Assembly (NCBI RefSeq): GCF_000158915.1
Contig: NZ_GG657754.1
Coordinates: 9,058,595-9,122,594 of the forward strand
DNA length: 64,000 nucleotides
Origin: Streptomyces himastatinicus ATCC 53653
GTDB taxonomy: Bacteria > Actinomycetota > Actinomycetes > Streptomycetales > Streptomycetaceae
Direction: 5' to 3'
This document shows, in pieces, positions 1-64,000 of this stretch. Each line of letters starts with the position of its first letter. The first letter of the stretch is position 1. A program made the translations under genes and the position numbers. The notes below the pieces were generated by a model. The model worked only from the letters and a program-made list of their open reading frames with translations, ran no database searches and was not told where the DNA came from.

Positions 1-1446
1 GATGGACATCGTGCGCAGCCGTGCCGCGGCCAGTTCGATCGCCAGCGGCATCCCGTCCAGCGCCCGGCAGACGCGCGCCATCGTCGTACGGTGGCCGACC
101 GCGAGGTCACGGCGCACCGCCCCGGCCCGGTCCCGCAGCAACTGGACGGCGGGGGAGGACTCGATCTCGTCCGGGCTCGCGTCCCCCTCCGGCAGGCCCA
201 GCGGCTCGACCTGCCACAGCGCCTCCCCGGTGATGCCGAGCGGCTCCCGGCTCGTCGCCAGGATCCGCAGCCGCCGGCACTCCCCGAGGACCCGGTGGGC
301 GAACACCGCCGCGGCCTCGATCACATGCTCGCAGTTGTCCAGGATCAGCAGCGCGTCCCGCTCGCGGATCGCGGCGATGAGCCGGTCCGCCAGCTCCGCC
401 TTCGGGGCCCCGCCCAGCAGGGTGTCCCGCAGGCCCAGCCCGGTGAGCGCCGCCTGCGCCACGTCGCCGTCCGCGCCGATGGCGGCGAGCTCCACCAGCC
501 ACGCCCCGTCCGGCAGGTCGCCGAGCAGCGTGCGCGCGGTTTCCGTAGCGAGCCGGGTCTTGCCCGAACCGCCTGGTCCGATCACGGTGGTGAGCCGGTG
601 TTCGGCGATGAGCCCGCGGACGGCGGCGACATCGGCGCCCCTGCCGACGAAGGTGGTCAGCTCGGCGCGCAGATTGGTCTTACGGCTCTCTTCCCGCTGC
701 CCCGGCCCCTGCCTCAACTCGCCCCGCAGCAGCGCGATATGCAGCGCGGCCAGCTCCGGCGAGGGGCCGACGCCCAGTGCGTCGGCCAGGGCCTCCCTCG
801 TGCGCTGGTACACCAGCAGCGCCTCGCTGTCGCGACCGGCCGCGGCCAGGGCGCGCATCAGCGCGGCGACGAGCGGTTCCCGCAGCGGATGCGCGGCCAC
901 CAGGTCGGTCAGCTCCGTGACCATCTCCGCCCCGTGCCCGAGGGCGACTTCCGCGTCCGCCCGCTCCTCCGCGGCGGTCAGGCGCAGCTCCTGGAGCCGG
1001 GCGACCGCGGCGTCGAACGCGGCGCTCTCCCGCAGACCGATGTCCTGCATGGCCGCACCGCGCCACAGCCCGAGGGCCTCGCCCAGCAGCCGTGCGCGCC
1101 GGGGAGGCTCCTCGGTGCGGGACCGGCCCGCGGTGACGAGGCGTTCGAACCGTACGGCGTCGACGGCGTCGGGCTCCACCGCCAGCCGGTAGCCCTCTGT
1201 CCGCCCCTCGACGACCGCGCCCGGCAGCGCCTTGCGCAGCCGGGACACCAGGCGCTGGAGGGCGTTCGTCGCATCGGCGGGCGGATGCTCGCCCCAGATC
1301 CAGTCGATGAGCGACGCCTTCGGGACGACGTGACCCGGCTTGAGCGCCAGGGCGACCAGCAGTCCGCGCAGCCGCGCGCCGGGGACGTCGGCCGAGCCAC
1401 CGTCGTCGGTACGCACCTCGAGTGGACCCAGCATCCCGATCTGCAC
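1..1446 (-). CDS. AfsR-type SARP regulator with NB-ARC ATPase domain (C-terminus beyond window)
   Basis: The frame is open from a GTG at 1446-1444 to the left edge (482 codons seen). Residues ~1-95 are an OmpR-like winged helix starting MQIGMLGPLEVRTD. Residues ~100-245 are a bacterial transcriptional activation (BTAD) TPR domain ending in ALGVGPSPELAALH. From ~270 there is an NB-ARC ATPase with Walker A GPGGSGKTRLA and a Walker-B-like stretch ALLILDNCEH. This layout is that of AfsR and the large SARPs, in which nucleotide binding controls DNA binding to 11-bp-spaced repeats. The downstream TPR or LuxR part is not visible. It is a candidate second SARP beside the small one at 6478. Family call firm; target genes unknown. 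Confidence 0.88.
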   Translation of the reverse strand, partial: MQIGMLGPLEVRTDDGGSADVPGARLRGLLVALALKPGHVVPKASLIDWIWGEHPPADATNALQRLVSRLRKALPGAVVEGRTEGYRLAVEPDAVDAVRFERLVTAGRSRTEEPPRRARLLGEALGLWRGAAMQDIGLRESAAFDAAVARLQELRLTAAEERADAEVALGHGAEMVTELTDLVAAHPLREPLVAALMRALAAAGRDSEALLVYQRTREALADALGVGPSPELAALHIALLRGELRQGPGQREESRKTNLRAELTTFVGRGADVAAVRGLIAEHRLTTVIGPGGSGKTRLATETARTLLGDLPDGAWLVELAAIGADGDVAQAALTGLGLRDTLLGGAPKAELADRLIAAIRERDALLILDNCEHVIEAAAVFAHRVLGECRRLRILATSREPLGITGEALWQVEPLGLPEGDASPDEIESSPAVQLLRDRAGAVRRDLAVGHRTTMARVCRALDGMPLAIELAAARLRTMSI

Positions 1447-1494
1447 CCGCTGATTTTGCCATGGCCGCCTTCCACGCAGCCGGTAGCCGGAAGT

Positions 1495-2940
1495 TCAGGC
1501 GAGGATCGACAGCAGGAGTGCCATTCCCAGGCCGAGCACGCTGACGAGTGTCTGCACCGCCGTCTGCGTCTTCGCCGCCTGGGTGAGGCTCATCCCGAAC
1601 GACTCCTTGACCAGCCAGAAACCGGCGTGGTTCACGTAGTTGAGGCCGAGGGAACCGGCGCCGATGGCCACCACGAGCAGCGACGCCTCCAGGCCGCCTC
1701 CGGTGCCGATCAGCGGAGCGACGATGCCGGTGGCGGACACGATCCCGACGGTGGCCGATCCGGTCGTCAGGGACAGCAGCAGGGCGATCAGCCAGCCCAG
1801 CACGATCACGTTGACGTGGGCACCCTTGGCCGCGGAGGCGATGGCATCACCGATGCCGGAGTCCTGGAGGACCTGGTTGAACGCGCCCCCGCCGCCGATG
1901 ATGAGCAGGATGGTGGCGACGGACTTGAGGCTGTCGTTCAGCGAGGTGCGGGTCTCCTCACCGGAGCGGCCCTGGTGGACGAGGGTCACGCCGAGGGCGA
2001 AGAGTAGGCCGCCGCCCATCGCCACCAGCGGTTCCCCCGCGAAGGTGAGGGCGGCACGCAGCCGGCTGGACTCGTCGAGCGCCGTCTCGGCGACGGCGCG
2101 CAGCAGCATGAGCGCGACCGGAACGAGCACGGCGGTGACGGCCAGGCCCGTGGGGACCCCGGCGCGGGGCCGTATCTCGTCGCGATGCTGGGCACCGGGA
2201 CCGGCCGACGCGACGGCCGGGGTCGGCTCGGGCCCGGCGTGCCGCCCGGCGCCGGTGAACTGGGTGACCAGCGTGGCGTCCGGGCGTACGTCAGCCAGCC
2301 GGGGCGCGATCCAGCGGGCGTAGACGGGCCCGGCCAGGATCACGGTGGGGACGGCGCAGACGATGCCGACGGCGAGGGTCAGGCCGAGGTCGGCATGGAG
2401 GCCGGTCATGGCGGTCAGCGGGCCGGGGTGGGGCGGGAGCATACCGTGCAGGGTGCACAGCGCGGCGATGGCGGGCACCCCGAGCAGGACGTACGGAGAG
2501 CCGTTCGTACCGCCCCGGTCCTCCAGCCTGCGCGCCACGCTGAAGATCAGCGGCAGGAGCACGATGAGGCCGATCTCGAAGAACATCGGAATACCGATGA
2601 CGAAGGCGGCGGCCACGACGAGCCAGGGCAACCGGCGGGTGCTGGACCGGTCGACGATGGCGTGCGCGATGGCGTCGGTGGCCCCGGAGTCGGACAGCAG
2701 ACGTCCGAGCATGGCGCCCAGCGCGAGGGTGAGTCCCACGTCGCCGAGGGTGCTTCCGGCTCCTTCCTCGATGGACTCCGTCAGCGTGGCGACGGGTTCG
2801 CCCGCCGCGAGCCCGGTGCCGACGGCGACGATGATGAGCGCGACGAACGGGTGGACGCGCAGCCGGGAGTTGATCAGAAAGATCAACGCGGAGAACCCCA
2901 CCATGAGGGTGAGCAGCAGAAACCAGGTGTGGGCGGTCAT
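1495..2940 (-). CDS. GntP-family gluconate/organic-acid:H+ permease
   Basis: The protein has 481 aa and about 12-14 hydrophobic segments throughout. It starts MTAHTWFLLLTLMVGFSAL, the usual GntP N-terminus, so the ATG at 2940 is chosen over longer in-frame starts. Conserved features include GIPMFFEIGLIVLLPL and the late NYVNHAGFWLVKE block typical of gluconate and related hydroxy-acid permeases. It is the last gene of a minus-strand unit gntR-MFS-gntP, 55 bp after the MFS gene, so GntR control is likely. The substrate cannot be told from sequence; the adjoining lactonase-like amidohydrolase suggests a sugar acid or a carboxylic acid from aromatic catabolism. Confidence 0.85.
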   Translation of the reverse strand: MTAHTWFLLLTLMVGFSALIFLINSRLRVHPFVALIIVAVGTGLAAGEPVATLTESIEEGAGSTLGDVGLTLALGAMLGRLLSDSGATDAIAHAIVDRSSTRRLPWLVVAAAFVIGIPMFFEIGLIVLLPLIFSVARRLEDRGGTNGSPYVLLGVPAIAALCTLHGMLPPHPGPLTAMTGLHADLGLTLAVGIVCAVPTVILAGPVYARWIAPRLADVRPDATLVTQFTGAGRHAGPEPTPAVASAGPGAQHRDEIRPRAGVPTGLAVTAVLVPVALMLLRAVAETALDESSRLRAALTFAGEPLVAMGGGLLFALGVTLVHQGRSGEETRTSLNDSLKSVATILLIIGGGGAFNQVLQDSGIGDAIASAAKGAHVNVIVLGWLIALLLSLTTGSATVGIVSATGIVAPLIGTGGGLEASLLVVAIGAGSLGLNYVNHAGFWLVKESFGMSLTQAAKTQTAVQTLVSVLGLGMALLLSILA

Positions 2941-2995
2941 GCGCGGATTGCCTTTCGATGTCTGACCGTTGAGCGGGCCGGCGCGGCGCCGGTGT

Positions 2996-4273
2996 TCAGG
3001 CTCCGGTGGGCTGGGGGACCTGCTCGTCGTGCGCACGGAGCGCGGCCGGGCGGTCGAGTTCCCGATGGGAGGTCTCGGGGAGCAGGAGGGCGGCCACGAC
3101 GGCGATGCCATAGGCCGTTCCGGCGAACAGGCCGATGCTGGCGCCCACACCGATCCGGTCGCTGAGGTAGCCGACGAGGGCGGGGAAGGCGGCCGCGACG
3201 ATACGGCCGAAGTTGTAGCAGAAGCTCTGCCCGGTGCCGCGCATGGCCGTGGGATAGAGCTCGGCGAAGAGCGAGCCGAGACCGGCGGGAATGCCCGCGG
3301 AGAAGAAGCCGAGAGGGATGCCGAGGAAGAACATCTGCGTCTCGGTGATCGGTACGAAGAGGTAGACGACGACCGAGACCAGGCACATCGCCGCGAAGAA
3401 GACGATGTTGCGGCGACGGCCGATGCGGTCGGCGAGGAAACCGGAGACGACGTATCCGAAGAAGGCGGCGGCGATGAACACGGCCAGATAACTGCTGGTC
3501 TTGAGCACGGACAGATGGTGCTCGGTGCGCAGGTACGTCGGCAGAAAGGTGGTCAGGGCGTAGTAGCCGCCGTGGCTGCCGAGGCCGAGGAAGCCACCGA
3601 GAAGGGTGACCCGCAGCAGATCGGTCCGGAAGATGCGCAGCAGCGAGACCCGGTTCCCGGACGTGGCCACCCGCTGCTGATAGATCGGCGGATCGGTGAC
3701 CTTGCGGCGGATGACGATGACCAGGACGGCGGGCAGCGCGGCCAGCCAGAACATCGAACGCCAGGCCCACTGCTCGGGCAGGGCGGTGAACAGGAAGGTG
3801 TACGCGGCCAGTGCGAGGCCCCAGCCCACGGCCCAGCCGCTCTGCACCGCGCCCAGGGCCCGGCCGCGGTGGCGGGTGCCCATGTACTCGCTGACCAGGA
3901 CCGCTCCGGCCGCCCACTCACCGCCGAAGCCGAATCCCTGGACGCTGCGCAACACCATGAGCTGGGAGTAGCCGGTGGTGAAGCCGATCAGCACGGTCGC
4001 GGTGGAGTAGACGAGGACGGTCCACTGGAGCACCCGGACCCGGCCGTACCGGTCCGAGGCCCACCCGGCGAGCCAGCCGCCGATCGCCGTGCAGATGAGC
4101 GTGATCGAGGCGAGCCTTCCGGCGGCTCCGGTGCTCAGCTGCCAGGCGGTCATCAGGGTGGGCAGGACAAGACCGAACAGCTGGGCGTCGGCCGCTTCCA
4201 GCGTCCACCCCCCGAACGCGGCCCAGAAGGCCCGTCGTTGTGGCCTGTCGGTGTCCCGGTACCAGGCAAACAT
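2996..4273 (-). CDS. MFS transporter, carboxylate/aromatic-acid uptake type
   Basis: The protein has 425 aa and twelve predicted membrane spans. It carries the MFS loop-2 signature GWASDRYGRVRVL and the repeat in the second half, GFLADRIGRRRNI. The segment GFGFGGEWAAGAVLVSEY and the tail LPETSHRELD are typical of the metabolite:H+ and aromatic-acid:H+ symporter groups (ShiA/PcaK-like). The ATG at 4273 (MFAWYRDTDRPQRRAF) is chosen because upstream residues are not hydrophobic or family-like. It lies 47 bp after gntR and 55 bp before gntP on the same strand, so it is probably co-transcribed. Substrate unknown. Confidence 0.83.
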   Translation of the reverse strand: MFAWYRDTDRPQRRAFWAAFGGWTLEAADAQLFGLVLPTLMTAWQLSTGAAGRLASITLICTAIGGWLAGWASDRYGRVRVLQWTVLVYSTATVLIGFTTGYSQLMVLRSVQGFGFGGEWAAGAVLVSEYMGTRHRGRALGAVQSGWAVGWGLALAAYTFLFTALPEQWAWRSMFWLAALPAVLVIVIRRKVTDPPIYQQRVATSGNRVSLLRIFRTDLLRVTLLGGFLGLGSHGGYYALTTFLPTYLRTEHHLSVLKTSSYLAVFIAAAFFGYVVSGFLADRIGRRRNIVFFAAMCLVSVVVYLFVPITETQMFFLGIPLGFFSAGIPAGLGSLFAELYPTAMRGTGQSFCYNFGRIVAAAFPALVGYLSDRIGVGASIGLFAGTAYGIAVVAALLLPETSHRELDRPAALRAHDEQVPQPTGA

Positions 4274-4319
4274 GAGCGGCTCATTTCTCGTGCGGGGTGC
4301 CCGCGCCGGCGGGGGAGTG

Positions 4320-5093
4320 TCAGCGCAGGTCGATGCGGTAGCGGAAGGTGCGGGCCAGCCCGCGCGAGCGGCGGTATTCCAGCGGAGTGGCGTCATGGGA
4401 CCGGGCGACACGGTCGATGACGACGACGGGGTCGTGGCGCGCGCACTGGAGCAGCAAGGCGTCCCCCGCGGTGGCCACGTCGACGGTGAGTTCCTCCGTG
4501 GCGGCCGCGACGATCTGCCCGCAGGTGCGCTCATAGAGGGGATAGAGAAGGTCGCCCAGGTCGTCCTGGCCGATGCGCTCCATCGGTTCGAACAGCGGGA
4601 GCGGCAGCCAGATGTCCTCGACCAGGACCGGCTTCTCCTCGTACAGCCGCAGCCGGTGCAGATGCAGCACCTCGCTCCCGGCTTCCAGGCCCAGGGCGGA
4701 GGTGATGGTCTGCGTGCCCACCTGGCGGGCGATGGAGAGGATGCGGCTCTGCGGGAAGCCGTCCCCCGCGGTGCCGAACCGGAAGAACCGGAAGAGGGAG
4801 GCCGTCAGGGAGGCGCGCCGGACGAACGTGCCCGACCCCTGCCGTCGCTCCAGCAGCCCTTCCTCGACCAGGTCGCGGAAGGCCCGCCTGATGGTGCCCA
4901 GGGACACGTCGTAGTACGCGACCAGAGTGGACTCGGCCGGAAGGGGCTGATCCGGGGCCCATTCCCCGGCCCGGACGCGTTCCGCGATCACTTCACGGAG
5001 GCGGGCGTGCAGGGGAAGCCGGGGATCCGTCCTGGCAAGGGCGGCCTGACCTGGGCTCACGGCATCGTCAGGGGCGGGCGACATCGGCTGCAT
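4320..5093 (-). CDS. GntR/HutC-family transcriptional regulator
   Basis: The protein has about 257 aa. The N-terminal winged helix (residues ~20-90) carries the GntR signature PLPAESTLVAYYDVSLGTIRRAFRDLVEEG followed by the wing RRQGSGTFV. The rest is a UTRA effector-binding domain (DIWLPLPLFEPM and later strands). The ATG at 5093 is preferred; a GTG at 5102 and an ATG at 5084 are also possible. It heads the operon with the MFS and GntP permeases and faces the amidohydrolase across a 60-bp promoter region containing a palindrome. It most likely represses both directions until a carboxylic-acid effector binds. Confidence 0.85.
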   Translation of the reverse strand: MQPMSPAPDDAVSPGQAALARTDPRLPLHARLREVIAERVRAGEWAPDQPLPAESTLVAYYDVSLGTIRRAFRDLVEEGLLERRQGSGTFVRRASLTASLFRFFRFGTAGDGFPQSRILSIARQVGTQTITSALGLEAGSEVLHLHRLRLYEEKPVLVEDIWLPLPLFEPMERIGQDDLGDLLYPLYERTCGQIVAAATEELTVDVATAGDALLLQCARHDPVVVIDRVARSHDATPLEYRRSRGLARTFRYRIDLR

Positions 5094-5120
5094 GCCCCAC
5101 ACCCTGCCCCTGTTTCCTAC

Positions 5121-5128
5121 AGACGTCT
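5121..5128. promoter_or_regulatory. Palindrome AGACGTCT, possible GntR operator
   Basis: A perfect 8-bp palindrome AGACGTCT sits in the short space between the divergent gntR and amidohydrolase starts. GntR/HutC proteins bind short palindromes in such positions. The placement supports an operator, but the motif is short and no second copy was noted. Confidence 0.4.
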
Positions 5129-5211
5129 AGTCCTTCATAGGGAAAATTCTTCTGAGGTGACTTCGACCAAGCCTGCACGCGCCCCCGACGGAGCTGTCGA
5201 TACGCACGCCC

Positions 5212-6039
5212 ATGTCTCCCCGAGCGATGAGATTCGCCCCCACTCGTCGCTACACCCCGGACTACGACGCCACCCCGGACACTTACCTGTCGCTCCTGGA
5301 CACCCATGGGCTGGACGGTGGGGTGCTGGTGCAGCCGAGCTTCCTCGGCACCGACAACTCGTATCTGCTGGAAGCCCTGGGCAAGGCCCCCCACCGGCTG
5401 TGGGGTGTCGCCGTGATCGACCCCGGGACCTCCCGGGACGAGCTGGACCGGCTGGTGCGGGCGGGCGTGTGCGGCATTCGCCTCAATCTGGTCGGACGCC
5501 CGGTCCCGCCTCTCCATGAGGCCGTATGGCAGCGCCTCGGCCGCGCGCTCGCGGCACGGAACCTGCACCTGGAAGTCCAGGCCCGCGCGGAGCAGTGGAA
5601 CGAGCTGTCGCCGTGGCTGCTCCGCTGGCCCGGACAGGTGGTCGTCGACCACCTGGGCCTTCCTCTCGACACGACCCTTTCCTCTCCCGGGGCGAAGGCG
5701 CTCGTCTCGCTGCTGACGGCCGATCATGTGTGGGTGAAGGCGTCCGCGCCCTACCGATCGGCCCGCGCCGCGGCGTCGGCCATGCTGCACCACGTGCTCG
5801 ATACGGCCGGCCCGGCCAGGACCCTATGGGGCAGCGACTGGCCGTGGACCCAGCATGAGGAGGGCAGGACCTACGCCGACACGTTGTCCTGGCTCATGCG
5901 ACAGCTCAGCGCCACGGAGATCACCCAGGTGTTGTGCGCCAACCCGCTGAGGCTGCTCACCGGAGGGCGGGCCGGTGATCTGGCCGCGCCGGTCGGGGGA
6001 TCGGTATCCCGGCGTTCTTCGCGGAAGCTGCGCGGATGA
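5212..6039 (+). CDS. Amidohydrolase-2 family metal-dependent hydrolase (LigI-like), N-terminus out of frame
   Basis: The 275-aa open frame begins MSPRAMRFAPTRRYTPDYD and continues as a TIM-barrel amidohydrolase of the 2-pyrone-4,6-dicarboxylate lactonase type (GVLVQPSFLGTDNSYLL, VVDHLGLP, GSDWPWTQHE with the metal-binding Asp). The family's N-terminal metal motif HxH is missing from this frame. It is encoded just upstream in another frame, from a GTG at 5157, as GAVDTHAHV. One extra base near 5215-5225 would join the two parts. The intact ancestor therefore ran 5157-6039. As written, a product starting at 5212 lacks metal ligands and is probably inactive, unless the base is a sequence error. 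It is divergent from the GntR/transporter operon and likely degraded the imported acid. Confidence 0.75.
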   Translation: MSPRAMRFAPTRRYTPDYDATPDTYLSLLDTHGLDGGVLVQPSFLGTDNSYLLEALGKAPHRLWGVAVIDPGTSRDELDRLVRAGVCGIRLNLVGRPVPPLHEAVWQRLGRALAARNLHLEVQARAEQWNELSPWLLRWPGQVVVDHLGLPLDTTLSSPGAKALVSLLTADHVWVKASAPYRSARAAASAMLHHVLDTAGPARTLWGSDWPWTQHEEGRTYADTLSWLMRQLSATEITQVLCANPLRLLTGGRAGDLAAPVGGSVSRRSSRKLRG

Positions 6040-6477
6040 TTTATCGGCGCCCACAAGATCCCTCAGGAGATCGTGCCGCGAGGGTTAACTAAGTGTTCCC
6101 CTACTTCTGGGAGAGGTAAGCTATGTGCTTTGTATTTGCTGACGCTCCGGGAGGTAATATCGGGCGCAACGGCCGTGGCTGAATTTTCGCTATTGACTCG
6201 ATTCACTTCCCGGTATCCGGGAGTTCATCTATGGAATCCACGCCTCTTCGAACGGCTTCGCCTTGGCTATTGGGCCTGGTGAGAGCGGTTGTGTGGCCGG
6301 AAACCGATTCGCGTGTTTTTTATCTTAAAATGCGTTCCGGTGGTCATGATCGGCCACGTTAGTTGACACATGTACTTGGCAGTCGTAACGTCCCTTGGTA
6401 AGGGGAATGAAGTGAATGCCTGCCCATGCAGGCCTCTGATAAAGCATTGCACTATATGCAACGGCAGGGGGAGCTGG
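6040..6477. other. AT-richer intergenic region before the SARP gene
   Basis: About 440 bp without a convincing gene and with clearly lower GC than the surroundings (several runs such as TTTTTTATC and TTAACTAAG). Open frames here (for example from 6073) lack Streptomyces third-position GC bias and match no family. It probably holds the promoter and regulatory sites of the SARP gene. Confidence 0.55.
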
Positions 6478-7275
6478 ATGGGGTATTCCAAGGGAAAAAG
6501 TGTGCAGGTTCTCGGTATGTTGCGTATTGCCGACGACGGTGAGGTGGAGAGTCTGGCGTTGGCCCATAAGCCTCGCACCGTACTGGCGATGTTGGTGGCT
6601 CACCCCGATCAGGTTGTGTCGCTGCCCGCACTCGTTCGTGAATTATGGGGTGATCACCCTCCGGCCAGTGCTCTCAGGGTCGTCCAGACCTACATCCTCC
6701 AGGCACGGAAGGCGCTCAGTCAGGCCACCCGGCTTCCCATCAAGGTCATCATCCAAGAGGCCCTCACGACGCATGCCGGTGGCTACATGTTCAGTGAGTC
6801 GTTCGCCCGACTCGACTACCGGATCTATCAAGGGCTTGTCGACTCGGGGCGCAAAGCGCTGGCCAATGGTGATCTTTCTGCCGGGGTCAGCTATCTGGGT
6901 GACGCTCTGGGGATCTGGCGAGGGTCGGCGTTCGCTGATGTCGTCGTCGGAAGGATGCTGGAATCCCGCCGGCGGCAGTACGAGGAGTCCCGGTTGGGGG
7001 CGTTGGAGACGCTCGCCGAAGCGAAGATCGAGATTGGGCGCCACTTGGAGGTCACCGCCGACCTCGCCGCCCTTACCACCGAGTATCCCTATCATGAGGG
7101 GTTGCACTCCCAATATATGCGCGCCTTGGAGAAGGCCGGGCGCCGGGCGCAGGCACTCGAAGTGTTCCATCGCCTGCGCGTCGGGCTCGTGTCCGAGCTG
7201 GGTATCGAGCCCGGCCATACGATTAGCCGTCTGCAATACAGCATTCTCAACTCCTCTCCGGTCAACGGCGTCTGA
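6478..7275 (+). CDS. Small SARP transcriptional activator, TTA-containing
   Basis: The 265-aa protein has only the two SARP core domains. These are an OmpR-type winged helix (VQVLGMLRIADDG to residue ~100, with ELWGDHPPASALRVVQTYI) and a BTAD domain to the end (LGIEPGHTISRLQ). The ATG at 6478 has an AGGGGGAG Shine-Dalgarno; a GTG at 6502 with AGGGA in front is an alternative. Codon 56 is TTA (6643-6645), so translation should need the bldA leucyl-tRNA. Its GC content is lower than that of its neighbours. Small SARPs are usually cluster-specific activators. The 11-bp repeats before 16694 and before the AMP ligase are candidate targets. Confidence 0.88.
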   Translation: MGYSKGKSVQVLGMLRIADDGEVESLALAHKPRTVLAMLVAHPDQVVSLPALVRELWGDHPPASALRVVQTYILQARKALSQATRLPIKVIIQEALTTHAGGYMFSESFARLDYRIYQGLVDSGRKALANGDLSAGVSYLGDALGIWRGSAFADVVVGRMLESRRRQYEESRLGALETLAEAKIEIGRHLEVTADLAALTTEYPYHEGLHSQYMRALEKAGRRAQALEVFHRLRVGLVSELGIEPGHTISRLQYSILNSSPVNGV

Positions 7276-7323
7276 CGTGCCCCTATGGGCACGGTTCATT
7301 GATCGTCCCTCGGTCCGGCTCCT

Positions 7324-8073
7324 TTACGCGACGGTGTATCCGCCGTCCACGGCGAAGATGGCTCCTGTCGCATAACTGGCCAGGGGGTCCGTGAAGTTCA
7401 GGATCCACCAAGCGATCTCCTCGGCCGTGCCCAACCGGCCCATCGGTATCTGCTCCTGGGTCTGGTGGATGGTCATCACTGCTTGGTCGTCAAGCGCGTT
7501 GTTCTCCAGGATCGGCGTCTCGATCGGCCCCGGAGCCACGGAAACCACCCGGACGCAGCTCTGGGCCAATTCGTTTGCCCAGGAGCGGGTGAAGAAGTCG
7601 AGCGCCGCCTTGGTGGCGCCATATACGCATAAGCCCGGCCAACCGTGCTGGCCGATGGCCGCGCTGATGTTCACCACGGTCCCTTCCGCACGCTCCAGGC
7701 AGGGCAGTGCGGCCTGGGTGATCAGCAGCGGGGCCCGGAGATTCACGGCGATGAATTGGTCGAACTCCGATGGAGTGATCATGCCAAGGTGCGTTGGCCG
7801 GAAGACGCTGGCGCTGTTGACCAGGATGTCGATGCCACCGAAGGCCGCCACTGCCTCCGAGATGATCGCCTGAGGGGCGTCCACCTCGCTGATGTCCGCG
7901 GTCACCGGTGTGATCGACGGCCGCCCCTTCGCGGTGGCCTTGAGCTTTTCGAGTGTCCTTCCCACGGCCAGCACATTCGCCCCGTGGTCAGCGAAAGCGC
8001 GCGCCGTGGCGCGACCGATCCCGCTGCCGGCCCCCGTGATGACGATGGTCTTGCCGGTTAAGGTGGACTCCAT
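7324..8073 (-). CDS. Short-chain dehydrogenase/reductase
   Basis: A 249-aa classical SDR. It has the cofactor motif GAGSGIG near residue 15, LVNSASV, catalytic Ser in NISAAIG, catalytic YGATK, and PG-x-I after it (APGPIETPI). The tail AIFAVDGGYTVA is the standard oligomerisation end. The ATG at 8073 has GGGAGAG 8 nt upstream. Codon 5 is TTA (8061-8059), another bldA-dependent gene in this region. It lies 122 bp downstream of the AMP-ligase gene on the same strand and may be in its transcript. Cofactor and substrate are not predictable; it could tailor the cluster product. Confidence 0.85.
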   Translation of the reverse strand: MESTLTGKTIVITGAGSGIGRATARAFADHGANVLAVGRTLEKLKATAKGRPSITPVTADISEVDAPQAIISEAVAAFGGIDILVNSASVFRPTHLGMITPSEFDQFIAVNLRAPLLITQAALPCLERAEGTVVNISAAIGQHGWPGLCVYGATKAALDFFTRSWANELAQSCVRVVSVAPGPIETPILENNALDDQAVMTIHQTQEQIPMGRLGTAEEIAWWILNFTDPLASYATGAIFAVDGGYTVA

Positions 8074-8195
8074 CGAAAAGCTCTCCCTGGCTGCCTCGGC
8101 GATGTGCTGTACACACTATGAACACCGTATGCGCCCAGGGAGTTGCACACCGTTAAGGGCGGCTTTGTGCGGAAGTGCCCCGCGGAGCGCGCTCG

Positions 8196-9425
8196 TCAGC
8201 CCACGGGATGACCATCCCGCTCGAAGTGCCGCACCAGGGTGCGGTCGGCGAGCAGGATCTGGTCGAGACCGCGAGTGAGCGCACGTCGGTCGGCCAGCGG
8301 GTCGAAACGGCCGAGGACCCGCAGCGCTCCGCTCGGATCCTGCTCCACCAGGTCACGGGTCCGCAGCCAGCCGGCCAGGGTGTGCTCACCATCGGGAAGG
8401 AAGCGGCCGGGAGGCCCCGCCTGCGGCAGATACGGCGAACGGTCGAGGCGCACCTGCAACTCCCCGTCCACCAGCCGCAGCTGGAGGCCGGGCACCGGCA
8501 TCCCGACGGTGTCGGGCCCGTACCAGCCGGTGGGGTCCGTGGCGATGATCCCGGTTTCCGTGGTGCCGTAGGCCTGCCCGATCCGCACCCGATGACGCTC
8601 GGCGAAGCGGGTGTACACCCGGTGGGCCATCTGCTCACCGCCGGAGATCGCCAGCCGTAGCCGAGGGATCCGCACGGGACGGTCGATCTGGGCGAGAGCG
8701 GCGAAGTGCTGGGGGGACCCGATGATGGTGTCGGCCCCCGACCGGATCGCCGTACGCAGCACGGTGCGGCGGCCCGAGTGGGGAGCCAGCAGGACCGTGC
8801 TCCGGGTGCTCGTCGCGTACAGCACGCCGCCGACCAGGCTGAAGGAGTGCGCGAGCGGACCGAGGACCAGGACCCGGGACCTTGGCTCGGGCATACCGCC
8901 GACGGTCTTGAACCGCTCCAGCTCGGTCAGCAGCGACTCGGGTGTGCGGCCGATGGCCTTGGCGAACCCGGTGCTCCCGGAGGTGAACTGGACCAGGCAG
9001 TGATCGGTGGCGGCGGGGCGGCCTCTCAGGAGGCGGCGGACGAAGACCTCGCACTCGTCGTGGAAGGTCTCCTGGCCGTGGCCCGGCGCGTCGAAGGAGA
9101 CATGGAACTGGGGCCGGCACCAGTCCAGCTGGCGGCCCAGCTCCTTGCCGCGCACATGCGGGCCCATGAGCATGACCTGGGCGCCGCAGGACCACAGGGC
9201 GAACAGGGCCCATAGCTGACTGAAGCTATGGGCACCCTGGAGGGCGACGGTGTGTCCGGAACGGATCCCATAGGCATCGAAGAGCCGCCGCATCTGGGCG
9301 ACTTGGGTACGCAACGTTTGATAGGTGACGCCGTGCCCGGCCTGGGCCCAGAGGGCGCTGCCCGGTGGTGCGCCCAGCAGATCGGCACCCCACCAGTCGG
9401 GCTCCGGGTCCACATATGCAGCCAT
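8196..9425 (-). CDS. AMP-dependent acyl/aryl ligase lacking the C-terminal subdomain
   Basis: The 409-aa protein belongs to the ANL superfamily. It has the P-loop-like A3 motif LVQFTSGSTGFAKA, A5 QAYGTTETG, and an A7/A8 region ending WLRTRDLVEQDPSGALRVLGRFD. The ATG at 9425 follows AAGGGG at a good distance. Normal relatives have about 110 further residues carrying the A10 catalytic lysine. Here only about 30 residues follow A8, so the mobile C-terminal domain is missing. Such short ligases may form an acyl-adenylate only, or act with a partner. Three TCGGAG repeats at 11-bp spacing lie upstream. It is distinct from the CreM-type ligase at 20358. Substrate unknown. Confidence 0.8.
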   Translation of the reverse strand: MAAYVDPEPDWWGADLLGAPPGSALWAQAGHGVTYQTLRTQVAQMRRLFDAYGIRSGHTVALQGAHSFSQLWALFALWSCGAQVMLMGPHVRGKELGRQLDWCRPQFHVSFDAPGHGQETFHDECEVFVRRLLRGRPAATDHCLVQFTSGSTGFAKAIGRTPESLLTELERFKTVGGMPEPRSRVLVLGPLAHSFSLVGGVLYATSTRSTVLLAPHSGRRTVLRTAIRSGADTIIGSPQHFAALAQIDRPVRIPRLRLAISGGEQMAHRVYTRFAERHRVRIGQAYGTTETGIIATDPTGWYGPDTVGMPVPGLQLRLVDGELQVRLDRSPYLPQAGPPGRFLPDGEHTLAGWLRTRDLVEQDPSGALRVLGRFDPLADRRALTRGLDQILLADRTLVRHFERDGHPVG

Positions 9426-9517
9426 GACGGGTTCCCCTTCCCGCTCCACCGCTCGGCGCCGGAGAGGACCTCATGCGCCGTCTCTGGGAAAACACCGGAC
9501 AGCCGCCGAAGGTTGCA

Positions 9518-9545
9518 TCGGAGGTGCGTCGGAGTCGCGTCGGAG
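9518..9545 (-). promoter_or_regulatory. Putative SARP box: three 11-bp-spaced repeats
   Basis: TCGGAG occurs exactly at 9518, 9529 and 9540 (CTCCGA on the minus strand), that is, in perfect 11-bp phase, with a degenerate fourth copy at 9507. Direct repeats at one-helical-turn spacing are the recognised DNA site of SARP activators. The site is about 95-120 bp upstream of the AMP-ligase start on the same strand. Confidence 0.6.
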
Positions 9546-9604
9546 TTGCAGAGGAGGGGAACCGGTGCGCGGCGGAAAGCGATCGGCGACCGCGAATCTC
9601 CCCG

Positions 9605-10156
9605 TCAGGCGGCCGCTTCCGTCGCGAGCAGGTAGCGCTTGGCGTCGACCCCACCGGCGTATCCGGTCAGCGAACCCTTCGCTCCGACGATGCGGTGGCA
9701 GGGCAGCACGACGCACAGCGGATTGGAGCCGAGCGCCATCCCCACCGCCCGCGCGGCACGCGGGCGGTCCAGCGCGGCGGCCAGCTCGCCGTAGGTGGCG
9801 GTGCGGCCGTAGGGCACGAACGACTCCAGGGCGAGCACCGTCTGCGCGGTGAACGCGGAGGCGAGCGAGAGGTCCAGGGGAACGGAGAACGAGCGGATCT
9901 CCCCGGCCAGATACGCCGCGAGCTGGGCCCGCGCCTCTGTCAGCACGGCCGACTGCCCAGGTGTGGCGTCGGCCTCCGCGCGGAACTCCACCCCGCTGCC
10001 GCCCGCACGGGCCGCGCGGCGGCGCACGGCCTCCGCGGTGTCGTACACGCAGGCGAGCAGCGCCTCGTTCGTGGCCGCGAGGACCAGCCGGCCGCACGGG
10101 GTCGACTCCTCGGCGAGCGCCACGGACGTCACCCGGGCACGGGCTTCGGACTGCAT
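9605..10156 (-). CDS. ogt: Methylated-DNA--protein-cysteine methyltransferase (Ogt/MGMT)
   Basis: The 183-aa protein removes alkyl groups from O6-alkylguanine onto its own cysteine. The N-terminal RNase-H-like domain is followed by the DNA-binding domain FVPYGRTATYGELAAALDRPRAARAVG and the active site VLPCHRIVG, with acceptor Cys153. The last motif SLTGYAGG is also standard. The ATG at 10156 (MQSEARARV) has GGAGGAAAA just upstream. It is 41 bp downstream of a second MGMT-type gene and the ECF sigma gene, all on the minus strand, so a three-gene operon is likely. It is one of four MGMT-fold proteins in this window. Confidence 0.92.
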   Translation of the reverse strand: MQSEARARVTSVALAEESTPCGRLVLAATNEALLACVYDTAEAVRRRAARAGGSGVEFRAEADATPGQSAVLTEARAQLAAYLAGEIRSFSVPLDLSLASAFTAQTVLALESFVPYGRTATYGELAAALDRPRAARAVGMALGSNPLCVVLPCHRIVGAKGSLTGYAGGVDAKRYLLATEAAA

Positions 10157-10197
10157 GGGTTTTCCTCCTTCTCTGCCTTCTCTTCCGCGCCGGAGGC

Positions 10198-11013
10198 TCA
10201 GACCGTAGCGGGACGACAGCTCTTGCAGGCACGGTAGCCCGCCTGCCGGGCAGCCCCGGCGGTACGGAACGGAACCTGGTGCGGCCGGGTGATCCGGCGG
10301 GCGTGCGCACAGGTCGGATGACAGTAGATCCGCGTGGTGTCGCTGCCGAGGAAGACGGCCCCGCGCAGGGTCAGCTCCTCCAGCCGGTGCATGTCGATGC
10401 CCTCCGCGCTCCGCAGGGCATCTCCGACGCGCTCCGCATAGGCCGCGTCGCACGGCGCCCCGCCCTCATAGGTGACGCGATGGCAGGGGATCAGCATGGG
10501 CACCGGATTCTTGGCCAGAGCCTTGACGATCGGCCCGGCGGCGGAGGGCAGCGATGCCTCTCGCGCGAGCCAGGTGATCGGCCGCAGCTGGCCGGAGGGA
10601 ATCGACCGCACCGCATGGAGCACGGCGCACTCCAGGTCGGTGAGACCTCCCAGGTCGATCGGCAGCCGCTTCGCCCGGCCCGTGCGCAAGGCGGGGCGCA
10701 GCCCGGGGAAGGGCGCCGAGGCGCGGATGGCGGTCCGGCCGGTGCGGGCGTGATGCAACCGCTCGAACTCGTCCGCGTCGGTCACCATCGTGTCGACGGC
10801 CGAGCCGGTCACCGCGTCCGGGCTGTAGGCCACGTAGAGGCCGCCGGCCGCGCTGTCAAGATGGCTGTAGGTGTCGTAGCGCTCTCGCGGAATTCCTACG
10901 CGCTGAAGTACCCTCAGGGCGAAGTCCGCCGGGGCAGGGGCCGCGAGATCGGCCAAGGCGTGCTCCAACTGTCCCTCCGCGGGCCGCTCTTCCTCATCAT
11001 TCCGGTAGTTCAT
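10198..11013 (-). CDS. MGMT--Ada zinc-domain fusion (alkyltransferase with C-terminal Ada-N module)
   Basis: The 271-aa protein joins two alkyl-accepting modules in reverse order to E. coli Ada. Residues ~40-190 are an MGMT domain with active site PMLIPCHRV. The C-terminus (residues ~220-271) is an Ada N-terminal zinc module with C231-x3-C235-x27-C263-x2-C266 (YCHPTC and CKSC), retaining the cysteine equivalent to Ada Cys38 that takes methyl from phosphotriesters. No AraC-type DNA-binding domain is present. The start codon overlaps the stop of the ECF sigma gene (ATGA at 11010-11013), so the two are translationally coupled. It is predicted to be both a repair enzyme and a damage sensor; a role in controlling the sigma factor is inference. 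Confidence 0.85.
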   Translation of the reverse strand: MNYRNDEEERPAEGQLEHALADLAAPAPADFALRVLQRVGIPRERYDTYSHLDSAAGGLYVAYSPDAVTGSAVDTMVTDADEFERLHHARTGRTAIRASAPFPGLRPALRTGRAKRLPIDLGGLTDLECAVLHAVRSIPSGQLRPITWLAREASLPSAAGPIVKALAKNPVPMLIPCHRVTYEGGAPCDAAYAERVGDALRSAEGIDMHRLEELTLRGAVFLGSDTTRIYCHPTCAHARRITRPHQVPFRTAGAARQAGYRACKSCRPATV

Positions 11014-11597
11014 CTGGTCACCTCCCCCAACACCGCCGCCTCGGGTGTCAAGATCTCACGTAGTGTGCCGATCCCTCTTGATACTTGTGCCTTGACGGTA
11101 CCCACGGGGCAGCCCTGGGCCTCGGCCATGTCGCTGTAACTCATCCCTATGACATGACGCATCACCACCGCGACGCGGTGCTTCTCGGGCAGCTCGGTGA
11201 GCGCGTTGACCAGAACCGTACGGTCGGCGGACGTCGCCGCCCGCTCCTCCGGTCCCGGACTCTCGTCTACCCAGGTGTCGCAGGCATCCTCCGCTCGGGT
11301 GGCCGACACCGGGTGACGGACGCTGGTACGCACATGATTGCGCCAGACGTTCGCCGCGATCGTCATCAGCCAGGCCCGGGGTTTCAGCTTGCGCCGACGC
11401 TCCGGGGAGTAGGTCTGGAGCGCCGAATAGGCACGTAAGAAGGTGTCCTGGCCCAGGTCGTCCGCCTCGGCGGCCGATCCCGAGACCCGGAACAGAAAGG
11501 CACGCACCGCCGAGGCGTGGACCCGGACCAGCTCTGTGAAGCCGTCATCCAGATCTGACGCCAGGCGCTCGGTCAGCTGCTCCGCCATATCGTCCAT
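11010..11597 (-). CDS. ECF-type RNA polymerase sigma factor, TTA-containing
   Basis: The 195-aa protein has region 2 (FLFRVSGSAAEADDLGQDTFLRAYSAL) and region 4 (ELPEKHRVAVVMRHVIGMSYSDMAEAQGCPVGTVKAQVSRG) of ECF sigma factors. Codon 54 is TTA (11438-11436), which suggests bldA dependence. The gene is first in a minus-strand unit with the MGMT-Ada fusion (4-bp overlap) and Ogt. ECF factors are normally paired with a neighbouring anti-sigma sensor. No classical zinc anti-sigma is present here, and the coupled gene is an alkyl-damage protein. The start at 11597 is used; an ATG at 11588 is also possible. Confidence 0.88.
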   Translation of the reverse strand: MDDMAEQLTERLASDLDDGFTELVRVHASAVRAFLFRVSGSAAEADDLGQDTFLRAYSALQTYSPERRRKLKPRAWLMTIAANVWRNHVRTSVRHPVSATRAEDACDTWVDESPGPEERAATSADRTVLVNALTELPEKHRVAVVMRHVIGMSYSDMAEAQGCPVGTVKAQVSRGIGTLREILTPEAAVLGEVTR

Positions 11598-11770
11598 CAG
11601 CTACAGAAACACCGGGACTTCAGCAATGGTTGCACAGCCCGCGCCGCGATGCCCGGGAGCGGAGCCGGAGCGGTAGGCAAAAGGGCCGCACCGGCCGCCG
11701 GAATCGGCAGCCGGTGCGGTGTCCGCGCAGCGTGCGGGCGGGGCAGTGCGCGCGGGTCAGCGTGTACGGG

Positions 11771-13459
11771 TCAGTCGGGCAGCCCCACCGACTGGCTGTG
11801 CCGGAAGATGTTCCGCGGGTCGTACTTCTTCTTGACGGCCTGGAGCTTCGGGTAGTTCTCCTTGTAGTACAGGTCGTGCCACGGCACCTTCGACGTGTTG
11901 TACTTCGGGTCGCCGAGGTCGATGTCCGGGTAGTTGACGTAGCAGCCGTCGGTGACGTCGTTCGGCACCGGCACGCCGCCGGTCTCGGCGTAGACCTCCT
12001 GGTAGCACTCCCGGATCCAGGCCAGCGACTTGGCCTCGTCGGCCGCCTCCGTCCAGTACAGCATCCACGACATCTTGAACGCCGAGCTGCGGTGGGAGGA
12101 TGCCGTCGCGTCCTGGGCCACCGCGTTGACCTGGCCGCCGAAGGAGCTCAGCTGCACCGATGCGGTGGGGTTGTCGATGGCGTCGCTGGTCAGATGCTTG
12201 TAGAGCGCGTCGAGATGCGAGTCGGGGAAGTTCGCCCGCATATAGGCGGACTTGAAGTCTCCCTTCAGCGTCGGGTCGTTGAGCGTCAGGGTCGAGGTGC
12301 CGAGGTAGCGGGTCGCCTGGAGCCACGGCATGCGGCGCGGCTTCACCAGCTCGGGCATGGCGGCCAGCTCACCCGTCCTGGTGGTGGCCGCCTCGTGGGC
12401 GACGGACACGCCCTTGCTGATGGCGGCCACGAAGTCCGCCAGCTTCTGCTCGGCGTTCGGCACCGTGGCGTCCATCTGGGTGATCATCCCGATGGCGCCG
12501 TTCGACCGGTGGTTCAGCCCCAGGTAGCTGCACATCCCGGCGTACGGGTCGCCCGGAGCGCTGTGCGCGACGTGCCAGGCGCCGTAGTTCTTCACCAGGG
12601 TGTCGAAGTCCTTGCGGGAGAGCGAGCTCCACGGCCAGGAAACGGCGTTGATGAGCACCTCGGCCGGAGGGCGGGGGAGCAGGGTGGACGGCTCGGAGCC
12701 CTTGGCGTCCGGGCTGCGGAACCAGTAGCGCGTGACGATGCCGAAGTTGCCGCCGCCCCCGCCGGTGTGCGCCCACCACAGATCGCGGTTCGGGTCCGAC
12801 TCCTCCCGGGTGGCGACGACCGCCCGGGCCGTGCCCGAGGCGTCCACGACGACCACCTCGACCGCGTACAGATGGTCCACGACGAGGCCCAGCAGACGGC
12901 ACAGCATCCCCCAGCCGCCGCCGCTGACGTGGCCGCCCGCGCCGACCTGGTGGCAGATGCCCGCGGGGATGACGACGCCCCAGCGGCGGTAGAGCCCCTC
13001 GTAGACGTCGAGCAGCTGGCACCCCGACTCGACCATGAACGCGTTGCGCTCGGTGTCGAAGTCGACCTGGCGCATCTCCGACAGGTCGACCACGACCTTC
13101 GCGTCCGGGTGGTAGACGAAGTCCTCGAAACAGTGGCCGCCGCTGCGCACCGCGAGGCGCTTGCCCTCCTTCACCGCCTGCTGGGTGACCTTCACCACCT
13201 GGTCGGTCGTGGTGACCAGATGCACCTTCTCGGGCTTGCCTATGTACCGCTGGTTCCAGCCTCTGACCACGTCCGCGTAGTTCCGGTCGCCGGGTGTGAT
13301 CGCGACGGCGTCCCCCGCCGCCGCGGCACGCGTCGTGGCGTCCCGCGTCGTGGCCGCCGCCGCGGTACCGGCCGTGCCGCCGAGCAGCATTCCTCCTCCA
13401 ACGGAGGCGCCCCCGTAAAGGAAACGTCGCCGTTCCATCCCGCCTCTGCTGTCTGTCAT
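11771..13459 (-). CDS. Tat-exported BBE-like FAD oxidoreductase
   Basis: The 562-aa protein belongs to the PCMH/VAO flavoproteins with a berberine-bridge C-terminus (KKKYDPRNIFRHSQSVG). A twin-arginine signal is visible at the start (MERRRFLYGGASVGGGM and an Ala-rich segment to ~40). The FAD region holds RSGGHCFEDF and GICHQVGAGGHVSGGGWG. By family analogy the His and Cys in these motifs can bind FAD bicovalently. The ATG at 13459 has GAGAGG 8 nt upstream. Relatives oxidise alcohols, phenols or sugars in antibiotic pathways. It is divergent from the exporter at 13765, so product oxidation outside the membrane is possible. Confidence 0.85.
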   Translation of the reverse strand: MTDSRGGMERRRFLYGGASVGGGMLLGGTAGTAAAATTRDATTRAAAAGDAVAITPGDRNYADVVRGWNQRYIGKPEKVHLVTTTDQVVKVTQQAVKEGKRLAVRSGGHCFEDFVYHPDAKVVVDLSEMRQVDFDTERNAFMVESGCQLLDVYEGLYRRWGVVIPAGICHQVGAGGHVSGGGWGMLCRLLGLVVDHLYAVEVVVVDASGTARAVVATREESDPNRDLWWAHTGGGGGNFGIVTRYWFRSPDAKGSEPSTLLPRPPAEVLINAVSWPWSSLSRKDFDTLVKNYGAWHVAHSAPGDPYAGMCSYLGLNHRSNGAIGMITQMDATVPNAEQKLADFVAAISKGVSVAHEAATTRTGELAAMPELVKPRRMPWLQATRYLGTSTLTLNDPTLKGDFKSAYMRANFPDSHLDALYKHLTSDAIDNPTASVQLSSFGGQVNAVAQDATASSHRSSAFKMSWMLYWTEAADEAKSLAWIRECYQEVYAETGGVPVPNDVTDGCYVNYPDIDLGDPKYNTSKVPWHDLYYKENYPKLQAVKKKYDPRNIFRHSQSVGLPD

Positions 13460-13587
13460 CACATGGCCTCTCTGGCCGTCGTCGTGGAGGCTGCGAGCCG
13501 GTTCCGGCGCAGCGCGCGACGGCCGCGGGCGACGCTACTTGCCGCTCGACGGGCCCCTCACCCGGAATATTGCTCCGCAATTCGGGG

Positions 13588-13616
13588 GCGGAAGCCGTCG
13601 GTCACTCGGCTTCCGC
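13588..13616. promoter_or_regulatory. 10-bp perfect inverted repeat in divergent promoter
   Basis: GCGGAAGCCG at 13588-13597 and CGGCTTCCGC at 13607-13616 form perfect 10-bp arms around 9 nt, within the 305-bp gap between the divergent BBE oxidoreductase and exporter genes. A second, imperfect palindrome built on ATTGC-TCC-GCAAT lies next to it (13569-13581). A dimeric regulator site is most likely; a transcript hairpin is possible. No regulator gene adjoins. Confidence 0.45.
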
Positions 13617-13764
13617 GGCGATGCAACCCCCCGGCGCCCGACGGTGTTTCTCCTCCCGTCGGCTCGATCACGGGCCGCGCCGTGGGCCGATGTCCGGCCC
13701 CAAGACGCACAGCGGCGCGGTGCCAGCCGACGGACGCGAGAGTCGCCAGAGGAGAGGAAAGCGC

Positions 13765-15228
13765 ATGACCGAGCTCGATGCCATCAGTGAGGCGCGGGAC
13801 AAACCCGCAGAGGATCGGATGACGCCCCGGCACCGGCTGATCCTGGTCCTCCTGCTCGGCGCCCAGTTCATGCTCGCCGTCGACTTCTCCGTGCTGAACA
13901 TCGCCGTGCCGACCATCGGGTCCGACCTCGGCTTCGAGCTGAGCACCCTTCAGTGGATCGTCACCGGCTTCATGCTGCCCGCCGCGGGCTTCACGCTGCT
14001 GTTCGGCCGCATCGCCGACCTCTTCGGCCGGCGGAACCTCTTCCTGGTGGGCATGCTGATCCTCGGTGTCGCGTCGCTGGTCGGCGGCCTCGCCCAGTCG
14101 CCGGGCATGCTCCTGGCCGGCCGCATCGGGCAGGGTCTCGCCACGGCCATGGCGACGCCCGCCGCGATGTCGCTGCTCACCACGTCCTTCCCCGAAGGCC
14201 CCCTCCGCCAGCGTGCCCTGGGGCTCAACGGCACCCTTCTCACCGGCGGCTTCGCGCTGGGCTCGGTGCTCGGCGGGGTGCTGACCGAGCTGCTGAGCTG
14301 GCGCTGGGCATTCCTGATCAACCTGCCGGTCGTGGTGCTCATCCTGGCGTTCGCCCCGCGCGTCCTGAGCGACAGCAGCGAGCGGACCCGCAGCCGCCTC
14401 GACGTTCCCGGCGCGGTCACCGTCACCGGTGGTCTGGTCAGCCTGGTCTACGGCATCTCCGCGACCGAGCAGAAGGGCTGGGGCGACCCCGTCGTCATCG
14501 GCTGCCTGATCCTCGCCGCGGTGCTGCTGGTCGCCTTCTGGTTCATCGAGCTGCGCAGCTCCAACCCGCTGGCCCCGGTCAGCGTGCTCAAGCGGCCCAC
14601 CGTGCGCTGGGGCAACTTCGCCGGGCTCCTCGTCGTCAGCATGCCCAGCGCGGTGGTCTTCCAGATGACGCTCTACCTCCAGGACGTGCTCGACTACAAG
14701 CCGCTCGCCTCGGGTCTGGCGTTCGGCGGGTCCAGCATCGCCGCCATCGCGGGCGGCCTCCTCGCCCCCAAGGTGATCGGCGCCATCGGCAGCAAGCGCA
14801 CCCTCGTCACCGCCCTCACGGTCCAGGGACTCGGCCTCCTGGGGCTGCTCACCGTGGACCAGGGCGACTCCGGGATCTACATCGTCCTCATCGCCGTCGC
14901 GATCGCCTTCTTCGGCCACGCCATGGGTCTCGTCTCCTACACGGTCATCGCCACCTCCGGCCTGCCCAATGAGGAGCAGGGTCTGGCGACCGGTCTGAGC
15001 ACGATGAGCCAGCAGATCGCCCTCACGCTCGGCACCCCGGTGCTGGCGGCCGTCGCGGTCTTCGGCGCCGACGCGACCGAGGGCGTGGAGGCGAGCATCG
15101 CCGACACCCTCGACGGCATGCACTTGGCGGTGCTCGTGGGCGCGGTGGCGAGCCTCGCGGTCGCTGCCCTCGTGGCCGCCTTCTTCCGCTCCGGTGCCGC
15201 GGCCCGGAGCGAGGAGTCGACCGCCTGA
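13765..15228 (+). CDS. DHA2-family MFS drug exporter (14 TM, EmrB/QacA type)
   Basis: A 487-aa, 14-span efflux protein. It has LAVDFSVLNIAVPTIGSDLG and the proton-antiport signature LLFGRIADLFGRRNLFLVG, then GRIGQGLATAMATPAAMSL and the motif-C-like run GFALGSVLGGVLTE. The ATG at 13765 follows GGAGAGG; the long in-frame upstream extension is not protein-like. It is followed 82 bp later by the GlcG/HbpS gene and then the cupin gene, ending at the strong terminator at 16566. Its place next to a diazo cluster makes it the best candidate for product export and self-resistance. Confidence 0.87.
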   Translation: MTELDAISEARDKPAEDRMTPRHRLILVLLLGAQFMLAVDFSVLNIAVPTIGSDLGFELSTLQWIVTGFMLPAAGFTLLFGRIADLFGRRNLFLVGMLILGVASLVGGLAQSPGMLLAGRIGQGLATAMATPAAMSLLTTSFPEGPLRQRALGLNGTLLTGGFALGSVLGGVLTELLSWRWAFLINLPVVVLILAFAPRVLSDSSERTRSRLDVPGAVTVTGGLVSLVYGISATEQKGWGDPVVIGCLILAAVLLVAFWFIELRSSNPLAPVSVLKRPTVRWGNFAGLLVVSMPSAVVFQMTLYLQDVLDYKPLASGLAFGGSSIAAIAGGLLAPKVIGAIGSKRTLVTALTVQGLGLLGLLTVDQGDSGIYIVLIAVAIAFFGHAMGLVSYTVIATSGLPNEEQGLATGLSTMSQQIALTLGTPVLAAVAVFGADATEGVEASIADTLDGMHLAVLVGAVASLAVAALVAAFFRSGAAARSEESTA

Positions 15229-15310
15229 GTCCGGCTCCCGCGCCGCCCGATCCGTTCTTCCTTCCCCGTTGTTCCCTCCGGCTCCGGCCGGTCCTACGAA
15301 AGGCACACCC

Positions 15311-15751
15311 ATGACCACTGTCGAGCAGCTCGGCGCCACCGTCACCGAGACCCGCACGATCACCCTCGCCGGCGCCCAGCAGGGCATCACCGCGGCGCTG
15401 CGCAAGGCCGAGGAGCTGGGTGCTCGGGTGGCGATCGTCGTCCTCGACGCCGGCGGCCACGTTCAGGCGCTGGCGCGCATGGACGGTGCCCCGGCCGTGG
15501 CCACCAGCGTCGCGCAGAACAAGGCGAGCACCGCGCTCGTCGTCCGCACGCCCACCAATGAATTCGCGGAGGCCATCAAGCAGGACGCGGTCCTGGTGAG
15601 CAGCCTGGCCAGCCAGCCCGGTATGGCGCTGTTCTCCGGTGGTCTGCCGCTGGTTTCCGACGGCACGCCGGTCGGCTCCATCGGCGTCAGCGGCGGAATG
15701 GGGGACGAGGACCTGAATGTCGCCCGGGCGGGAGCCGCGGCCATCGTCTGA
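15311..15751 (+). CDS. GlcG/HbpS-family (haem-degrading-like) protein
   Basis: The 146-aa single-domain protein of the GlcG/HbpS fold has ITLAGAQQGITAALRKAEELG, VVLDAGGHVQALARMDGA and VGSIGVSGGMGDEDLNVARAG, all family hallmarks. No signal peptide is visible. HbpS of Streptomyces binds haem and senses redox stress, but most members have unknown roles. Such genes are often found beside flavoenzymes and in secondary-metabolite clusters. It lies between the exporter and the cupin gene on the same strand, so probably in one transcript. Start is the ATG at 15311, with GAAAGG upstream. Confidence 0.82.
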   Translation: MTTVEQLGATVTETRTITLAGAQQGITAALRKAEELGARVAIVVLDAGGHVQALARMDGAPAVATSVAQNKASTALVVRTPTNEFAEAIKQDAVLVSSLASQPGMALFSGGLPLVSDGTPVGSIGVSGGMGDEDLNVARAGAAAIV

Positions 15752-15862
15752 CCGGACGGTGGCGGTGAATGCGAGGGCAAGAATGTGAGTGCGCGCCCAG
15801 GGCCTTGGCGCGCAGGCTGTAGTCACGTTGCGAGAAGCGTCGTGGACGAAGGAGAGATTCCG

Positions 15863-16489
15863 GTGAACGTCAGCCCTGGAGAGGTCTACGAGAACCCCCG
15901 TTGCGGAGAGCGGATCGTGGTCCGCACGCCGGCCTCGGAAACCGGGGGCAAGCGCTCGGTGATGGATCTGTATGTCGAACCCGGCGGCTTTGCCGCGGGC
16001 GAGCACATTCATCCGATCAGCCATGAACGCTTCACCCTCGTGCGCGGAAAGCTCGCAGTCATCCAGGGCGGCCGTAAGACGGTGCTCGACAAGGTGGGAC
16101 AGAGTATTCTGATCCAGCCGGGAATCGAGCACCGTTGGTGGAACCCGACGGGTGACAAGACCTACGCCATATGCGAGGTCATCGGAAACGGGACGCGCTT
16201 CGAGCAGATGGTGATGCGTCAGCTCTTCTGCCTGGCGGTGGACGGAAAGACGAACGCCGAGGGGATGCCCAAGCTGCTCCAGCGAGCCGTGACCTCCCTG
16301 GAGTTCCAGGATGTGCTGCGGTTCGTCAAGCCGTCCTGGAAGCGCCAGCGCATTCTCTACGAGATCCTCGCACCGGTCGCCCGTCGGCTGGGGTACGTGG
16401 GGTGCAATCCCGAGTACATGAATCGCAAGCCGTCGGAGATAGCGGTCCTGGAGGATCTTCCCGACGAGGTTCTGGCCTGGCACTACTGA
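15863..16489 (+). CDS. Cupin-domain protein
   Basis: The 208-aa protein has a single conserved cupin barrel in its first half. Metal-ligand candidates are His in FAAGEHIHPISHERFTL and in IQPGIEHRWWNP. The second half (~residues 115-208) is helical with no domain I recognise. The GTG at 15863 with GGAGAGA upstream is preferred over an in-frame start at 15785, whose extension is not conserved-looking. It is the last gene before the terminator at 16566. It could be an aromatic-ring oxygenase, an isomerase or a binding protein; the sequence does not decide. Confidence 0.75.
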   Translation: MNVSPGEVYENPRCGERIVVRTPASETGGKRSVMDLYVEPGGFAAGEHIHPISHERFTLVRGKLAVIQGGRKTVLDKVGQSILIQPGIEHRWWNPTGDKTYAICEVIGNGTRFEQMVMRQLFCLAVDGKTNAEGMPKLLQRAVTSLEFQDVLRFVKPSWKRQRILYEILAPVARRLGYVGCNPEYMNRKPSEIAVLEDLPDEVLAWHY

Positions 16490-16565
16490 CCCGGCACCTC
16501 TGACCTCCTGGCACCTCTGACCTGGAGCATCCCGGGCTGAATCGGCCGCTCGCAGGCCCGGGAAA

Positions 16566-16604
16566 GGCAGCACAGACCACTCTGTGGTTTGTGCTGCCTT
16601 TTTT
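16566..16604 (+). terminator. Strong Rho-independent terminator
   Basis: A 15-bp stem (16566-16580 paired with 16584-16598, one G-T pair) with loop TCT is followed by TTTTTT. The A residues in front also pair with the T run, so it may act in both directions. It ends the exporter-GlcG-cupin unit and insulates the O-methyltransferase promoter. Confidence 0.9.
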
Positions 16605-16643
16605 CATGCCCAGAGATAAGCGAAATCCTTAATTCCACTTTTC

Positions 16644-16670
16644 TAGACAGTTATTAGACGGCCTCTAGTG
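16644..16670 (+). promoter_or_regulatory. Putative SARP box: TAGAC repeats at 11-bp spacing
   Basis: TAGAC at 16644, TAGAC at 16655 and TAGTG at 16666 are spaced exactly 11 bp apart in an AT-rich promoter 24-50 bp before the ATG at 16694. This is the geometry of SARP binding sites, which end about 8 bp before the -10. The promoter would start the core biosynthetic transcript. The -10 itself is not obvious, and the leader would be very short. Confidence 0.6.
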
Positions 16671-16693
16671 CCGCCTCTGGAAGACTTCTTGGC

Positions 16694-17341
16694 ATGAGAC
16701 CAACGACGGTATCTGAGCGCTTGTATTCGTACATGGTCGAAAACAGCGTCCCGGTCGATGAGCCGCAGCGGAATCTCATTCAGCGGACCGCCGGAGTCGG
16801 TGAGCGGTCGCGGATGCAGATCGGCACTCCGCAGGGCTCGTTCTTCACCTTCCTCACGCAGATCATGCAGGCACGGAATGCGATCGAGGTGGGCACCTTC
16901 ACCGGGTACTCGGCCCTCTGCATCGCCAAGGGGCTGCCGGTCGACGGCCATCTCCTCACCTGTGATGTGAGCGAGGAATGGACCAGCCTCGGCAGGGAGG
17001 CATGGAAAGAGGCGGGCGTCGACGAGAAAATCGAACTCCGCCTCGGCCCGGCCCTGGAGACGCTGCGTTCCCTGCCGGCCGATCCGGTCGTGGACCTGGC
17101 CTTCATCGACGCGGACAAGCAGAGCTACACCGCCTACTACGAGGAATTGGTACCCCGCTTGCGTCCCGGCGGCGTCATCCTCGTCGACAACGTCTTCTGG
17201 TTCGGAACCGTCGTCGACGACCGGGACGGAGAGGGCGCCACGATGCACGCCTTCAACGCCCATGTGGCGGCGGACGAACGCGTCGAGGCCGTCATTCTGT
17301 CGATCGGCGACGGATTGACGATGGTCCGCAAAAGGACCTGA
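16694..17341 (+). CDS. SAM-dependent O-methyltransferase, caffeoyl-CoA OMT family
   Basis: The 215-aa class-I methyltransferase has AIEVGTFTGYSALCIAKGL for SAM binding. It also has the catechol-OMT metal/active-site motifs LAFIDADKQSYTAYYEE and GGVILVDNVFWFG. Such small Mg-dependent enzymes methylate vicinal hydroxyls of catechols or phenols. It is the first gene of the presumed core operon, 33 bp before the GriI-type gene, and sits just behind the TAGAC repeats. It is one of two O-methyltransferases in the cluster. Substrate likely an aminohydroxybenzoate derivative (inference). Confidence 0.85.
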   Translation: MRPTTVSERLYSYMVENSVPVDEPQRNLIQRTAGVGERSRMQIGTPQGSFFTFLTQIMQARNAIEVGTFTGYSALCIAKGLPVDGHLLTCDVSEEWTSLGREAWKEAGVDEKIELRLGPALETLRSLPADPVVDLAFIDADKQSYTAYYEELVPRLRPGGVILVDNVFWFGTVVDDRDGEGATMHAFNAHVAADERVEAVILSIGDGLTMVRKRT

Positions 17342-17374
17342 CGCCCACATATCGGCAGCACAAGGGAGTGTCTG

Positions 17375-18190
17375 ATGCCGAGCACGTCTTCATCGGGTAA
17401 ATCACTACGACTGGCCAGACTTTCCGGGCACGGCGACGAGCGCTATCTCTTCGTGCCACTCGATCACTCCGTCTCCGACGGTCCGATCGCGACGGTGAGC
17501 GGCTTCCAGGAACTCGTCCGTGACGTGGTCGACGGCGGGGCCGACGGAATCGTCGTCCACAAGGGCCGGGCCCGGGCGCTCGCCCCCGAGCTGCTCGCGG
17601 ATTCCTCGCTGCTCATCCACCTGAGCGCCAGCACGGCACACGGCCCGGACGTCAACGCCAAGGTGCTCGTGGGCGACGTCGACGAGGCCATCAGCCTCGG
17701 GGCGGACGCGGTGAGCGTGCACGTCAACATCGGCTCCGACACCGAGGCCGACCAGTTGACCGACCTGGGCACGGTGGCCGCGGCCTGCGACCGCTGGGGG
17801 ATGCCGCTGCTGGCGATGATCTACCCACGTGGTCCGCGGGTCACCGATCCCGCCGACCCGGCGCTGGTGGCGCACGTCGTCAACATCGCCGCCGACCTCG
17901 GCGTCGACATCGTCAAGACCGTGTTCGCCTCCCCCGTGGAGCGCATGGCCGAGGTGGTCGAAAGCTCCCCCATCCCCATCATCGTCGCGGGCGGTGGGGA
18001 CGCCTCGCAGAGCGTCCAGGACTTCGCGGTCTCGGCGCTCGCGGTCGGATGCAGCGGACTCGCCGTCGGCCGGCGCGTCTTCAACTCGGCCTCCCCCCGC
18101 ACGACGGTTCAGGAGCTCGCCGAGATCGTTCATGGGCCCCAGGGCTCTCCCGTCCCCATCCAAAACTCGCGAATGGCAGGTGCACTGTGA
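17375..18190 (+). CDS. 2-amino-3,7-dideoxy-D-threo-hept-6-ulosonate synthase-like aldolase (GriI/CreI type)
   Basis: The 271-aa class-I DhnA-type aldolase has FVPLDHS (Asp30, His31), LLAMIYPRGPR and the Schiff-base lysine region DIVKTVF, then IIVAGGG and the phosphate-binding end GLAVGRRVF. In Streptomyces this family, paired with the next gene, condenses aspartate-4-semialdehyde with DHAP on the way to 3-amino-4-hydroxybenzoate (grixazone GriI, cremeomycin CreI). AAGGGAG precedes the ATG. Its stop overlaps the next start (GTGA, 18187-18190), so the two are coupled. Not a housekeeping aldolase, because of this partner. Confidence 0.9.
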   Translation: MPSTSSSGKSLRLARLSGHGDERYLFVPLDHSVSDGPIATVSGFQELVRDVVDGGADGIVVHKGRARALAPELLADSSLLIHLSASTAHGPDVNAKVLVGDVDEAISLGADAVSVHVNIGSDTEADQLTDLGTVAAACDRWGMPLLAMIYPRGPRVTDPADPALVAHVVNIAADLGVDIVKTVFASPVERMAEVVESSPIPIIVAGGGDASQSVQDFAVSALAVGCSGLAVGRRVFNSASPRTTVQELAEIVHGPQGSPVPIQNSRMAGAL

Positions 18191-19290
18191 AGCTCAGTTG
18201 GGTCGACATCCGCTCGGTCGGTTCCGCGAAGGACGCCATCGTCCAGGAGGCGATTCACGCCCGGGTGGAGGGCATTCTCGCCGCCGACCCGGCGGACCTG
18301 GAGAAGCTGCCGCCGACGGTGAAGAAGGTCCTCTTCCCGCAGGGCCAGACGCTCCCCGAGAGCTTCGGCGCGGCGGACGTCGTCATCGTCGACCCCGCCA
18401 AGCACGGGGAGCCGGCCGAACTGGCCCTCGCCCACCCCGATGTGGAGTTCGGCCGGTTCGTCGAGATCATCGACGCCGAGACGCTGGAGGACGCCTGCCA
18501 GTCCGGCCGCGTCGACAAGTGGAGCGTGCTGCTCTTCCGCGACCCCACCAAGATCCCGCTGGAGATCGTGATCGCGGCCGCCGCCCGTGCCAACGGCAGC
18601 CTCGTCACCATCGCCAAGGACGTGGAGGAAGCCGAGATCATCTTCGGGGTGCTGGAACTCGGCTCCGACGGTGTGCTGATGGCCCCGGCGAAGGTCGGCG
18701 ACGTCACCGCGCTCAAGGCCGCCGCCGAGGGCGGCATACCCGACCTCGAGCTGGTCGAGCTGGAGGTCACCGCCACCACCCACGTCGGCATGGGCGAGCG
18801 GGCCTGCGTGGACACCGCCACCTACTTCGGCAAGGACGAGGGCATCCTGGTCGGCTCGCACTCCAAGGGCATGATCCTCTGCGTCAGCGAGACCCACCCG
18901 CTGCCGTACATGCCCACCCGCCCGTTCCGGGTCAACGCCGGTGCCATCCACTCGTACACCGTCGGCCAGAACGAGCGCACCAACTACCTGAGCGAGCTGA
19001 AGGCGGGCAGCAAGGTCACCGCCGTGGACATCCACGGTAAGACCCGTCTGGTCACCGTCGGCCGGGTCAAGATCGAGACGCGTCCGCTGCTCTCGATCGA
19101 CGCGGTCGGCCCCGACGGCCGCACGGCCAACCTGATCCTCCAGGACGACTGGCACGTCCGGGTGCTCGGCCCGGGCGGCACGGTGCTCAACAGCACCGAG
19201 CTGAAGCCCGGCGACAAGGTGCTCGGCTATCTGCCGGTCGAGGACCGCCACGTCGGCTACCCGATCAACGAGTTCTGCCTGGAGAAGTAG
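18187..19290 (+). CDS. 3-dehydroquinate synthase II-like enzyme forming 3-amino-4-hydroxybenzoate (GriH/CreH type)
   Basis: The 367-aa protein matches the archaeal-type DHQ synthase II family from its start (MKLSWVDIRS) through ELGSDGVLMAPAKVGDV, MGERACVDTATYF and FRVNAGAIHSYT to the C-terminal beta domain (LGYLPVEDRHVGYPI). In actinobacteria these enzymes cyclise the GriI product to 3-amino-4-hydroxybenzoate. The GTG start overlaps the griI-type stop. A GC hairpin terminator follows at 19298. Together with the preceding gene it fixes the aromatic precursor of the cluster. Confidence 0.92.
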   Translation: MKLSWVDIRSVGSAKDAIVQEAIHARVEGILAADPADLEKLPPTVKKVLFPQGQTLPESFGAADVVIVDPAKHGEPAELALAHPDVEFGRFVEIIDAETLEDACQSGRVDKWSVLLFRDPTKIPLEIVIAAAARANGSLVTIAKDVEEAEIIFGVLELGSDGVLMAPAKVGDVTALKAAAEGGIPDLELVELEVTATTHVGMGERACVDTATYFGKDEGILVGSHSKGMILCVSETHPLPYMPTRPFRVNAGAIHSYTVGQNERTNYLSELKAGSKVTAVDIHGKTRLVTVGRVKIETRPLLSIDAVGPDGRTANLILQDDWHVRVLGPGGTVLNSTELKPGDKVLGYLPVEDRHVGYPINEFCLEK

Positions 19291-19297
19291 CACCCCC

Positions 19298-19340
19298 CCG
19301 GGCGGGCCGGTGACACGCACGGCGCCACCGGCCCGCCCGG
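19298..19340 (+). terminator. GC-rich hairpin terminator without U-tract
   Basis: CCGGGCGGGCCGGTG (19298-19312) pairs perfectly with CACCGGCCCGCCCGG (19326-19340), loop 13 nt, 7 nt after the griH-type stop. Long GC stems without a T run commonly end transcripts in Streptomyces. It separates the precursor genes from the Ada-like gene. Confidence 0.75.
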
Positions 19341-19429
19341 GCGGGAGCGGGGCCCCCTCCCCGCACTCCCCGCACGCGTACCTCCGAACGACCCCCACAA
19401 CGGAATCAGTGCATCCCGGAGGAACAGCC

Positions 19430-20344
19430 TTGGACGGGACAGTGTCGTCCTACGTCGATGACGACGAGCGGTGGAGAGCCGTTCTGCGCCGAGACCGGCA
19501 GGCAGACGGAGTCTTCTACTACTCGGTGCGGACGACGGGCATCTACAGCCGGCCCTCCTGTGTCTCCCGGCCGGCGCGCCGGGCGAACACCGTCTTCTTC
19601 ACCGACCCGGAGGCCGCCGAACGCGCCGGATACCGGCCGTGCCGCCGGTGCAGACCGCGCGAGGACAGCGCGCACGCCTCCTATGTGACCGCCATCGCCA
19701 AGACCTGCGAGCTGATCCACGAGGCGAGCGAGACACCGAACCTCGACACCCTCGCCGAGGCGGCCGGTTTCAGCCGCTTCCACTTCCACCGGGTCTTCAA
19801 GCGGCTGACGGGAGTGACCCCGCAGGCGTACGTGGCCACCTGCCGCGCCGACCGGCTGCGCCGGGTGATCTCCGAGGCCGAGACGGTGACCGAGGCCATC
19901 TACCGGTCCGGCTTCACCTCCCAGGGCAACTTCTACGCCGTGTCCCAGCAGATCCTGGGCATGACGCCGACCAACTTCCGTACCGGCGCGGACTCCATCG
20001 CCATCAGCTTCTCCCTGTCGGGGAGCCCCCTGGGCCCCGTCCTGGTCGCGAAGACCGAGAAGGGGATCTGCTCCGTGCTCACCGGCGACCAGCTTCCCGG
20101 CGACGCACTCACGGGCGACGCCGAAGCAGCGCTCGTCGGACGGCTGAGGAAGCGCTTCCCCAAGGCGCATCTCATCCGCGCGGGCCGGGAGTTCGACGAT
20201 CGGGTCGCCGCCGCCGTACGCCAGTCGGAGCCGCCGAGGCTGGGCCGGGACCTGCCGCTGAACATCCGCGTCACGGCCATGAGCGAGCGCCTCAGAAAGG
20301 CACTTCGCGAGACACCGAGCGAACCATCCGTCCAGACACGGTGA
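19430..20344 (+). CDS. Ada-like AraC regulator lacking both methyl-acceptor cysteines
   Basis: The 304-aa protein has three parts: an Ada zinc module (residues ~10-78), an AraC DNA-binding domain (~80-185, LAEAAGFSRFHFHRVFK and IYRSGFTSQGNFYAVSQQ), and only the N-terminal half of an MGMT domain (~190-290), which stops before the helix-turn-helix and PCHR site. In the zinc module the order is Y39-S40-R-P-S-C44 and C71-x2-C74, so the Cys equivalent to E. coli Ada Cys38 is Ser40 (codon AGC). The protein therefore cannot accept methyl at either Ada site. TTG start with GGAGG 7 nt upstream. It is the likely controller of the repair or resistance genes; its signal is unclear. Confidence 0.85.
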   Translation: MDGTVSSYVDDDERWRAVLRRDRQADGVFYYSVRTTGIYSRPSCVSRPARRANTVFFTDPEAAERAGYRPCRRCRPREDSAHASYVTAIAKTCELIHEASETPNLDTLAEAAGFSRFHFHRVFKRLTGVTPQAYVATCRADRLRRVISEAETVTEAIYRSGFTSQGNFYAVSQQILGMTPTNFRTGADSIAISFSLSGSPLGPVLVAKTEKGICSVLTGDQLPGDALTGDAEAALVGRLRKRFPKAHLIRAGREFDDRVAAAVRQSEPPRLGRDLPLNIRVTAMSERLRKALRETPSEPSVQTR

Positions 20345-20357
20345 AAGAGGATTGGTG

Positions 20358-22067
20358 ATGTTACTTTTTGGCACCCATCGGTCGGCGGCCCAGCGACTGC
20401 GGCTGCACACCGATCGCGGGCTCGGCGCGGGCAACTTCTTCTGGCGCGCCTGGTCGATCGCCAAGGACCGGGACCGGCCGCTCCTCTATCACCCGGATGT
20501 GACCGCCCCCGGCTGGGCGGAGACCGAGCCGCCCGGCATCTCCCTGAACGACATGCGCATCACCGTCATCCGGTATGCCACCTGGTACCGCGACCACGGA
20601 GTGCGGCCCTCCTCCCACGTCGGGGTCTACACCCGCGACGGGCTGGCCGGACTGCTCCATCACATAGCGATCAACAGCCTCGGCGCCGCCGCCGTGCACT
20701 GCAACCCCAAGATGGCGTCACCGACCGCGGCCGACTACTTCCAGCGCACCCAGACGACGGTCCTCGTCGGTGACAAGGACCTGCTCGACGGCTGCACCGA
20801 GGCCTGGTCGCAGCAGGGCATCGCCACCGCCAGGACCCCGCTGCTCCAGGACATCCGGCAGCTGGACGAGACCGCCCCGCTGCCGCCCGCCCCGCTGCCC
20901 GGATTCCCCTACCGCCATGGGCCGGACGACCTGGTGATGGTCTCCCACTCCTCCGGGACCACCGGCCGCCCCAAGGCACCGATCTTCAGCCACCGCGGGT
21001 TCTTCATCGGCAAGCGCGAGCGGCTGTGGAGCTTCCCGTCCCTGCGCACCGACCGCATGCTGACCGCCCTCCCGCACAGCCACTCGTCGGGCATCAGCTA
21101 TCTCAGCATGGCGCTGCTGCTGGGCATCCCCACCCTGATCCTGGACGATCCGAACGGACGGTCCGTGGCCCAGGCGATCAACCAGTTCCAGCCCACCTTC
21201 GTCCTCGGCTTCCCGCTGACCCTCGCGGAGATCGACGTCGCGGACATCGACCCCCGCGCCGCCCGGAACATCCACTCGTGGAACGGCATGGGCGACGCCT
21301 CGCACGAGCGGCACATCAGGCCCCTGATGGGCCTGGGCTCCCGCCCCGGCAAAACCGGCTCCCAGTACAACGACGGCCTGGGCTCCTCCGAGATGGGCAT
21401 GGTGCTCTTCCGGCAGGTGTACGTCCCCGAGTCGACCGAGTACGGACGGCTCATCGGCCACCCGGCCGGTGTGGTCCGCAAGGCCGCCGTCCTGGACGAA
21501 GAGGGGAACGAACTGCCCGACGGGCAGGCCGGGATGCTCGGCGTCCGCACCCCCAGCGTCACCCCCGGCTACTGGGACGACCCCCAGCTCAGCCAGGACT
21601 CCCTGCTGAGCGGCTACTTCCTCACCGGTGACATCGTCCGGCGGGACGAGCAGGGCCGTTTCTTCCACCTCGACCGCACGCCCGACGTGATCCACGCGGC
21701 CGACGGGCCCGTGCACAGCCTCCCTCTCGAAGAGGTCCTGCTGCTGACCACCCAGGCGCTGGACGCCGCGGTGGTGGGCGTCGAGGACCCGGATGCCCCG
21801 GGGAAGGCGGCCCCCGTCGGCATCGTCCTCTTCCGGGACAACGGTGGGGACGGCCCGGAGCGCTCCTCCGACGCCCTGCTGGAGGCCGTGAACGCCGAAC
21901 TCGGCCGCAAGCGAATGCCGTTGCTGCGCGCGCTGCTCATCGCCGCCGACCGCGAAGAACTGCCCGTGGGCGTCACCGGCAAGGTGCTCAAGCGGCAGCT
22001 CCGCGAGCGCCACCGCACCCTGCTGCACGACGCCGCCGCCCACGGGGCCGCGCCACGGGCGAACTGA
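20358..22067 (+). CDS. CreM-type AMP-dependent ligase, predicted diazotising enzyme
   Basis: The 569-aa ANL-superfamily protein has an A3 motif MVSHSSGTTGRPKAP, the central segment NDGLGSSEMG, FLTGDIVRRDEQGRFFHLDRTPDVI at the hinge, and a full C-terminal domain ending in TGKVLKRQLRER with the usual lysine. Despite its acyl-ligase look, it sits in the same set of genes (CreD, CreE, CreH, CreI types) as cremeomycin CreM, which uses ATP and nitrite to convert an aromatic amine into a diazo group. The ATG at 20358 follows AAAGAGGA. Codon 2 is TTA (20361-20363), so its translation should need bldA tRNA. Function by context and family; an acyl-CoA ligase role is the alternative. Confidence 0.82.
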   Translation: MLLFGTHRSAAQRLRLHTDRGLGAGNFFWRAWSIAKDRDRPLLYHPDVTAPGWAETEPPGISLNDMRITVIRYATWYRDHGVRPSSHVGVYTRDGLAGLLHHIAINSLGAAAVHCNPKMASPTAADYFQRTQTTVLVGDKDLLDGCTEAWSQQGIATARTPLLQDIRQLDETAPLPPAPLPGFPYRHGPDDLVMVSHSSGTTGRPKAPIFSHRGFFIGKRERLWSFPSLRTDRMLTALPHSHSSGISYLSMALLLGIPTLILDDPNGRSVAQAINQFQPTFVLGFPLTLAEIDVADIDPRAARNIHSWNGMGDASHERHIRPLMGLGSRPGKTGSQYNDGLGSSEMGMVLFRQVYVPESTEYGRLIGHPAGVVRKAAVLDEEGNELPDGQAGMLGVRTPSVTPGYWDDPQLSQDSLLSGYFLTGDIVRRDEQGRFFHLDRTPDVIHAADGPVHSLPLEEVLLLTTQALDAAVVGVEDPDAPGKAAPVGIVLFRDNGGDGPERSSDALLEAVNAELGRKRMPLLRALLIAADREELPVGVTGKVLKRQLRERHRTLLHDAAAHGAAPRAN

Positions 22068-22110
22068 CCACCACCGCCCCACCCGATCCACCCGATCAGA
22101 AGGGCCAGTC

Positions 22111-23118
22111 ATGCACGACGGACACGCCGCGCGCCAAGTCGTCGACATCATCACCGGCTCCTGGCAGTCACAGGCGCTCTACGCCGCGGTCGCCCTGGAG
22201 ATCCCCGACCACATCGCCGCCGGGCACACCACCGACACGGCCCTGGCCACGGCCACCGGCTCGGGCCCGGACGGCATCACCCGGCTGATGCGGCTGCTGC
22301 TGGCCATGGGCGTCTTCGACCGCTCGCCGGAGCACGGTTACGCGCTGACGCCGGTGAGCGAGGTGCTCCGCGCCGACAACGACGCGTCGATGCGCGACAT
22401 GATCCAGCTCTACGGCGAGGAGTTCCACACCGCGTGGGGAGCGGTGGTGCCCGCCGTCCGCACCGGATCCTCCGGCTTCGAACACGCCCTCGGCACCTCC
22501 ATCCACGCGTATCTGGCGAACGCGCCCGGCGCGGGCGCCAAGTTCCAGCGCGCCATGAACGCGGGCAACGTCTTCTTCCCCGATGTCCTGGACGCGTTCG
22601 ACTTCTCCCGCTGCACCACGGTCATGGACGTCGCGGGCGGCAGCGGCCAGTTCCTGTCGATGGTCCTGCGGGCCCACCCGCATCTCCACGGGGTGCTCCT
22701 GGACCTGCCGCATATGATCCCCGTCGCCCACGCCCACCTGGACGCGGCCGTGGGCCCCGACCGCTATGAGGCCGTCGAGGGGGACATCTTCGCCTCGGTG
22801 CCCGAGGGCGCCGACGCGTACCTCCTCTCCAGGGTGCTCCAGGACTGGGACGACGACCGGTCCGTGACCCTCCTGTCCAACATCCGCAAGGCGCTGCCCG
22901 AGGACGGCCGACTGCTCGTCGTGGAGCGGGTCATCCCCGAGGAAGGCGCCCCGGAGCTGCTTCCGCTCCTGTACGACCTCCATCTCCTCATGGCCGCGGG
23001 AGGGCGCGGGCGGACCCTGGACGGTTACCGCGACGTCCTCACCGCGGCCGGGCTGCGCCTGGAATCCGTCCACCCGCTGGCCCTCGAAACCACGTTGCTG
23101 GTCGCGGCCGCCGCCTAG
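22111..23118 (+). CDS. SAM-dependent O-methyltransferase (hydroxyindole/aromatic OMT family)
   Basis: The 335-aa protein has an N-terminal dimerisation winged helix (DGITRLMRLLLAMGVF), the SAM site VMDVAGGSGQFLSMVL, acidic LLDLPH, and the catalytic region SRVLQDWDDDRSVTLLSNI. The tail is LLVAAAA. Members methylate phenolic hydroxyls in many Streptomyces pathways; cremeomycin has one (CreN). The usual catalytic His of this family is replaced by Gln in LQDWDDD, which occurs in some members. It is 43 bp after the CreM-type gene and 58 bp before the first FAD monooxygenase. Likely installs a methoxy group on the hydroxylated aminobenzoate. Confidence 0.87.
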   Translation: MHDGHAARQVVDIITGSWQSQALYAAVALEIPDHIAAGHTTDTALATATGSGPDGITRLMRLLLAMGVFDRSPEHGYALTPVSEVLRADNDASMRDMIQLYGEEFHTAWGAVVPAVRTGSSGFEHALGTSIHAYLANAPGAGAKFQRAMNAGNVFFPDVLDAFDFSRCTTVMDVAGGSGQFLSMVLRAHPHLHGVLLDLPHMIPVAHAHLDAAVGPDRYEAVEGDIFASVPEGADAYLLSRVLQDWDDDRSVTLLSNIRKALPEDGRLLVVERVIPEEGAPELLPLLYDLHLLMAAGGRGRTLDGYRDVLTAAGLRLESVHPLALETTLLVAAAA

Positions 23119-23176
23119 GCGCCGCGCCGGGCCCCCGACGCCGACGACTCACGAGAAGGCGAATACGAGGCACTCG

Positions 23177-25036
23177 ATGAACCTCTCACCCCCAACCCGA
23201 CCGAGCGACGACCCCCGGGTCCTGGACGTCCCCGTGCTGATCATCGGCGGCGGCGGCGCGGGCCTGACGGCGTCCGTCTTCCTCTCCGACCTCGGCGTCG
23301 GCTCGTTGCTCGTCGAGCGCCACGCGACGACGTCGATCCAGCCCAAGGCGCATATCCTCAACGCCCGCACCATGGAGATCTTCGGCCACCACGGACTGGC
23401 CCGGGACATCTACGCCGAGGGCTCCCCGCCCGCCAACTGCGGCGCCATGGCCTGGCTGACCAGCCTCGGCGGCGACGAGCCGTACGACCGCAAGGTGCTC
23501 CACCGCGCCGATGCCTACGGCGGCGGCGACCTGGCCGAGCGGTACGCCGAGGCGTCCGCGTACCCCCACGCGAACCTCGGCCAGCGCTGGCTGGAGCCGC
23601 TGATCCGCCGCCATGCCGAGGAGCGCAACCCGGGCGGGATCCGCTTCGGACACGAGATGGTCGAATTCGAGGAGGACGGGGACAGCGTCACCGCGACGAT
23701 CCTGGACCGCGACGCGGACCGTACCTACCGCGTCCGCGCCGGATATCTGATCGCCGCCGACGGCGGCCGCTCGGTGAGCAAGCGGCTCGGCATCCGCATG
23801 CTGGGCACCCCCACCTTCCTGGAGTGGATCAACCTTCACATCCGGGCCGACTTCTCCGAGTTCGTCCCCTTCGACGACACGGTGGTCAACCGCGTCTCCA
23901 GCCTCGCCGACGACGGCAGCCTGGAGCACTGCGGTGTCGTGCCCATGGGCCCCAAGCAGTGGGGACGCCACTCCGAGGAGTGGACGCTGATGTTCTCCCG
24001 GCCGCCCGGCACCCGGGAGGCGGCCGAGCTGGACGACGAGACGGTCGTCAAGATGGTCCGCCGGACGCTGAAGCTCCCTCAGGACCATCCGATGGAGGTG
24101 CAGAGCATCAGCCGCTGGCCCGTGGAGGGCACGGTCGCCGAGCACTTCCGCTCCGGTCGCGTCTTCCTCGTCGGCGACGCCGCCCACCGGCATCCGCCGT
24201 CCGGCGCGCTCGGCCTCAACACCGGCGTCCAGGACTCCCACAACCTGGCCTGGAAGCTGGCCCGGGTGCTCTCCGGCGACGCCGCGCCCGCGCTGCTCGA
24301 CAGCTACGAGGCCGAGCGGCGCCCGGTCGCCGAACGCGTCGTCGAGCGGGCGCTGTTCTCGCTGTTCAACCAGATCGCCTTCACCGCGGGCACCGGCGTG
24401 GTCCCGGGGGCCCGCCCCGAGTGGAACCGGGCCCAGATGACCGCCCTGTTCTCCGACACGCCCGACGGCCGGACCCGGCGCGCGGTCCTCGCCGAGTACT
24501 TCGAGACCAACCGGATCACCACCGCCCACCTGGGCCTGGAGATGGGCTACGACTACGCCGAGGCCGGGTTCGTCACCGACGACGGCACCGAGCGGCCCGA
24601 GCCGGATCCGCTCGGCCTCGACTACGTTCAGTCCTGCCGCCCCGGCGGCCGGATGCCGCACGCCTGGCTGCGGCGCGGCGGGGAGCGGACGGCGACCCAC
24701 GATCTCATCGACCACGGGGCGTTCCTGCTCCTGGCCGGTGCGCGGGGCGAGAGCTGGGTGCGCGCCGCGGCCGAGATCTCCGGAACCCACGGCCCGGCCG
24801 TCACCGCCCACGCCGTGGGCCCGGACCACGAGGTGGCCGACCCCGACGGCGTATGGGCCGCCCTGCGCGGCCACGGCGAGGAAGGGGCCGTCCTGGTCAG
24901 GCCCGACGGGTTCGTCGCCATGCGGCTGCCCTCGGCGTCGCCGGACCCGGTGCGGGACCTGCGCCGGGGGCTCGACGCGGCCCTGGGCCGCGCCGTCCCC
25001 GTCACCGCCGCGCCGGGTGCGGAGGGGGACCGCTGA
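23177..25036 (+). CDS. FAD-dependent aromatic hydroxylase (phenol/PHBH-type), CreL-like candidate
   Basis: The 619-aa group-A flavoprotein monooxygenase has an FAD-binding GGGGAGLTASVFLSDLG (residues ~22-38), the DG motif LIAADGGRSVSKRLG and the GD motif GRVFLVGDAAHRHPPSGALGLNTGVQD. A thioredoxin-like C-terminal domain ends the protein. Such enzymes hydroxylate phenols ortho to an OH using NAD(P)H and O2. In cremeomycin one such enzyme hydroxylates the ring of 3-amino-4-hydroxybenzoate. Here two are encoded back to back; which one acts on which position is unknown. The next gene starts 1 bp after the stop, so expression is coupled. Confidence 0.86.
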   Translation: MNLSPPTRPSDDPRVLDVPVLIIGGGGAGLTASVFLSDLGVGSLLVERHATTSIQPKAHILNARTMEIFGHHGLARDIYAEGSPPANCGAMAWLTSLGGDEPYDRKVLHRADAYGGGDLAERYAEASAYPHANLGQRWLEPLIRRHAEERNPGGIRFGHEMVEFEEDGDSVTATILDRDADRTYRVRAGYLIAADGGRSVSKRLGIRMLGTPTFLEWINLHIRADFSEFVPFDDTVVNRVSSLADDGSLEHCGVVPMGPKQWGRHSEEWTLMFSRPPGTREAAELDDETVVKMVRRTLKLPQDHPMEVQSISRWPVEGTVAEHFRSGRVFLVGDAAHRHPPSGALGLNTGVQDSHNLAWKLARVLSGDAAPALLDSYEAERRPVAERVVERALFSLFNQIAFTAGTGVVPGARPEWNRAQMTALFSDTPDGRTRRAVLAEYFETNRITTAHLGLEMGYDYAEAGFVTDDGTERPEPDPLGLDYVQSCRPGGRMPHAWLRRGGERTATHDLIDHGAFLLLAGARGESWVRAAAEISGTHGPAVTAHAVGPDHEVADPDGVWAALRGHGEEGAVLVRPDGFVAMRLPSASPDPVRDLRRGLDAALGRAVPVTAAPGAEGDR

Positions 25037-25037
25037 C

Positions 25038-26732
25038 ATGACCGACGTCCAGCGCACTCCCGTCGCCATCGTGGGCGCCGGCCCGGTGGGCATCATGCTC
25101 GCGCTCTTCCTCGACCGCTACGGCATCGAGTCGGTCCTGTTCAACGCCGAGCCCACCATGGAGGACAAGCCCCGGGGCAACACCCACAACGCCCGCACCA
25201 TGGAGCACTACCGGCGCCTGGGCATCTCCGGCCAGATCCGGCGGCTGGGCCCGCCCGCCGATCACACCCTCGACATCGCCTACTTCACCCGCTACAGCGG
25301 CTTCGAACTGTCCCGGCTGACGCTGCCCTCGCCGGGGGAGCGGATGCGGGCGCTCGCCGGTACGCCCCGTACCGACCAGACGCCCGAGCCGGTGCACCGC
25401 GCCAACCAGATGTACGTCGAGAAGTTCCTCTTCGAACACGCCATGACCCGCCCCAACATCACCTTCCGCTTCGGCTGGCGGGTGACCGGCCTCAAGCAGA
25501 ACGCCACCGGCGTCACCCTCGAGGCCGAGAGCGTCACCGGCGGGGCCCGGGAGACCTGGCGGGCGCCGTACGCGGTGGGCTGCGACGGCGGCCGCAGCTT
25601 CGTACGCCGCGCCCTGGGCGTGCACTACGAGGGACCCGGATCGCTGGAACAGGAGATCCTGGGGCGCCGCGCCACCGCCGCCCATCTGCGGCTGCCGACC
25701 TTCCACTCGGACGTGTTCACCGGCCGCCGCGCCTGGAGCTACTGGTCGCTCAACCCCGACCTGGTCATGAACCTCATCGCGCTCAACGGCCGCGACGAGT
25801 TCTTCCTGCTCACCAGCTCCGTCGACCCGGACACCACCAACGCCGCGGAACTGTCCTCGCTGGTACGCCGCGCGGCGGGCACCGCGCTGCCCGTCGAGGT
25901 GCTCAGCCACCGCCCCTGGACACCGGGCGCCGCCCTGGTCGCCGAGCGCTTCACCGTGGGCCGGGTGTTCCTCGCGGGCGACGCGGCCCATCTGTTCACC
26001 CCCAACGGCGGCTTCGGCATGAACACCGGCGTGGACGACACGGCCAACCTCGCCTGGAAGCTGGCCGGGACGCTCCAGGGCTGGGGCGGCCCCGGACTGC
26101 TCCGCTCGTACGAGAGCGAGCGGCGGCCGATCGCCCTGCGCAACACCGCCGCCGCCCGCGAACTCAACACCGGCCTCGCCGACATCGAGCGCCCCCGCGT
26201 CATGGAGGACGACTCGCCGGAGGGTGCGACGGCGCGGGCCCGGGTCGGCGCGCTCGTCCGCGCCTACGGGGAGCGCACCCACTCCATCGGCGTGCAGCTC
26301 GGCGCCCGGTACGACGGCTCCCCGCTCATCGATACCGACGAGGAGCCGCCGAGCGACTCCATGGGCACCTACACGCCCACCGCCATCCCCGGCGGACGCG
26401 CCCCGCACGTATGGCTCGACGACTGGCGCGGCCCCGGCAGCTCGCTCTTCGACCGCTTCGGCCCCTACTACACGGTGCTCCGGCTGGGCCCCGAGCCGCC
26501 ACCCGTCAAGGAGTTGGAGGCCGCCGCCCAGGCCGCCGGGATGCCGCTGCGCACCCTGGACGTCGAGGATCCGGTCGTCCGCGACCTCTACGAGCGCGAT
26601 CTCGTGCTCATCCGCCCCGACCAGCACGTCGCCTGGCGCGGCAACGCCCTGCCCACCGACCCCGGCGACCTCGTGGCCCAGGTGACGGGACAGCGGGCGG
26701 CGGGCGCGGCGCGTGACGGGGACTCCGCATGA
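25038..26732 (+). CDS. Second FAD-dependent aromatic hydroxylase
   Basis: The 564-aa group-A flavoprotein monooxygenase starts with TPVAIVGAGPVGIMLALFLDRYG, then AVGCDGGRSFVRRALG and GRVFLAGDAAHLFTPNGGFGMNTGVDDTANLAWKL. The N-terminal ARTMEHYRRLGI block and size place it with phenol or aryl-carboxylate hydroxylases. It is clearly diverged from the preceding monooxygenase, so not a recent duplicate. Its stop overlaps the CreE-type start (26729-26732). Having two ring hydroxylases suggests a product more oxidised than, or different from, cremeomycin. It could also do an oxidative decarboxylation. Confidence 0.85.
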   Translation: MTDVQRTPVAIVGAGPVGIMLALFLDRYGIESVLFNAEPTMEDKPRGNTHNARTMEHYRRLGISGQIRRLGPPADHTLDIAYFTRYSGFELSRLTLPSPGERMRALAGTPRTDQTPEPVHRANQMYVEKFLFEHAMTRPNITFRFGWRVTGLKQNATGVTLEAESVTGGARETWRAPYAVGCDGGRSFVRRALGVHYEGPGSLEQEILGRRATAAHLRLPTFHSDVFTGRRAWSYWSLNPDLVMNLIALNGRDEFFLLTSSVDPDTTNAAELSSLVRRAAGTALPVEVLSHRPWTPGAALVAERFTVGRVFLAGDAAHLFTPNGGFGMNTGVDDTANLAWKLAGTLQGWGGPGLLRSYESERRPIALRNTAAARELNTGLADIERPRVMEDDSPEGATARARVGALVRAYGERTHSIGVQLGARYDGSPLIDTDEEPPSDSMGTYTPTAIPGGRAPHVWLDDWRGPGSSLFDRFGPYYTVLRLGPEPPPVKELEAAAQAAGMPLRTLDVEDPVVRDLYERDLVLIRPDQHVAWRGNALPTDPGDLVAQVTGQRAAGAARDGDSA

Positions 26733-28741
26733 GCCGGCACAGCACGAGCCGGGGCGAACTGAAGGTGGGAATCGTCGGCGTCGGGCCCCGCGGTCTGTCG
26801 GTGCTGGAGCGGATCTGCGCCAACGAGCGCAAGTCCGGCTCGCACCGCGAGGTGTCCGTACACGTCGTGGACCCCTTCCCGATGGGCGCCGGGCGGGTCT
26901 GGCGCACCAGCCAGTCCGAGCAGCTGCTGATGAACACGGTCGCCTCGCAGATCACCCTGTTCACCGACGACAGCGTGGAGATGGACGGCCCGGTGGAACC
27001 GGGCCCCAGCCTCTACGAGTGGGCCCGCGCCCTTGGCCCGGACGACAACGACGGCGCCGACGAACGCACGCTGGCCGAGGCCCGTCGGCTCGGCCCCGAC
27101 GCGTACCCCACCCGGGCCTTCTACGGCGTCTACCTGAACAGTGTCTTCCGCCAAGTGGTGGCCGACGCCCCGCCCCACGTCACCGTCACGGTCCACCAGG
27201 CCCAGGCCATCGGCCTGGACAACAGCGGACCGCTCGCCGACGGTCCGCAGACCCTCACCCTCGACAACGGCGACCGGCTGACCGACCTGGACACGGTCGT
27301 CCTCGCCCAGGGCCACGTCCCCGCCCTCCCCGCGCCCCACGAGGAGGAACTCGCCCGTACCGCCGCCGAGCACGGCCTGCTCTACATCCCGCCCGCCAAC
27401 CCAGCCGACGTGGACCTCAGCGGCATCGAACCGGGCCAGACCGTGCTGCTCCGCGGCCTCGGGCTGAACTTCTTCGACCACATGGCCCTGCTCACCGCCG
27501 GCCGGGGCGGCACCTTCCGGACCGAGGACGGACGCCTCGTCTACGAGCCCTCCGGCCGGGAGCCCAAGATCTACGCGGGGTCCCGGAGGGGCATTCCGTA
27601 CCACGCCCGCGGAGAGAACGAGAAGGGCGCCCACGGGCGTTACCCGCCGCGGCTGCTCACCCCCGCGGTGATCGCCGGGCTGCGGCGGCGGGCCGTCGAC
27701 GGCGAGCGGGTGCACTTCGGGACCGACCTGTGGCCGCTGATCGCCAAGGAGGTCGAGAGCGTCTACTACGGCACCCTGCTGGAGGTACGGGGCCGCGCCG
27801 CGGACCGTGAGCCGTTCACCGAACGGTATCTGGCCGCCCCGGCGGGCGAGGCGGAGCGCCGCCTGCTGGACGCGTACGGCTTCGCGCCGGACGACCACTG
27901 GAGCTGGGACGCCCTCGCCCGTCCGCAGGGCAACCGGACGTACCCCAGCCCGGCCGCGTTCCGGCAGTGGCTGCTGGACTACCTCCGCGAGGATGTGCGC
28001 GCCGCCCGCGCGGGCAATGTGAGCGGCCCGCTCAAGGCGGCCCTGGACGTGCTGCGCGACCTCCGCAACGAGATCCGGCTCGCCGTCGACCACGGCGGCC
28101 TGGAGGGCAACTCGTACCGCGACGAGCTGACGGCCTGGTACACCCCGCTCAACGCCTTCCTCTCGATCGGGCCCCCGGCCTCGCGCATCGAGGAACTCGT
28201 CGCCCTCATCGAGGCGGGCGTGGTCCGGATCATCGGGCCCGGCCTCCAGGTCACCGTCGACGAGACCCTCCCGTCCTTCGTCGCCGGGTCGGACACCGTG
28301 CGGGGCGGGCGGATCCGGGCGAGCGTCCTCATCGAGGCCCGGCTGCCCGAGCCGGACCTGCGCCGCACCGCCGACCCCTTGCTGCGCCATCTGCTCACCA
28401 CGGGGCAGTGCCGCCCGTACGACATCCCGGGCACCTGCGGGACGACCTACCGGACCGGCGGACTCGCGGTCACCGAGCGGCCGTACCGGACCGTCGACGT
28501 CCACGGCAGCCCTCATCCGCGCCGGTTCGCCTACGGGGTCCCCACCGAGGCCGTGCACTGGGTGACCGCGGCCGGGATCCGGCCCGGCGTCAACTCCGTG
28601 ACGCTCGGCGACTCGGACGCCATCGCGCGCGCCCTGCTGAGTATCCGGGCCGCGAACTCGCCCCTCCAGGTGGTGCGGGGCGGGGCGCCGCAGGGGGGCC
28701 ACGACGGGCTGCACGGCAGCCAGAGGGAGGCGACCGCATGA
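26729..28741 (+). CDS. CreE-type FAD-dependent L-aspartate N-monooxygenase
   Basis: The 670-aa protein starts with an FAD-binding GIVGVGPRGLSVLERICA and VHVVDPFPMGAGRVWR, then GLGLNFFDHMALLT near the middle and a long C-terminal part with PHPRRFAYGVPTEAVHWVTA. This is the large FAD/NAD(P) oxidoreductase family that includes CreE. CreE oxidises the amine of aspartate through N-hydroxyaspartate to nitrosuccinate. The strongest support is the partner: its stop overlaps the start of a CreD-type lyase (ATGA, 28738-28741), the constant pairing of the aspartate-nitrosuccinate pathway. It supplies nitrite for the diazo group. Confidence 0.9.
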   Translation: MSRHSTSRGELKVGIVGVGPRGLSVLERICANERKSGSHREVSVHVVDPFPMGAGRVWRTSQSEQLLMNTVASQITLFTDDSVEMDGPVEPGPSLYEWARALGPDDNDGADERTLAEARRLGPDAYPTRAFYGVYLNSVFRQVVADAPPHVTVTVHQAQAIGLDNSGPLADGPQTLTLDNGDRLTDLDTVVLAQGHVPALPAPHEEELARTAAEHGLLYIPPANPADVDLSGIEPGQTVLLRGLGLNFFDHMALLTAGRGGTFRTEDGRLVYEPSGREPKIYAGSRRGIPYHARGENEKGAHGRYPPRLLTPAVIAGLRRRAVDGERVHFGTDLWPLIAKEVESVYYGTLLEVRGRAADREPFTERYLAAPAGEAERRLLDAYGFAPDDHWSWDALARPQGNRTYPSPAAFRQWLLDYLREDVRAARAGNVSGPLKAALDVLRDLRNEIRLAVDHGGLEGNSYRDELTAWYTPLNAFLSIGPPASRIEELVALIEAGVVRIIGPGLQVTVDETLPSFVAGSDTVRGGRIRASVLIEARLPEPDLRRTADPLLRHLLTTGQCRPYDIPGTCGTTYRTGGLAVTERPYRTVDVHGSPHPRRFAYGVPTEAVHWVTAAGIRPGVNSVTLGDSDAIARALLSIRAANSPLQVVRGGAPQGGHDGLHGSQREATA

Positions 28742-30144
28742 CCGCTCCGTTCGACGGCGGCCGGGACACCGGGCTGCTCTCACCCGTGCGCGCGGGCACT
28801 CCCGTCGAGGCGGACGTGGCGGACGAGGCATGGCTCCAGGCGATGCTCGACGCCGAGGCGGCCCTGGCCCGAGCCCAGGCCACGTTGGGAACCGTCCCGG
28901 CGGAGGCCGCGGCCGCCATCACGGCGCAGGCCCGCGCGGACCGGTTCGACCCGCGGGCGCTGGCCCTCGTCGCCCGTGAGACGGCGAACCCCGTCGTGGG
29001 CCTCGTCCAGGTGCTGACCCGAGCGGTAGCGGCCACCGCCCCCGCGGCGGCCGAGTACGTCCACCGCGGCTCCACCAGCCAGGACGTCTTCGACACCGGG
29101 GCCATGCTGGTGGCCGCCCGCGCCCTGCGCCGGATACGGGCCGATCTGGACCGGACGTGCGCCGCGCTGGCCGTGCTCGCCACGGACCACCGCGACACGC
29201 TCATGGTCGGCCGGACCCTCGCCCTGCACGCCGTCCCCACGACCTTCGGGCTCAAGGCGGCCGGCTGGCGCCATCTGCTGCTGGACGCCGTCGCACGGAT
29301 CGACCGCCTGCTCGACGGGGGCCTGCCGGTCTCGCTCGGCGGCGCCGCGGGCACCCTGGCCGGGTACCTCGAATACGCGGCGCTGGACGACGGGCCGCGG
29401 GGGGAGTCCGGCACCGCCGAGTACCTCGACCGGCTGGGCGCCGCGTTCGCCGAGGAGACCGGGCTCGCCCGGCCCGTGCTGCCGTGGCATGCGCTCCGTA
29501 CGCCGCTCGCCGACCTCGGGGCCGTGCTGTCCTTCACCGCGGGGGCGCTCGGCAAGATCGCCGTGGATGTGCAGTCGATGACCCGGACCGAGGTCCAGGA
29601 GGTCACCGAACCGGCCGCCCCCGGACGCGGCAGCTCCTTGTCCATCCCGCACAAGCGCAACCCGGTGCTCTCCACCCTGATGCGCAGCGCCGCCCTCCAG
29701 GTCCCGGTGATGGCCACGGGGCTGACGCAGAGTCTGCTGTCGGAGGACGAGCGGTCCGCCGGGGGCTGGCACGCCGAGTGGCTGCTGCTGCGCGAGTGCC
29801 TGCGGCTGGTCGGCGGGGCGGCCCACACCGCCGTCGAACTCGCGGAGGGCCTGGCCGTCCGTCCCGCGCGGATGCGGGACAACGCCGATCTGACCGGTGC
29901 CCGGGTGGCGTCCGAGCGGGTCGCGGCCGTGCTGGCGCCCCGGCTCGGCAAGGCCCGGGCGAAGCATCTGCTCTCCGAGGCGGCCGCGGAGGCCGAGCGG
30001 GACGGGCTCCCGCTCGCCGAGGTGCTCGCCGCGCTCCCCGACGTGGCCGCCCATCTGGGCGCCGAGGACCTGCGCGAACTGCTCGACCCGGCCCATTACA
30101 CGGGCGCGGCGGGGCCGTTGGTGGACCGCGCGCTCAAGCGCTGA
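28738..30144 (+). CDS. CreD-type nitrosuccinate lyase (fumarase/ASL superfamily)
   Basis: The 468-aa lyase resembles 3-carboxymuconate cycloisomerases. It has the superfamily signature GRGSSLSIPHKRNPV (residues ~300-315), EYVHRGSTSQDVFDTGAML for the second conserved region and TLALHAVPTTFGLKAAGW for the third. CreD-type members eliminate nitrous acid from nitrosuccinate to give fumarate. Assignment over a cycloisomerase rests on the coupled CreE-type gene and absence of protocatechuate genes. GAGGGAGG precedes the ATG. It ends the core catalytic set; metK follows after 57 bp. Confidence 0.9.
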   Translation: MTAPFDGGRDTGLLSPVRAGTPVEADVADEAWLQAMLDAEAALARAQATLGTVPAEAAAAITAQARADRFDPRALALVARETANPVVGLVQVLTRAVAATAPAAAEYVHRGSTSQDVFDTGAMLVAARALRRIRADLDRTCAALAVLATDHRDTLMVGRTLALHAVPTTFGLKAAGWRHLLLDAVARIDRLLDGGLPVSLGGAAGTLAGYLEYAALDDGPRGESGTAEYLDRLGAAFAEETGLARPVLPWHALRTPLADLGAVLSFTAGALGKIAVDVQSMTRTEVQEVTEPAAPGRGSSLSIPHKRNPVLSTLMRSAALQVPVMATGLTQSLLSEDERSAGGWHAEWLLLRECLRLVGGAAHTAVELAEGLAVRPARMRDNADLTGARVASERVAAVLAPRLGKARAKHLLSEAAAEAERDGLPLAEVLAALPDVAAHLGAEDLRELLDPAHYTGAAGPLVDRALKR

Positions 30145-30201
30145 CCGGCACCCGCCCACCTCACCCCACCCGTCCGTATCACCTCAGCGGAGGAACTCAC
30201 C

Positions 30202-31425
30202 ATGGCACTGCGCCTGTTCACCTCGGAGTCCGTGACCGAGGGCCACCCCGACAAGATCGCTGACCAGATCAGCGACTCCATCCTCGACGCGCTCCTGAAG
30301 GAGGACCCGGCCTCCCGGGTCGCCGTCGAGACCCTGATCACCACCGGCCTGGTCCATGTCGCCGGTGAGGTGACCACGAAGGCGTACGCCCCGATCGCGA
30401 CGCTCGTCCGCAACGCGATCCTCGACATCGGCTACGACTCGTCGGACAAGGGCTTCGACGGCGCCTCCTGCGGCGTCTCGGTGTCCATCGGCTCGCAGTC
30501 CCCGGACATCGCCCAGGGTGTCGACTCCGCCTATGAGCTGCGGGTGGAGGGTGCCACCGACGGTGACCTAGGGGACGAGCTGGACAAGCAGGGCGCGGGC
30601 GACCAGGGCCTGATGTTCGGCTACGCGTGCGACGAGACGCCCGAGCTGATGCCGCTGCCGATCAACCTGGCGCACCGGCTCTCCCGCAGGCTGTCCGAGG
30701 TCCGGAAGAACGGGACCATGCCGTATCTGCGGCCGGACGGCAAGACCCAGGTCACCATCGAGTACGACGGCCACAAGGCGGTCCGTCTGGACACGGTCGT
30801 CGTCTCCTCGCAGCACGCACCCGACGTCGACCTCGACGCGCTGCTGACGCCGGACATCCGCGTGTTCGTGGTCGAGCCGGTCCTGCGGGAACTGGCCGAC
30901 TGCGGCATCAAGCTGGACACCGAGGGCTACCGGCTGCTGGTCAACCCGACCGGCCGCTTCGAGGTCGGTGGCCCGATGGGTGACGCGGGCCTGACCGGTC
31001 GCAAGATCATCATCGACACCTACGGCGGCATGTCCCGTCACGGTGGTGGCGCGTTCTCCGGCAAGGACCCGTCCAAGGTCGACCGCTCCGCCGCGTACGC
31101 GATGCGCTGGGTGGCGAAGAACGTCGTGGCCGCGGGTCTCGCGCAGCGCTGCGAGGTTCAGGTCGCGTACGCGATCGGCAAGGCCGAGCCGGTGGGTCTG
31201 TTCGTGGAGACCTTCGGTACCGCCACGATCGACGCGGAGAAGATCGAGAAGGCCATCTCCGAGGTCTTCGACCTGCGTCCGGCCGCGATCATCCGCGACT
31301 TGGACCTGCTGCGTCCGATCTACGCCCAGACGGCGGCCTACGGTCACTTCGGCCGTGAGGACTCCGACTTCACCTGGGAGCGCACCGACCGCGTCGACGC
31401 CCTCCGCGCGGCGGCCGGGCTGTAG
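30202..31425 (+). CDS. metK: S-adenosylmethionine synthetase
   Basis: Full-length (407-aa) MetK, making SAM from methionine and ATP. All landmarks are present: [21 protein letters not shown] at the N-terminus, [22 protein letters not shown], and the [19 protein letters not shown] nucleotide/phosphate loop. It is intact and highly conserved. Its position directly after the CreD-type gene and before adenosine kinase and metF suggests a dedicated copy that feeds the two O-methyltransferases, rather than the housekeeping gene. Whether another metK exists lies outside the window. Confidence 0.97.
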
Positions 31426-31474
31426 TCCACAGGTTTTTGTGACCCCACCGACCGCTCCCAAGGAGGACACCGAC

Positions 31475-32458
31475 GTGCGCATCGCCGTCACCGGATCGAT
31501 CGCGATAGACCATCTGATGGTCTATCCCGGTCGGTTCGCCGAGCAACTGATCGCCGGACAGCTCGACAAGGTCTCGTTGTCGTTCCTCGCCGACGATCTG
31601 GACATCCGGCGGGGAGGCGTCGCCGCGAACATCGCCCTCGCCCTGGGCAGGCTCGGGCTCAGCCCCCTCCTCGTCGGCGCGGCCGGGCTCGACTTCGCCG
31701 CCTACGGCTGCTGGCTGCGGTCCAACGGCGTGGACACGGAGTCCGTGCGGGTCAGCGAGACGCGCAGGACCGCGCGTTTCGTGTGCACGACGGACGCCGA
31801 CCAGAACCAGATCGCGACCTTCTACGCCGGTGCCATGGCCGAGGCGAAGGAGATCGCGCTCGAACCGACCGTGCAGCGCGCCGGGGGCCTCGACCTCGTG
31901 GTGATCGCCCCCAACGACCCCGAGGCCATGCTGCGGCACACCGACGAGTGCCGCAGCCAGGGGTACGCCTTCGCCGCCGACCCCTCGCAACAGCTCGCCC
32001 GCACCAGCGGGGACGAGGCGCGCAGACTGGTCGAGGGCGCCCGCTACCTGTTCACCAACGCCTACGAGGCGGCGATGCTCCGGGAACACACCGGCTGGAG
32101 CGAGGGCGACGTCCTGGACCGGGTCGGCACCTGGATCACCACGGACGGAGCCGAGGGCGTCCGCGTCCGGGCGAAGGGGCGGCCGACGCTGGAGATCCCC
32201 GCCGTCCCGACGTCCGGGGTGGTCGACCCCACCGGCGGCGGCGACGCGCTGCGCGCCGGATTCCTCGCCGGACTCGCCTGGGGGCTCGGCCATGAGCGGG
32301 CCGCCCAACTCGGCTGCGCCCTGGCCACGGTGGTCCTGGAGTCGGTCGGCACCCAGGAATACCAGCTCTCCGCCGACGACCTGGTGAGCAGGGTCGACAA
32401 GGGCTACGGCGGCGAGGCCGCCCAGGAACTCGAACCCCATCTGGCGGGGTCGGCATGA
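31475..32458 (+). CDS. PfkB-family carbohydrate kinase, probable adenosine kinase
   Basis: The 327-aa ribokinase-fold protein starts [21 protein letters not shown], followed by the small lid region [17 protein letters not shown] and the anion-hole/catalytic motif [17 protein letters not shown]. The GTG start has AGGAGG in front. Sequence style and place between metK and metF point to adenosine kinase, which removes adenosine formed from S-adenosylhomocysteine and so relieves product inhibition of methyltransferases. The usual DTxGAGD motif here reads DPTGGGD, which is common in actinobacterial members. Other nucleoside or sugar kinase roles cannot be excluded. Confidence 0.87.
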
Positions 32459-33435
32459 CCGCGCCACCCCGTACGTACCCGACCGGACGCGACCTCGCCG
32501 AGCCACCGGCGACCGCCTCCGCGACGCGGGCGCGCGCACCGCGCCGGAACCTGGCCGAGGTGCTCGCCGCGGGCGAGCGCTCGTACTCCTTCGAATTCTT
32601 CCCGCCGAAGAACGAGGCGGGGGAGCGGACCCTGTGGAACGCGATCCGGCGGATCGAGCGGTACGCGCCGACCTTCGTCTCGGTGACCTACGGAGCGGGC
32701 GGCTCGTCGCGGGACCGGACCATCGGGCTGACCAAGCGGATGGCCACGGAGACCACCCTGCGGCCGGTCGCCCACCTCACGGCGGTCGGGCACTCGATCG
32801 GTGAACTGCGGAACATCATCGGCCAGTACGCGGACGCCGGAATCCTCGACGTCCTCGCCCTGCGCGGCGACCCGCCCGGCGACCCCCGCGGGCCCTGGCT
32901 CGCGGAACCGGACGGGCTGACCTACGCCGATGAACTGGTCGCGCTCATCCGTGAGTCGTGCGACTTCAGCATCGGAGTGGCGGCCTTCCCGGAGCGCCAT
33001 CCGCGCTCCCCGGACTGGGACAGCGACATCCGGCACTTCGTGGCCAAGTGCCGGGCGGGTGCCTCCTACGCCATCACGCAGATGTTCTTCGACGCCGAGG
33101 ACTATCTGCGGTTGCGCGACCGGGTGGCGGCCGCGGGCTGCGACATCCCGATCATTCCCGAGATCATGCCCGCGACCGACTTCCGCCAGGTGCGCCGCTT
33201 CGCCGAACTGAGCGACGCCCACTTCCCCGACGACCTCGCCCGGCGGCTGGAGGCCGCCCAGGGCGACGCCGACGAGGGACGCCGGATCGGGGTCGACCAC
33301 GCCACCGCCATGGCCCGGCGGCTGCTGGACGAGGGCGCGCCGGGCCTGCACTACATCACGCTCAACCGATCGACCGCGGCGCTGGAGATCCATCGGAATC
33401 TGGCGCCACGACCCGTCCGCCACACGCCTCGCTGA
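32455..33435 (+). CDS. metF: 5,10-methylenetetrahydrofolate reductase
   Basis: The 326-aa flavoprotein has a TIM barrel. Typical stretches are [48 protein letters not shown] and the C-terminal [11 protein letters not shown]. It makes 5-methyl-THF for methionine regeneration. Its start overlaps the adenosine-kinase stop (ATGA, 32455-32458). The first 30 residues are extra and look disordered. With metK and the kinase it forms a methyl-recycling cassette. The last 74 bp overlap the convergent SnoaL-like gene. Confidence 0.94.
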
Positions 33436-33841
33436 TCGCGGCGGGGTCCCAGTAGTAGGGCCGGATCTCGCGGATGCGGCCGTCCCGGAGGGTCACCGTC
33501 TGCACGATGGAGGTGACCACTTCGCGGCCGGTCGCCCGCGCGACGAAGCGCACCCGGTTGGTCGCCACCACGGTGTCGCGGTCGACCAGCTGCCGCTGTT
33601 CGAGGAATTCCATCGACTGCCAGAGCTCGCCCATGACGCCGATGAACCGCTCCATGCCCTCGGGCCCGTGCCATACGCCCGTGAAGGGCAGCCCCGGCGC
33701 CTGGTGCAGCTCCACCTCAGGGTCCAGGCACGCGGCGATCCCCTCGAATCCGGCCTGGCCGGGGCCGCCCGCCATGACGTAGGCGCGCTCGGCCTCGTAG
33801 AATCGCTGCATCACGGCGATGGCGCTGTCGTTCGAAGACAT
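33362..33841 (-). CDS. SnoaL-like/NTF2-fold protein
   Basis: The 159-aa cone-fold protein of the SnoaL-like family has a helical start ([16 protein letters not shown]), the [17 protein letters not shown] segment, and final strands [15 protein letters not shown]. Members act as cyclases, hydrolases or ligand binders; no specific reaction is implied. The ATG at 33841 fits the family start. It overlaps the 3' end of metF by 74 bp in the convergent direction and is divergent from the 2OG-Fe(II) oxygenase at 33973. The shared 28-nt element at 33912 lies about 70 bp upstream of it, in the same relative orientation as for the repair operon. Confidence 0.78.
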
Positions 33842-33911
33842 GGTGTGACGACTCCCGGGGAAACTTCCGACGCTACGTTCTCGTATCCCAGCCAAGCGCC
33901 CGGGCCCCCGC

Positions 33912-33939
33912 ATTGCTGGCGGGATTCGGCCATCGCGCT
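33912..33939. promoter_or_regulatory. Shared 28-nt element, candidate Ada-type operator (copy 1)
   Basis: The element starts ATTGCTGGCGGGATTCGG and ends CATCGCGCT. It is identical at 24 of 28 positions to the element at 38159-38186. It lies between the divergent SnoaL-like gene and the 2OG-Fe(II) oxygenase gene, 34 bp before the latter's ATG. Non-palindromic long sites like this suit AraC-type proteins with two helix-turn-helix motifs. Confidence 0.6.
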
Positions 33940-33972
33940 CCGCGGCCGCGTCCAGCCGGAAGACTGTCGGCC

Positions 33973-34752
33973 ATGGACCAGACCGAACTGCCCCTCGACC
34001 TGCCCGGCGGTACCGCGGGCGCCGGGGACGCACCGCACACCGCCCACGATGCCGTCCCCGCCCTCGCGGACCTGGACTGGCCCGCGCTGTACGCCCAGCT
34101 GAACGAGAACGGTGTGGCCCTCACCCCTCCGCTGCTCTCCCGCGCGCAGTGCGAGACGCTCATCGCCACCTTCGACGAACCCGCGCTGTTCCGCTCGACC
34201 GTGGTGATGCAGCGCTACGAGTTCGGCCGCGGTACCTACAAGTACTACGCCGACCCCGCCGCCGTACCGCTCGTCCAGACCCTGCGCGAGAAGCTGTACC
34301 CGCCGATGGCGTGGATGGCCAACCAGTGGGCGCCCCTGCTGAACGAACGCACCTTTCCCGCCGGCCTGGACGAACTGCTCGCCGAATGCGCGGACAACGG
34401 CCAGCGCCGGTCCACCCCGCTCATCCTCGACTACGGCCCCGGCGACTACGCCTGTCTGCACCAGGACATCTACGGGGACATCGTCTTTCCGCTCCAGATC
34501 GCCTTCATGCTCAACGAGCCCGGCCAGGACTTCACCGGCGGGGAGAACGTCTTCGTGGAACAGCGCCCCCGTTCCCAGTCCCGCGCCATCGTCCTCACCC
34601 CGCGCCTCGGCCAGGGCATGATCTTCCCCGTCCGCCACCGGCCCGCGCGGGGACCGCACGGCTACCGCCGCCACCCCATGCGGCACGGCACCAACGCCGT
34701 GGTCACGGGGCGCCGGACCACGCTCGGCGTCATCTTCCACAACGCCCGCTGA
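33973..34752 (+). CDS. 2OG-Fe(II) dioxygenase, linked to alkylation repair genes
   Basis: The 259-aa protein has a double-stranded beta-helix with candidate metal ligands HQD in YACLHQDIYGDIVFPLQ and the distal His in HPMRHGTNAV, followed by Arg residues (GRRTTLG) that could hold 2-oxoglutarate. It is clearly related to the protein encoded at 36278 (same FPLQ, PGxDFTGGE, EQRPRxQSR blocks) but is not AlkB itself. The N-terminal 35 residues are extra. It ends 1 bp before the stop of the convergent alkB. It may demethylate nucleic acid or protein, or modify a small molecule; substrate unknown. Confidence 0.8.
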   Translation: MDQTELPLDLPGGTAGAGDAPHTAHDAVPALADLDWPALYAQLNENGVALTPPLLSRAQCETLIATFDEPALFRSTVVMQRYEFGRGTYKYYADPAAVPLVQTLREKLYPPMAWMANQWAPLLNERTFPAGLDELLAECADNGQRRSTPLILDYGPGDYACLHQDIYGDIVFPLQIAFMLNEPGQDFTGGENVFVEQRPRSQSRAIVLTPRLGQGMIFPVRHRPARGPHGYRRHPMRHGTNAVVTGRRTTLGVIFHNAR

Positions 34753-34753
34753 G

Positions 34754-35413
34754 TCAGTCCGTGAGGCCGGTGACGCGCATGGTGATGTTCAGCCGCCCCG
34801 ACGCGAGCCCGGTGTCGGGGTCGGCGGTGCCCTCGTACACCTTGGGCACGCCGTGGTAGACGTACCGGGAGGGGCCGCCGAAGACGAACAGGTCGCCGGA
34901 GGCGAGTTCGATATCGGTGTAGGGCTTGGTGCGGGTCTCGGTGTTGCCGACGCGGAAGACGCAGGTGTCGCCGATGGACAGCGAGACGACCGGCGCCGAG
35001 GACCGCTCGTCCTTGTCCTGGTGCATGCCCAGCTTGGCCTGACCGTCATAGAAGTTGATCAGCGCGGTGTCCGGGGTGTAATCGGCCGCGCCCTGCGCGT
35101 CGCCGTAGGCGTCCAGCAGCGCGCGGCGGCCCAACTGGACCATCCAGTCCGGGAATGCGGCGACGCGCTCCCCGTTCACATCGTCGGCGTTGCGGGTGTA
35201 CTTGTACGGCTGCCAGTGCCAGCCGATGCACACCGTCTGCACCGACATGACGCCACCGCGCGGCAGGCGGGTGTGGCGGATGGGGACCGGACCGGTGGCC
35301 CAGGCGCGGCAGGCGGTGACGAGTTCGCGCTGCCGCTCCAGGGTGAGCCAGCCGGGCAGGTGCACCGCCCCGGGGGCGATCTCCATGGCGGGGCGGGGGA
35401 TCAGGGCGGTCAT
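34754..35413 (-). CDS. alkB: AlkB-family alpha-ketoglutarate-dependent DNA dealkylase
   Basis: The 219-aa AlkB protein has VHLPGWLTLERQRELV near the start, NFYDGQAKLGMHQDKDE with the HxD iron ligands, SRYVYHGVPKVYEG with the distal His, and RLNITMR with the two arginines that bind 2-oxoglutarate and substrate. It oxidatively removes alkyl groups from N1-methyladenine and N3-methylcytosine. It is the last gene of the operon that runs from 38095 to 34754; its ATG overlaps the preceding stop (35410-35413). Its place beside a diazo cluster suggests a self-protection role (inference). Confidence 0.93.
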   Translation of the reverse strand: MTALIPRPAMEIAPGAVHLPGWLTLERQRELVTACRAWATGPVPIRHTRLPRGGVMSVQTVCIGWHWQPYKYTRNADDVNGERVAAFPDWMVQLGRRALLDAYGDAQGAADYTPDTALINFYDGQAKLGMHQDKDERSSAPVVSLSIGDTCVFRVGNTETRTKPYTDIELASGDLFVFGGPSRYVYHGVPKVYEGTADPDTGLASGRLNITMRVTGLTD

Positions 35414-35973
35414 GCGGTGCTCCCGGGCGGCGGATAGGAGGTGACCCAGCGGTGGCGTACGGCCCAGGTGCCGCCCTCGGCGGTGGCACCGCGCAGGCCG
35501 TGCAGGGTGTCCGGCCCGGCCAGCGCGGGGAGGCGGGAGTCCCTGAGCGCGGCGAAGGCGACCGTGCGGGCCGGGTCCCAGTCGGTGGAGTGGCGCAGCC
35601 GGCGGGCCAGCTGGGCGAAGCCGAGCGGGGCCGCGGCCATGACCCAGGCGTCGGGCTCCTCGGCGGTCAGCCGACGCGCGGGGCGCAGCCAGGACGCGGC
35701 GCTCTCCGGCCAGTCCACCCTGGCGAGGACCTTCGCGCCGCGCGCCTTCCACGCTGCCGTAAAGGCGTCGGCGGCGGCGCGGGAGGCCGGGTCACGGCTG
35801 TGGCCGACGGCGACGGTCTCGATGCGGCTCCTCGCGGGGGTCAACAGGCCGATGAGGGCGTCGAGTTCGGCCGCGGTGTGCGGGGCGGGGCACGGCAGAT
35901 CGCCGTACGCGGCCAGTTCCTCCGCGGGGATCAGGGGCGATCCGGATGCCGGTGGTCCCGTGAGACTGCTCAT
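35410..35973 (-). CDS. Unknown protein within the alkylation-repair operon
   Basis: The 187-aa protein matches no family that I recognise. It is Ala/Arg/Leu-rich, cytosolic in character, with no signal peptide or membrane span. The middle (HSRDPASRAAADAFTAAWKARGAKVLARVDWP) looks like alternating helix and strand, distantly like a periplasmic-binding or receiver-type Rossmann fold. The end carries DTLHGLRGATAEGGTWAV. It has 4-bp overlaps with both neighbours (Ada zinc protein upstream at 35970, alkB downstream at 35410), so it is made together with repair enzymes. A repair-accessory role is plausible but unproved. Confidence 0.7.
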   Translation of the reverse strand: MSSLTGPPASGSPLIPAEELAAYGDLPCPAPHTAAELDALIGLLTPARSRIETVAVGHSRDPASRAAADAFTAAWKARGAKVLARVDWPESAASWLRPARRLTAEEPDAWVMAAAPLGFAQLARRLRHSTDWDPARTVAFAALRDSRLPALAGPDTLHGLRGATAEGGTWAVRHRWVTSYPPPGSTA

Positions 35974-36281
35974 GGTGTGGTGGTGTTCTCCCGGTCGGCT
36001 TTCCACAGGGCGTACTTCCCGGGCAGGCATACGGCGCACGGCCGGTATCCGGCGGCGATCGCGGTGGCCTCGTCCGTGAAGAACACCCGGTGTTTCACAT
36101 AGTGGCCGCGGGCGATGGCCCGCAGCGCGGAGGGGCAGTCCAGACGCCCGTAGAGCCGCATGCCCCGGTGTCCGCCGAGACGGCCCGGAGCGGCGCTGCG
36201 ATACGGCACCCCGTCGGCGCCGATCAGGGTGTGCGGGCGCTGCTCCGGGACCCGGGCGGAGTCGGCCGGGGCGGGCGTCAT
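35970..36281 (-). CDS. Stand-alone Ada-type zinc-domain protein
   Basis: The 103-aa protein is mostly an Ada N-terminal zinc module: LYGRLDCPSALRAIARGHY, then HRVFFTDEATAIAAGYRPCAVC. The position of Ada Cys38 is Gly here (YGRLDC against the family FCRPSC), so only three of four Ada cysteines are seen and the methyl acceptor is missing. No AraC domain follows. It overlaps both neighbours by 4 bp in the repair operon. It may bind metal or DNA as a partner of AlkB or the 2OG-Fe(II) oxygenase. The start MTPAPADSARV at 36281 is set by the ATGA overlap. Confidence 0.8.
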   Translation of the reverse strand: MTPAPADSARVPEQRPHTLIGADGVPYRSAAPGRLGGHRGMRLYGRLDCPSALRAIARGHYVKHRVFFTDEATAIAAGYRPCAVCLPGKYALWKADRENTTTP

Positions 36282-37015
36282 GCGGCGTCGTGGAAGACGA
36301 GGCCGAGGGTGTGGCGGTGTCCGGAGCGGACGGTGCTCACCCCGTGCCGCATGGGCCCGTTGGCCCAGCCGCGCTTGGAGGCCACGGGGCGGTCCCGGGT
36401 GGTGAAGATCAGCCCGTGGCCCTTGGGCAGGGTGGTGGACGATCCCCTCGACTGGGCGCGGGGGCGCTGCTCGGTCATGATGAACTCGCCGCCCGTGAAG
36501 TCCTCGCCGGGGGCGTCGAGGCCCACCACGACCTGGAGCGGGAAGAGCATCTCGCCGAACACGTCCCGGTGCAGGGCGTTCCAGTCGCCACGGCCGTAAC
36601 GCAGCAGGATCTGGGCGGACTTGGCCTGCCCCGCCTCGTGGCACATCGTCAGCCACTCCTCGAGGGTGTCGGGCCAGGGCGAGGGCCGGTTCAGTTTCTG
36701 GGCCCAGTCGCGGGCGATGGGCAGCAGCCGCGGATAGAACGCCTCGCGCAGCTCGCGGACCAGGTCCGGGAGGTCGTGGGTGAAGTAGCGGTACTGGCCC
36801 GAACCGAAGCGGTAGCGGGCCATGTCGATGGTCGTGCGGAAGCGTTCGGTCTCGTCGTACAGCCCGGCGATGCGGTGGCATTCGCCGGGGGTGAGGAGCG
36901 GCCCGGTGAGGGCGTGGCCGAACTCGCCCAGTTCGTCGGTGAGCGCGTCCCAGTCGTCCGCCGCGACGCGGTCGGCCACCTGGTCCTGCCTCGCGGAGCT
37001 GATGGTGTCGGTCAT
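36278..37015 (-). CDS. 2OG-Fe(II) dioxygenase (paralogue of the 33973 protein)
   Basis: The 245-aa protein has the HRD iron motif in WNALHRDVFGEMLFPLQ, GEDFTGGEFIMTEQRPRAQSR, and the distal His region GPMRHGVSTVRSGHRHTLG. It shares the full domain plan with the protein at 33973. It is co-translated with ogt on one side (ATGA, 37012-37015) and with the Ada zinc protein on the other (36278-36281). Position in a repair operon suggests an oxidative dealkylase different from AlkB, acting on DNA, RNA, nucleotide or protein; no direct evidence for a substrate. Confidence 0.82.
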   Translation of the reverse strand: MTDTISSARQDQVADRVAADDWDALTDELGEFGHALTGPLLTPGECHRIAGLYDETERFRTTIDMARYRFGSGQYRYFTHDLPDLVRELREAFYPRLLPIARDWAQKLNRPSPWPDTLEEWLTMCHEAGQAKSAQILLRYGRGDWNALHRDVFGEMLFPLQVVVGLDAPGEDFTGGEFIMTEQRPRAQSRGSSTTLPKGHGLIFTTRDRPVASKRGWANGPMRHGVSTVRSGHRHTLGLVFHDAA

Positions 37016-37542
37016 GAGGTGCCGTTCCTTTGCGGTGCCGCGGACTCGTGTACGTGCTCCAGGTCCAGCAGCTGTCGTTTGCGCTCCAGGCCACCGGCGT
37101 ATCCGGTCAGCGCGCCATTGGCGCCGATCACGCGGTGGCAGGGGCGGACGACCAGCAGCGGGTTGGCGCCGATCGCCGTGCCGACGGCGCGGACCGCGGC
37201 ACGCGGGGCGTCGATCCGGGCGGCGATCTCGCCGTAGCTGAGGGTCGTGCCGTAGGGGATGGACTCCAAGGACGTCCAGACGCGCTGCTGGAAGGCGCTG
37301 CCGCCGGTGACGTACTCGATGTCGAAGCGGGTCAGCTTGCCGTCGAAGTACGAGCGGAGCTGGCGCGTGATGTCGGCGAAGGCGTCCGCGTCCTCGGTCC
37401 AGCCGTCCTGGACGGCGGGGCGGCGCTTCTGGTCCGGCACCGACAGGGAGGCCAGTGCGGTGCCGCCCTTCGCGGTCGCCGACTCCTCGCCGACCAGGAG
37501 CAGTTCGCCCAGGGGGCTGTCCATCGTGGTGTAGACCGTCAT
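37012..37542 (-). CDS. ogt: Methylated-DNA--protein-cysteine methyltransferase (Ogt), copy 1 of tandem pair
   Basis: The 176-aa MGMT starts MTVYTTMDSPLGELLLVGEE and has FQQRVWTSLESIPYGTTLSYGEIAARIDAP with the arginine-finger helix and the acceptor site VVRPCHRVIGANGALTGYAGG. It is intact and about 60% similar by eye to the next gene, a tandem duplicate with later divergence. It repairs O6-alkylguanine and O4-alkylthymine by suicide transfer. Its stop overlaps the 2OG-Fe(II) oxygenase start. Several Ogt copies make sense for a suicide enzyme under heavy alkylation. Confidence 0.94.
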   Translation of the reverse strand: MTVYTTMDSPLGELLLVGEESATAKGGTALASLSVPDQKRRPAVQDGWTEDADAFADITRQLRSYFDGKLTRFDIEYVTGGSAFQQRVWTSLESIPYGTTLSYGEIAARIDAPRAAVRAVGTAIGANPLLVVRPCHRVIGANGALTGYAGGLERKRQLLDLEHVHESAAPQRNGTS

Positions 37543-37585
37543 CGGCCTCGTTCCTCCGGTGATTGGTCGGATGTGCCGGTGCGGG

Positions 37586-38095
37586 TCACATGAGGGTCGG
37601 CTGGAGCACGCCCTCGTGGGTGAGGAGCTGCACCTTGCGCTCGACCCCTCCGGCGTAACCGCGCATGGTCCCGTCCGCGCCGATCACCCGGTGGCAGGGC
37701 CGCACCAGCAGCAGCGGGTTCGCACCGATCGCCGTGCCCACGGCCTGGACCTGCCCACGGGGGACGCCCAGACCATCGGCGAGCTGTCCGTAGGTGGTCG
37801 AGGTGCCGTAGGGGATCTCCTCCAGCGCGTGCCATACGCGCTGCTGGAACTCCGTGCCGCCGCCGGGCGTGAACGGGATGTCGAAGGCGGTCAGCTTGCC
37901 GTCGAAGTACGCGCTCAGCTGCCGGGCGATCTCCACGAACCGGTCGGGTGCGTGGCGCCACTCGGGCCGTACGGCCGGGGCGTTCTTCTGCCCGGGCATG
38001 GACAGCGAGGTCAGGGTGACGGTGTCGTCCGGTGTCTCTTCGCCCACCAGGAGCAGTTCGCCCAGGGGGCTGTCCAGTGTGGTGTAGATGGTCAT
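37586..38095 (-). CDS. ogt: Methylated-DNA--protein-cysteine methyltransferase (Ogt), copy 2, first gene of operon
   Basis: The 169-aa MGMT starts MTIYTTLDSPLGELLLVGEE and has FQQRVWHALEEIPYGTSTTYGQLA and the acceptor site LVRPCHRVIGADGTMRGYAGG. The ATG at 38095 is preferred over an in-frame start further upstream, since the alignment with copy 1 begins there. It is the promoter-proximal gene of the six-gene repair operon ogt-ogt-2OGFe-AdaZn-unknown-alkB. A -35-like TTGACA at 38137-38132 and the 28-nt element at 38159 lie directly upstream. Confidence 0.94.
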   Translation of the reverse strand: MTIYTTLDSPLGELLLVGEETPDDTVTLTSLSMPGQKNAPAVRPEWRHAPDRFVEIARQLSAYFDGKLTAFDIPFTPGGGTEFQQRVWHALEEIPYGTSTTYGQLADGLGVPRGQVQAVGTAIGANPLLLVRPCHRVIGADGTMRGYAGGVERKVQLLTHEGVLQPTLM

Positions 38096-38131
38096 CGTCG
38101 TGCTCTCATCGCTCGTCCGCTGTGGCTTCAC

Positions 38132-38137
38132 TGTCAA
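38132..38137 (-). promoter_or_regulatory. -35-like TTGACA of the repair operon
   Basis: TTGACA on the minus strand, 37 bp before the first ogt ATG. The 28-nt element ends 21 bp upstream of it, the place where Ada-type activators sit. The matching -10 is weak (around AGCGAT, 17-19 nt on). Confidence 0.45.
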
Positions 38138-38158
38138 CGATGGGGGGTCGCGGCCGGG

Positions 38159-38186
38159 ATTGCTGGCGGTATTCGGACATTACGCT
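38159..38186. promoter_or_regulatory. Shared 28-nt element, candidate Ada-type operator (copy 2)
   Basis: The element starts ATTGCTGGCGGTATTCGG and ends CATTACGCT. It differs from the copy at 33912-33939 at only four positions. It lies 63 bp upstream of the first gene of the ogt/alkB operon. The two copies flank the repair island and are the only two seen. Binding by the Ada-AraC protein at 19430, or by the ancestor of the decayed gene next to it, is inferred. Confidence 0.65.
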
Positions 38187-38229
38187 GGGGTGCGGCGGCC
38201 CTGCATGGACAGCCACGTCGCCCCGCCGT

Positions 38230-38802
38230 CCAGGGGCCGACCGCGACGGCGCCCCGGCGAGGGTCGCGGTGAGCGTGCGCAGGCCGGGGCACCGGGAGAC
38301 CAGCGGGGCGAGCGCCGGGTCGGCGTCGAGATTCCGCTACGTCGCCGTGGTCAGGTCGCGCGGAGCGCTCAGATGCAGACGGCACCCCGGCCAGCCGTCC
38401 CCCGGGGACTCACTGACCTCGGCGCAGGGTGCGCCGGTAGATGCGCGCACCGCGCTCCCCGGTGAGCCGCTCGATGCCGTCGATGGCCCGGTTGCCGAGG
38501 TAGTCGAAGACCTCGGAGGCGGCGTACGGGCCCCGGCCCCCGCGGACGGCTGGGGGCGGGCGTAGGTCTGCCGGACGGTGTCGTTGAACTGCCGCACACA
38601 ACCCGGCCGCGAAGGCGATCTCGGCGGCCTGGATGTCCGTCGTCTCCAGCGGGATCCGCGCCACGGCGATGGCCCCGGCGCCCACCTCGGCGTTCAGCTG
38701 CCGTCGCACCTGCCGCGCGCGGTACCCCAGCCGCGCCGCCAGCCCGGCCACGCCCTCGCGGCCGCAGACCGCTGACCACCGGCCGGGGCCGCGCTCCCGC
38801 GC
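38230..38802 (-). pseudogene. Decayed Ada-AlkA (AraC domain plus 3-methyladenine glycosylase) remnant
   Basis: On the minus strand, residues from ~38766 read EGVAGLAARLGYRARQVRRQL and AAEIAFAAGL, the AraC helix-turn-helix of Ada proteins. The expected continuation RQFNDTVRQTYA is present, but in another frame (from ~38597), consistent with a small deletion near 38600. That frame goes on to CRLHLSAPRDLTTAT, hits TAG at 38339-38337, and resumes as NLDADPALAPLVSRCPGLR. These are pieces of the AlkA N-terminal domain of Ada-AlkA fusions. The zinc module and most of the glycosylase are gone. Two or more lesions make a sequencing error unlikely. It lies upstream of the repair operon it presumably once controlled. 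Confidence 0.75.
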
Positions 38803-38822
38803 TCAGCAGGCGCGGCGGGAGG

Positions 38823-39740
38823 TCACACCCGGTGGCGCGGGGCGCGGATCCCGTCGATGATGCGGGTCCAGTTGTCGCCGCCGTGCCCGTCGTCGATCGC
38901 GCGCCGGTAGTGCGCCTGAACGGCTTCCGGGAGCGCGAGGTCGAGGCCGAGCGACGCGCTGGTCTCCACGATGTGGTCGGACGTCGCACCCATCATCGTG
39001 ACGGTGCTGAGGGCGCCCGGATGTTCCCCGGCGTCCAGCGCGGCGCCGGGAGTCTCCTCGCCCGCCGCCACGATCGCGCTGACCGAGTCGGTGAGGGAGA
39101 GCAGCTCCGGCAGCACCTCCTGGGCCTTCATCCCCGCACTGCCCAGCATCGCCGTCGCGTGCATCAACCCGGACAGCGTGGTGAGGAACAGCGCGAGCTG
39201 CGCCTGGTACATCATCTGGGCGAGGCCCGGATCGTCGCCCAGATACTTCGGCGCGCCCAGCAGCGCCAACGCCGCCCGGTGGCGCTCCAGCGCCTCGTCG
39301 GGGCCGCTGTAGTAGATGTACGACGCCTCCGTGCCGACCATCGGCGCCGGGACCATGACCCCGCCGGTGAGGAACGTGGCGCCGTGGCCCGCCGCCCAGG
39401 CGCTCGCCTCGCGGGTCCGGTCGGGGGTGTCCGAGCTGAGGTTGACGAGCGTCCGCCCGGTGAGCGATCCGGCGGCGTCGCCCAGGATGTCGTACATCGC
39501 GCGGTAGTCGGTGAGGCTGAGAACCACCAGCTCGCTCGCCTCGACGGCGGCGGACGGGGTGGCCGCGAGCGTGGCGCCGTCGGCGACGACGCCGTCCGCC
39601 CGGCCGGCGGTGCGGTTCCAGACGGTGACCGGATGACCGGCGGCCAGCAGGGCGCGGGTCATGGCCTGGCCCATCGGGCCCAGCCCGAGGACGGTGACGG
39701 GGCTCATCTGCCCGGAGAATGGGGTGTGTTGTTCGTTCAC
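38823..39740 (-). CDS. NAD(P)-dependent oxidoreductase, imine-reductase/HIBADH-like
   Basis: The 305-aa protein has a Rossmann domain with VTVLGLGPMGQAMTRALLAAGHPVTVWNRT at its start and the all-helical C-terminal dimer domain of the 6-phosphogluconate/beta-hydroxyacid dehydrogenase family. Motifs LVNLSSDTPDRTREASAWA and GATFLTGGVMVPAPMVGTE match imine reductase-type members. It probably reduces an imine or keto acid. The annotated GTG at 39740 has GGAGAG too close; an ATG at 39707 is the alternative. It is divergent from an HxlR regulator with a palindromic site between. Confidence 0.82.
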   Translation of the reverse strand: MNEQHTPFSGQMSPVTVLGLGPMGQAMTRALLAAGHPVTVWNRTAGRADGVVADGATLAATPSAAVEASELVVLSLTDYRAMYDILGDAAGSLTGRTLVNLSSDTPDRTREASAWAAGHGATFLTGGVMVPAPMVGTEASYIYYSGPDEALERHRAALALLGAPKYLGDDPGLAQMMYQAQLALFLTTLSGLMHATAMLGSAGMKAQEVLPELLSLTDSVSAIVAAGEETPGAALDAGEHPGALSTVTMMGATSDHIVETSASLGLDLALPEAVQAHYRRAIDDGHGGDNWTRIIDGIRAPRHRV

Positions 39741-39773
39741 CTCTCCATGATCGGAGCGCCCCAGTACTCTCGG

Positions 39774-39800
39774 AAGTACCCACTAATTACTGCGGTACTT
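39774..39800. promoter_or_regulatory. AAGTACC-N13-GGTACTT operator
   Basis: A perfect 7-bp inverted repeat (39774-39780 and 39794-39800) in the space between the divergent oxidoreductase and hxlR genes, overlapping the likely promoters. HxlR proteins bind this kind of spaced palindrome. Probably the autoregulatory and target operator. Confidence 0.65.
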
Positions 39801-39826
39801 ACCTTTTTGTAAGGAGCGGCACGGCG

Positions 39827-40189
39827 ATGGCCAGGACTCCGAGAAGCGGTCCCTACATCTGCGGCATCGATGCCGCCCTCGACGTGGTGAGCGGCAAGTG
39901 GAAGGGGCTGATCCTCTGGGAGCTCGACGCCCACCGCGTACGCCGCTTCTCCGAACTCCGCCGCGGCCTGCCGGGCGTGACGGAGAAGATGCTGACCCAG
40001 CACCTGCGCGAGATGGAGAAGGACGGCCTCGTGCACCGCGAGGTCTACGCCGAGGTGCCGCCCCGCGTGGAGTACTCCCTGACCGAGCACGGGCACACCC
40101 TCAACCAGGCGCTCGGCCCCCTCGGCGCCTGGGGCACCCAGCGGATCCGCCGCGAAGGTTCCGAAGTAGTCGACGTGCCAGCACCCTGA
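39827..40189 (+). CDS. HxlR-family transcriptional regulator
   Basis: The 120-aa winged-helix protein has CGIDAALDVVSGKWKGLILWELDAHRVRRFSELRRGLPGVTEKMLTQHLREMEKDGLVHREVY in its parts, the whole HxlR core, and a short C-terminal dimer helix. The first conserved Cys (Cys13) could sense redox or electrophiles, as in some HxlR proteins. AAGGAG precedes the ATG at 39827. It is divergent from the imine-reductase-like gene and most likely its repressor. Confidence 0.9.
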   Translation: MARTPRSGPYICGIDAALDVVSGKWKGLILWELDAHRVRRFSELRRGLPGVTEKMLTQHLREMEKDGLVHREVYAEVPPRVEYSLTEHGHTLNQALGPLGAWGTQRIRREGSEVVDVPAP

Positions 40190-40306
40190 CGGAGCGCGCT
40201 GATGCGCGAGGCCGCCAAGAGCCTGTGGCTTCACGGACCCGACTGGGACGGCATCGCGACCGGCCTGGAGAGCCGGGCCGACGCCCTGGAATCCGGCTGA
40301 CACCCC

Positions 40307-40636
40307 CTAGGGGAGGTCGCGGCGGACCAGGGCCTGGTGGATCGGCTCCCCGGTGGTTCGGGCGTAGGCCAGCCGTTCCCGTACCTCGTGGAGTGTGCGG
40401 GGGCGGTAGCCGGGGCCTCCACAGCAGCTCTTGTGGAACCGCACCCCCGCGTGCAGCAGCACGGAGAGCACCCGCCACCCCGCCGTGTCCCGGCGGGGAG
40501 GCGGCGCGAAGGCGGACCCCACATGGATCATCGACCGTGCGCAGCGCGGGCACAGCCGGTCGTAGGCACCGAGGTAGGGCTGCTTGTACGACGCCCGGCA
40601 CGGCAGGCACACATACGAGGTCTTCGCGTGAGGCAT
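40307..40636 (-). CDS. Small zinc-ribbon protein of unknown function
   Basis: The 109-aa protein has CxxC-type pairs near the N-terminus (YVCLPCRASYKQ and RLCPRCARSM), a likely zinc ribbon, and a helical second half with CC in FHKSCCGGPGYRPR. No known function. Between its stop and hxlR lies ~115 bp with only a 28-codon open frame (40202-40288) that may be a gene fragment. It stands alone on the minus strand. Confidence 0.7.
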   Translation of the reverse strand: MPHAKTSYVCLPCRASYKQPYLGAYDRLCPRCARSMIHVGSAFAPPPRRDTAGWRVLSVLLHAGVRFHKSCCGGPGYRPRTLHEVRERLAYARTTGEPIHQALVRRDLP

Positions 40637-40705
40637 GCGCTCAGGCTAAATGCCCGAGTACTGGCGAGCGACGAGATTTCCGGGGCGCCACCGCGGGTTC
40701 GCCGT

Positions 40706-41359
40706 TCAGGGCGTGCGGCCGCGCGTGCGCCGGCGGTGGCCCCTGACGTCGGCGCGGGTGATGTGGCCCGTGGGGCGCTGGGACTCGCCGAGCCAGAGGT
40801 GGGGGACGTGGCTGCGGACCGCGTCGACCACCGGCGGCTGGTTGGGGGCGGTGAGGGTGACGCGGTGGCGCAGGCGGGGGAGGCCCGGGTGCAGGGGCTC
40901 CTCGTCGCGGACCAGGCCCCACAGGACCGGGTCGTCCCGGTCGATGGGGCCGTTGGGGTACAGCTCCAGGGAGTAGATCTTCCCGTTGCGCCCGAACTCG
41001 CTCCAGTAGAGGGCGATTCCGGCGAGGCCGTTCCAGGGGATGACGTTCCGGGCGTCCCCCTTTTCGAACCAGAGGCCCGTGTGGTCGATGAGGATCCGGC
41101 TGCGGCGGTTCGCCCAGAAGCCCACGAAGAGGATGACTCCGAGGACACCGAGGGCCACCATGAACGCGAGCCCCACGAACCCGCTGACGGTGGACTCTCC
41201 CTTCTGCTGCCCCGTGGCGACCAGGACGGCACCGAAGCTGCCGACACCGCCGATGGCCATGAGGACGATGGAGCAGGGGAGCCCGGTCATGGCGCTGCGG
41301 CGCCCGATGCGTATGACCGTGGCGTTCCGCGCGGGGGAGGGCGTGTGCGGCGACGACAT
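40706..41359 (-). CDS. Membrane protein with PH-like domain, unknown function
   Basis: The 217-aa protein has two membrane spans near the N-terminus (ALVGLPCSIVLMAIGGVG-like region ~residues 25-50 and LAFMVALGVLGVILFVGFW ~ 65-85). A soluble beta-rich part follows (ILIDHTGLWFEKGDARNVIPWNGLAGIALYWSE) that resembles bacterial PH domains. The basic tail RGHRRRTRGRTP is probably disordered. No operon partner. Confidence 0.7.
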   Translation of the reverse strand: MSSPHTPSPARNATVIRIGRRSAMTGLPCSIVLMAIGGVGSFGAVLVATGQQKGESTVSGFVGLAFMVALGVLGVILFVGFWANRRSRILIDHTGLWFEKGDARNVIPWNGLAGIALYWSEFGRNGKIYSLELYPNGPIDRDDPVLWGLVRDEEPLHPGLPRLRHRVTLTAPNQPPVVDAVRSHVPHLWLGESQRPTGHITRADVRGHRRRTRGRTP

Positions 41360-41426
41360 GGTGCGTGAGCTTAGTTGGCCCTGATGCCCGGCCCCACGGA
41401 GGGCCGGGCATCCCGCGGACGAGGAA

Positions 41427-42449
41427 TCAGACGGTGAGCAGGGCCTTGATGGCGCGGCGCTCGTCCATGGCCCGGTACGCCTCGGCGGCCTCGTCGAGCG
41501 GGACGGTGAGGTCGAAGACCTTGCCGGGGTTGATCTTCCGCTGCCAGATCAGGTCGATCAGCTCGGGCAGGTACTGGCGTACCGGGGCCGGGCCGCCGAC
41601 CAAGTGGACCTGGGAGAAGAAGAGTTCCGCGCCGTTGAGGGAGACGTCGTGGTTGACGCCCACGAAGCCGACGTGTCCGCCGGAGCGGGTGCTCCGGATG
41701 GCCTGCTCCATGGACTCCTGGGTGCCGACCGCCTCGACGACGGAGTGGGCGCCCAGACCGCCGGTCAGCTCCTTGATCTTCGCCGCGCCGGCGTCGCCGC
41801 GTTCGGTGACGATGTCGGTGGCGCCGAACTCGCGGGCGAGCCGCTGGCGCGGCTCATGGCGGCTCATCGCGATGATCCGCTCCGCGCCGAGCTGCCGCGC
41901 GGCCAGGACGGCGAGCAGGCCGACCGCGCCGTCGCCGACGACCGCGACCGTCTTGCCCGGCCCGGCCTGGGCGGCCACCGCGCCGAACCATCCGGTGCCC
42001 AGCACGTCGGAGGCGGCCAGCAGGCTCGGGATCAGATCGGCGTCGGGCGTGCCCGGCAGGGGGACGAGGGTGCCGTCGGCGTGGGGGATCAGGGCGCGTT
42101 CGGACTGGGTGCCGACCTCGGCCATGAACACGCGGTGGACGCAGGAGGAGGGGTAGCCGGAGCGGCAGATCTCGCAGGTGCCGCAGGAGGCGACGAACGA
42201 GCCGAGGACGAACTGTCCGGGCTCGACGTTCTCGACCTCGCTGCCCACCTCCTCCACGACGCCCACGTACTCGTGCCCCATCGGCACGGGACCGTCGACG
42301 GAGTCGATACCGCGGTAGGGCCACAGGTCGGAGCCGCAGACGCAGGCCGCCGACAGCCGGATGATCGCATCCGTCGGGGCGGTGATCTTCGGGTCGGCGA
42401 CCTCCTCCACCCGGACGTCGCCGGGAGCGTGCAGGACAGCAGCGCGCAT
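41427..42449 (-). CDS. Zinc-dependent alcohol dehydrogenase (MDR)
   Basis: The 340-aa medium-chain dehydrogenase has the catalytic zinc ligands C37-G-S-D (ACVCGSDLWPYRG) and MGHEYVGVV, structural zinc cysteines in SCGTCEICRSGYPSSC, and the cofactor site VAVVGDGAVGLLAVLAAR. AMSRHEP after the beta-strand favours NADP. It is 35 bp downstream of the MFS gene on the same strand, so one unit is likely, under the divergent XRE regulator. Substrate unknown. Confidence 0.88.
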   Translation of the reverse strand: MRAAVLHAPGDVRVEEVADPKITAPTDAIIRLSAACVCGSDLWPYRGIDSVDGPVPMGHEYVGVVEEVGSEVENVEPGQFVLGSFVASCGTCEICRSGYPSSCVHRVFMAEVGTQSERALIPHADGTLVPLPGTPDADLIPSLLAASDVLGTGWFGAVAAQAGPGKTVAVVGDGAVGLLAVLAARQLGAERIIAMSRHEPRQRLAREFGATDIVTERGDAGAAKIKELTGGLGAHSVVEAVGTQESMEQAIRSTRSGGHVGFVGVNHDVSLNGAELFFSQVHLVGGPAPVRQYLPELIDLIWQRKINPGKVFDLTVPLDEAAEAYRAMDERRAIKALLTV

Positions 42450-42484
42450 GAGGGTTACTCCTAAGGATCAGTGAATAAGGTGGT

Positions 42485-43771
42485 TCAGGTGTTTTCGGGG
42501 TGTGCGGCGGCCGCACGGGCGACGACCGCGCCCGTGGGTCCCGCCGATCGGCGTCGTTGGACGACGGCGATCGCGATCGTGGGGATCAGCGTGAGCGCGG
42601 CGATGGCGGTGCCCACGGCGGCGGGACCCGTGACTCCCAGCGGCGAACCGAGAGCGAGCCCGGCGATCCAGGAGCCGACGGCGGTGCCGAGGTTGAACGC
42701 CGACACGGTCAGCGCGGACCCCAGGGTGGGGGCCCGGCCCGCGAAGCGGACGCCCAGGGAGATCAGCACCGGGTTGGCGCCCAGCCCGAACAGCCCCAGC
42801 AGCGCGACCAGCGCGATCGTGGGCGCGGCGTAACCGGACAGCAGGCAGATCGCCGCCAGCAGGACCGTGGTCGCCGCGGCGGCCACGATCGTCGTCGCGT
42901 ACGGACGGTGGTCTCCCAGACGGCCTCCCACCAGGAAGCCCGCCAGCGCGCCGACACCGAAGCCGCCCAGGACCAGCGGCACCAGACCGGCGGCCAGCTG
43001 GGCCCGGTCGGTCAGCAGCGGCGAGACGTAGGTGTACGTCGAGAGCACACCGCCGGTCGTGGTCGCGCAGGCCGCCAGCGCCAGCCACAGGCGCCCCGAG
43101 CGCAGAGCGGACAGCTCGGTACGGACCGAGACCGCCTCGTGCACGGAGGCATCGCGCGGAACGTGGCGGCCGATGAGCGCCATGGCGGCCACCACGAGGG
43201 CGGCGAGCGCCCAGAACGGTCCCCGCCACCCCATGAGCTGCCCGGCGAAGGCGCCGAGCGGCACACCGACGACATTGGCGAGCATCGCACCGGCACCCAC
43301 GACGCCCAGGGCGCGGGAGCCCGCGGCGGGACCGGCGGCACGGGAAGCCACCACGTTGGCCACGGCCCAGAACGCGCCGGTCGCCAGCGCCGTCAGGAAC
43401 CGCGCCGCCAGCAGCACCGCGAAGCCGGTGCCGAGCGCCACGACGACATGCCCGGCCGCGAACACGCCCAGGGCCAGGACCAGCGTCGACCGTCTGGGCA
43501 GCCGCAGCGTCAGCATCGCCATCAGCGGCGCGCCGACGATCATCCCGACCGCGAAGACCGTGATCAGCAGCCCGGCCCGCGCCACGCTGATCCGTACATC
43601 GCCCGCGATCTCCGGCAGCAGGCCCGCCACCACGAACTCGGTCGTGCCCATCAGGAACGTGCCCAGGGCGAGCACGTACACGACGAGCGGAAGCCGGGTG
43701 GGCGGATTCTCGCGGTCACCGACGTCTCGTACGTCGGCGGGGGCGTGGAGGGTTCCTCCTCGCGTGGTCAT
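42485..43771 (-). CDS. MFS drug exporter (Cmx/AraJ-type, DHA1)
   Basis: The 428-aa, 12-span protein has LPLVVYVLALGTFLMGTTEFVVAGLLPEIAGDV at its start in family order, GAPLMAMLTLRLPRRSTLVL as the loop-2 signature, and ALGVVGAGAMLANVVGVPLGAFAGQLMGWR as antiporter motif C. This matches chloramphenicol-resistance and AraJ/YdhP-type exporters. The ATG at 43771 has GGAGA 8 nt upstream. It is divergent from an XRE/MmyB regulator. May export a toxic compound or metabolite. Confidence 0.86.
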   Translation of the reverse strand: MTTRGGTLHAPADVRDVGDRENPPTRLPLVVYVLALGTFLMGTTEFVVAGLLPEIAGDVRISVARAGLLITVFAVGMIVGAPLMAMLTLRLPRRSTLVLALGVFAAGHVVVALGTGFAVLLAARFLTALATGAFWAVANVVASRAAGPAAGSRALGVVGAGAMLANVVGVPLGAFAGQLMGWRGPFWALAALVVAAMALIGRHVPRDASVHEAVSVRTELSALRSGRLWLALAACATTTGGVLSTYTYVSPLLTDRAQLAAGLVPLVLGGFGVGALAGFLVGGRLGDHRPYATTIVAAAATTVLLAAICLLSGYAAPTIALVALLGLFGLGANPVLISLGVRFAGRAPTLGSALTVSAFNLGTAVGSWIAGLALGSPLGVTGPAAVGTAIAALTLIPTIAIAVVQRRRSAGPTGAVVARAAAAHPENT

Positions 43772-43854
43772 ACATCGTCTCCGCAGCGGATCGAACTTCA
43801 TGGTGCGCACCCCACGAAACCCCTCCTGTCGCAGGCGTGGGAGGCCGCGTTTAT

Positions 43855-43877
43855 GGGGGGTACAAGCTCAACCCCCC
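43855..43877. promoter_or_regulatory. GGGGGGT-N9-ACCCCCC inverted repeat
   Basis: A 7-bp perfect inverted repeat 33 bp before the XRE-regulator start and 83 bp before the divergent exporter start. Likely the regulator's operator, controlling both directions. Confidence 0.5.
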
Positions 43878-43909
43878 TCCGCCGGGATCCGGGCCGTAGC
43901 GTGGAAGGC

Positions 43910-44818
43910 ATGGAACACCGCTCCGACAACCGCGCCGACATCCGTGACTTCCTCTCCCGTCGGCGCGCCCAGCTCACCCCGGAGCAGGTCGGGCTGCCCA
44001 CCAGCGCCCGGCGCCGGGTGCCCGGGCTGCGCCGCGAGGAGGTCGCGGTCCTCGCGGGGGTGAGCACGGAGTGGTACACCCGGCTGGAGAAGGGCCACAT
44101 CAGCGGCGTGTCCGAGGACGTCCTCGACGCGGTGGCCCGCACCCTCCAGCTGAGCGAGGACGAACGCACCTACCTGTTCGACCTGGCCAAGGCCGCCCAG
44201 CCCAGGCCCGCGGCCCGGCGCCGCCGCAAGGCCGTCGAGGTCCCGCCCCGTGTCCAGTGGCTGCTCGACTCCATGACCCTGTCCGCGGCGTTCGTCAGCA
44301 ACGGCCGCCTGGACATGGTGGCCACCAACGCGCTCGCCCGCGCCCTGTTCGCGCCGATGTTCCACAGCGACACCACGGACGAGCGCGGTCGCCCCAACTT
44401 CGCCCGGTTCTACTTCCTCGACCGCGGCTCACACGACTTCGTCGACAACTGGGACGACGGCGCCGAGATCACCGTCGCGCTGCTGCGTGCCGAGGCGGGG
44501 AGGTTCCCCAACGACAAGGCGCTGCGCGAGCTGGTCGGCGAACTGTCCACGGTCAGCGCCGAGTTCCGCACCCGGTGGGCCGCCCACAACGTGCGCATCC
44601 ACCACGGCGGCGTCAAACGCTTCCACCACCCCGACGCGGGTCCCCTGGAACTCACCTACCAGCCGCTGAACCTGCCCATGTCCGCCCACGAGGCACACTC
44701 CCTGACCATCTACACCGCCGAGCCCGGCACCGCGGACGAGGACCGGCTCAAGCTCCTCGCCAGCTGGGCGGCGACCCGATCCGAGGCAGCGGGCTCTCCC
44801 GCGGACAGGGACCTCTAG
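43910..44818 (+). CDS. XRE-family regulator with MmyB-like ligand-binding domain
   Basis: The 302-aa protein has an N-terminal helix-turn-helix (residues ~10-85: RRRVPGLRREEVAVLAGVSTEWYTRLEKG) and a C-terminal MmyB domain (from ~110: VQWLLDSMTLSAAFVSNGRLDMVATNALARALF, later HHPDAGPLELTYQPL). This family is common in Streptomyces and typically controls an adjacent redox or efflux gene. It is divergent from the MFS-ADH pair. Some members bind fatty acids. GTGGAAGG precedes the ATG at 43910. Confidence 0.9.
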   Translation: MEHRSDNRADIRDFLSRRRAQLTPEQVGLPTSARRRVPGLRREEVAVLAGVSTEWYTRLEKGHISGVSEDVLDAVARTLQLSEDERTYLFDLAKAAQPRPAARRRRKAVEVPPRVQWLLDSMTLSAAFVSNGRLDMVATNALARALFAPMFHSDTTDERGRPNFARFYFLDRGSHDFVDNWDDGAEITVALLRAEAGRFPNDKALRELVGELSTVSAEFRTRWAAHNVRIHHGGVKRFHHPDAGPLELTYQPLNLPMSAHEAHSLTIYTAEPGTADEDRLKLLASWAATRSEAAGSPADRDL

Positions 44819-44961
44819 GCGCTTCAGGGCCCGGGCCGTGGGTATGTGTTCCCGGAACGCCGCGCACCAGGAACCGCGCCCGCCCCATCGCTCACTCCGC
44901 TCCACGTGTCACCGTCGTGCACCGCCGCCGTACGCCATGCCACGCCACGGAGGAGATGTCC

Positions 44962-47004
44962 ATGCGCCGTAGCTCAGGTCCAGTGGCCGCCGTGATCGCG
45001 TTCCTCACCTTCTTCGGGCTGCTGCTGCCCACCGGCGCCACCGCCGCCACCGATGCCAGGGCCGTCGGCCCGTTGCCGTCCGTCGTCCCGCGCCCGCAGG
45101 AGATGGCCCGGCTGGGCCCCGACGTCAGGGTGCCCGCCGAGGTGCGCGTGGTCTACGGCGACGGGGTGGACCAACCCACGCGCGAACTTGTCGCCTCCGT
45201 CTTACGCCGGGCCGGGGCGCGGCATCTGCGGGGCGGTTCCGGGCCGGGGCTGACGGTGACCGTCGGGCGGCTCGCCGACGCGCCGGTCGCGAAGGCGCTG
45301 CGGGCCGCCGGGGGCCGGGCGCCCGCGGAACTGCCAGCGGAGGGGTACGCGCTCGCCGCGCGCGGCCGCGCGGTGGCGCTCGCGGGCGCGGACGCCGACG
45401 GGACGTACTACGCGGCGCAGACGCTGCGTCAGCTGGTCACCGGCAGCCGAACCGGCAGGGCGATCGCCTCGGTGGCGGTCGTGGACCATCCGCTGATGCC
45501 GCTGCGCGGGGTGATCGAGGGGTTCTACGGAAGCCCGTGGACCCACGCCGAGCGCATGGACCAGCTGGCGTTCTACGGGGACGTCAAGATGAACACGTAC
45601 GTCTACGCGCCCAAGGACGACCCGTACCACCGGGAGAAGTGGCGCGAGCCGTACCCGGCCGACAAGCTCGCCCAGCTCGGTGAGCTGGTCCGGCAGGCCA
45701 TCGGCCACCACGTACGGTTCACCTTCGCGCTGTCCCCCGGCAATTCCCTCTGCTACAGCGATCCCGCCGAGTTCACGGCGCTCCAGGCCAAGCTGGGGGC
45801 GCTGTACGACCTCGGGGTGCGCAGCTTCTCGGTGCCGCTGGACGACATCAGCTACACCCGGTGGAACTGCGCCGCCGACCGCGCCGCCTACGGCGAGCCC
45901 TCGCAGCGGGCCGCGGGCGAGGCGCAGGCCGATCTGCTGAACCGGGTGCAGAAGGAGTTCCTGGACACCCGCGAGGGCACCGCACCGCTCCAGACGGTGC
46001 CGACCGAGTACGGCGACGTCACCGATACCGCGTACAAGAAGGCCCTGCGCGAGCGGCTGGACCCGCGGGTCGAGGTCATGTGGACCGGCACCGATGTGGT
46101 GCCGCCGCGGATCACCGTGGCCGACGCCACGCGGGCCGCCGGGGTGTGGGGGCGCAAGGTGTTCGTCTGGGACAACTACCCCGTCAACGACTACGGCCAG
46201 GCCGAGGGCCGACTGCTGCTCGCCCCGTACGACGCCCGGGAGTCCGGTCTGCACCAGCAGCTCTCCGGTCTGGTCCTCAACCCGATGAACCAGGCCGCCG
46301 CCAGCAAGGTCGCCCTGTTCGGCGGGGCGGACTTCGCGTGGAACGACACCGCGTACGACCCGGACCGCACCTGGCGGACCGCCGCCGCGTATCTGGCCGG
46401 GGACGATCCGGACGCGGCCACCGTGTCCGCGCTGCTCGCCTTCTTCGACACCCAGCACCTCGCGCCCACCTTCGGTGACGAACCCTGGCAGCCCCAGGCG
46501 CCCGAACTGGCCGCCCGGCTGGCCCGGTTCCGCACCGACTGGGACGCCGGACGGCAGCGGGCGGCGCTGAACGCCCTGCGCCCCTCCGCGGCGCTGCTGG
46601 CCACCGCGCCGGCCACCATCAGGGCGGACGTGGCCGACCGCGGCTTCGTGGCGGACTCCGCGCCCTGGCTGGACGCGCTGGCGCTGTGGGGCCGCGCGTA
46701 CGTACGCACCCTGGACGCGCTGGGCGCCCGGCTCGACGGCGACACCCAGCGGGCGCGGCGGTGGTTCGCCGAGGCGTCTTCGCTGGCCGCGCGGGCGGGG
46801 CGGATCCGCACCATCCCGGGCGAGACCCGCCCCGAGGGCCCGGTCCGCGTCGCCGACGGAGTGCTCGACACCTTCATCGCGGCCGCGCCCGGACTCGGGG
46901 GCCGCCTGCCGGCGATGAGTTCCGCCGGGCCGCGAGTCTCTACTGGTGAGCACCGGAGCACGCCGTACGCTGCCCGGCACGAGACACCGCGGAGGACACC
47001 ATGA
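44962..47004 (+). CDS. Secreted GH84-family beta-N-acetylglucosaminidase, TTA-containing
   Basis: The 680-aa protein has a Sec signal peptide (to ~30, GATAATDARA). An N-terminal GH20b-like domain follows (PLPSVVPRPQEM to VVDHPLMPLRG). The GH84 catalytic barrel begins GVIEGFYGSPWTHAERMDQLAFYG and holds the double-Asp motif SVPLDDISYT, the general acid pair of O-GlcNAcase-type enzymes. A helical domain ends it. It cleaves terminal N-acetylglucosamine from glycans. The ATG at 44962 is chosen, as that at 44956 abuts the GGAGG. Codon 81 is TTA (45202). Its stop overlaps an ATG at 47001. Confidence 0.88.
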   Translation: MRRSSGPVAAVIAFLTFFGLLLPTGATAATDARAVGPLPSVVPRPQEMARLGPDVRVPAEVRVVYGDGVDQPTRELVASVLRRAGARHLRGGSGPGLTVTVGRLADAPVAKALRAAGGRAPAELPAEGYALAARGRAVALAGADADGTYYAAQTLRQLVTGSRTGRAIASVAVVDHPLMPLRGVIEGFYGSPWTHAERMDQLAFYGDVKMNTYVYAPKDDPYHREKWREPYPADKLAQLGELVRQAIGHHVRFTFALSPGNSLCYSDPAEFTALQAKLGALYDLGVRSFSVPLDDISYTRWNCAADRAAYGEPSQRAAGEAQADLLNRVQKEFLDTREGTAPLQTVPTEYGDVTDTAYKKALRERLDPRVEVMWTGTDVVPPRITVADATRAAGVWGRKVFVWDNYPVNDYGQAEGRLLLAPYDARESGLHQQLSGLVLNPMNQAAASKVALFGGADFAWNDTAYDPDRTWRTAAAYLAGDDPDAATVSALLAFFDTQHLAPTFGDEPWQPQAPELAARLARFRTDWDAGRQRAALNALRPSAALLATAPATIRADVADRGFVADSAPWLDALALWGRAYVRTLDALGARLDGDTQRARRWFAEASSLAARAGRIRTIPGETRPEGPVRVADGVLDTFIAAAPGLGGRLPAMSSAGPRVSTGEHRSTPYAARHETPRRTP

Positions 47005-47160
47005 CGACCACGCCCGGGCAACGCGAGCAGCGACCTCCCCGGCAAGCCGCCCGTCGTCGACCTGGCCACCTGGCAGGCGGCGCGGGCGGACCTGCTGGTC
47101 CGCGAGAAGGCGCACACCCGGGAGGGCGACGCGATCGCCGCGGCCCGGCGGCGGCTGCCG

Positions 47161-47820
47161 ATGGTCGAGCTGGACGGCACGGTCGAGGTCACCGGCACCG
47201 ACGGGCGGCCGGTCCCGTTCCTCGACCTGTTCCAGGGCCGCGACGAACTCGTGGTCTACCAGCACATGTGGTACGACGGCGCACCGCACCAGGGGCAGTG
47301 CGAGGGCTGCACCACCACGGCCTGGCATGTGCGGGACGCCGTCTACCTCAACGCCCGGGGCGTCTCGTTCGCCGTCCTGACCTCGGGCCCGTGGGACGAG
47401 GTGGCTCGCTACGTGGAGTTCATGGGCTACACCCAGCCCTGGTACTCGGTGCGGGGCGTGGAGGCGCCGGTCGGCGGCGAGATGGGGCACCTCGCGTGTT
47501 TCCTGCGCGACGGCGACCGGGTGTTCCTCACCTACTCCACGACGGGCCGTGGCAACGAGCGGGTCAACGGCTCCCTCGGCCTGCTCGACATGACGCCCTA
47601 CGGTCGCGGGGAAGCATGGGAGGACAACCCCGAGGGCCGGTCCGTGATCGGCGATGTCCGCGAGGGGCACCCGGCCGTGGGCGGTCAGGCGTGCTGGTCC
47701 TGGCGCACGGACGCCGACGGGAACGCCACCTGGGGACCGACCAGCCGTCCCGTACCGCAGTGGACCCGCCCCGGCGCGACCCCCGTGGAGACCCTCGGAC
47801 GGCAGGGCGACCACCACTGA
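47161..47820 (+). CDS. DUF899 thioredoxin-like protein, N-terminus out of frame
   Basis: The 219-aa open frame is a DUF899 protein (FLDLFQGRDELVVYQHMWYDG, QCEGCTTTAWHVRD, LACFLRDGDRVFLTYSTTGRG). Upstream in the same frame, with no start codon, is the rest of the family's N-terminus, LPGKPPVVDLATWQAARADL and REKAHTREGDAIAAARRRLP. The ATG at 47001 that should begin the gene is in another frame; dropping one base near 47019 joins MTTTPG to it. So the full gene is 47001-47820 with a one-base insertion, or a sequencing error. As written, translation can only begin at 47161, without ~53 residues. Function of the family is unknown; the fold suggests redox activity. Confidence 0.72.
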   Translation: MVELDGTVEVTGTDGRPVPFLDLFQGRDELVVYQHMWYDGAPHQGQCEGCTTTAWHVRDAVYLNARGVSFAVLTSGPWDEVARYVEFMGYTQPWYSVRGVEAPVGGEMGHLACFLRDGDRVFLTYSTTGRGNERVNGSLGLLDMTPYGRGEAWEDNPEGRSVIGDVREGHPAVGGQACWSWRTDADGNATWGPTSRPVPQWTRPGATPVETLGRQGDHH

Positions 47821-47830
47821 CCCCCGGCTC

Positions 47831-49024
47831 TCAGAGGGACACGGGAAGTGCGGACAGACAGCGGCTCCGCGGTGAGACGAACCACCGCAGCTCGTCCGGG
47901 GAACCGATCAGCGATACGTCGGGGAACCGCCGCAGCAACGAGGTCACCGCGACGCTGTTCTCCAGCCGGGCCAGCGCCGCGCCGGGGCAGTAGTGGGGCC
48001 CGTGCCCGAAGGCGAGATGCGGGTTGTCCTTCCGGTGGGGGTCGAAGACTGACGGATCCTCGAAGCGCTCCGGGGCGCGGTTGGCCGACGCCCAGGAGAG
48101 CCAGACGCGGTCCCCGGTCGCCACGTCGGTGCCCCCGATCCGCAGGTCGTGGGTGGCGAAGCGGCGAACCGCGAGCATGGTGGGCGAGTTCCAGCGCAGT
48201 GCCTCCTCGGTCAGCGCGTGCGGGGGCAGTTCCCCGGAGGCGAAGGCGGCCCGGTGCGCCGGGTGGGTGAGCAGCGCCATGACGGTGGTGGCGATCAGGC
48301 TTCCGGTGTTGTGGTAGCCGCCGAAGAGCAGCAGGAAGGCCATGGCCACCAGCTCGTCGGCGCTGAGCCGGTCGTCGTTCTCCTGGGCGAGGACGAGTTC
48401 CGACAGGAGGTCGTCCGCGGGGTGTTCCCGCTTGCGGTCGATCAGGGTGACGAGGAAGCGATGCATGTGCCGCATGGCTTCCCGGGACTGCTGGGCGGCT
48501 CGGGGATCCGGGCTGAGCAGGGTGTTCGTCCACTCCCGGAAGTCGGGCCTGCTGCCCGGGGGAATGCCGAGCACACGGCAGATGACCTCCATGGACAGCG
48601 GCATGGCGAAGTCGGCCACGACATCGGCGCGTGGGCGGGACGCCATCCGGTGCAGGAGCTGGTCGGTGATCTCCTGGACGTCGTCGCGCAGCAGCCGGGT
48701 GCGGCGGGCGGTGAACGCTCCGTTCACCAGCCGCCGGAGCCGGGCGTGGTCCGCGGCGTCCCTGTTGAGAAGGTGACTGTCCAGTTCGGGCGGCAGGGAC
48801 GCCCCGTCCCGGCCGCCCGTCCGGGCATGCCGCTTGTCGAGCGACAGCGCGGGGTTCATGGCCGCGTCGCGCACCTGCTGGTATCCGGTGACGAGATGGA
48901 GTGGGGCACCGTCCGCCGCGACGGCCCGGTGGACGGTGCCGTCACGCCTCAGGGCCGTGTAGGAGGCGTGCGGATCCGAGAAGAAGCGCTCGTCGAGGAG
49001 GACGGGATCCGGTAAGGACGACAT
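47831..49024 (-). CDS. Cytochrome P450, TTA-containing
   Basis: The 397-aa bacterial P450 has the I-helix FLLLFGGYHNTGSL (the acid-alcohol pair region reads HNT), ExxR in EEALRW, and the heme-binding loop AFGHGPHYCPGAALARLE with its cysteine. Class I, so it would use ferredoxin; none is nearby. Codon 4 is TTA (49015-49013), again a bldA-type codon near the start. It is convergent with the DUF899 gene and divergent from rutA. Substrate not predictable; a secondary-metabolite role is possible. Confidence 0.9.
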   Translation of the reverse strand: MSSLPDPVLLDERFFSDPHASYTALRRDGTVHRAVAADGAPLHLVTGYQQVRDAAMNPALSLDKRHARTGGRDGASLPPELDSHLLNRDAADHARLRRLVNGAFTARRTRLLRDDVQEITDQLLHRMASRPRADVVADFAMPLSMEVICRVLGIPPGSRPDFREWTNTLLSPDPRAAQQSREAMRHMHRFLVTLIDRKREHPADDLLSELVLAQENDDRLSADELVAMAFLLLFGGYHNTGSLIATTVMALLTHPAHRAAFASGELPPHALTEEALRWNSPTMLAVRRFATHDLRIGGTDVATGDRVWLSWASANRAPERFEDPSVFDPHRKDNPHLAFGHGPHYCPGAALARLENSVAVTSLLRRFPDVSLIGSPDELRWFVSPRSRCLSALPVSL

Positions 49025-49188
49025 GTGGGGGCTCCGTGGGTGTCACGTGGTGTCGGTCATGATCGTGCCACGAACGCCGTCGTCGGCGAGGCGGACTTGA
49101 TCATGGCCCGGCATCGCGTGGCACGGTTGCAGCTCCGGATCACACACAGGATCACACCGGATCACCAACGGGATCGTTCAGGAGCGGC

Positions 49189-50253
49189 ATGGACATCGGC
49201 GTCTTCATCCCCATCGGCAACAACGGCTGGCTCATCTCGAAGAGTTCTCCGCAGTACATGCCGTCCTTCGAGCTGAACAAGGCCATCGTGCAGAAGGCCG
49301 AGGAGCACGGTCTCGACTTCGCCCTGTCGATGATCAAACTCAAGGGGTTCGGCGGCGAGACCGAGTTCTGGGACCACTGCCTGGAGTCGTTCACGCTGAT
49401 GGCGGGCCTGGCCGCGGTGACGGAGCGGATCAAGCTGTACGCCTCGACACCGATCCTCGCCCTGCACCCGGCGATCACCGCGCGCATGGCCACGACGGTC
49501 GACTCGATCGCCCCCGGCCGGTTCGGCGTCAACATCGTCACCGGCTGGGCGCCCGGCGAGTACTCCCAGATGGGCCTGTGGCCCGGGGACGACCACTTCG
49601 GCAACCGCTACGACCGGGCCGCGGAGTACGTCACCGTGATGAAGGAGCTGTGGCACGACGGGGTCAGCAACTTCAAGGGCGAGTTCTACACCCTGGACGA
49701 CTGTGTGCTGTCCCCCGGTCCGGCGAACGGCCACATCGACATCGTCGCCGCCGGGCAGAGCAACACCGGCATGAAGTTCTCCGCCGAGCACGCCGAGTAC
49801 AACTTCATCCTGGGAAGCGGCGTCAACACCCCGCTCGCGCTCTCGGACACCACGGCCACCCTCGTGGAGGCGGCGCGCGAGACCGGCCGCGACGTCGGAG
49901 CCCTCTCGCTGTTCATGGTCATCGCGGACGAGACCGACGAGGCCGCCCAGGCGAAGTGGAAGGACTACCACGACAACGCCGACCACGCGGCGCTGGCGTA
50001 CATGGCGGGGGAGACGGCCACGGACACGACCTCCGAAGGCTCCTCGACCGCCAGGACCATCTCGCTGCCCGAGGGCGCCGTGAACTTCAACATGGGCACG
50101 CTCGTCGGCTCGTACGAAACCGTCGCGGCGATGCTCGACGAGGTCGCCGGGGTCACCGGCACCAAGGGGATCATGCTGGTGTTCGACGACTTCCTCGAGG
50201 GCATCGAGAACTTCGGTACGCGCATCCAGCCGCTGATGCGGTCCCGGTCGTGA
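49189..50253 (+). CDS. rutA: RutA-type flavin-dependent pyrimidine oxygenase/LLM monooxygenase
   Basis: The 354-aa luciferase-like flavin monooxygenase follows E. coli RutA almost end to end: [76 protein letters not shown], and [19 protein letters not shown]. RutA opens the uracil ring with a flavin-peroxide. No rutB, C, D, F or G-like gene is next to it; neighbours are a P450 and a CGNR regulator. It may work on another N-heterocycle or amide. Start is the ATG at 49189. Confidence 0.87.
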
Positions 50254-50359
50254 CCAGGGCAGGGCGAGAATGACCGCGGCGGTGTCGTTCTGGTCATCCC
50301 CGGACTCCCGGTTTCCAGCAAGGTCGTGATGCCTGAGCTGTCCATCGGGAGATCGGTCA

Positions 50360-50935
50360 TCACCCCGCTGATCCGGGGTTCTTGCGCTGGTTGGCATAGA
50401 AGCGCGCCTTCTTCTGACGATTCCCGCACGTGTTCATGTCACACCATTTGCGGGTGCGACTCTGGCTGGTGTCGAAGAAGGCGGCTTGGCAGGTCGGTGA
50501 CGCGCACAAGGCCAATTTCCCGTCTCGTTCGCCCGCGATGATGCTGATCGCGTCGGCGGCGATCACGCTGAGGGCATCTTCCACGCAGGAAGCCGGGCTG
50601 AGCCGCCATCGCCGCTCACCCTCGGGCGTCAGGATCGCCGCGGCCCGACCCTGAACGCTGTAGTCATTGATGACCTGGACAGCGGACGCAGGGAGAGCGT
50701 CCTGGAGCGCGGCCGCTGTCGCGGCGGCGTGAATCGACTCCCTCAGTTCCCGGGCGAGGTCGAGCTGGGCAGTGGTGCAGGACGCCACGGCGAGGTCGTT
50801 CACCGCCAGCCAGTCGACCAGTCGGTGCGGCGTGGGAATGCGCTCCACAGCGTCGCCATGCCGCTCCGAGAGGGTCCCCGTGAAGCTGGTCGCGAGCACC
50901 TTGCCGAGGCGGAAGTCAGGAAATCCAGCACGCAT
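50360..50935 (-). CDS. CGNR zinc-finger transcriptional regulator
   Basis: The 191-aa protein has an N-terminal ABATE stress-ligand domain (FRLGKVLATSFTGTLSERHGDAVERIPTP) and the C-terminal zinc finger LCASPTCQAAFFDTSQSRTRKWCDMNTCGNRQKKARFY with the CGNR signature. It is divergent from an epoxide hydrolase, and two matching operators lie in the 82-bp gap. It is likely a repressor of itself and of the hydrolase, released by the hydrolase substrate or product (inference). Confidence 0.88.
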   Translation of the reverse strand: MRAGFPDFRLGKVLATSFTGTLSERHGDAVERIPTPHRLVDWLAVNDLAVASCTTAQLDLARELRESIHAAATAAALQDALPASAVQVINDYSVQGRAAAILTPEGERRWRLSPASCVEDALSVIAADAISIIAGERDGKLALCASPTCQAAFFDTSQSRTRKWCDMNTCGNRQKKARFYANQRKNPGSAG

Positions 50936-50937
50936 GG

Positions 50938-50996
50938 AACCACCTTAGGGGGTTGCGGCGTGGCTCGGAGCACTGCTAGAACCGTCTTAGGCGGTT
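50938..50996. promoter_or_regulatory. Two AACC-N2-CTTAGG-N-GGTT operators, 42 bp apart
   Basis: Two copies at 50938-50954 and 50980-50996; the second has perfect GAACCG/CGGTTC arms. Centres are 42 bp apart, four helical turns, so both lie on one DNA face. They flank the starts of the CGNR gene and the epoxide-hydrolase gene. Confidence 0.75.
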
Positions 50997-51017
50997 CCAC
51001 GATGGCCAGGAGGTCTC

Positions 51018-52190
51018 ATGCCCCGTCTGACCAGTGACGTTCAAGCGTTTGAAGCCCACGCGCCTGACGCTGACCTCGACGATCTGCGCGCGCGACTGGC
51101 CGCGGCGCGACTACCGGAGGCTGAGACGGTCTCTCGCGCCGCGCCCGGCCCTCGCCGATGGGAACAGGGCGTTCCGCTCGCCGACCTCGTCGATGTCGTG
51201 CACTACTGGCGCACCGGATACAACTGGCGGTCGTTCGAGGAGCGCCTCAACCGGATCGGCCAGTTCCGCACGACCATCGATGATCTGGGAATCCACTTCC
51301 TGCACCGCCGGTCCGCGCGCGCGGATGCCACTCCTCTGCTCTTGACGCACGGCTGGCCGGACAGCATTGTCCGCTTCATCGATGTGGTGGACGAGCTGGC
51401 CGATCCGAAAGACGCGGGCACGCCGGCGTTCCACGTCGTGGTCCCGTCGCTCCCAGGCTTTGGGTACAGCGACAAGCCGGCCACCACCGGGTGGGGAACC
51501 GAAAAGATCGCGGCCGCGTGGGTGGAGCTGATGGGAAGGCTCGGCTACAGCGAGTTCGCAGCCCACGGCGGTGACTGGGGAGGCAATATCACCACGGTCC
51601 TCGGCGGCAGGTTCCCGGCCCACGTTCTCGGCATCCACACGACGTTCGCGGAGGGACCGCCCGGGCTGACGACGGACGGGCTGACGGCGGTCGAGCGCAA
51701 GTGGGCCGAGGGAACCCGCGATTTCTGGCGCCACCGCGCGGCGTACGCGAAGCAGCAGGCGACCCGGCCGCAGACCATCGGCTACTCGCTCGTCGACTCA
51801 CCGGTCGGGCTTCTCGCCTGGATCCTTGACAAGTTCGCCGAGTGGTCGGACACCGAAGACAGCCCGTTCGAGACGATTTCCAGAGACCGCATTCTCGACG
51901 ACGTCACCCTGTATTGGCTGACGCGGACCGGCGCGTCGTCGGCCCGCATTTACTACGAAAGCCACAACGCGCTCGATCCCGAACTTCGGGTCGACGTCCC
52001 GTCGGCCATCACCATGTATCCCCGCGACGTCGAGAAGTGTCCGCGCCCCTGGGCACAGGAGCGGTACCGGCAGATCGTCCGATGGAGTTCGCCCGAAAGC
52101 GGGGGGCATTTCCCGTCGCTGGAGGTTCCCGGGTATTTCGTCAAGGACCTGCAAGAGGGCCTCGGGGCAGTGCTGGCCGCGCATCGGTAA
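51018..52190 (+). CDS. Epoxide hydrolase (EHN domain, alpha/beta hydrolase)
   Basis: The 390-aa protein has the N-terminal EHN domain (ARLAAARLPEAETVSRA, WRTGYNWRSFEERLNRIGQF) and then the hydrolase core with HGWPDSIVRFIDV as oxyanion loop, nucleophile Asp in AAHGGDWGGNI, and the C-terminal His in SGGHFPSLE. The tyrosine-bearing lid is TGASSARIYYES. It opens epoxides to diols, probably a xenobiotic or a hydrophobic metabolite. AGGAGG precedes the ATG. Regulated by the CGNR protein through the two operators. Confidence 0.9.
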   Translation: MPRLTSDVQAFEAHAPDADLDDLRARLAAARLPEAETVSRAAPGPRRWEQGVPLADLVDVVHYWRTGYNWRSFEERLNRIGQFRTTIDDLGIHFLHRRSARADATPLLLTHGWPDSIVRFIDVVDELADPKDAGTPAFHVVVPSLPGFGYSDKPATTGWGTEKIAAAWVELMGRLGYSEFAAHGGDWGGNITTVLGGRFPAHVLGIHTTFAEGPPGLTTDGLTAVERKWAEGTRDFWRHRAAYAKQQATRPQTIGYSLVDSPVGLLAWILDKFAEWSDTEDSPFETISRDRILDDVTLYWLTRTGASSARIYYESHNALDPELRVDVPSAITMYPRDVEKCPRPWAQERYRQIVRWSSPESGGHFPSLEVPGYFVKDLQEGLGAVLAAHR

Positions 52191-52235
52191 AAATGGCTTG
52201 CCGGTCATGGCGCGGTGACAAGAGAATGCCGGATC

Positions 52236-53855
52236 ATGGGACATCTGGAGGCCGCGCATCTCGCCTACTTCCTGCCGGACGGGCGGTTGCTGCTCGGCGA
52301 CGTCTCCTTCCGGGTGGGCGAAGGCACCGTTGCCGCCCTGGTGGGGCCGAACGGAGCGGGCAAGACCACACTGCTGCGGCTTCTCTCCCGCGAGGCGGAA
52401 CCCCATGAGGGGACGGTGACCGTCAGCGGCTCACTGGGCGTGATGCCGCAGTTCGTCGGTTCCGTGCGGGATGAGCGGACGGTGCGGGACCTGCTGGTCT
52501 CGGTGGCGCGGCCCGCGCTGCGGCAGGCCGCCCGAGCGGTCGACGAGGCGGAACTCGCGGTCATGGAGCGGGACGACGAGGCGGCCCAGATGGGTTACGC
52601 CCAAGCGCTCAGCGACTGGGCCGAGGCGCGTGGCTACGAGGCCGAGACCCTCTGGGACATGTGCACCATGGCGGCGCTCGGGGTGCCGTACGAGAAGGCG
52701 CAGTGGCGCGCGGTCCGCACGCTCAGCGGGGGCGAGCAGAAGCGACTGGTGCTGGAGGCGCTGCTGCGGGGCCCCGACGAGGTCCTGCTGCTCGACGAGC
52801 CGGACAACTACCTGGATGTGCCGGGCAAGCAGTGGCTGGAGGAGCGGCTCCGGGAGACACCCAAGACCGTGCTGTTCATCAGCCACGACCGGGAACTGCT
52901 GTCCCGCGCGGCCGAGCGGATCGTCAGTGTCGAGCCCAGCCCGGCGGGCAGCGACGTATGGGTCCACGGCGCCGGTTTCGCCACGTATCACACGGCCCGG
53001 GACGAGCGGTTCGCACGGTTCGAGGAACTGCGGCGGCGCTGGGACGAGAAACTCGCCCAGCTGAAGCGTCTGGTGCTGGACATGCAGCGGTACGCGGCGC
53101 GAAGCGATGAGATGGCGTCGCGCTATCAGGCGGCGAAGACCCGGCTGCGGAAGTTCCAGGAGGCGGGCCCGCCTCCGGAGCCACCCCGCAAGCAGGACAT
53201 CACGATGCGGCTGGCGGGCGGGCGCACCGGGGTCCGGGCGCTGACCTGCCGGGGGCTGGAACTGGAAGGGCTGATGCGCCCCTTCGACCTGGAGGTCTTC
53301 TATGGCGAGCGGGTGGCCGTCCTGGGGTCCAACGGATCGGGCAAATCCCACTTCCTGCGGCTCCTGGCCGGTGAGGACGTCGCCCACCGGGGGGAGTGGA
53401 AACTGGGCGCGCGCGTCGTGCCCGGCCACTTCGCGCAGACCCATGCGCGCCCCGAGCTGACCGGCCGCACCCTCGTCGAGATCCTGTGGACCGACCATGC
53501 CCGGGACCGGGGCCGGGCGATGAGCGCCCTGCGGCGGTATGAGATGGAACGCCAGGGCGACCAGCTCTTCGACCGTCTCTCGGGCGGCCAGCAGGCCCGT
53601 TTCCAGATCCTGCTGCTCGAATTGTCCGGGACGACCGCGCTGCTGCTGGACGAGCCGACCGACAACCTGGACCTGGAGTCGGCGGAAGCGCTTCAGGAGG
53701 GTCTGGAGGCGTACGAGGGCACGGTGCTGGCGGTCACCCACGACCGCTGGTTCGCGCGCTCCTTCGACCGCTTCCTGGTCTTCGGCTCGGACGGCGTCAT
53801 CCGCGAGACGGCGGAGCCGGTGTGGGACGAGCGCCGTGTCGACCGGCTCCGCTGA
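52236..53855 (+). CDS. ABC-F family ATPase
   Basis: The 539-aa protein has two ABC ATPase domains and no membrane segment: Walker A GPNGAGKTTLL and GSNGSGKSHFL, signatures LSGGEQKRL and LSGGQQARF, Walker B VLLLDEPDNYLD and ALLLDEPTDNLD, separated by a charged linker (RRWDEKLAQLKRLVLDMQRY). ABC-F proteins act on the ribosome and include antibiotic-resistance factors; this one could be a housekeeping type or self-protection. ATG at 52236 is preferred (MGHLEAAHLAYF); a GTG at 52215 is in frame. Confidence 0.88.
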   Translation: MGHLEAAHLAYFLPDGRLLLGDVSFRVGEGTVAALVGPNGAGKTTLLRLLSREAEPHEGTVTVSGSLGVMPQFVGSVRDERTVRDLLVSVARPALRQAARAVDEAELAVMERDDEAAQMGYAQALSDWAEARGYEAETLWDMCTMAALGVPYEKAQWRAVRTLSGGEQKRLVLEALLRGPDEVLLLDEPDNYLDVPGKQWLEERLRETPKTVLFISHDRELLSRAAERIVSVEPSPAGSDVWVHGAGFATYHTARDERFARFEELRRRWDEKLAQLKRLVLDMQRYAARSDEMASRYQAAKTRLRKFQEAGPPPEPPRKQDITMRLAGGRTGVRALTCRGLELEGLMRPFDLEVFYGERVAVLGSNGSGKSHFLRLLAGEDVAHRGEWKLGARVVPGHFAQTHARPELTGRTLVEILWTDHARDRGRAMSALRRYEMERQGDQLFDRLSGGQQARFQILLLELSGTTALLLDEPTDNLDLESAEALQEGLEAYEGTVLAVTHDRWFARSFDRFLVFGSDGVIRETAEPVWDERRVDRLR

Positions 53856-53872
53856 CACGGACTCAAACGGAC

Positions 53873-55090
53873 TTACACGAAGGCGCTCCGGCCGGTGATC
53901 GACTTTCCGACGATCAGGGTGTTCATCTCACGGGTGCCCTCGAAGGAGTAGATGGCCTCGGCGTCGGCGAAGAACCTGGCGATGTCGTGGTCCAGCAGGA
54001 TTCCGTTGCCGCCGAACACCTCCCGGCTCCAGGCCACGACCTCCCGCATCCGGGCGGTGACGAACGCCTTGGCGAGGGCGGAGTGTTCGTCGTGGAAGAT
54101 GCCCGCGTCCTGCATCCGGGCGAGCTGCACGAGCATGCCCCAGGACGCGGTGATGTTGCCCAGGCTCTTGACCAGCAGGTCCTGCACCAGCTGGAAGCCA
54201 CCGATCGGGCGGCCGAACTGGTGGCGCTCCCGGGCGTAGTCCAGCGCCAGTTCGTAGGCGCCGACCATCACGCCCAGCGCCTGCCACGCCACTCCGCCCC
54301 GGGTGGCGCGCAGGATCTCCGCGACGTCCCGGAAGGAGCCGATGTTCTGGAGGCGGTCGGCCTCCGGCACCCGGACGTCGGTCAGGGTGATCTCGGCGTT
54401 CTCCACGATCCGGAAGGCGAGCTTGTTCTCGATCTTCACCGGGCTGAAGCCGGGCGTGCCCTTCTCGACGACGAAGCCCTTGACGTGGTTGTCGTCGACG
54501 TCCCGGGCCCACACCACGACGTAGTCGGCGAAGGTCGCGTTGCCGATCCACTTCTTGGCGCCGTTCAGGACCCAGGTGCCGCCCTCGCGCCGGGCGGTGG
54601 TGCGCATGCCGCCCGCGACATCGGAGCCGCCGAGCGGCTCGGTCATGGCGAACGCGCCGATCTTGTCCATCGCGGCCATCGCCGGAAGCCAGCGGTCGCG
54701 CTGCTCCTGGTCGCCGCCCGCGTGGATGGAGTACATCGCCAGGCCATTGTGGACGCCGAAGAAGGTGGACACCGAGGCGTCGGTGCGGGCCGTCTCCAGG
54801 GCGAGCATGCCGGACAGGAGGTTGCTGACAGCGGGGCGGTGCGCGCCGTAGCCCTCGTAGGGAAGTCCGGCGAGGCCGCTGTCGCGGAACAGGGCGATCA
54901 GCTCCCGCGGGAACTCGCCCCGCGCCCAGCTCTCGTTCACCAGCGGCTTGACCCGGTCGCGCATGAGGGAGCGGGCCGTGAGGAGGAGCTTGCGCTCCTC
55001 GTCCGGCAGCAGCGACTCGTAGTGGTAGAAGTCGGCGGTCAGTTCGTCGGCGATCGGTCCGACGGCCGACGGCTGCACGGTGGTGGTCAT
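53873..55090 (-). CDS. Acyl-CoA dehydrogenase, glutaryl-CoA dehydrogenase-like
   Basis: The 405-aa FAD enzyme has the signatures AFAMTEPLGGSDVAGGM and WIGNATFADYVVVWARD. The catalytic-base region is in SFEGTREMNTLIVGKSITG, with the active-site Glu as in glutaryl-CoA dehydrogenase (EGTREMN). The C-terminal RHQFGRPIGGFQLVQ is standard. It lies 12 bp after the CaiB/BaiF CoA-transferase gene, so the two work together: activation of an acid, then dehydrogenation (perhaps decarboxylation). The ATG at 55090 has GGAGAAC upstream. Confidence 0.88.
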   Translation of the reverse strand: MTTTVQPSAVGPIADELTADFYHYESLLPDEERKLLLTARSLMRDRVKPLVNESWARGEFPRELIALFRDSGLAGLPYEGYGAHRPAVSNLLSGMLALETARTDASVSTFFGVHNGLAMYSIHAGGDQEQRDRWLPAMAAMDKIGAFAMTEPLGGSDVAGGMRTTARREGGTWVLNGAKKWIGNATFADYVVVWARDVDDNHVKGFVVEKGTPGFSPVKIENKLAFRIVENAEITLTDVRVPEADRLQNIGSFRDVAEILRATRGGVAWQALGVMVGAYELALDYARERHQFGRPIGGFQLVQDLLVKSLGNITASWGMLVQLARMQDAGIFHDEHSALAKAFVTARMREVVAWSREVFGGNGILLDHDIARFFADAEAIYSFEGTREMNTLIVGKSITGRSAFV

Positions 55091-55102
55091 CTCGGTTCTC
55101 CT

Positions 55103-56269
55103 TCAGCGAGTGGCGTCGAACTCGGCGAGGACTTCCGCGGTGTCCTGGCCCGCGACCGGCGCCAGGCGGCGGATCGTGGCGGGGGTGGCGGAGAAGCGCA
55201 TCGGGATGCCGATGGTGCGGACCGTGCCCTCGGTCGGGTGCTCGGCGGTGTCGAGGAGGTGGCCGTCGCGGACGTACGGATCCTCATGGGCGCGGTCCAG
55301 TTCCAGCACCGGGGCCATCGGGATGCTGTGCTTCGCGCACACCTCCGTCCACTCCGCGGTGGTCAGCGCGGGGGCGCAGGCGTCGATCAGCGCGGCCAGG
55401 TCCTCGTGGTCGTCGCTGTCGATCGCCTCACCGCCCACGCGCGGGTCCTCGGCGAGGTCCGGGCGTCCGGCGGCGGCGAAGAAGTCGCGGAAGTTCCGCG
55501 GGTTGTACGGGATCACGCAGGCCAGACCGTCCTTGGTGCGCACCGCCTTATGCCCCTTGGCCATCGACAGCGGGAAGCCGGTGGGGCCCAGCTCGGGCTC
55601 GTAGGTGTGTCCCGCCAGGTGCTCGACCAGGTTGAACGCGATCAGCGTGTCCGTCATGGGGATCTCGACGAGCTGGCCCCGGCCGGTCCTGTCCCGGTGC
55701 AGCAGGGCGGCGAGCACGCTGTAGGCGATGGTCAGCGAGGAGACCTTGTCGCCGATGATGGTGGGCAGGTAGACGGGCTCGCCCAGCGCCCGGTCGGCGA
55801 TGTCGACCAGGCCGGACGCGGCCTGCACGGTCTCGTCGTAGGCGGCGTGGCCGACCCGGTCCGAGTCGCTGCGGAACCCTTGCGCGTGTGCGTAGACGAG
55901 CCGCGGGTTGCGGGAGGCGATGTCGTCGTAGGACAGGCCCAGACGGTGCAGCGCGCCGGGCCGCATGTTCGTGATCAGCACATCGGCGGTGTCGATCAGT
56001 TCGAGGGCCCGCTCGCGCTCCGTCCCGTCCTTGAGGTCGAGGGCCACGCTGCGCTTGTTGCGGTTGACGTTGAGGTTCAGCGCGGTCATGCCCGGCGTGG
56101 TGCGGTAGTGGCCCACCCGTACGGTGTCGGCGGGCGACTCGATCTTGATCACGTCGGCGCCCAGGTCCCCGAGGATCTGGGCCGCGTAGGGGCCCATCAC
56201 CACGGTCGACAGGTCGATCACGCGCACGCCTTCCAGGGGGCCGGCGATGGTGTCCGTGATGTCCGTCAT
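55103..56269 (-). CDS. CaiB/BaiF-family (type III) CoA-transferase
   Basis: The 388-aa enzyme has GPLEGVRVIDLSTVVMGPYAAQILGDLGADVIKIE at the start, the family start pattern, and NRNKRSVALDLK and the catalytic Asp region in VYAHAQGFRSDSDRVGHAAYDETVQAASG. These transfer CoA between acids without a covalent pool. The ATG at 56269 has GAAGG upstream; a GTG 15 nt upstream is in frame. It is the first gene of a two-gene unit with the dehydrogenase. An AT-rich promoter lies in front. A LysR gene sits further upstream on the same strand. Confidence 0.9.
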   Translation of the reverse strand: MTDITDTIAGPLEGVRVIDLSTVVMGPYAAQILGDLGADVIKIESPADTVRVGHYRTTPGMTALNLNVNRNKRSVALDLKDGTERERALELIDTADVLITNMRPGALHRLGLSYDDIASRNPRLVYAHAQGFRSDSDRVGHAAYDETVQAASGLVDIADRALGEPVYLPTIIGDKVSSLTIAYSVLAALLHRDRTGRGQLVEIPMTDTLIAFNLVEHLAGHTYEPELGPTGFPLSMAKGHKAVRTKDGLACVIPYNPRNFRDFFAAAGRPDLAEDPRVGGEAIDSDDHEDLAALIDACAPALTTAEWTEVCAKHSIPMAPVLELDRAHEDPYVRDGHLLDTAEHPTEGTVRTIGIPMRFSATPATIRRLAPVAGQDTAEVLAEFDATR

Positions 56270-56363
56270 CGTGTGTGCCTTCACTCCTTGCCTCACCGAT
56301 ATGTGTGTACCTGGAAATTAAATTAACAAGGGTGGTGCGGGGAGTGGAATGATCATGTTGCGA

Positions 56364-56396
56364 AAGGCGGTATGACCGCAGTGGTCATACCGCCTT
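56364..56396 (-). terminator. 14-bp hairpin after the LysR gene
   Basis: AAGGCGGTATGACC and GGTCATACCGCCTT pair perfectly around GCAGT, 18 bp beyond the LysR stop. A short T run follows on the minus strand. It separates lysR from the CoA-transferase promoter. Confidence 0.75.
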
Positions 56397-56414
56397 CAGG
56401 GTGCTCGGAGGGAG

Positions 56415-57326
56415 CTATACGTGGAGCGGCTCGGCGAATATCTCCCGGGCAGCGGCGGCGACTTCCTCCAGGTCACCGCCGTTGGCGCGATCCTGACGCC
56501 ACAGCAGTCCGGTCTCCAGACGGGGGTGGAAATCGGAGAAGGGGAGGACGGTCACATTGTCCAGGCGATAATGGTGCATGGGGCTTTTCGGATCCAGCAT
56601 GGAAATCGAGAATGCCAGGCCACTGGAGACGATTTCGGAAACCCCGTCGAACGTGGCGCTGTTCAGGGTGATGCGCTTCTTGATGCCGAGGTCGGACAGC
56701 TGCTGGTCGAGTCCGCGGAAGTACGCGTGGGTCCCCGCCGCGGGGGAGCCCGCGTAGGCGAGGTCGGCCAGTTCCGCGAGCGCGACCGACTCGCGCCCGG
56801 GGAACGCGTCCCGGGGTACGACCGCGCCGAGCCGTTCCGACATCACCGGCAACTGCTCCAGCGCCGGGTCGCCGCCGACCGGGAGCCGGGCCAGGGTCAG
56901 CGCCAGCCTGCCGTCGCACACCGCGTCGACCAGACGGTCGGTGGCGCCGGGCCAGCGCGTGACCTCGAACCGGTCGCGGACCCGCTCGGCGAGGGCGTCG
57001 ATTCGCATCCGCAGGTCCGGGTGGATGCCGGTGGGTACGCCGAGCAGCAGGGTGGTCCGCTGTGGCCGCGTCGTCTCGTCCAGCCGCCACTTGATGGAAT
57101 CGACCTGCTCCAGGACACCGCGCGCGATCGGCAGCAGCGCGCTGCCCGCCGGGGTGAGCCGCACATGGTGGGTGTCGCGGTCGAACAGCCGGTGTCCGAG
57201 TTCGTTCTCCAGGTCCTTGATCCGCCGGCTCAGCGGGGACGCCGCCATGTGCAGTTTGCGGGCCGCGGTGGAGAAGTTCAGTTCCTGGGCGACGGCGGCG
57301 AAGTAACGCAGGTGTAGGAGCTCCAC
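56415..57326 (-). CDS. LysR-family transcriptional regulator
   Basis: The 303-aa protein has the LysR helix-turn-helix HLRYFAAVAQELNFSTAARKLHMAASPLSRRIKDLENELGHRLFDR in its conserved order, and the two-lobed effector domain (LLLGVPTGIHPDLRM onward). The ATG at 57326. It is upstream of the CoA-transferase/dehydrogenase unit on the same strand, with a hairpin between, and divergent from the oxidoreductase-like gene at 57404. It may control either. Effector unknown, probably a carboxylic acid or CoA ester. Confidence 0.9.
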   Translation of the reverse strand: MELLHLRYFAAVAQELNFSTAARKLHMAASPLSRRIKDLENELGHRLFDRDTHHVRLTPAGSALLPIARGVLEQVDSIKWRLDETTRPQRTTLLLGVPTGIHPDLRMRIDALAERVRDRFEVTRWPGATDRLVDAVCDGRLALTLARLPVGGDPALEQLPVMSERLGAVVPRDAFPGRESVALAELADLAYAGSPAAGTHAYFRGLDQQLSDLGIKKRITLNSATFDGVSEIVSSGLAFSISMLDPKSPMHHYRLDNVTVLPFSDFHPRLETGLLWRQDRANGGDLEEVAAAAREIFAEPLHV

Positions 57327-57403
57327 GGATCCACCCTAGCCACCGTGCGCCCCGGCCCCTGTCGCGGGCGGAATACCCATGAATCCCCGCAGGTTGGCCC
57401 GGC

Positions 57404-58126
57404 GTGGCTACTTTAGGACTCATCGGCAGTGGGCGGATCGGCGGCGCCATCGCGCGACTGGCCGTGAACGCCGGACTCGACGTCGTGCTCAGCAACTCGC
57501 GCGGACCGGACACGCTGGCCGACCTGGTCGCGGAACTCGGCCCCCGCGCCAGGGCGGCGACCGCGGCGGAGGCCGCGGCGGCGGGCGACTGGGTGGTCGT
57601 GAGCGTGCCGTTCGCGGCGTACGACTCCTTGCCGCGCGAGCCTCTCGCGGGCAGGACGGTCATCGACACCGGCAACTACTCTCCGCAGCGCGACGGCAGG
57701 GTCGAGGCCCTGGAGAACGACGCGACCACGAGCAGTGAGGTGCTCCAGCGGTACCTCGGTGCCTCGGCGCACGTCGTGAAGGCGTTCAACAACATCCACC
57801 ACACCCACCTCGCCGTACTGAACAGGCCCATCGGTGCCGGGGACCGCACCGCGCTCCCCATCGCCGGAGACGACGCCGAGGCGAAGCGGCGCGCCACCGA
57901 GCTGCTCGACACCCTCGGGTACGACGCCATCGACGCGGGACCACTCGCGCGGGGCAGGCTGTTCGCGCCGGGCACGCCCGCGTACGGCGCTCCCTACGTG
58001 AAACTGCCCGGCGGCTCGCTGAGCCCCCTGGCGGCCGGTGCCGCCCCGGCCGACTTCCTCTTCCTGGAGGCGGGCCCCGCGTCGGCGGCCGAGATACGGG
58101 CGCTCCTGGCGAAGGCGCAGAGCTGA
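57404..58126 (+). CDS. NADP/F420-type Rossmann reductase, TTA-containing
   Basis: The 240-aa protein of the NADPH-dependent F420 reductase-like family starts MATLGLIGSGRIGGAIARLAVNAG (cofactor site), followed by NSRGPDTLADLV, VVVSVPFAAYDS and VVKAFNNIHHTHL. It is usually a single-domain reductase acting on NADP and a small molecule. The GTG start at 57404 is fixed by the Rossmann strand. Codon 4 is TTA (57413-57415), so bldA dependence is likely. It is divergent from lysR with 77 bp between and ends at a strong hairpin. Confidence 0.85.
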   Translation: MATLGLIGSGRIGGAIARLAVNAGLDVVLSNSRGPDTLADLVAELGPRARAATAAEAAAAGDWVVVSVPFAAYDSLPREPLAGRTVIDTGNYSPQRDGRVEALENDATTSSEVLQRYLGASAHVVKAFNNIHHTHLAVLNRPIGAGDRTALPIAGDDAEAKRRATELLDTLGYDAIDAGPLARGRLFAPGTPAYGAPYVKLPGGSLSPLAAGAAPADFLFLEAGPASAAEIRALLAKAQS

Positions 58127-58155
58127 CACGGGCTCCGCTGAGGGACCGTCATCAA

Positions 58156-58196
58156 GGGGCCGTTCCGCGCGGCGCGGCGCCGCGCGGAACGGCCCC
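58156..58196. terminator. 19-bp perfect hairpin between convergent genes
   Basis: GGGGCCGTTCCGCGCGGCG (58156-58174) pairs perfectly with the arm at 58178-58196 around CGG. It sits between the convergent reductase and small secreted protein genes and likely stops transcription from both sides. Confidence 0.8.
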
Positions 58197-58228
58197 GGTG
58201 CGTGTGAGCACTCCGCGATCGGTGCCGA

Positions 58229-58447
58229 TCAGTGGGCCCCGCATGAGCTGGAGTCCGACGCGCCTACGAGGTTGACGGGGACGGTGACGAAGGAGAACTG
58301 GTTGCTGGCGCACACACCGGGGAAGGTCGTGTTGCTGGAGTTGTAGACGTTGACATCCGGTCCGTCGTCGGCAGCGGCGCCGGTCGCGCCGACGGTGAGG
58401 GCCGCGGCGGTGAGGGCGAGCGTGGACAGGGCCGTCTGGATACGCAT
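58229..58447 (-). CDS. Small secreted protein of unknown function
   Basis: The 72-aa protein has a Sec signal peptide (MRIQTALSTLALTAAALTVGATGAAA) and a mature part of about 45 residues rich in Ser, Asn, Val with two Cys (PGVCASNQF and SSSCGAH) that could form a disulphide. GGAGAACC precedes the ATG. It resembles the size of short surface proteins of Streptomyces, but lacks chaplin or rodlin signatures. It stands alone. Confidence 0.7.
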   Translation of the reverse strand: MRIQTALSTLALTAAALTVGATGAAADDGPDVNVYNSSNTTFPGVCASNQFSFVTVPVNLVGASDSSSCGAH

Positions 58448-58673
58448 GGGTTCTCCTTGCTGGGGCGATTGGCCGCCGGATATGCCCGGCTCCCTCCGTA
58501 TATTGCCCTTTGGGTGAGGGTTGTGGGTTCAGCGTCCCTCCAATGGGGGGTCTGTCACTCCCCCGAACGCCACTCCCCGGCACAGCGCGGCCTGCCACCG
58601 TGCGCCGATGCCATCGAGAGTGGAGGGACCTGACGCTGCACGTTCCACCACGCAACACACCAACGGAGAATCA

Positions 58674-59729
58674 TTGCTCACCGTCAACGCCTACGCCGCG
58701 ACCTCCGACACCGCTCCGCTCACCCCCACGACCATCGAGCGCCGGGACGTCGGCGCGCACGATGTGCTCATCGAGATCGCGTACACGGGCATCTGCCACT
58801 CCGACATCCACCACACCCGCAACGAATGGGGCGGGCAGACCTACCCGATCGTCCCCGGCCATGAGATCGCGGGCATCGTCACCGAGGTCGGCTCCGAGGT
58901 CACCGCGCACACCGTCGGCGACCGGGTCGGGGTCGGCTGCATGGTCAACTCCTGCCGGGTCTGCGAGCCCTGCCGCCGGGGCGAGGAGCAGTACTGCCTG
59001 AAGGGGCACACCCTCACCTACGGCGCGATCGACGAGGACTGCACCGTCACCCAGGGCGGCTACTCCACCCACGTCGTGGTGAACGACGACTTCGTGGTGC
59101 GCATCCCCGAGGGCATCGGTCTGGACGAGGCGGCGCCGCTGCTGTGCGCGGGCATCACCACGTACTCACCGCTGCGCCGCTTCGGCGCGGGGCCCGGCAA
59201 GAAGGTCGCGGTCGTCGGACTGGGCGGGCTCGGCCACATGGCCGTCAAGCTCGCGCACGCCATGGGCGCCGAGGTCACCGTCCTGTCGCAGTCGTTGAAG
59301 AAGAGGGACGACGGTCTGCGCCTGGGCGCCGACCACTACCACGCCACCAGCGACCCGGGCACTTTCGAGCAGCTGGCGGGCACCTTCGACCTGATCGTCA
59401 ACACGGTCGGCGCCAGGCTCGACCTCGACGCCTACCTCCGGCTGCTGGCCGTGGACGGCGTCATGGCCAACGTCGGCGCACCCGCCGAGCCGCTGTCCCT
59501 CAACGTGTTCTCCCTGCTCATGAAGGGCCGGACACTCGCCGGATCGCTGATCGGCGGCATCCGCGAAACGCAGGAGATGCTCGACTTCTGCGCCGAGCAC
59601 GGCCTGGGCGCCGACGTCGAGGTCATCCCGGCCGAGAAGATCAACGAGGCGTACGAACGGGTCCTCGCCTCGGATGTGCGCTACCGCTTCGTCATCGACA
59701 TCGCCACCCTCGCCACACCCGACCGGTGA
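58674..59729 (+). CDS. Zinc-dependent NAD(P) alcohol dehydrogenase (cinnamyl/AdhC-type MDR)
   Basis: The 351-aa enzyme has [31 protein letters not shown] (catalytic zinc, in family order), the structural zinc loop [21 protein letters not shown], and cofactor site [21 protein letters not shown]. It is close to the AdhA/YahK group that reduces aldehydes with NADPH. TTG start at 58674 with GGAGAA upstream; the longer in-frame extension is not conserved. No operon partner. It probably detoxifies aldehydes. Confidence 0.9.
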
Positions 59730-59748
59730 CACCCACCGGGGCCGGGGT

Positions 59749-61366
59749 TCAGCGTGCGGAAACCCCGGCCCGTTGGGCTAGGTACATCGGGTCGGTGGTC
59801 AGCCAGTCGTAGTCGATCCCGTTCCAGAACCCACACTGGTGTCGTGCCTCGTACGCCCCGGAGTTGACGGCCCTGCTGCGGTCGCCGGGCAGCAGCGACA
59901 TCAGCTTGGCGTGACGGTACGACGGCCACGGCGCCTGCCGGTGCGTGGCGGGGCTCCCGTCCCTGACGAACGCGCCCCAGTAGCGCATCATCGCCCTCGA
60001 CAGTTTCCGCTGCTCCGGGGTCAGTGGCCCCGGGGACATGCTGGGCCACAGGTAGGGAAGCTCGGCGGCATGGGCCGCGCCCGCCGCGAAACCGGGCTGA
60101 GTGGGGCCGTGCGAGGGCGGGTTGCGGTCGCCGAATTCGTAGAAGTACGTCCGGGGCTGCCGGGCCGCGAACTGGTCCGCCAGGCGCTGGTATTGGCAGC
60201 CGCCCATCCCGTAGAACACGCTGCTGTCCGTCCACAGCGCGCCCAGGGGGTACGCGGCGCTGTACGGGCGGTCGCGGGCGCCGTAGGGGTAGCGGGCGAG
60301 CACCCCGTCGGCGTGGGGGCCGAATTGCTGCCCGACCACTCGCTCGTACTGCTCCTTGGTGGCGTGCGCGAACGGCAGCGCCCACTTGCGTATCTCGTCG
60401 CGGTTGGTGCCGATGAGGAGGGGGACGTCGGTGAACCTGCCGGAGCGCACCGCCACGCCCGGCGCGACGGGCAGTTCGGGAACACCGGACACGGGCAGGG
60501 GGCCGTTCAGGATGCCACCGAAGTCGCGCCCGGCGGCCAGCAACTCGTCCGGCCGCTTGGCCCGCAGACAGGACACGGCCGCCGCGGAATCACCGCAGCC
60601 GGCGGCGGTGGCGTAGCTCTTGCCCCGCGCGGTGGCCTGCGCGGACGTGAGACTCGGGCAGCCACCGCTCTGCATGATGGCGCGGTCGAACAGACCGCGG
60701 GCCGGGGGCGATGCCATCAGGGCGCATACGGACTGGCCACCGGCCGACTCGCCCGACAGCGTCACGCGGCCGGGGTCCCCGCCGAAGGCGGCGATGTTCC
60801 GCTGGGTCCAGCGCAGCGCCGCCTGCTGGTCGAGCAGGCCGTAGTTGCCACCGCCCCGCGCGCTCAGCCCGGGCAGGTCGAGGAAGCCGTTCGCGCCCAG
60901 CCGGTAGTTGATCGTGACGACCACGATGTTGTTGGTTCCGTGCGAGCTGTGAGCCGTCGTAGAGGTCGCCCGAACCGCTCATGAAGCCCCCGCCGTGGAT
61001 CCAGAACAGCACCGGCAGCGGACGGTCCGTGCGCCGTTCGGGGGCGTAGACGTTGAGGTGCAGGCAGTCCTCGCTCGTGCCCGCGCCACCGCCGGTGGCC
61101 GTTTGCGCGCAGGCCGCGCCGGGACGGTCCGCCGACTGGACACCGCGCCATTCGGGCGCGGGCGCGGGCGGCTGCCAGCGCCGGTCGCCGACCGGTGGCG
61201 CGGCGTACGGGACGCCGAGGAACCGGCCGACGCCGTTCGCCGCGGCTCCCTCGACCACGCCTTTGTCGGTGGCCACCGTCAACGGGCGCGACACCGTGGG
61301 GGCGGCCGAAGGGACGGTGATCAGCGCGGCCAGGCTCACCGCGGCCGCGAGTACTCGTCGGATCAT
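59749..61366 (-). pseudogene. Secreted type-B carboxylesterase with one-base frameshift
   Basis: The N-terminal part starts at ATG 61366 with a signal peptide (MIRRVLAAAVSLAALITVPS) and reads VVEGAAANGVGRFLGVPYAAPP, SEDCLHLNVYAPE, WIHGGGFMSGSGDLYDGSQLAR. It then leaves frame near 60940. The C-terminal part in another frame reads TNNIVVVTINYRLGANGF, the nucleophile motif VTLSGESAGGQS and onwards to 59749. One extra base in CGGAACC (about 60937-60940) separates the two. Together they make one full carboxylesterase (about 538 aa). It is a one-base lesion or a sequencing error; without repair the open frame from 60924 lacks the signal and oxyanion hole. Confidence 0.8.
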
Positions 61367-61619
61367 GGAGTGCCCTGGACCTCCCGGACGGAAGCAGGAC
61401 TCCATCGAATCACGGGCCGGTCCTCACTCCTCGACCGGAGGCAGCCCCGCCCGGTTCAGACGGGGCCGGGCACGGTCGCCGCCCGCCGCGCGAGGCCCAG
61501 CCGGGAGTGATAGGCGGGCAGGCAGGGACAGGCGACGAGGGCGAACAGCCCGAGTGCCGCGATCAGAACGGTGCCCGGCGCGACCTGGCCGACCAGGGGA
61601 CACCCCCGTGAGGGCGTTG

Positions 61620-61850
61620 GCCGCGCCGCGCGGCGGGGCGCTGCCCACGGTGTCGGCACGGGGCGACGGGAGTTCTCGGGAGATGCTCGCCGCCGACTCG
61701 CTCGCCCCGCTCGGCCTCGAACCGGGCGAGTTCGACGTGCTCACCACGGTGCTGCGCAGCGGCCCCCCCGTTCGACGTGACGCCGACCTGGCTCAGCCGC
61801 TCCCTGCTCATCTCGGCCGCCGGGCTCACGGAACCGGCGAGGTTGTTTGG
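61620..61850 (+). pseudogene. MarR-family regulator remnant
   Basis: LAPLGLEPGEFDVLTTVLRSGPP (in two parts of one frame, ~61698-61766) is the MarR N-terminal helix region. The rest, TPTWLSRSLLISAAGLTEPAR, is in the next frame, after an extra C in a C7 run at 61764-61770. The recognition helix and wing are cut off. On the minus strand at 61456-61580 a short hydrophobic stretch (VLIAALGLFALVACPCLPAY) may be the matching efflux-gene remnant. The stretch 61367-62005 holds no intact gene. Confidence 0.6.
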
Positions 61851-62005
61851 GGGTCCTCGCGCCGGGCAGGCGCATCAATGTGCTTCGGAACAGAGGCACG
61901 CCCAAGGGAGCGGTTCGGCTGCTCGGGGTGTGCTCTGTTCGGCGCCCCAGGCAGCGGCTCTTCTCCCCACGGTGCTACCGACCACAGGACGAGGGAGACC
62001 GGCGC

Positions 62006-62800
62006 ATGACTGCCGTACGCACACGCAGCAAGCACTCGCACGACGACGCTCCCGACACCTCCGCCGAGTTCCGGCGCATTGCCACGCTGCCCGAGGGCGC
62101 CGAGAAGGAGGCGCTGCGGCAGGATGTCGTACGCGCGTGGATGCCGATGGCGGAGCGGCTGGCCCGGCAGTTCCGCAACCGCGGTGAGTCCGCGGAGGAT
62201 TTGCGGCAGGTGGCGATGCTCGGCCTGGTCAAGGCCGTCAAGCGCTATGAGCCGGACCGTGGCAGCGCTTTCGCGAGCTTTGCCGTGCCGACGGTCGTGG
62301 GTGAGATCAAGCGCCACTTCCGGGACCACATGTGGGGCGTGCATGTGCCGCGCCGGGTCCAGGAGTTGCGTAACCGTGTGCGCGCCGCCGCCCAGGAGCT
62401 GACGCGCACTCCCGACGACCGTTCCCCGAGCGTGTCGGCCATCGTCGAGCACACGGGGATGAGCGAGGAGGATGTGCTGCTGGGGATGGAGGCGATGGAG
62501 AGCTTCTCGGCGCTGTCCCTGGACGCCGAACTGCCGGGCGCCGAGGACGGATACTCCCTCGCCGACACCCTCGGCGCACCGGAGCCCTCCTACGACCGCG
62601 TCATCCAGCGCGAGGCCCTCAAACCAAGGCTGCGCGCCCTGCCCGAACGCGAGCGCCACATCCTCTACCTGCGCTTCTTCCGCGAGGAGACCCAGGGTCG
62701 TATCGCCGAACAACTCGGCATCTCCCAGATGCACGTCTCCAGGCTGATCAACCGGACCTGCGCCCGGCTGCACGACCAGATCGAGGCCCCGGCGGCGTGA
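62006..62800 (+). CDS. SigB/SigF/SigG-type RNA polymerase sigma factor
   Basis: The 264-aa sigma factor has region 2 (GESAEDLRQVAMLGLVKAVKRYEPDRGSAFASFAVPTVVGEIKRHFRDHMW in family order), region 3 (ELTRTPDDRSPSVSAIVEHTGM) and region 4 (ETQGRIAEQLGISQMHVSRLI). This is the stress/development SigB-type, which is normally controlled by anti-sigma and anti-anti-sigma factors; none is next to it here. GAGGGA precedes the ATG at 62006. A GTTTGG and a GGGCAG upstream (61843-61870) roughly resemble its own promoter class. Confidence 0.93.
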   Translation: MTAVRTRSKHSHDDAPDTSAEFRRIATLPEGAEKEALRQDVVRAWMPMAERLARQFRNRGESAEDLRQVAMLGLVKAVKRYEPDRGSAFASFAVPTVVGEIKRHFRDHMWGVHVPRRVQELRNRVRAAAQELTRTPDDRSPSVSAIVEHTGMSEEDVLLGMEAMESFSALSLDAELPGAEDGYSLADTLGAPEPSYDRVIQREALKPRLRALPERERHILYLRFFREETQGRIAEQLGISQMHVSRLINRTCARLHDQIEAPAA

Positions 62801-62825
62801 TGCCCGCACACCGGAGCCCAGGGCC

Positions 62826-63803
62826 CTACCCGTACACCGCGATGCCACGCTCCAGCAGACTGCCCAGCACCAGGCGGGAGCCGTGTTCGCACACGCTCGT
62901 GGCCATCCGGTACGGGGAGCGGCGGCGCAGCAGATGGCGGGCCACGCTTCCGTCGGGGCGGATCGCCAGCACGCGCACGGTGGGGCGCGGGTGGGGACGG
63001 AATTTCCTGACGGGGATCGAGGCCGCCCTCCTGAGGGCGGGGGAGGCGTGGTGCAGCGCGTCCACGAGGGGTTCCCGCGGCCCGGCCAGGGCGACCCAGA
63101 ACACCCCGTCGGCGCCCTGGGAGAGGTTGTCGGGGTAGCCCGGCAGGTCGGCCACGAGGGTGTCGTCCGTCCCCTCGCGCGGTCCGGTCAGCCAATGGCG
63201 GCTGATCCGGCGGGCGCCGCTCTCCGCCACGGCGACGAACGACTCGTCAGGAGCGAGCGCGACTCCGTTGGCGAACCGCAGCCCGTTCCGCAGCACCTCC
63301 GGCTCGCCACCCGGCCGCAGCCGCAGCAGCTGCCCGGTACCGGTGTCCTCCAGGATGTCGCTCAGCCAGTCCTCCAGGCCGTAACGGCGGCTGGAGACGG
63401 TGAAGTAGAAGGTGCCGTCCGCCGATATGGCGACGTTGCTACAGAACCGCAGCGGGACGCCGTCCACCTCGTCGGCGAGGACATCCACCGTCCCGCCCCG
63501 CGGGTCGACCCGCAGCAGACCGCGCCGGGCGTCGCACACCAGGAGTTCGCCGTCGGGGGAGGGGGCCAGCCCCAGTGGCCTGCCGCCGGTTTCGGCGATG
63601 ACCTCGGCGCGGGCGAGGCCCGCCGTTTCCGACAGGGTCAGCCGCCAGATCGCCCCGTCCGCGGTCCCGGTGAGGATCCGGCCCGCGCCGTCGAGGGCCA
63701 CGTGTTCGGGCCCTCGCGCGTCACGGGCGACGATGCGCGGGCGGGGCAGCGGCTCGACCACGCCGTCGGCCACTTCGGTCGATGAGCGGTGTCGTCGTGG
63801 CAT
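62826..63803 (-). CDS. SMP-30/strictosidine-synthase-like beta-propeller protein
   Basis: The 325-aa protein is a six-blade propeller of the SMP-30/gluconolactonase group. Typical parts are ARGPEHVALDGAGRILTGTADGAIWRL, RPLGLAPSPDGELLVCDARRGLLRVD, RFCSNVAISADGTFYFTVSS and NGLRFANGVALAPDESFVAVAES. It has no signal peptide. It might hydrolyse lactones or act on other cyclic esters. Its ATG at 63803 is 3 bp after the stop of the next gene, so the two share a transcript. Confidence 0.87.
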   Translation of the reverse strand: MPRRHRSSTEVADGVVEPLPRPRIVARDARGPEHVALDGAGRILTGTADGAIWRLTLSETAGLARAEVIAETGGRPLGLAPSPDGELLVCDARRGLLRVDPRGGTVDVLADEVDGVPLRFCSNVAISADGTFYFTVSSRRYGLEDWLSDILEDTGTGQLLRLRPGGEPEVLRNGLRFANGVALAPDESFVAVAESGARRISRHWLTGPREGTDDTLVADLPGYPDNLSQGADGVFWVALAGPREPLVDALHHASPALRRAASIPVRKFRPHPRPTVRVLAIRPDGSVARHLLRRRSPYRMATSVCEHGSRLVLGSLLERGIAVYG

Positions 63804-63806
63804 GGC

Positions 63807-64000
63807 TCAGATCGCCCCGCGGGCCCGGGCCGCCTTGACGCACCGCGTCATCTCCTCGGCGTACGGCAGGGCCACGAAGGCCCCGATGGCCGCTCCTATC
63901 GCCGCCAGGTAGCGGGCGGGCAGCGGGTTCTCCTTGGGCAGCAGCTTCCAGTCCTCCGCCGTGTCGCCCCCGCGCAGCGTGGCGCGCACCTGCTCCCAGT
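63807..64000 (-). CDS. Unidentified protein, C-terminal part only
   Basis: The minus-strand frame is open from the right edge to a TGA at 63807; its beginning lies outside. The visible end reads WEQVRATLRGGDTAEDWKLLPKENPLPARYLAAIGAAIGAFVALPYAEEMTRCVKAARARG. It has one likely membrane-prone helix. No family is recognised. It is immediately upstream of the SMP-30-like gene. Confidence 0.55.
   Translation of the reverse strand, partial: WEQVRATLRGGDTAEDWKLLPKENPLPARYLAAIGAAIGAFVALPYAEEMTRCVKAARARGAI

What the first reader, a model, noticed from the sequence alone, without database searches (positions are those of the whole stretch)
16694..30144. Cremeomycin-type diazo biosynthetic cluster with the aspartate-nitrosuccinate nitrite pathway
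Genes for GriI/CreI- and GriH/CreH-type enzymes (3-amino-4-hydroxybenzoate), a CreM-type ligase, an aromatic O-methyltransferase, FAD ring hydroxylases, and an overlapping CreE/CreD pair occur together in one direction. Each family alone is ambiguous; the combination is specific. Predicted product: a hydroxylated, methoxylated aryl diazo or o-diazoquinone acid. Family roles are from the published grixazone and cremeomycin pathways; the product here is inference.
Basis: partly seen in the sequence, partly recalled or inferred. Interest (0 to 1): 0.9.

Follow-up and report, generated by a model that had tools for sequence, protein, structure and literature searches.

The report
Diazo cluster with DNA-methylation self-repair
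A Streptomyces gene cluster that uses nitrite to build a reactive nitrogen-nitrogen compound also carries genes that repair methylated DNA, as streptozotocin-type clusters do, which suggests that it makes an unknown natural product that methylates DNA.

Summary
In detail: CreI/CreH, a CreM-type ligase, FAD hydroxylases, methyltransferases and a 4-bp-overlapping CreE/CreD pair lie where stated. The cluster runs from about 6.4 to 38.1 kb and includes nine genes of methylated-DNA repair type, plus MetK, a PfkB kinase and MetF. The key unit is an ECF sigma factor coupled to an MGMT-AdaZn fusion. Of 392 genomes of the genus (own included), 13 have the fusion: the five with this CreM clade (0 of 61 other genomes with CreM-like hits), seven near a SznF-type (streptozotocin) domain, and one orphan. 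All 14 CreM-clade genomes or records examined have it, in two on another contig. The sigma factor's promoter TGCAAC-N14-CGGTGTT has five exact sites in the 11-Mb genome: four here, one before a distant efflux gene. Two cremeomycin-like clusters examined lack the module. Best reading: a 3,4-AHBA-derived N-N compound that is, or releases, a DNA-methylating agent, with a methyl-sensing sigma circuit for self-protection. Structure and chemistry are unproven. A probable relative was flagged in print in 2025 as a candidate cluster, without this inference in the section read.

The parts
6370..7275 (+). SARP-type regulator (Trans_reg_C + BTAD)
   Evidence: Pfam; SARPs also in relatives
7324..8073 (-). 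SDR oxidoreductase under an ECF-type site
   Evidence: site at 8121-8147
8121..8147 (-). ECF promoter TGCAAC-N14-CGGTGTT before the SDR
8196..9449 (-). 417-aa ANL (adenylating) enzyme, AMPb417, short at the C terminus
   Evidence: kept in relatives and in SznF-type clusters G365 and G090
9491..9517 (-). ECF promoter before AMPb417
9605..10156 (-). MGMT 3 (183 aa, PCHR motif), directly behind the fusion as in relatives
10198..11013 (-). MGMT-AdaZn fusion: MGMT acceptor PCHR motif plus four-Cys Ada zinc site; proposed methyl-damage sensor
   Evidence: 13 of 392 genomes
11010..11597 (-). ECF sigma factor, overlapping the fusion by 4 bp
11608..11634 (-). ECF promoter before its own gene
11771..13462 (-). 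BBE-type FAD oxidase
13622..13648 (+). ECF promoter before the MFS efflux gene
13765..15228 (+). MFS efflux-type transporter
15863..16489 (+). cupin protein, kept in relatives
16694..17341 (+). Methyltransf_3 methyltransferase (OMT3)
17375..18190 (+). CreI/GriI-type aldolase (3,4-AHBA)
18187..19290 (+). CreH/GriH-type 3,4-AHBA synthase
19310..20344 (+). Ada-type regulator (AdaZn + AraC HTH); methyl-acceptor Cys replaced by Ser
20352..22067 (+). CreM-type diazotase / N-nitrosating ligase
22111..23118 (+). Methyltransf_2 methyltransferase (OMT2), next to CreM in the clade members read
23177..25036 (+). FAD aromatic hydroxylase 1 (FMO1)
25038..26732 (+). FAD aromatic hydroxylase 2 (FMO2)
26729..28741 (+). 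CreE-type aspartate N-hydroxylase
28738..30144 (+). CreD-type nitrosuccinate lyase
30202..31425 (+). MetK, SAM synthetase
31475..32458 (+). PfkB-family kinase (possibly adenosine kinase; inferred)
32455..33435 (+). MetF, methylenetetrahydrofolate reductase
33973..34752 (+). Oxygenase-NA (PF09859) copy 1
34754..35413 (-). AlkB-type 2OG-Fe(II) dioxygenase
35970..36281 (-). stand-alone AdaZn domain (partial; first Cys replaced)
36278..37015 (-). Oxygenase-NA (PF09859) copy 2
37012..37542 (-). MGMT 1
37586..38131 (-). MGMT 2

Best explanation
This is a specialised-metabolite cluster that makes a 3-amino-4-hydroxybenzoate-derived nitrogen-nitrogen compound which is, or breaks down to, a DNA-methylating agent. 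CreI/CreH make 3,4-AHBA (inferred from family). FMO1/FMO2, AMPb417, OMT3 and OMT2 decorate, activate and methylate it (inferred). CreE oxidises aspartate to nitrosuccinate and CreD releases nitrite (family roles, supported by closest structures). The CreM-type ligase uses ATP and nitrite to nitrosate or diazotise an amine (family role). MetK, the kinase and MetF are proposed to regenerate SAM. The product carries a methyl group that can leave as a methyl electrophile, for example a methyltriazene, an N-methyl-N-nitroso group, or an o-methoxyaryldiazonium; these are not distinguished. The host protects itself with Ada, MGMT, AlkB and Oxygenase-NA proteins and exports the product by the MFS pump. 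The ECF sigma factor is proposed to be held or released by its coupled MGMT-AdaZn partner, so that methylation damage switches on the sigma regulon (itself and the fusion, AMPb417, SDR, efflux). Shown by computation: gene content, its conservation, the shared module and the promoter sites. Inferred: the chemistry, the product and the sensing.
For: (1) Nine methylated-DNA repair-type genes lie within 29 kb, one of them inside the biosynthetic operon; the window holds both PF09859 copies, 4 of 9 MGMT-domain hits and 3 of 5 AdaZn hits of the 11-Mb genome. (2) The ECF-coupled MGMT-AdaZn fusion is rare, 13 of 392 genomes, and tracks the close CreM clade: 5 of the 5 genomes with a CreM of 67% or more, 0 of the other 61 of 66 genomes with any CreM-like hit at E<=1e-60. 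Beyond the 392, the nine further members also carry it: L083, L084, L087, L088, L085, L086, L089, plasmids L126, L127. (3) In 7 of the 13 genomes the fusion lies 2-11 kb from a PF14518 domain. Two of the seven were read: PF14518 + Cupin_2 next to a PRMT_C methyltransferase, and the G365 protein scores 837 bits with SznF 6m9r. SznF builds streptozotocin's N-nitrosourea (PMC11177257, passages), and streptozotocin methylates DNA (PMC9570651, passages). (4) The promoter motif has 5 exact sites in 11.03 Mb, 4 of them in this cluster, reversed control 0. (5) The four Ada cysteines are invariant in 18 of 18 aligned fusions. (6) MetK and PfkB, with MetF in some, are kept in relatives; MetH is added in NBC_00503.
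Against: No metabolite and no chemistry were observed. Repair genes do not prove methylation by the product itself; AlkB and MGMT also act on other small alkyl lesions (general knowledge). The Oxygenase-NA/MGMT/AdaZn cassette also exists without cre genes in G161, G307 and G074, so the 34-38 kb array could be a general adaptive cassette, and no ECF site, even with 2 mismatches, precedes it. One of the 13 fusions (G339) has no recognised biosynthetic neighbours. Three SznF-type fusions have lost the MGMT Cys (PAHR) and G339 has PSHR, so the fusion is not uniformly a repair enzyme. The in-operon Ada has lost its methyl-acceptor Cys and no match to it was found in G286 or several other relatives. 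In G046 and in L086's genome the fusion is on another contig than creM. The clade members are related, so counts are not independent events. I recognised no methylamine source among the annotated genes, but did not search for one systematically.
Confidence: 0.7

Rival explanations
1. Cremeomycin-type cluster: the product is a hydroxylated, methoxylated o-diazoquinone acid, and the repair genes are incidental or guard against general diazonium damage.
For: CreI, CreH, CreM-type, methyltransferase, CreE and CreD are all present; the cremeomycin-like cluster of G115 has the same core.
Against: G115 and G361, with CreI/CreH/CreM/CreE/CreD, lack the ECF/MGMT-AdaZn module, and CreM is only 44-47% identical to G115's. 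The module is instead shared with SznF-type clusters.
Confidence: 0.15
2. The repair genes defend against methylating agents made by accident when pathway nitrite nitrosates cellular amines, not against the product.
For: CreE/CreD make nitrite (family role); nitrosation of cellular amines can give methylating species (recalled).
Against: CreE homologues at E<=1e-60 are in 321 of 392 genomes and the fusion in 13, so at least 308 CreE-bearing genomes do without it; among the CreE coordinates printed (the list is cut short) only G000, G301, G286 and G179 have both on one contig within 25 kb. SznF makes its N-N bond without nitrite (PMC11705231, passages) yet its clusters have the module.
Confidence: 0.06
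3. Diazotisation-dependent deamination, as in avenalumate or p-coumarate formation: the diazo group is transient and the product has no N-N bond.
For: The best NCBIfam model of the ligase is AvaA6, 340 bits.
Against: The score is far below that model's cut-off of 975. It gives no reason for methyl-specific repair.
Confidence: 0.04
4. Two unrelated neighbours: a diazo cluster and an ordinary adaptive-response island.
For: The repair cassette exists without cre genes in G161, G307 and G074; the ECF/MGMT-AdaZn pair stands alone in G339.
Against: The sigma/MGMT-AdaZn pair and repair genes stay with the CreM clade through rearranged gene orders, on chromosomes and plasmids; the sigma's sites lie before AMPb417, SDR and efflux genes.
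Confidence: 0.05

Closest known systems
Cremeomycin (cre) cluster, Streptomyces cremeus
   Same: ANS nitrite pathway (CreE, CreD), 3,4-AHBA genes, CreM-type ligase, aromatic methyltransferase
   Different: A separate CreM clade with a methyl-damage sigma/MGMT-AdaZn module, Ada regulator, AlkB/Oxygenase-NA/MGMT array and methyl-cycle genes. Only CreD was compared with the true S. cremeus protein. Cremeomycin-like G115 lacks the module.
Streptozotocin-type (SznE/SznF) clusters
   Same: ECF sigma + MGMT-AdaZn (+ MGMT, in four of the seven also Oxygenase-NA) and the same ECF promoter motif before the sigma gene in six of the seven; two of them (G365, G090) also have CreH/CreI, AMPb417 and a BBE oxidase
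   Different: No SznF in this cluster: none of the four PF14518 hits of G000 lies in the window. Here the N-N step is CreM plus nitrite.
Region of NZ_CP047019.1 (A7X85_RS43410-43525) in PMC12224297
   Same: Reported with CreI/CreH/CreE/CreD-like genes plus a 2OG oxygenase, two MGMT and a sigma factor like those of streptozotocin clusters (section 9 read); probably the same family
   Different: Presented there as a SARP-located candidate cluster; that section draws no DNA-methylating or self-resistance inference. Its sequence was not examined here.
ECF122 sigma group
   Same: ECF sigma with a neighbouring 6-O-methylguanine-DNA methyltransferase and no cognate anti-sigma factor (PMC8999054, passage)
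   Different: Membership not tested; here the partner is an MGMT-AdaZn fusion in translational coupling, and the sites lie before biosynthesis and efflux genes too.

Membership tests
ANS-pathway diazo clusters (cremeomycin type) | CreE-type aspartate N-hydroxylase | tested here: met
   8cp2, 704 bits, the only PDB match at E<=0.001
ANS-pathway diazo clusters (cremeomycin type) | CreD-type nitrosuccinate lyase rather than carboxymuconate cycloisomerase | tested here: met
   CreD 5xny 578 bits against 285
ANS-pathway diazo clusters (cremeomycin type) | CreM-type ligase that groups apart from acyl-CoA ligases | tested here: met
   AvaA6 model 340 against 151 bits for a FadD-type family; PDB: four chains at 263-300 bits, next 83 (FadD5; one of the four is itself named FadD); tree with only three distant ANL rows as outgroup
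ANS-pathway diazo clusters (cremeomycin type) | 3,4-AHBA genes (CreH/CreI) | tested here: met
   (below the BagB/FevI and BagC/FevH exception cut-offs)
ANS-pathway diazo clusters (cremeomycin type) | Diazo group in the product | not testable with these tools
   needs chemistry
Streptozotocin-type clusters | SznF (HO-like diiron + cupin) N-nitrosating enzyme | tested here: not met
   PF14518 hits of G000 all lie outside the window
Streptozotocin-type clusters | ECF sigma + MGMT-AdaZn module with TGCAAC-N14-CGGTGTT-like sites | tested here: met
Avenalumate/p-coumarate diazotisation-deamination clusters | AvaA6 equivalog score | tested here: not met
   340 bits against a cut-off of 975
ECF122 sigma factors | MGMT gene in the neighbourhood | tested here: met
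ECF122 sigma factors | Assignment by the ECF group model | not tested
   model not available here

The most novel reading that the evidence does not exclude
The cluster makes a natural DNA methylator of a new kind: an aryl N-N warhead (methyltriazene, N-methyl-N-nitroso or o-methoxyaryldiazonium) assembled from 3,4-AHBA by a CreM-type ligase with aspartate-derived nitrite, a natural counterpart of dacarbazine/temozolomide-type drugs. It is the evolutionary alternative to SznE/SznF on a partly shared scaffold (AMPb417, CreH/CreI and BBE recur with SznF in G365 and G090). Its production and export are gated by a methylation-sensing sigma factor whose MGMT-AdaZn partner acts like an anti-sigma factor.
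Probability: 0.45. Interest if true: 0.92.

Novelty: new variant of a known kind. Interest (0 to 1): 0.8.

Why it matters
I found no natural product of the nitrite/diazotase pathway described as a DNA methylator (searches; full texts of openly licensed papers only, result lists capped, mostly seen as listings). If the reading holds, one family of at least 14 clusters in Streptomyces and Streptacidiphilus would yield a new class of methylating cytotoxins, show how a producer survives one, and give a promoter motif and a sigma/MGMT-AdaZn marker for finding more.

Tried and rejected
Rejected: a carboxymuconate cycloisomerase identity for CreD and an ordinary acyl-CoA ligase identity for CreM. Rejected as general markers: PF09859 alone (98 of 392 genomes) and CreE alone (321 of 392); both are too common to define the cluster. 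G161, G307, G074 and G311 were fetched because they carry PF09859; no cre genes were found in the stretches fetched. G145 was fetched for its close CreE; only CreD and CreE lay in the stretch, which ends at a contig end.

Led nowhere: literature searches for a natural methyltriazene (one unrelated paper by its listing), for triazene plus nitrite clusters (two papers; passages of one read), for a DNA-methylating diazotised product (listing only) and for aryl diazonium plus DNA alkylation (none). A relaxed motif scan inside one search used the wrong spacing and returned nothing; one search repeats it properly. The structure predictor was not used. The first count of repair genes was eight; on checking, a ninth (MGMT 3, 9605-10156) that one search had already listed was added.

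Caveats on counts: the genome search scored only a few candidates per genome (3, 8). The CreE match list is cut short. Of the 12 loci, four (L091-L094, 22-25% identical) were dropped as not of the clade; L091 and L092 were kept as tree outgroups. In G046 the CreM and MGMT-AdaZn parts lie on two contigs, so one cluster is inferred; in L086's genome creM is on C14 and the fusion on C35. The promoter motif was derived from the sigma upstream regions, so its 18 hits before sigma genes are by construction; the other 31 are not.
Full report
What is there. The stated interval holds a run of genes on the + strand: a Methyltransf_3 methyltransferase (16694-17341), CreI- and CreH-type 3,4-AHBA enzymes, an Ada-type regulator (19310-20344), a CreM-type ligase, a Methyltransf_2 methyltransferase, two FAD hydroxylases, CreE and CreD, followed by MetK, a PfkB kinase and MetF up to 33435. 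Gaps are 58 bp or less and four joints overlap by 4 bp. CreD is nearest S. cremeus CreD and CreE nearest the FAD-binding protein 8cp2.

In and around this run lie nine open genes of methylated-DNA repair type: MGMT 3 (9605-10156), an MGMT-AdaZn fusion (10198-11013), the in-operon Ada regulator, two Oxygenase-NA proteins, AlkB, a stand-alone partial AdaZn domain and MGMTs 1 and 2, plus what looks like a remnant of AlkA (38410-38751). Both PF09859 genes found in the genome are here, with 4 of 9 MGMT-domain hits and 3 of 5 AdaZn hits. The fusion overlaps the end of an ECF sigma gene by 4 bp.

The module marks the cluster. Among 392 genomes of the genus, the window's own included, the MGMT-AdaZn fusion occurs in 13. 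CreM-like ligases at E<=1e-60 occur in 66. The overlap is five genomes, exactly those whose CreM is 67% or more identical to this one; the other 61 have no fusion (recounted). Drawing those five by chance out of 66 has odds of about 1 in 8.9 million (ignoring relatedness). Outside that set, eight loci of the clade with species or strain names came from one scan and three from plasmid records. The fusion is in the genome or record of every one. With the two duplicates removed that makes 14 genomes or records, 14 with the fusion; in G046 and in L086's genome it lies on a different contig from creM. Gene order differs between subgroups, and some copies are on plasmids, so the association survived rearrangement.

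Link to a known methylator. In seven of the 13 genomes the fusion lies 2-11 kb from a PF14518 domain. The two that I read (G365, G226) have PF14518 plus Cupin_2, preceded by a methyltransferase with a PRMT_C domain, which is the SznE/SznF arrangement as described for streptozotocin (PMC11429834 and PMC11177257, passages). The G365 protein matches SznF 6m9r at 837 bits. The other five rest on the domain hit alone. Two SznF-type clusters, G365 and G090, also carry CreH, CreI, AMPb417 and a BBE oxidase like ours. In G365 a DDE_5 transposase ORF lies between the CreI side and the SznE side, so the two parts may have been joined secondarily; ECF sites occur on both sides. This suggests, as inference, that the N-N module (SznE/SznF, or CreM/CreE/CreD) can be exchanged on a partly shared scaffold while the self-protection stays.

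Controls. Cremeomycin-like clusters in G115 and G361 (CreI, CreH, CreM, CreE, CreD) have no MGMT-AdaZn or ECF hit in the stretches read and no fusion in their genomes. CreE homologues are in 321 of 392 genomes, so nitrite formation alone does not call for the module. Against the reading: the Oxygenase-NA/MGMT/AdaZn cassette stands without cre genes in G161, G307 and G074, and one fusion (G339) has no recognised biosynthetic neighbours.

Regulation. The motif GCAAC-N15-GGTGTT lies 10-11 nt before the sigma gene in 18 of 21 loci of both clades; G301 and L088 have variants and G186 none. The fuller form TGCAAC-N14-CGGTGTT occurs four times in the window, all exact: before the sigma gene, AMPb417, the SDR and the MFS gene (with 2 mismatches allowed shuffles gave a mean of 0.97, and 1 of 100 reached 4). 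In the whole 11.03-Mb genome it occurs five times; the fifth lies directly before another MFS gene with an MGMT fragment downstream, and the reversed pattern gives none. Over 21 loci there were 49 sites of the shorter form against 0 for the reversed control. Of these 18 precede the sigma gene (by construction, since the motif came from there), 6 the SDR, 3 AMPb417, 3 an MGMT, 2 an MFS gene, 2 a BBE gene, 1 a SARP, and 14 no gene matched by a window protein.

The sensor idea. In 18 aligned fusions the four Ada cysteines are invariant, while the MGMT acceptor Cys is present in 14, Ala in three SznF-type copies and Ser in G339. So the constant part is the Ada zinc site, which in E. coli Ada becomes a switch when Cys38 is methylated (PMC10957082, passage). 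Sitting where an anti-sigma factor usually sits (general knowledge), the fusion is a candidate methyl-sensing partner of the sigma factor. ECF122 sigma factors are reported to neighbour MGMTs, without a characterised mechanism (PMC8999054, passage). The in-operon Ada regulator has Ser at the Cys38 position in all five copies found (G179 and NBC_01022 are alike there), while the genome's other Ada keeps the Cys.

Prior print. PMC12224297 (section 9 read in full) lists a region of NZ_CP047019.1 with cremeomycin-like genes and a 2OG oxygenase, two MGMTs and a sigma factor like those of streptozotocin clusters, as one of three candidates. The family is therefore not unseen; the clade-wide association, the promoter sites and the DNA-methylator inference were not in that section.

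Verdict. A real, non-random cluster; the nitrite/diazotase reading is right as far as it goes; the repair and sensing module points to a methylating product. The structure, the step that makes the methyl group transferable and the sensing mechanism remain inference.

Noticed in passing
19310-20344: The in-operon Ada regulator and the four relatives found all have Ser where Ada has its methyl-acceptor Cys38; another Ada elsewhere in the genome keeps the Cys. Possibly a methyl-independent pathway regulator.
   Followed up: partly
35410-35973: A 187-aa protein with a weak Peripla_BP_6 match sits between AlkB and AdaZn and recurs beside Oxygenase-NA genes in several genomes (G161, G307, G074, G286, G301). 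Function unknown.
   Followed up: no
38410-38751: Short ORF with an AlkA_N match, probably a remnant of an AlkA/Ada gene.
   Followed up: no
G000:C2:10899962-10899988 (L180 13962-13988): A fifth exact ECF promoter site near the contig end, before a second MFS gene followed by an amidase-like fragment, a HAD-like hydrolase (both by eye) and an MGMT fragment 65% identical to MGMT 1.
   Followed up: partly
L108-L109, L173 (G365) and L110-L111, L174 (G090): Clusters that combine SznE/SznF-type genes with CreH/CreI, an AMPb417 homologue, a BBE oxidase and the ECF/MGMT-AdaZn module: possible 3,4-AHBA-linked nitrosoureas.
   Followed up: partly
L087 about 10456-10520: In S. adustus a second ECF-type site is followed by what looks like a duplicated start of the sigma gene.
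   Followed up: no
L128 (Klebsiella michiganensis plasmid NZ_CP048110.1): CreH-, CreI- and CreM-like genes (36-39% identical) with an MFS gene and an aminotransferase on an enterobacterial plasmid.
   Followed up: no
L126 28731-32216; L159 38053-38703: Plasmid relatives add MetH (NBC_00503) and, at the cluster's edge, a gene annotated as DNA-3-methyladenine glycosylase I (NBC_00464).
   Followed up: no
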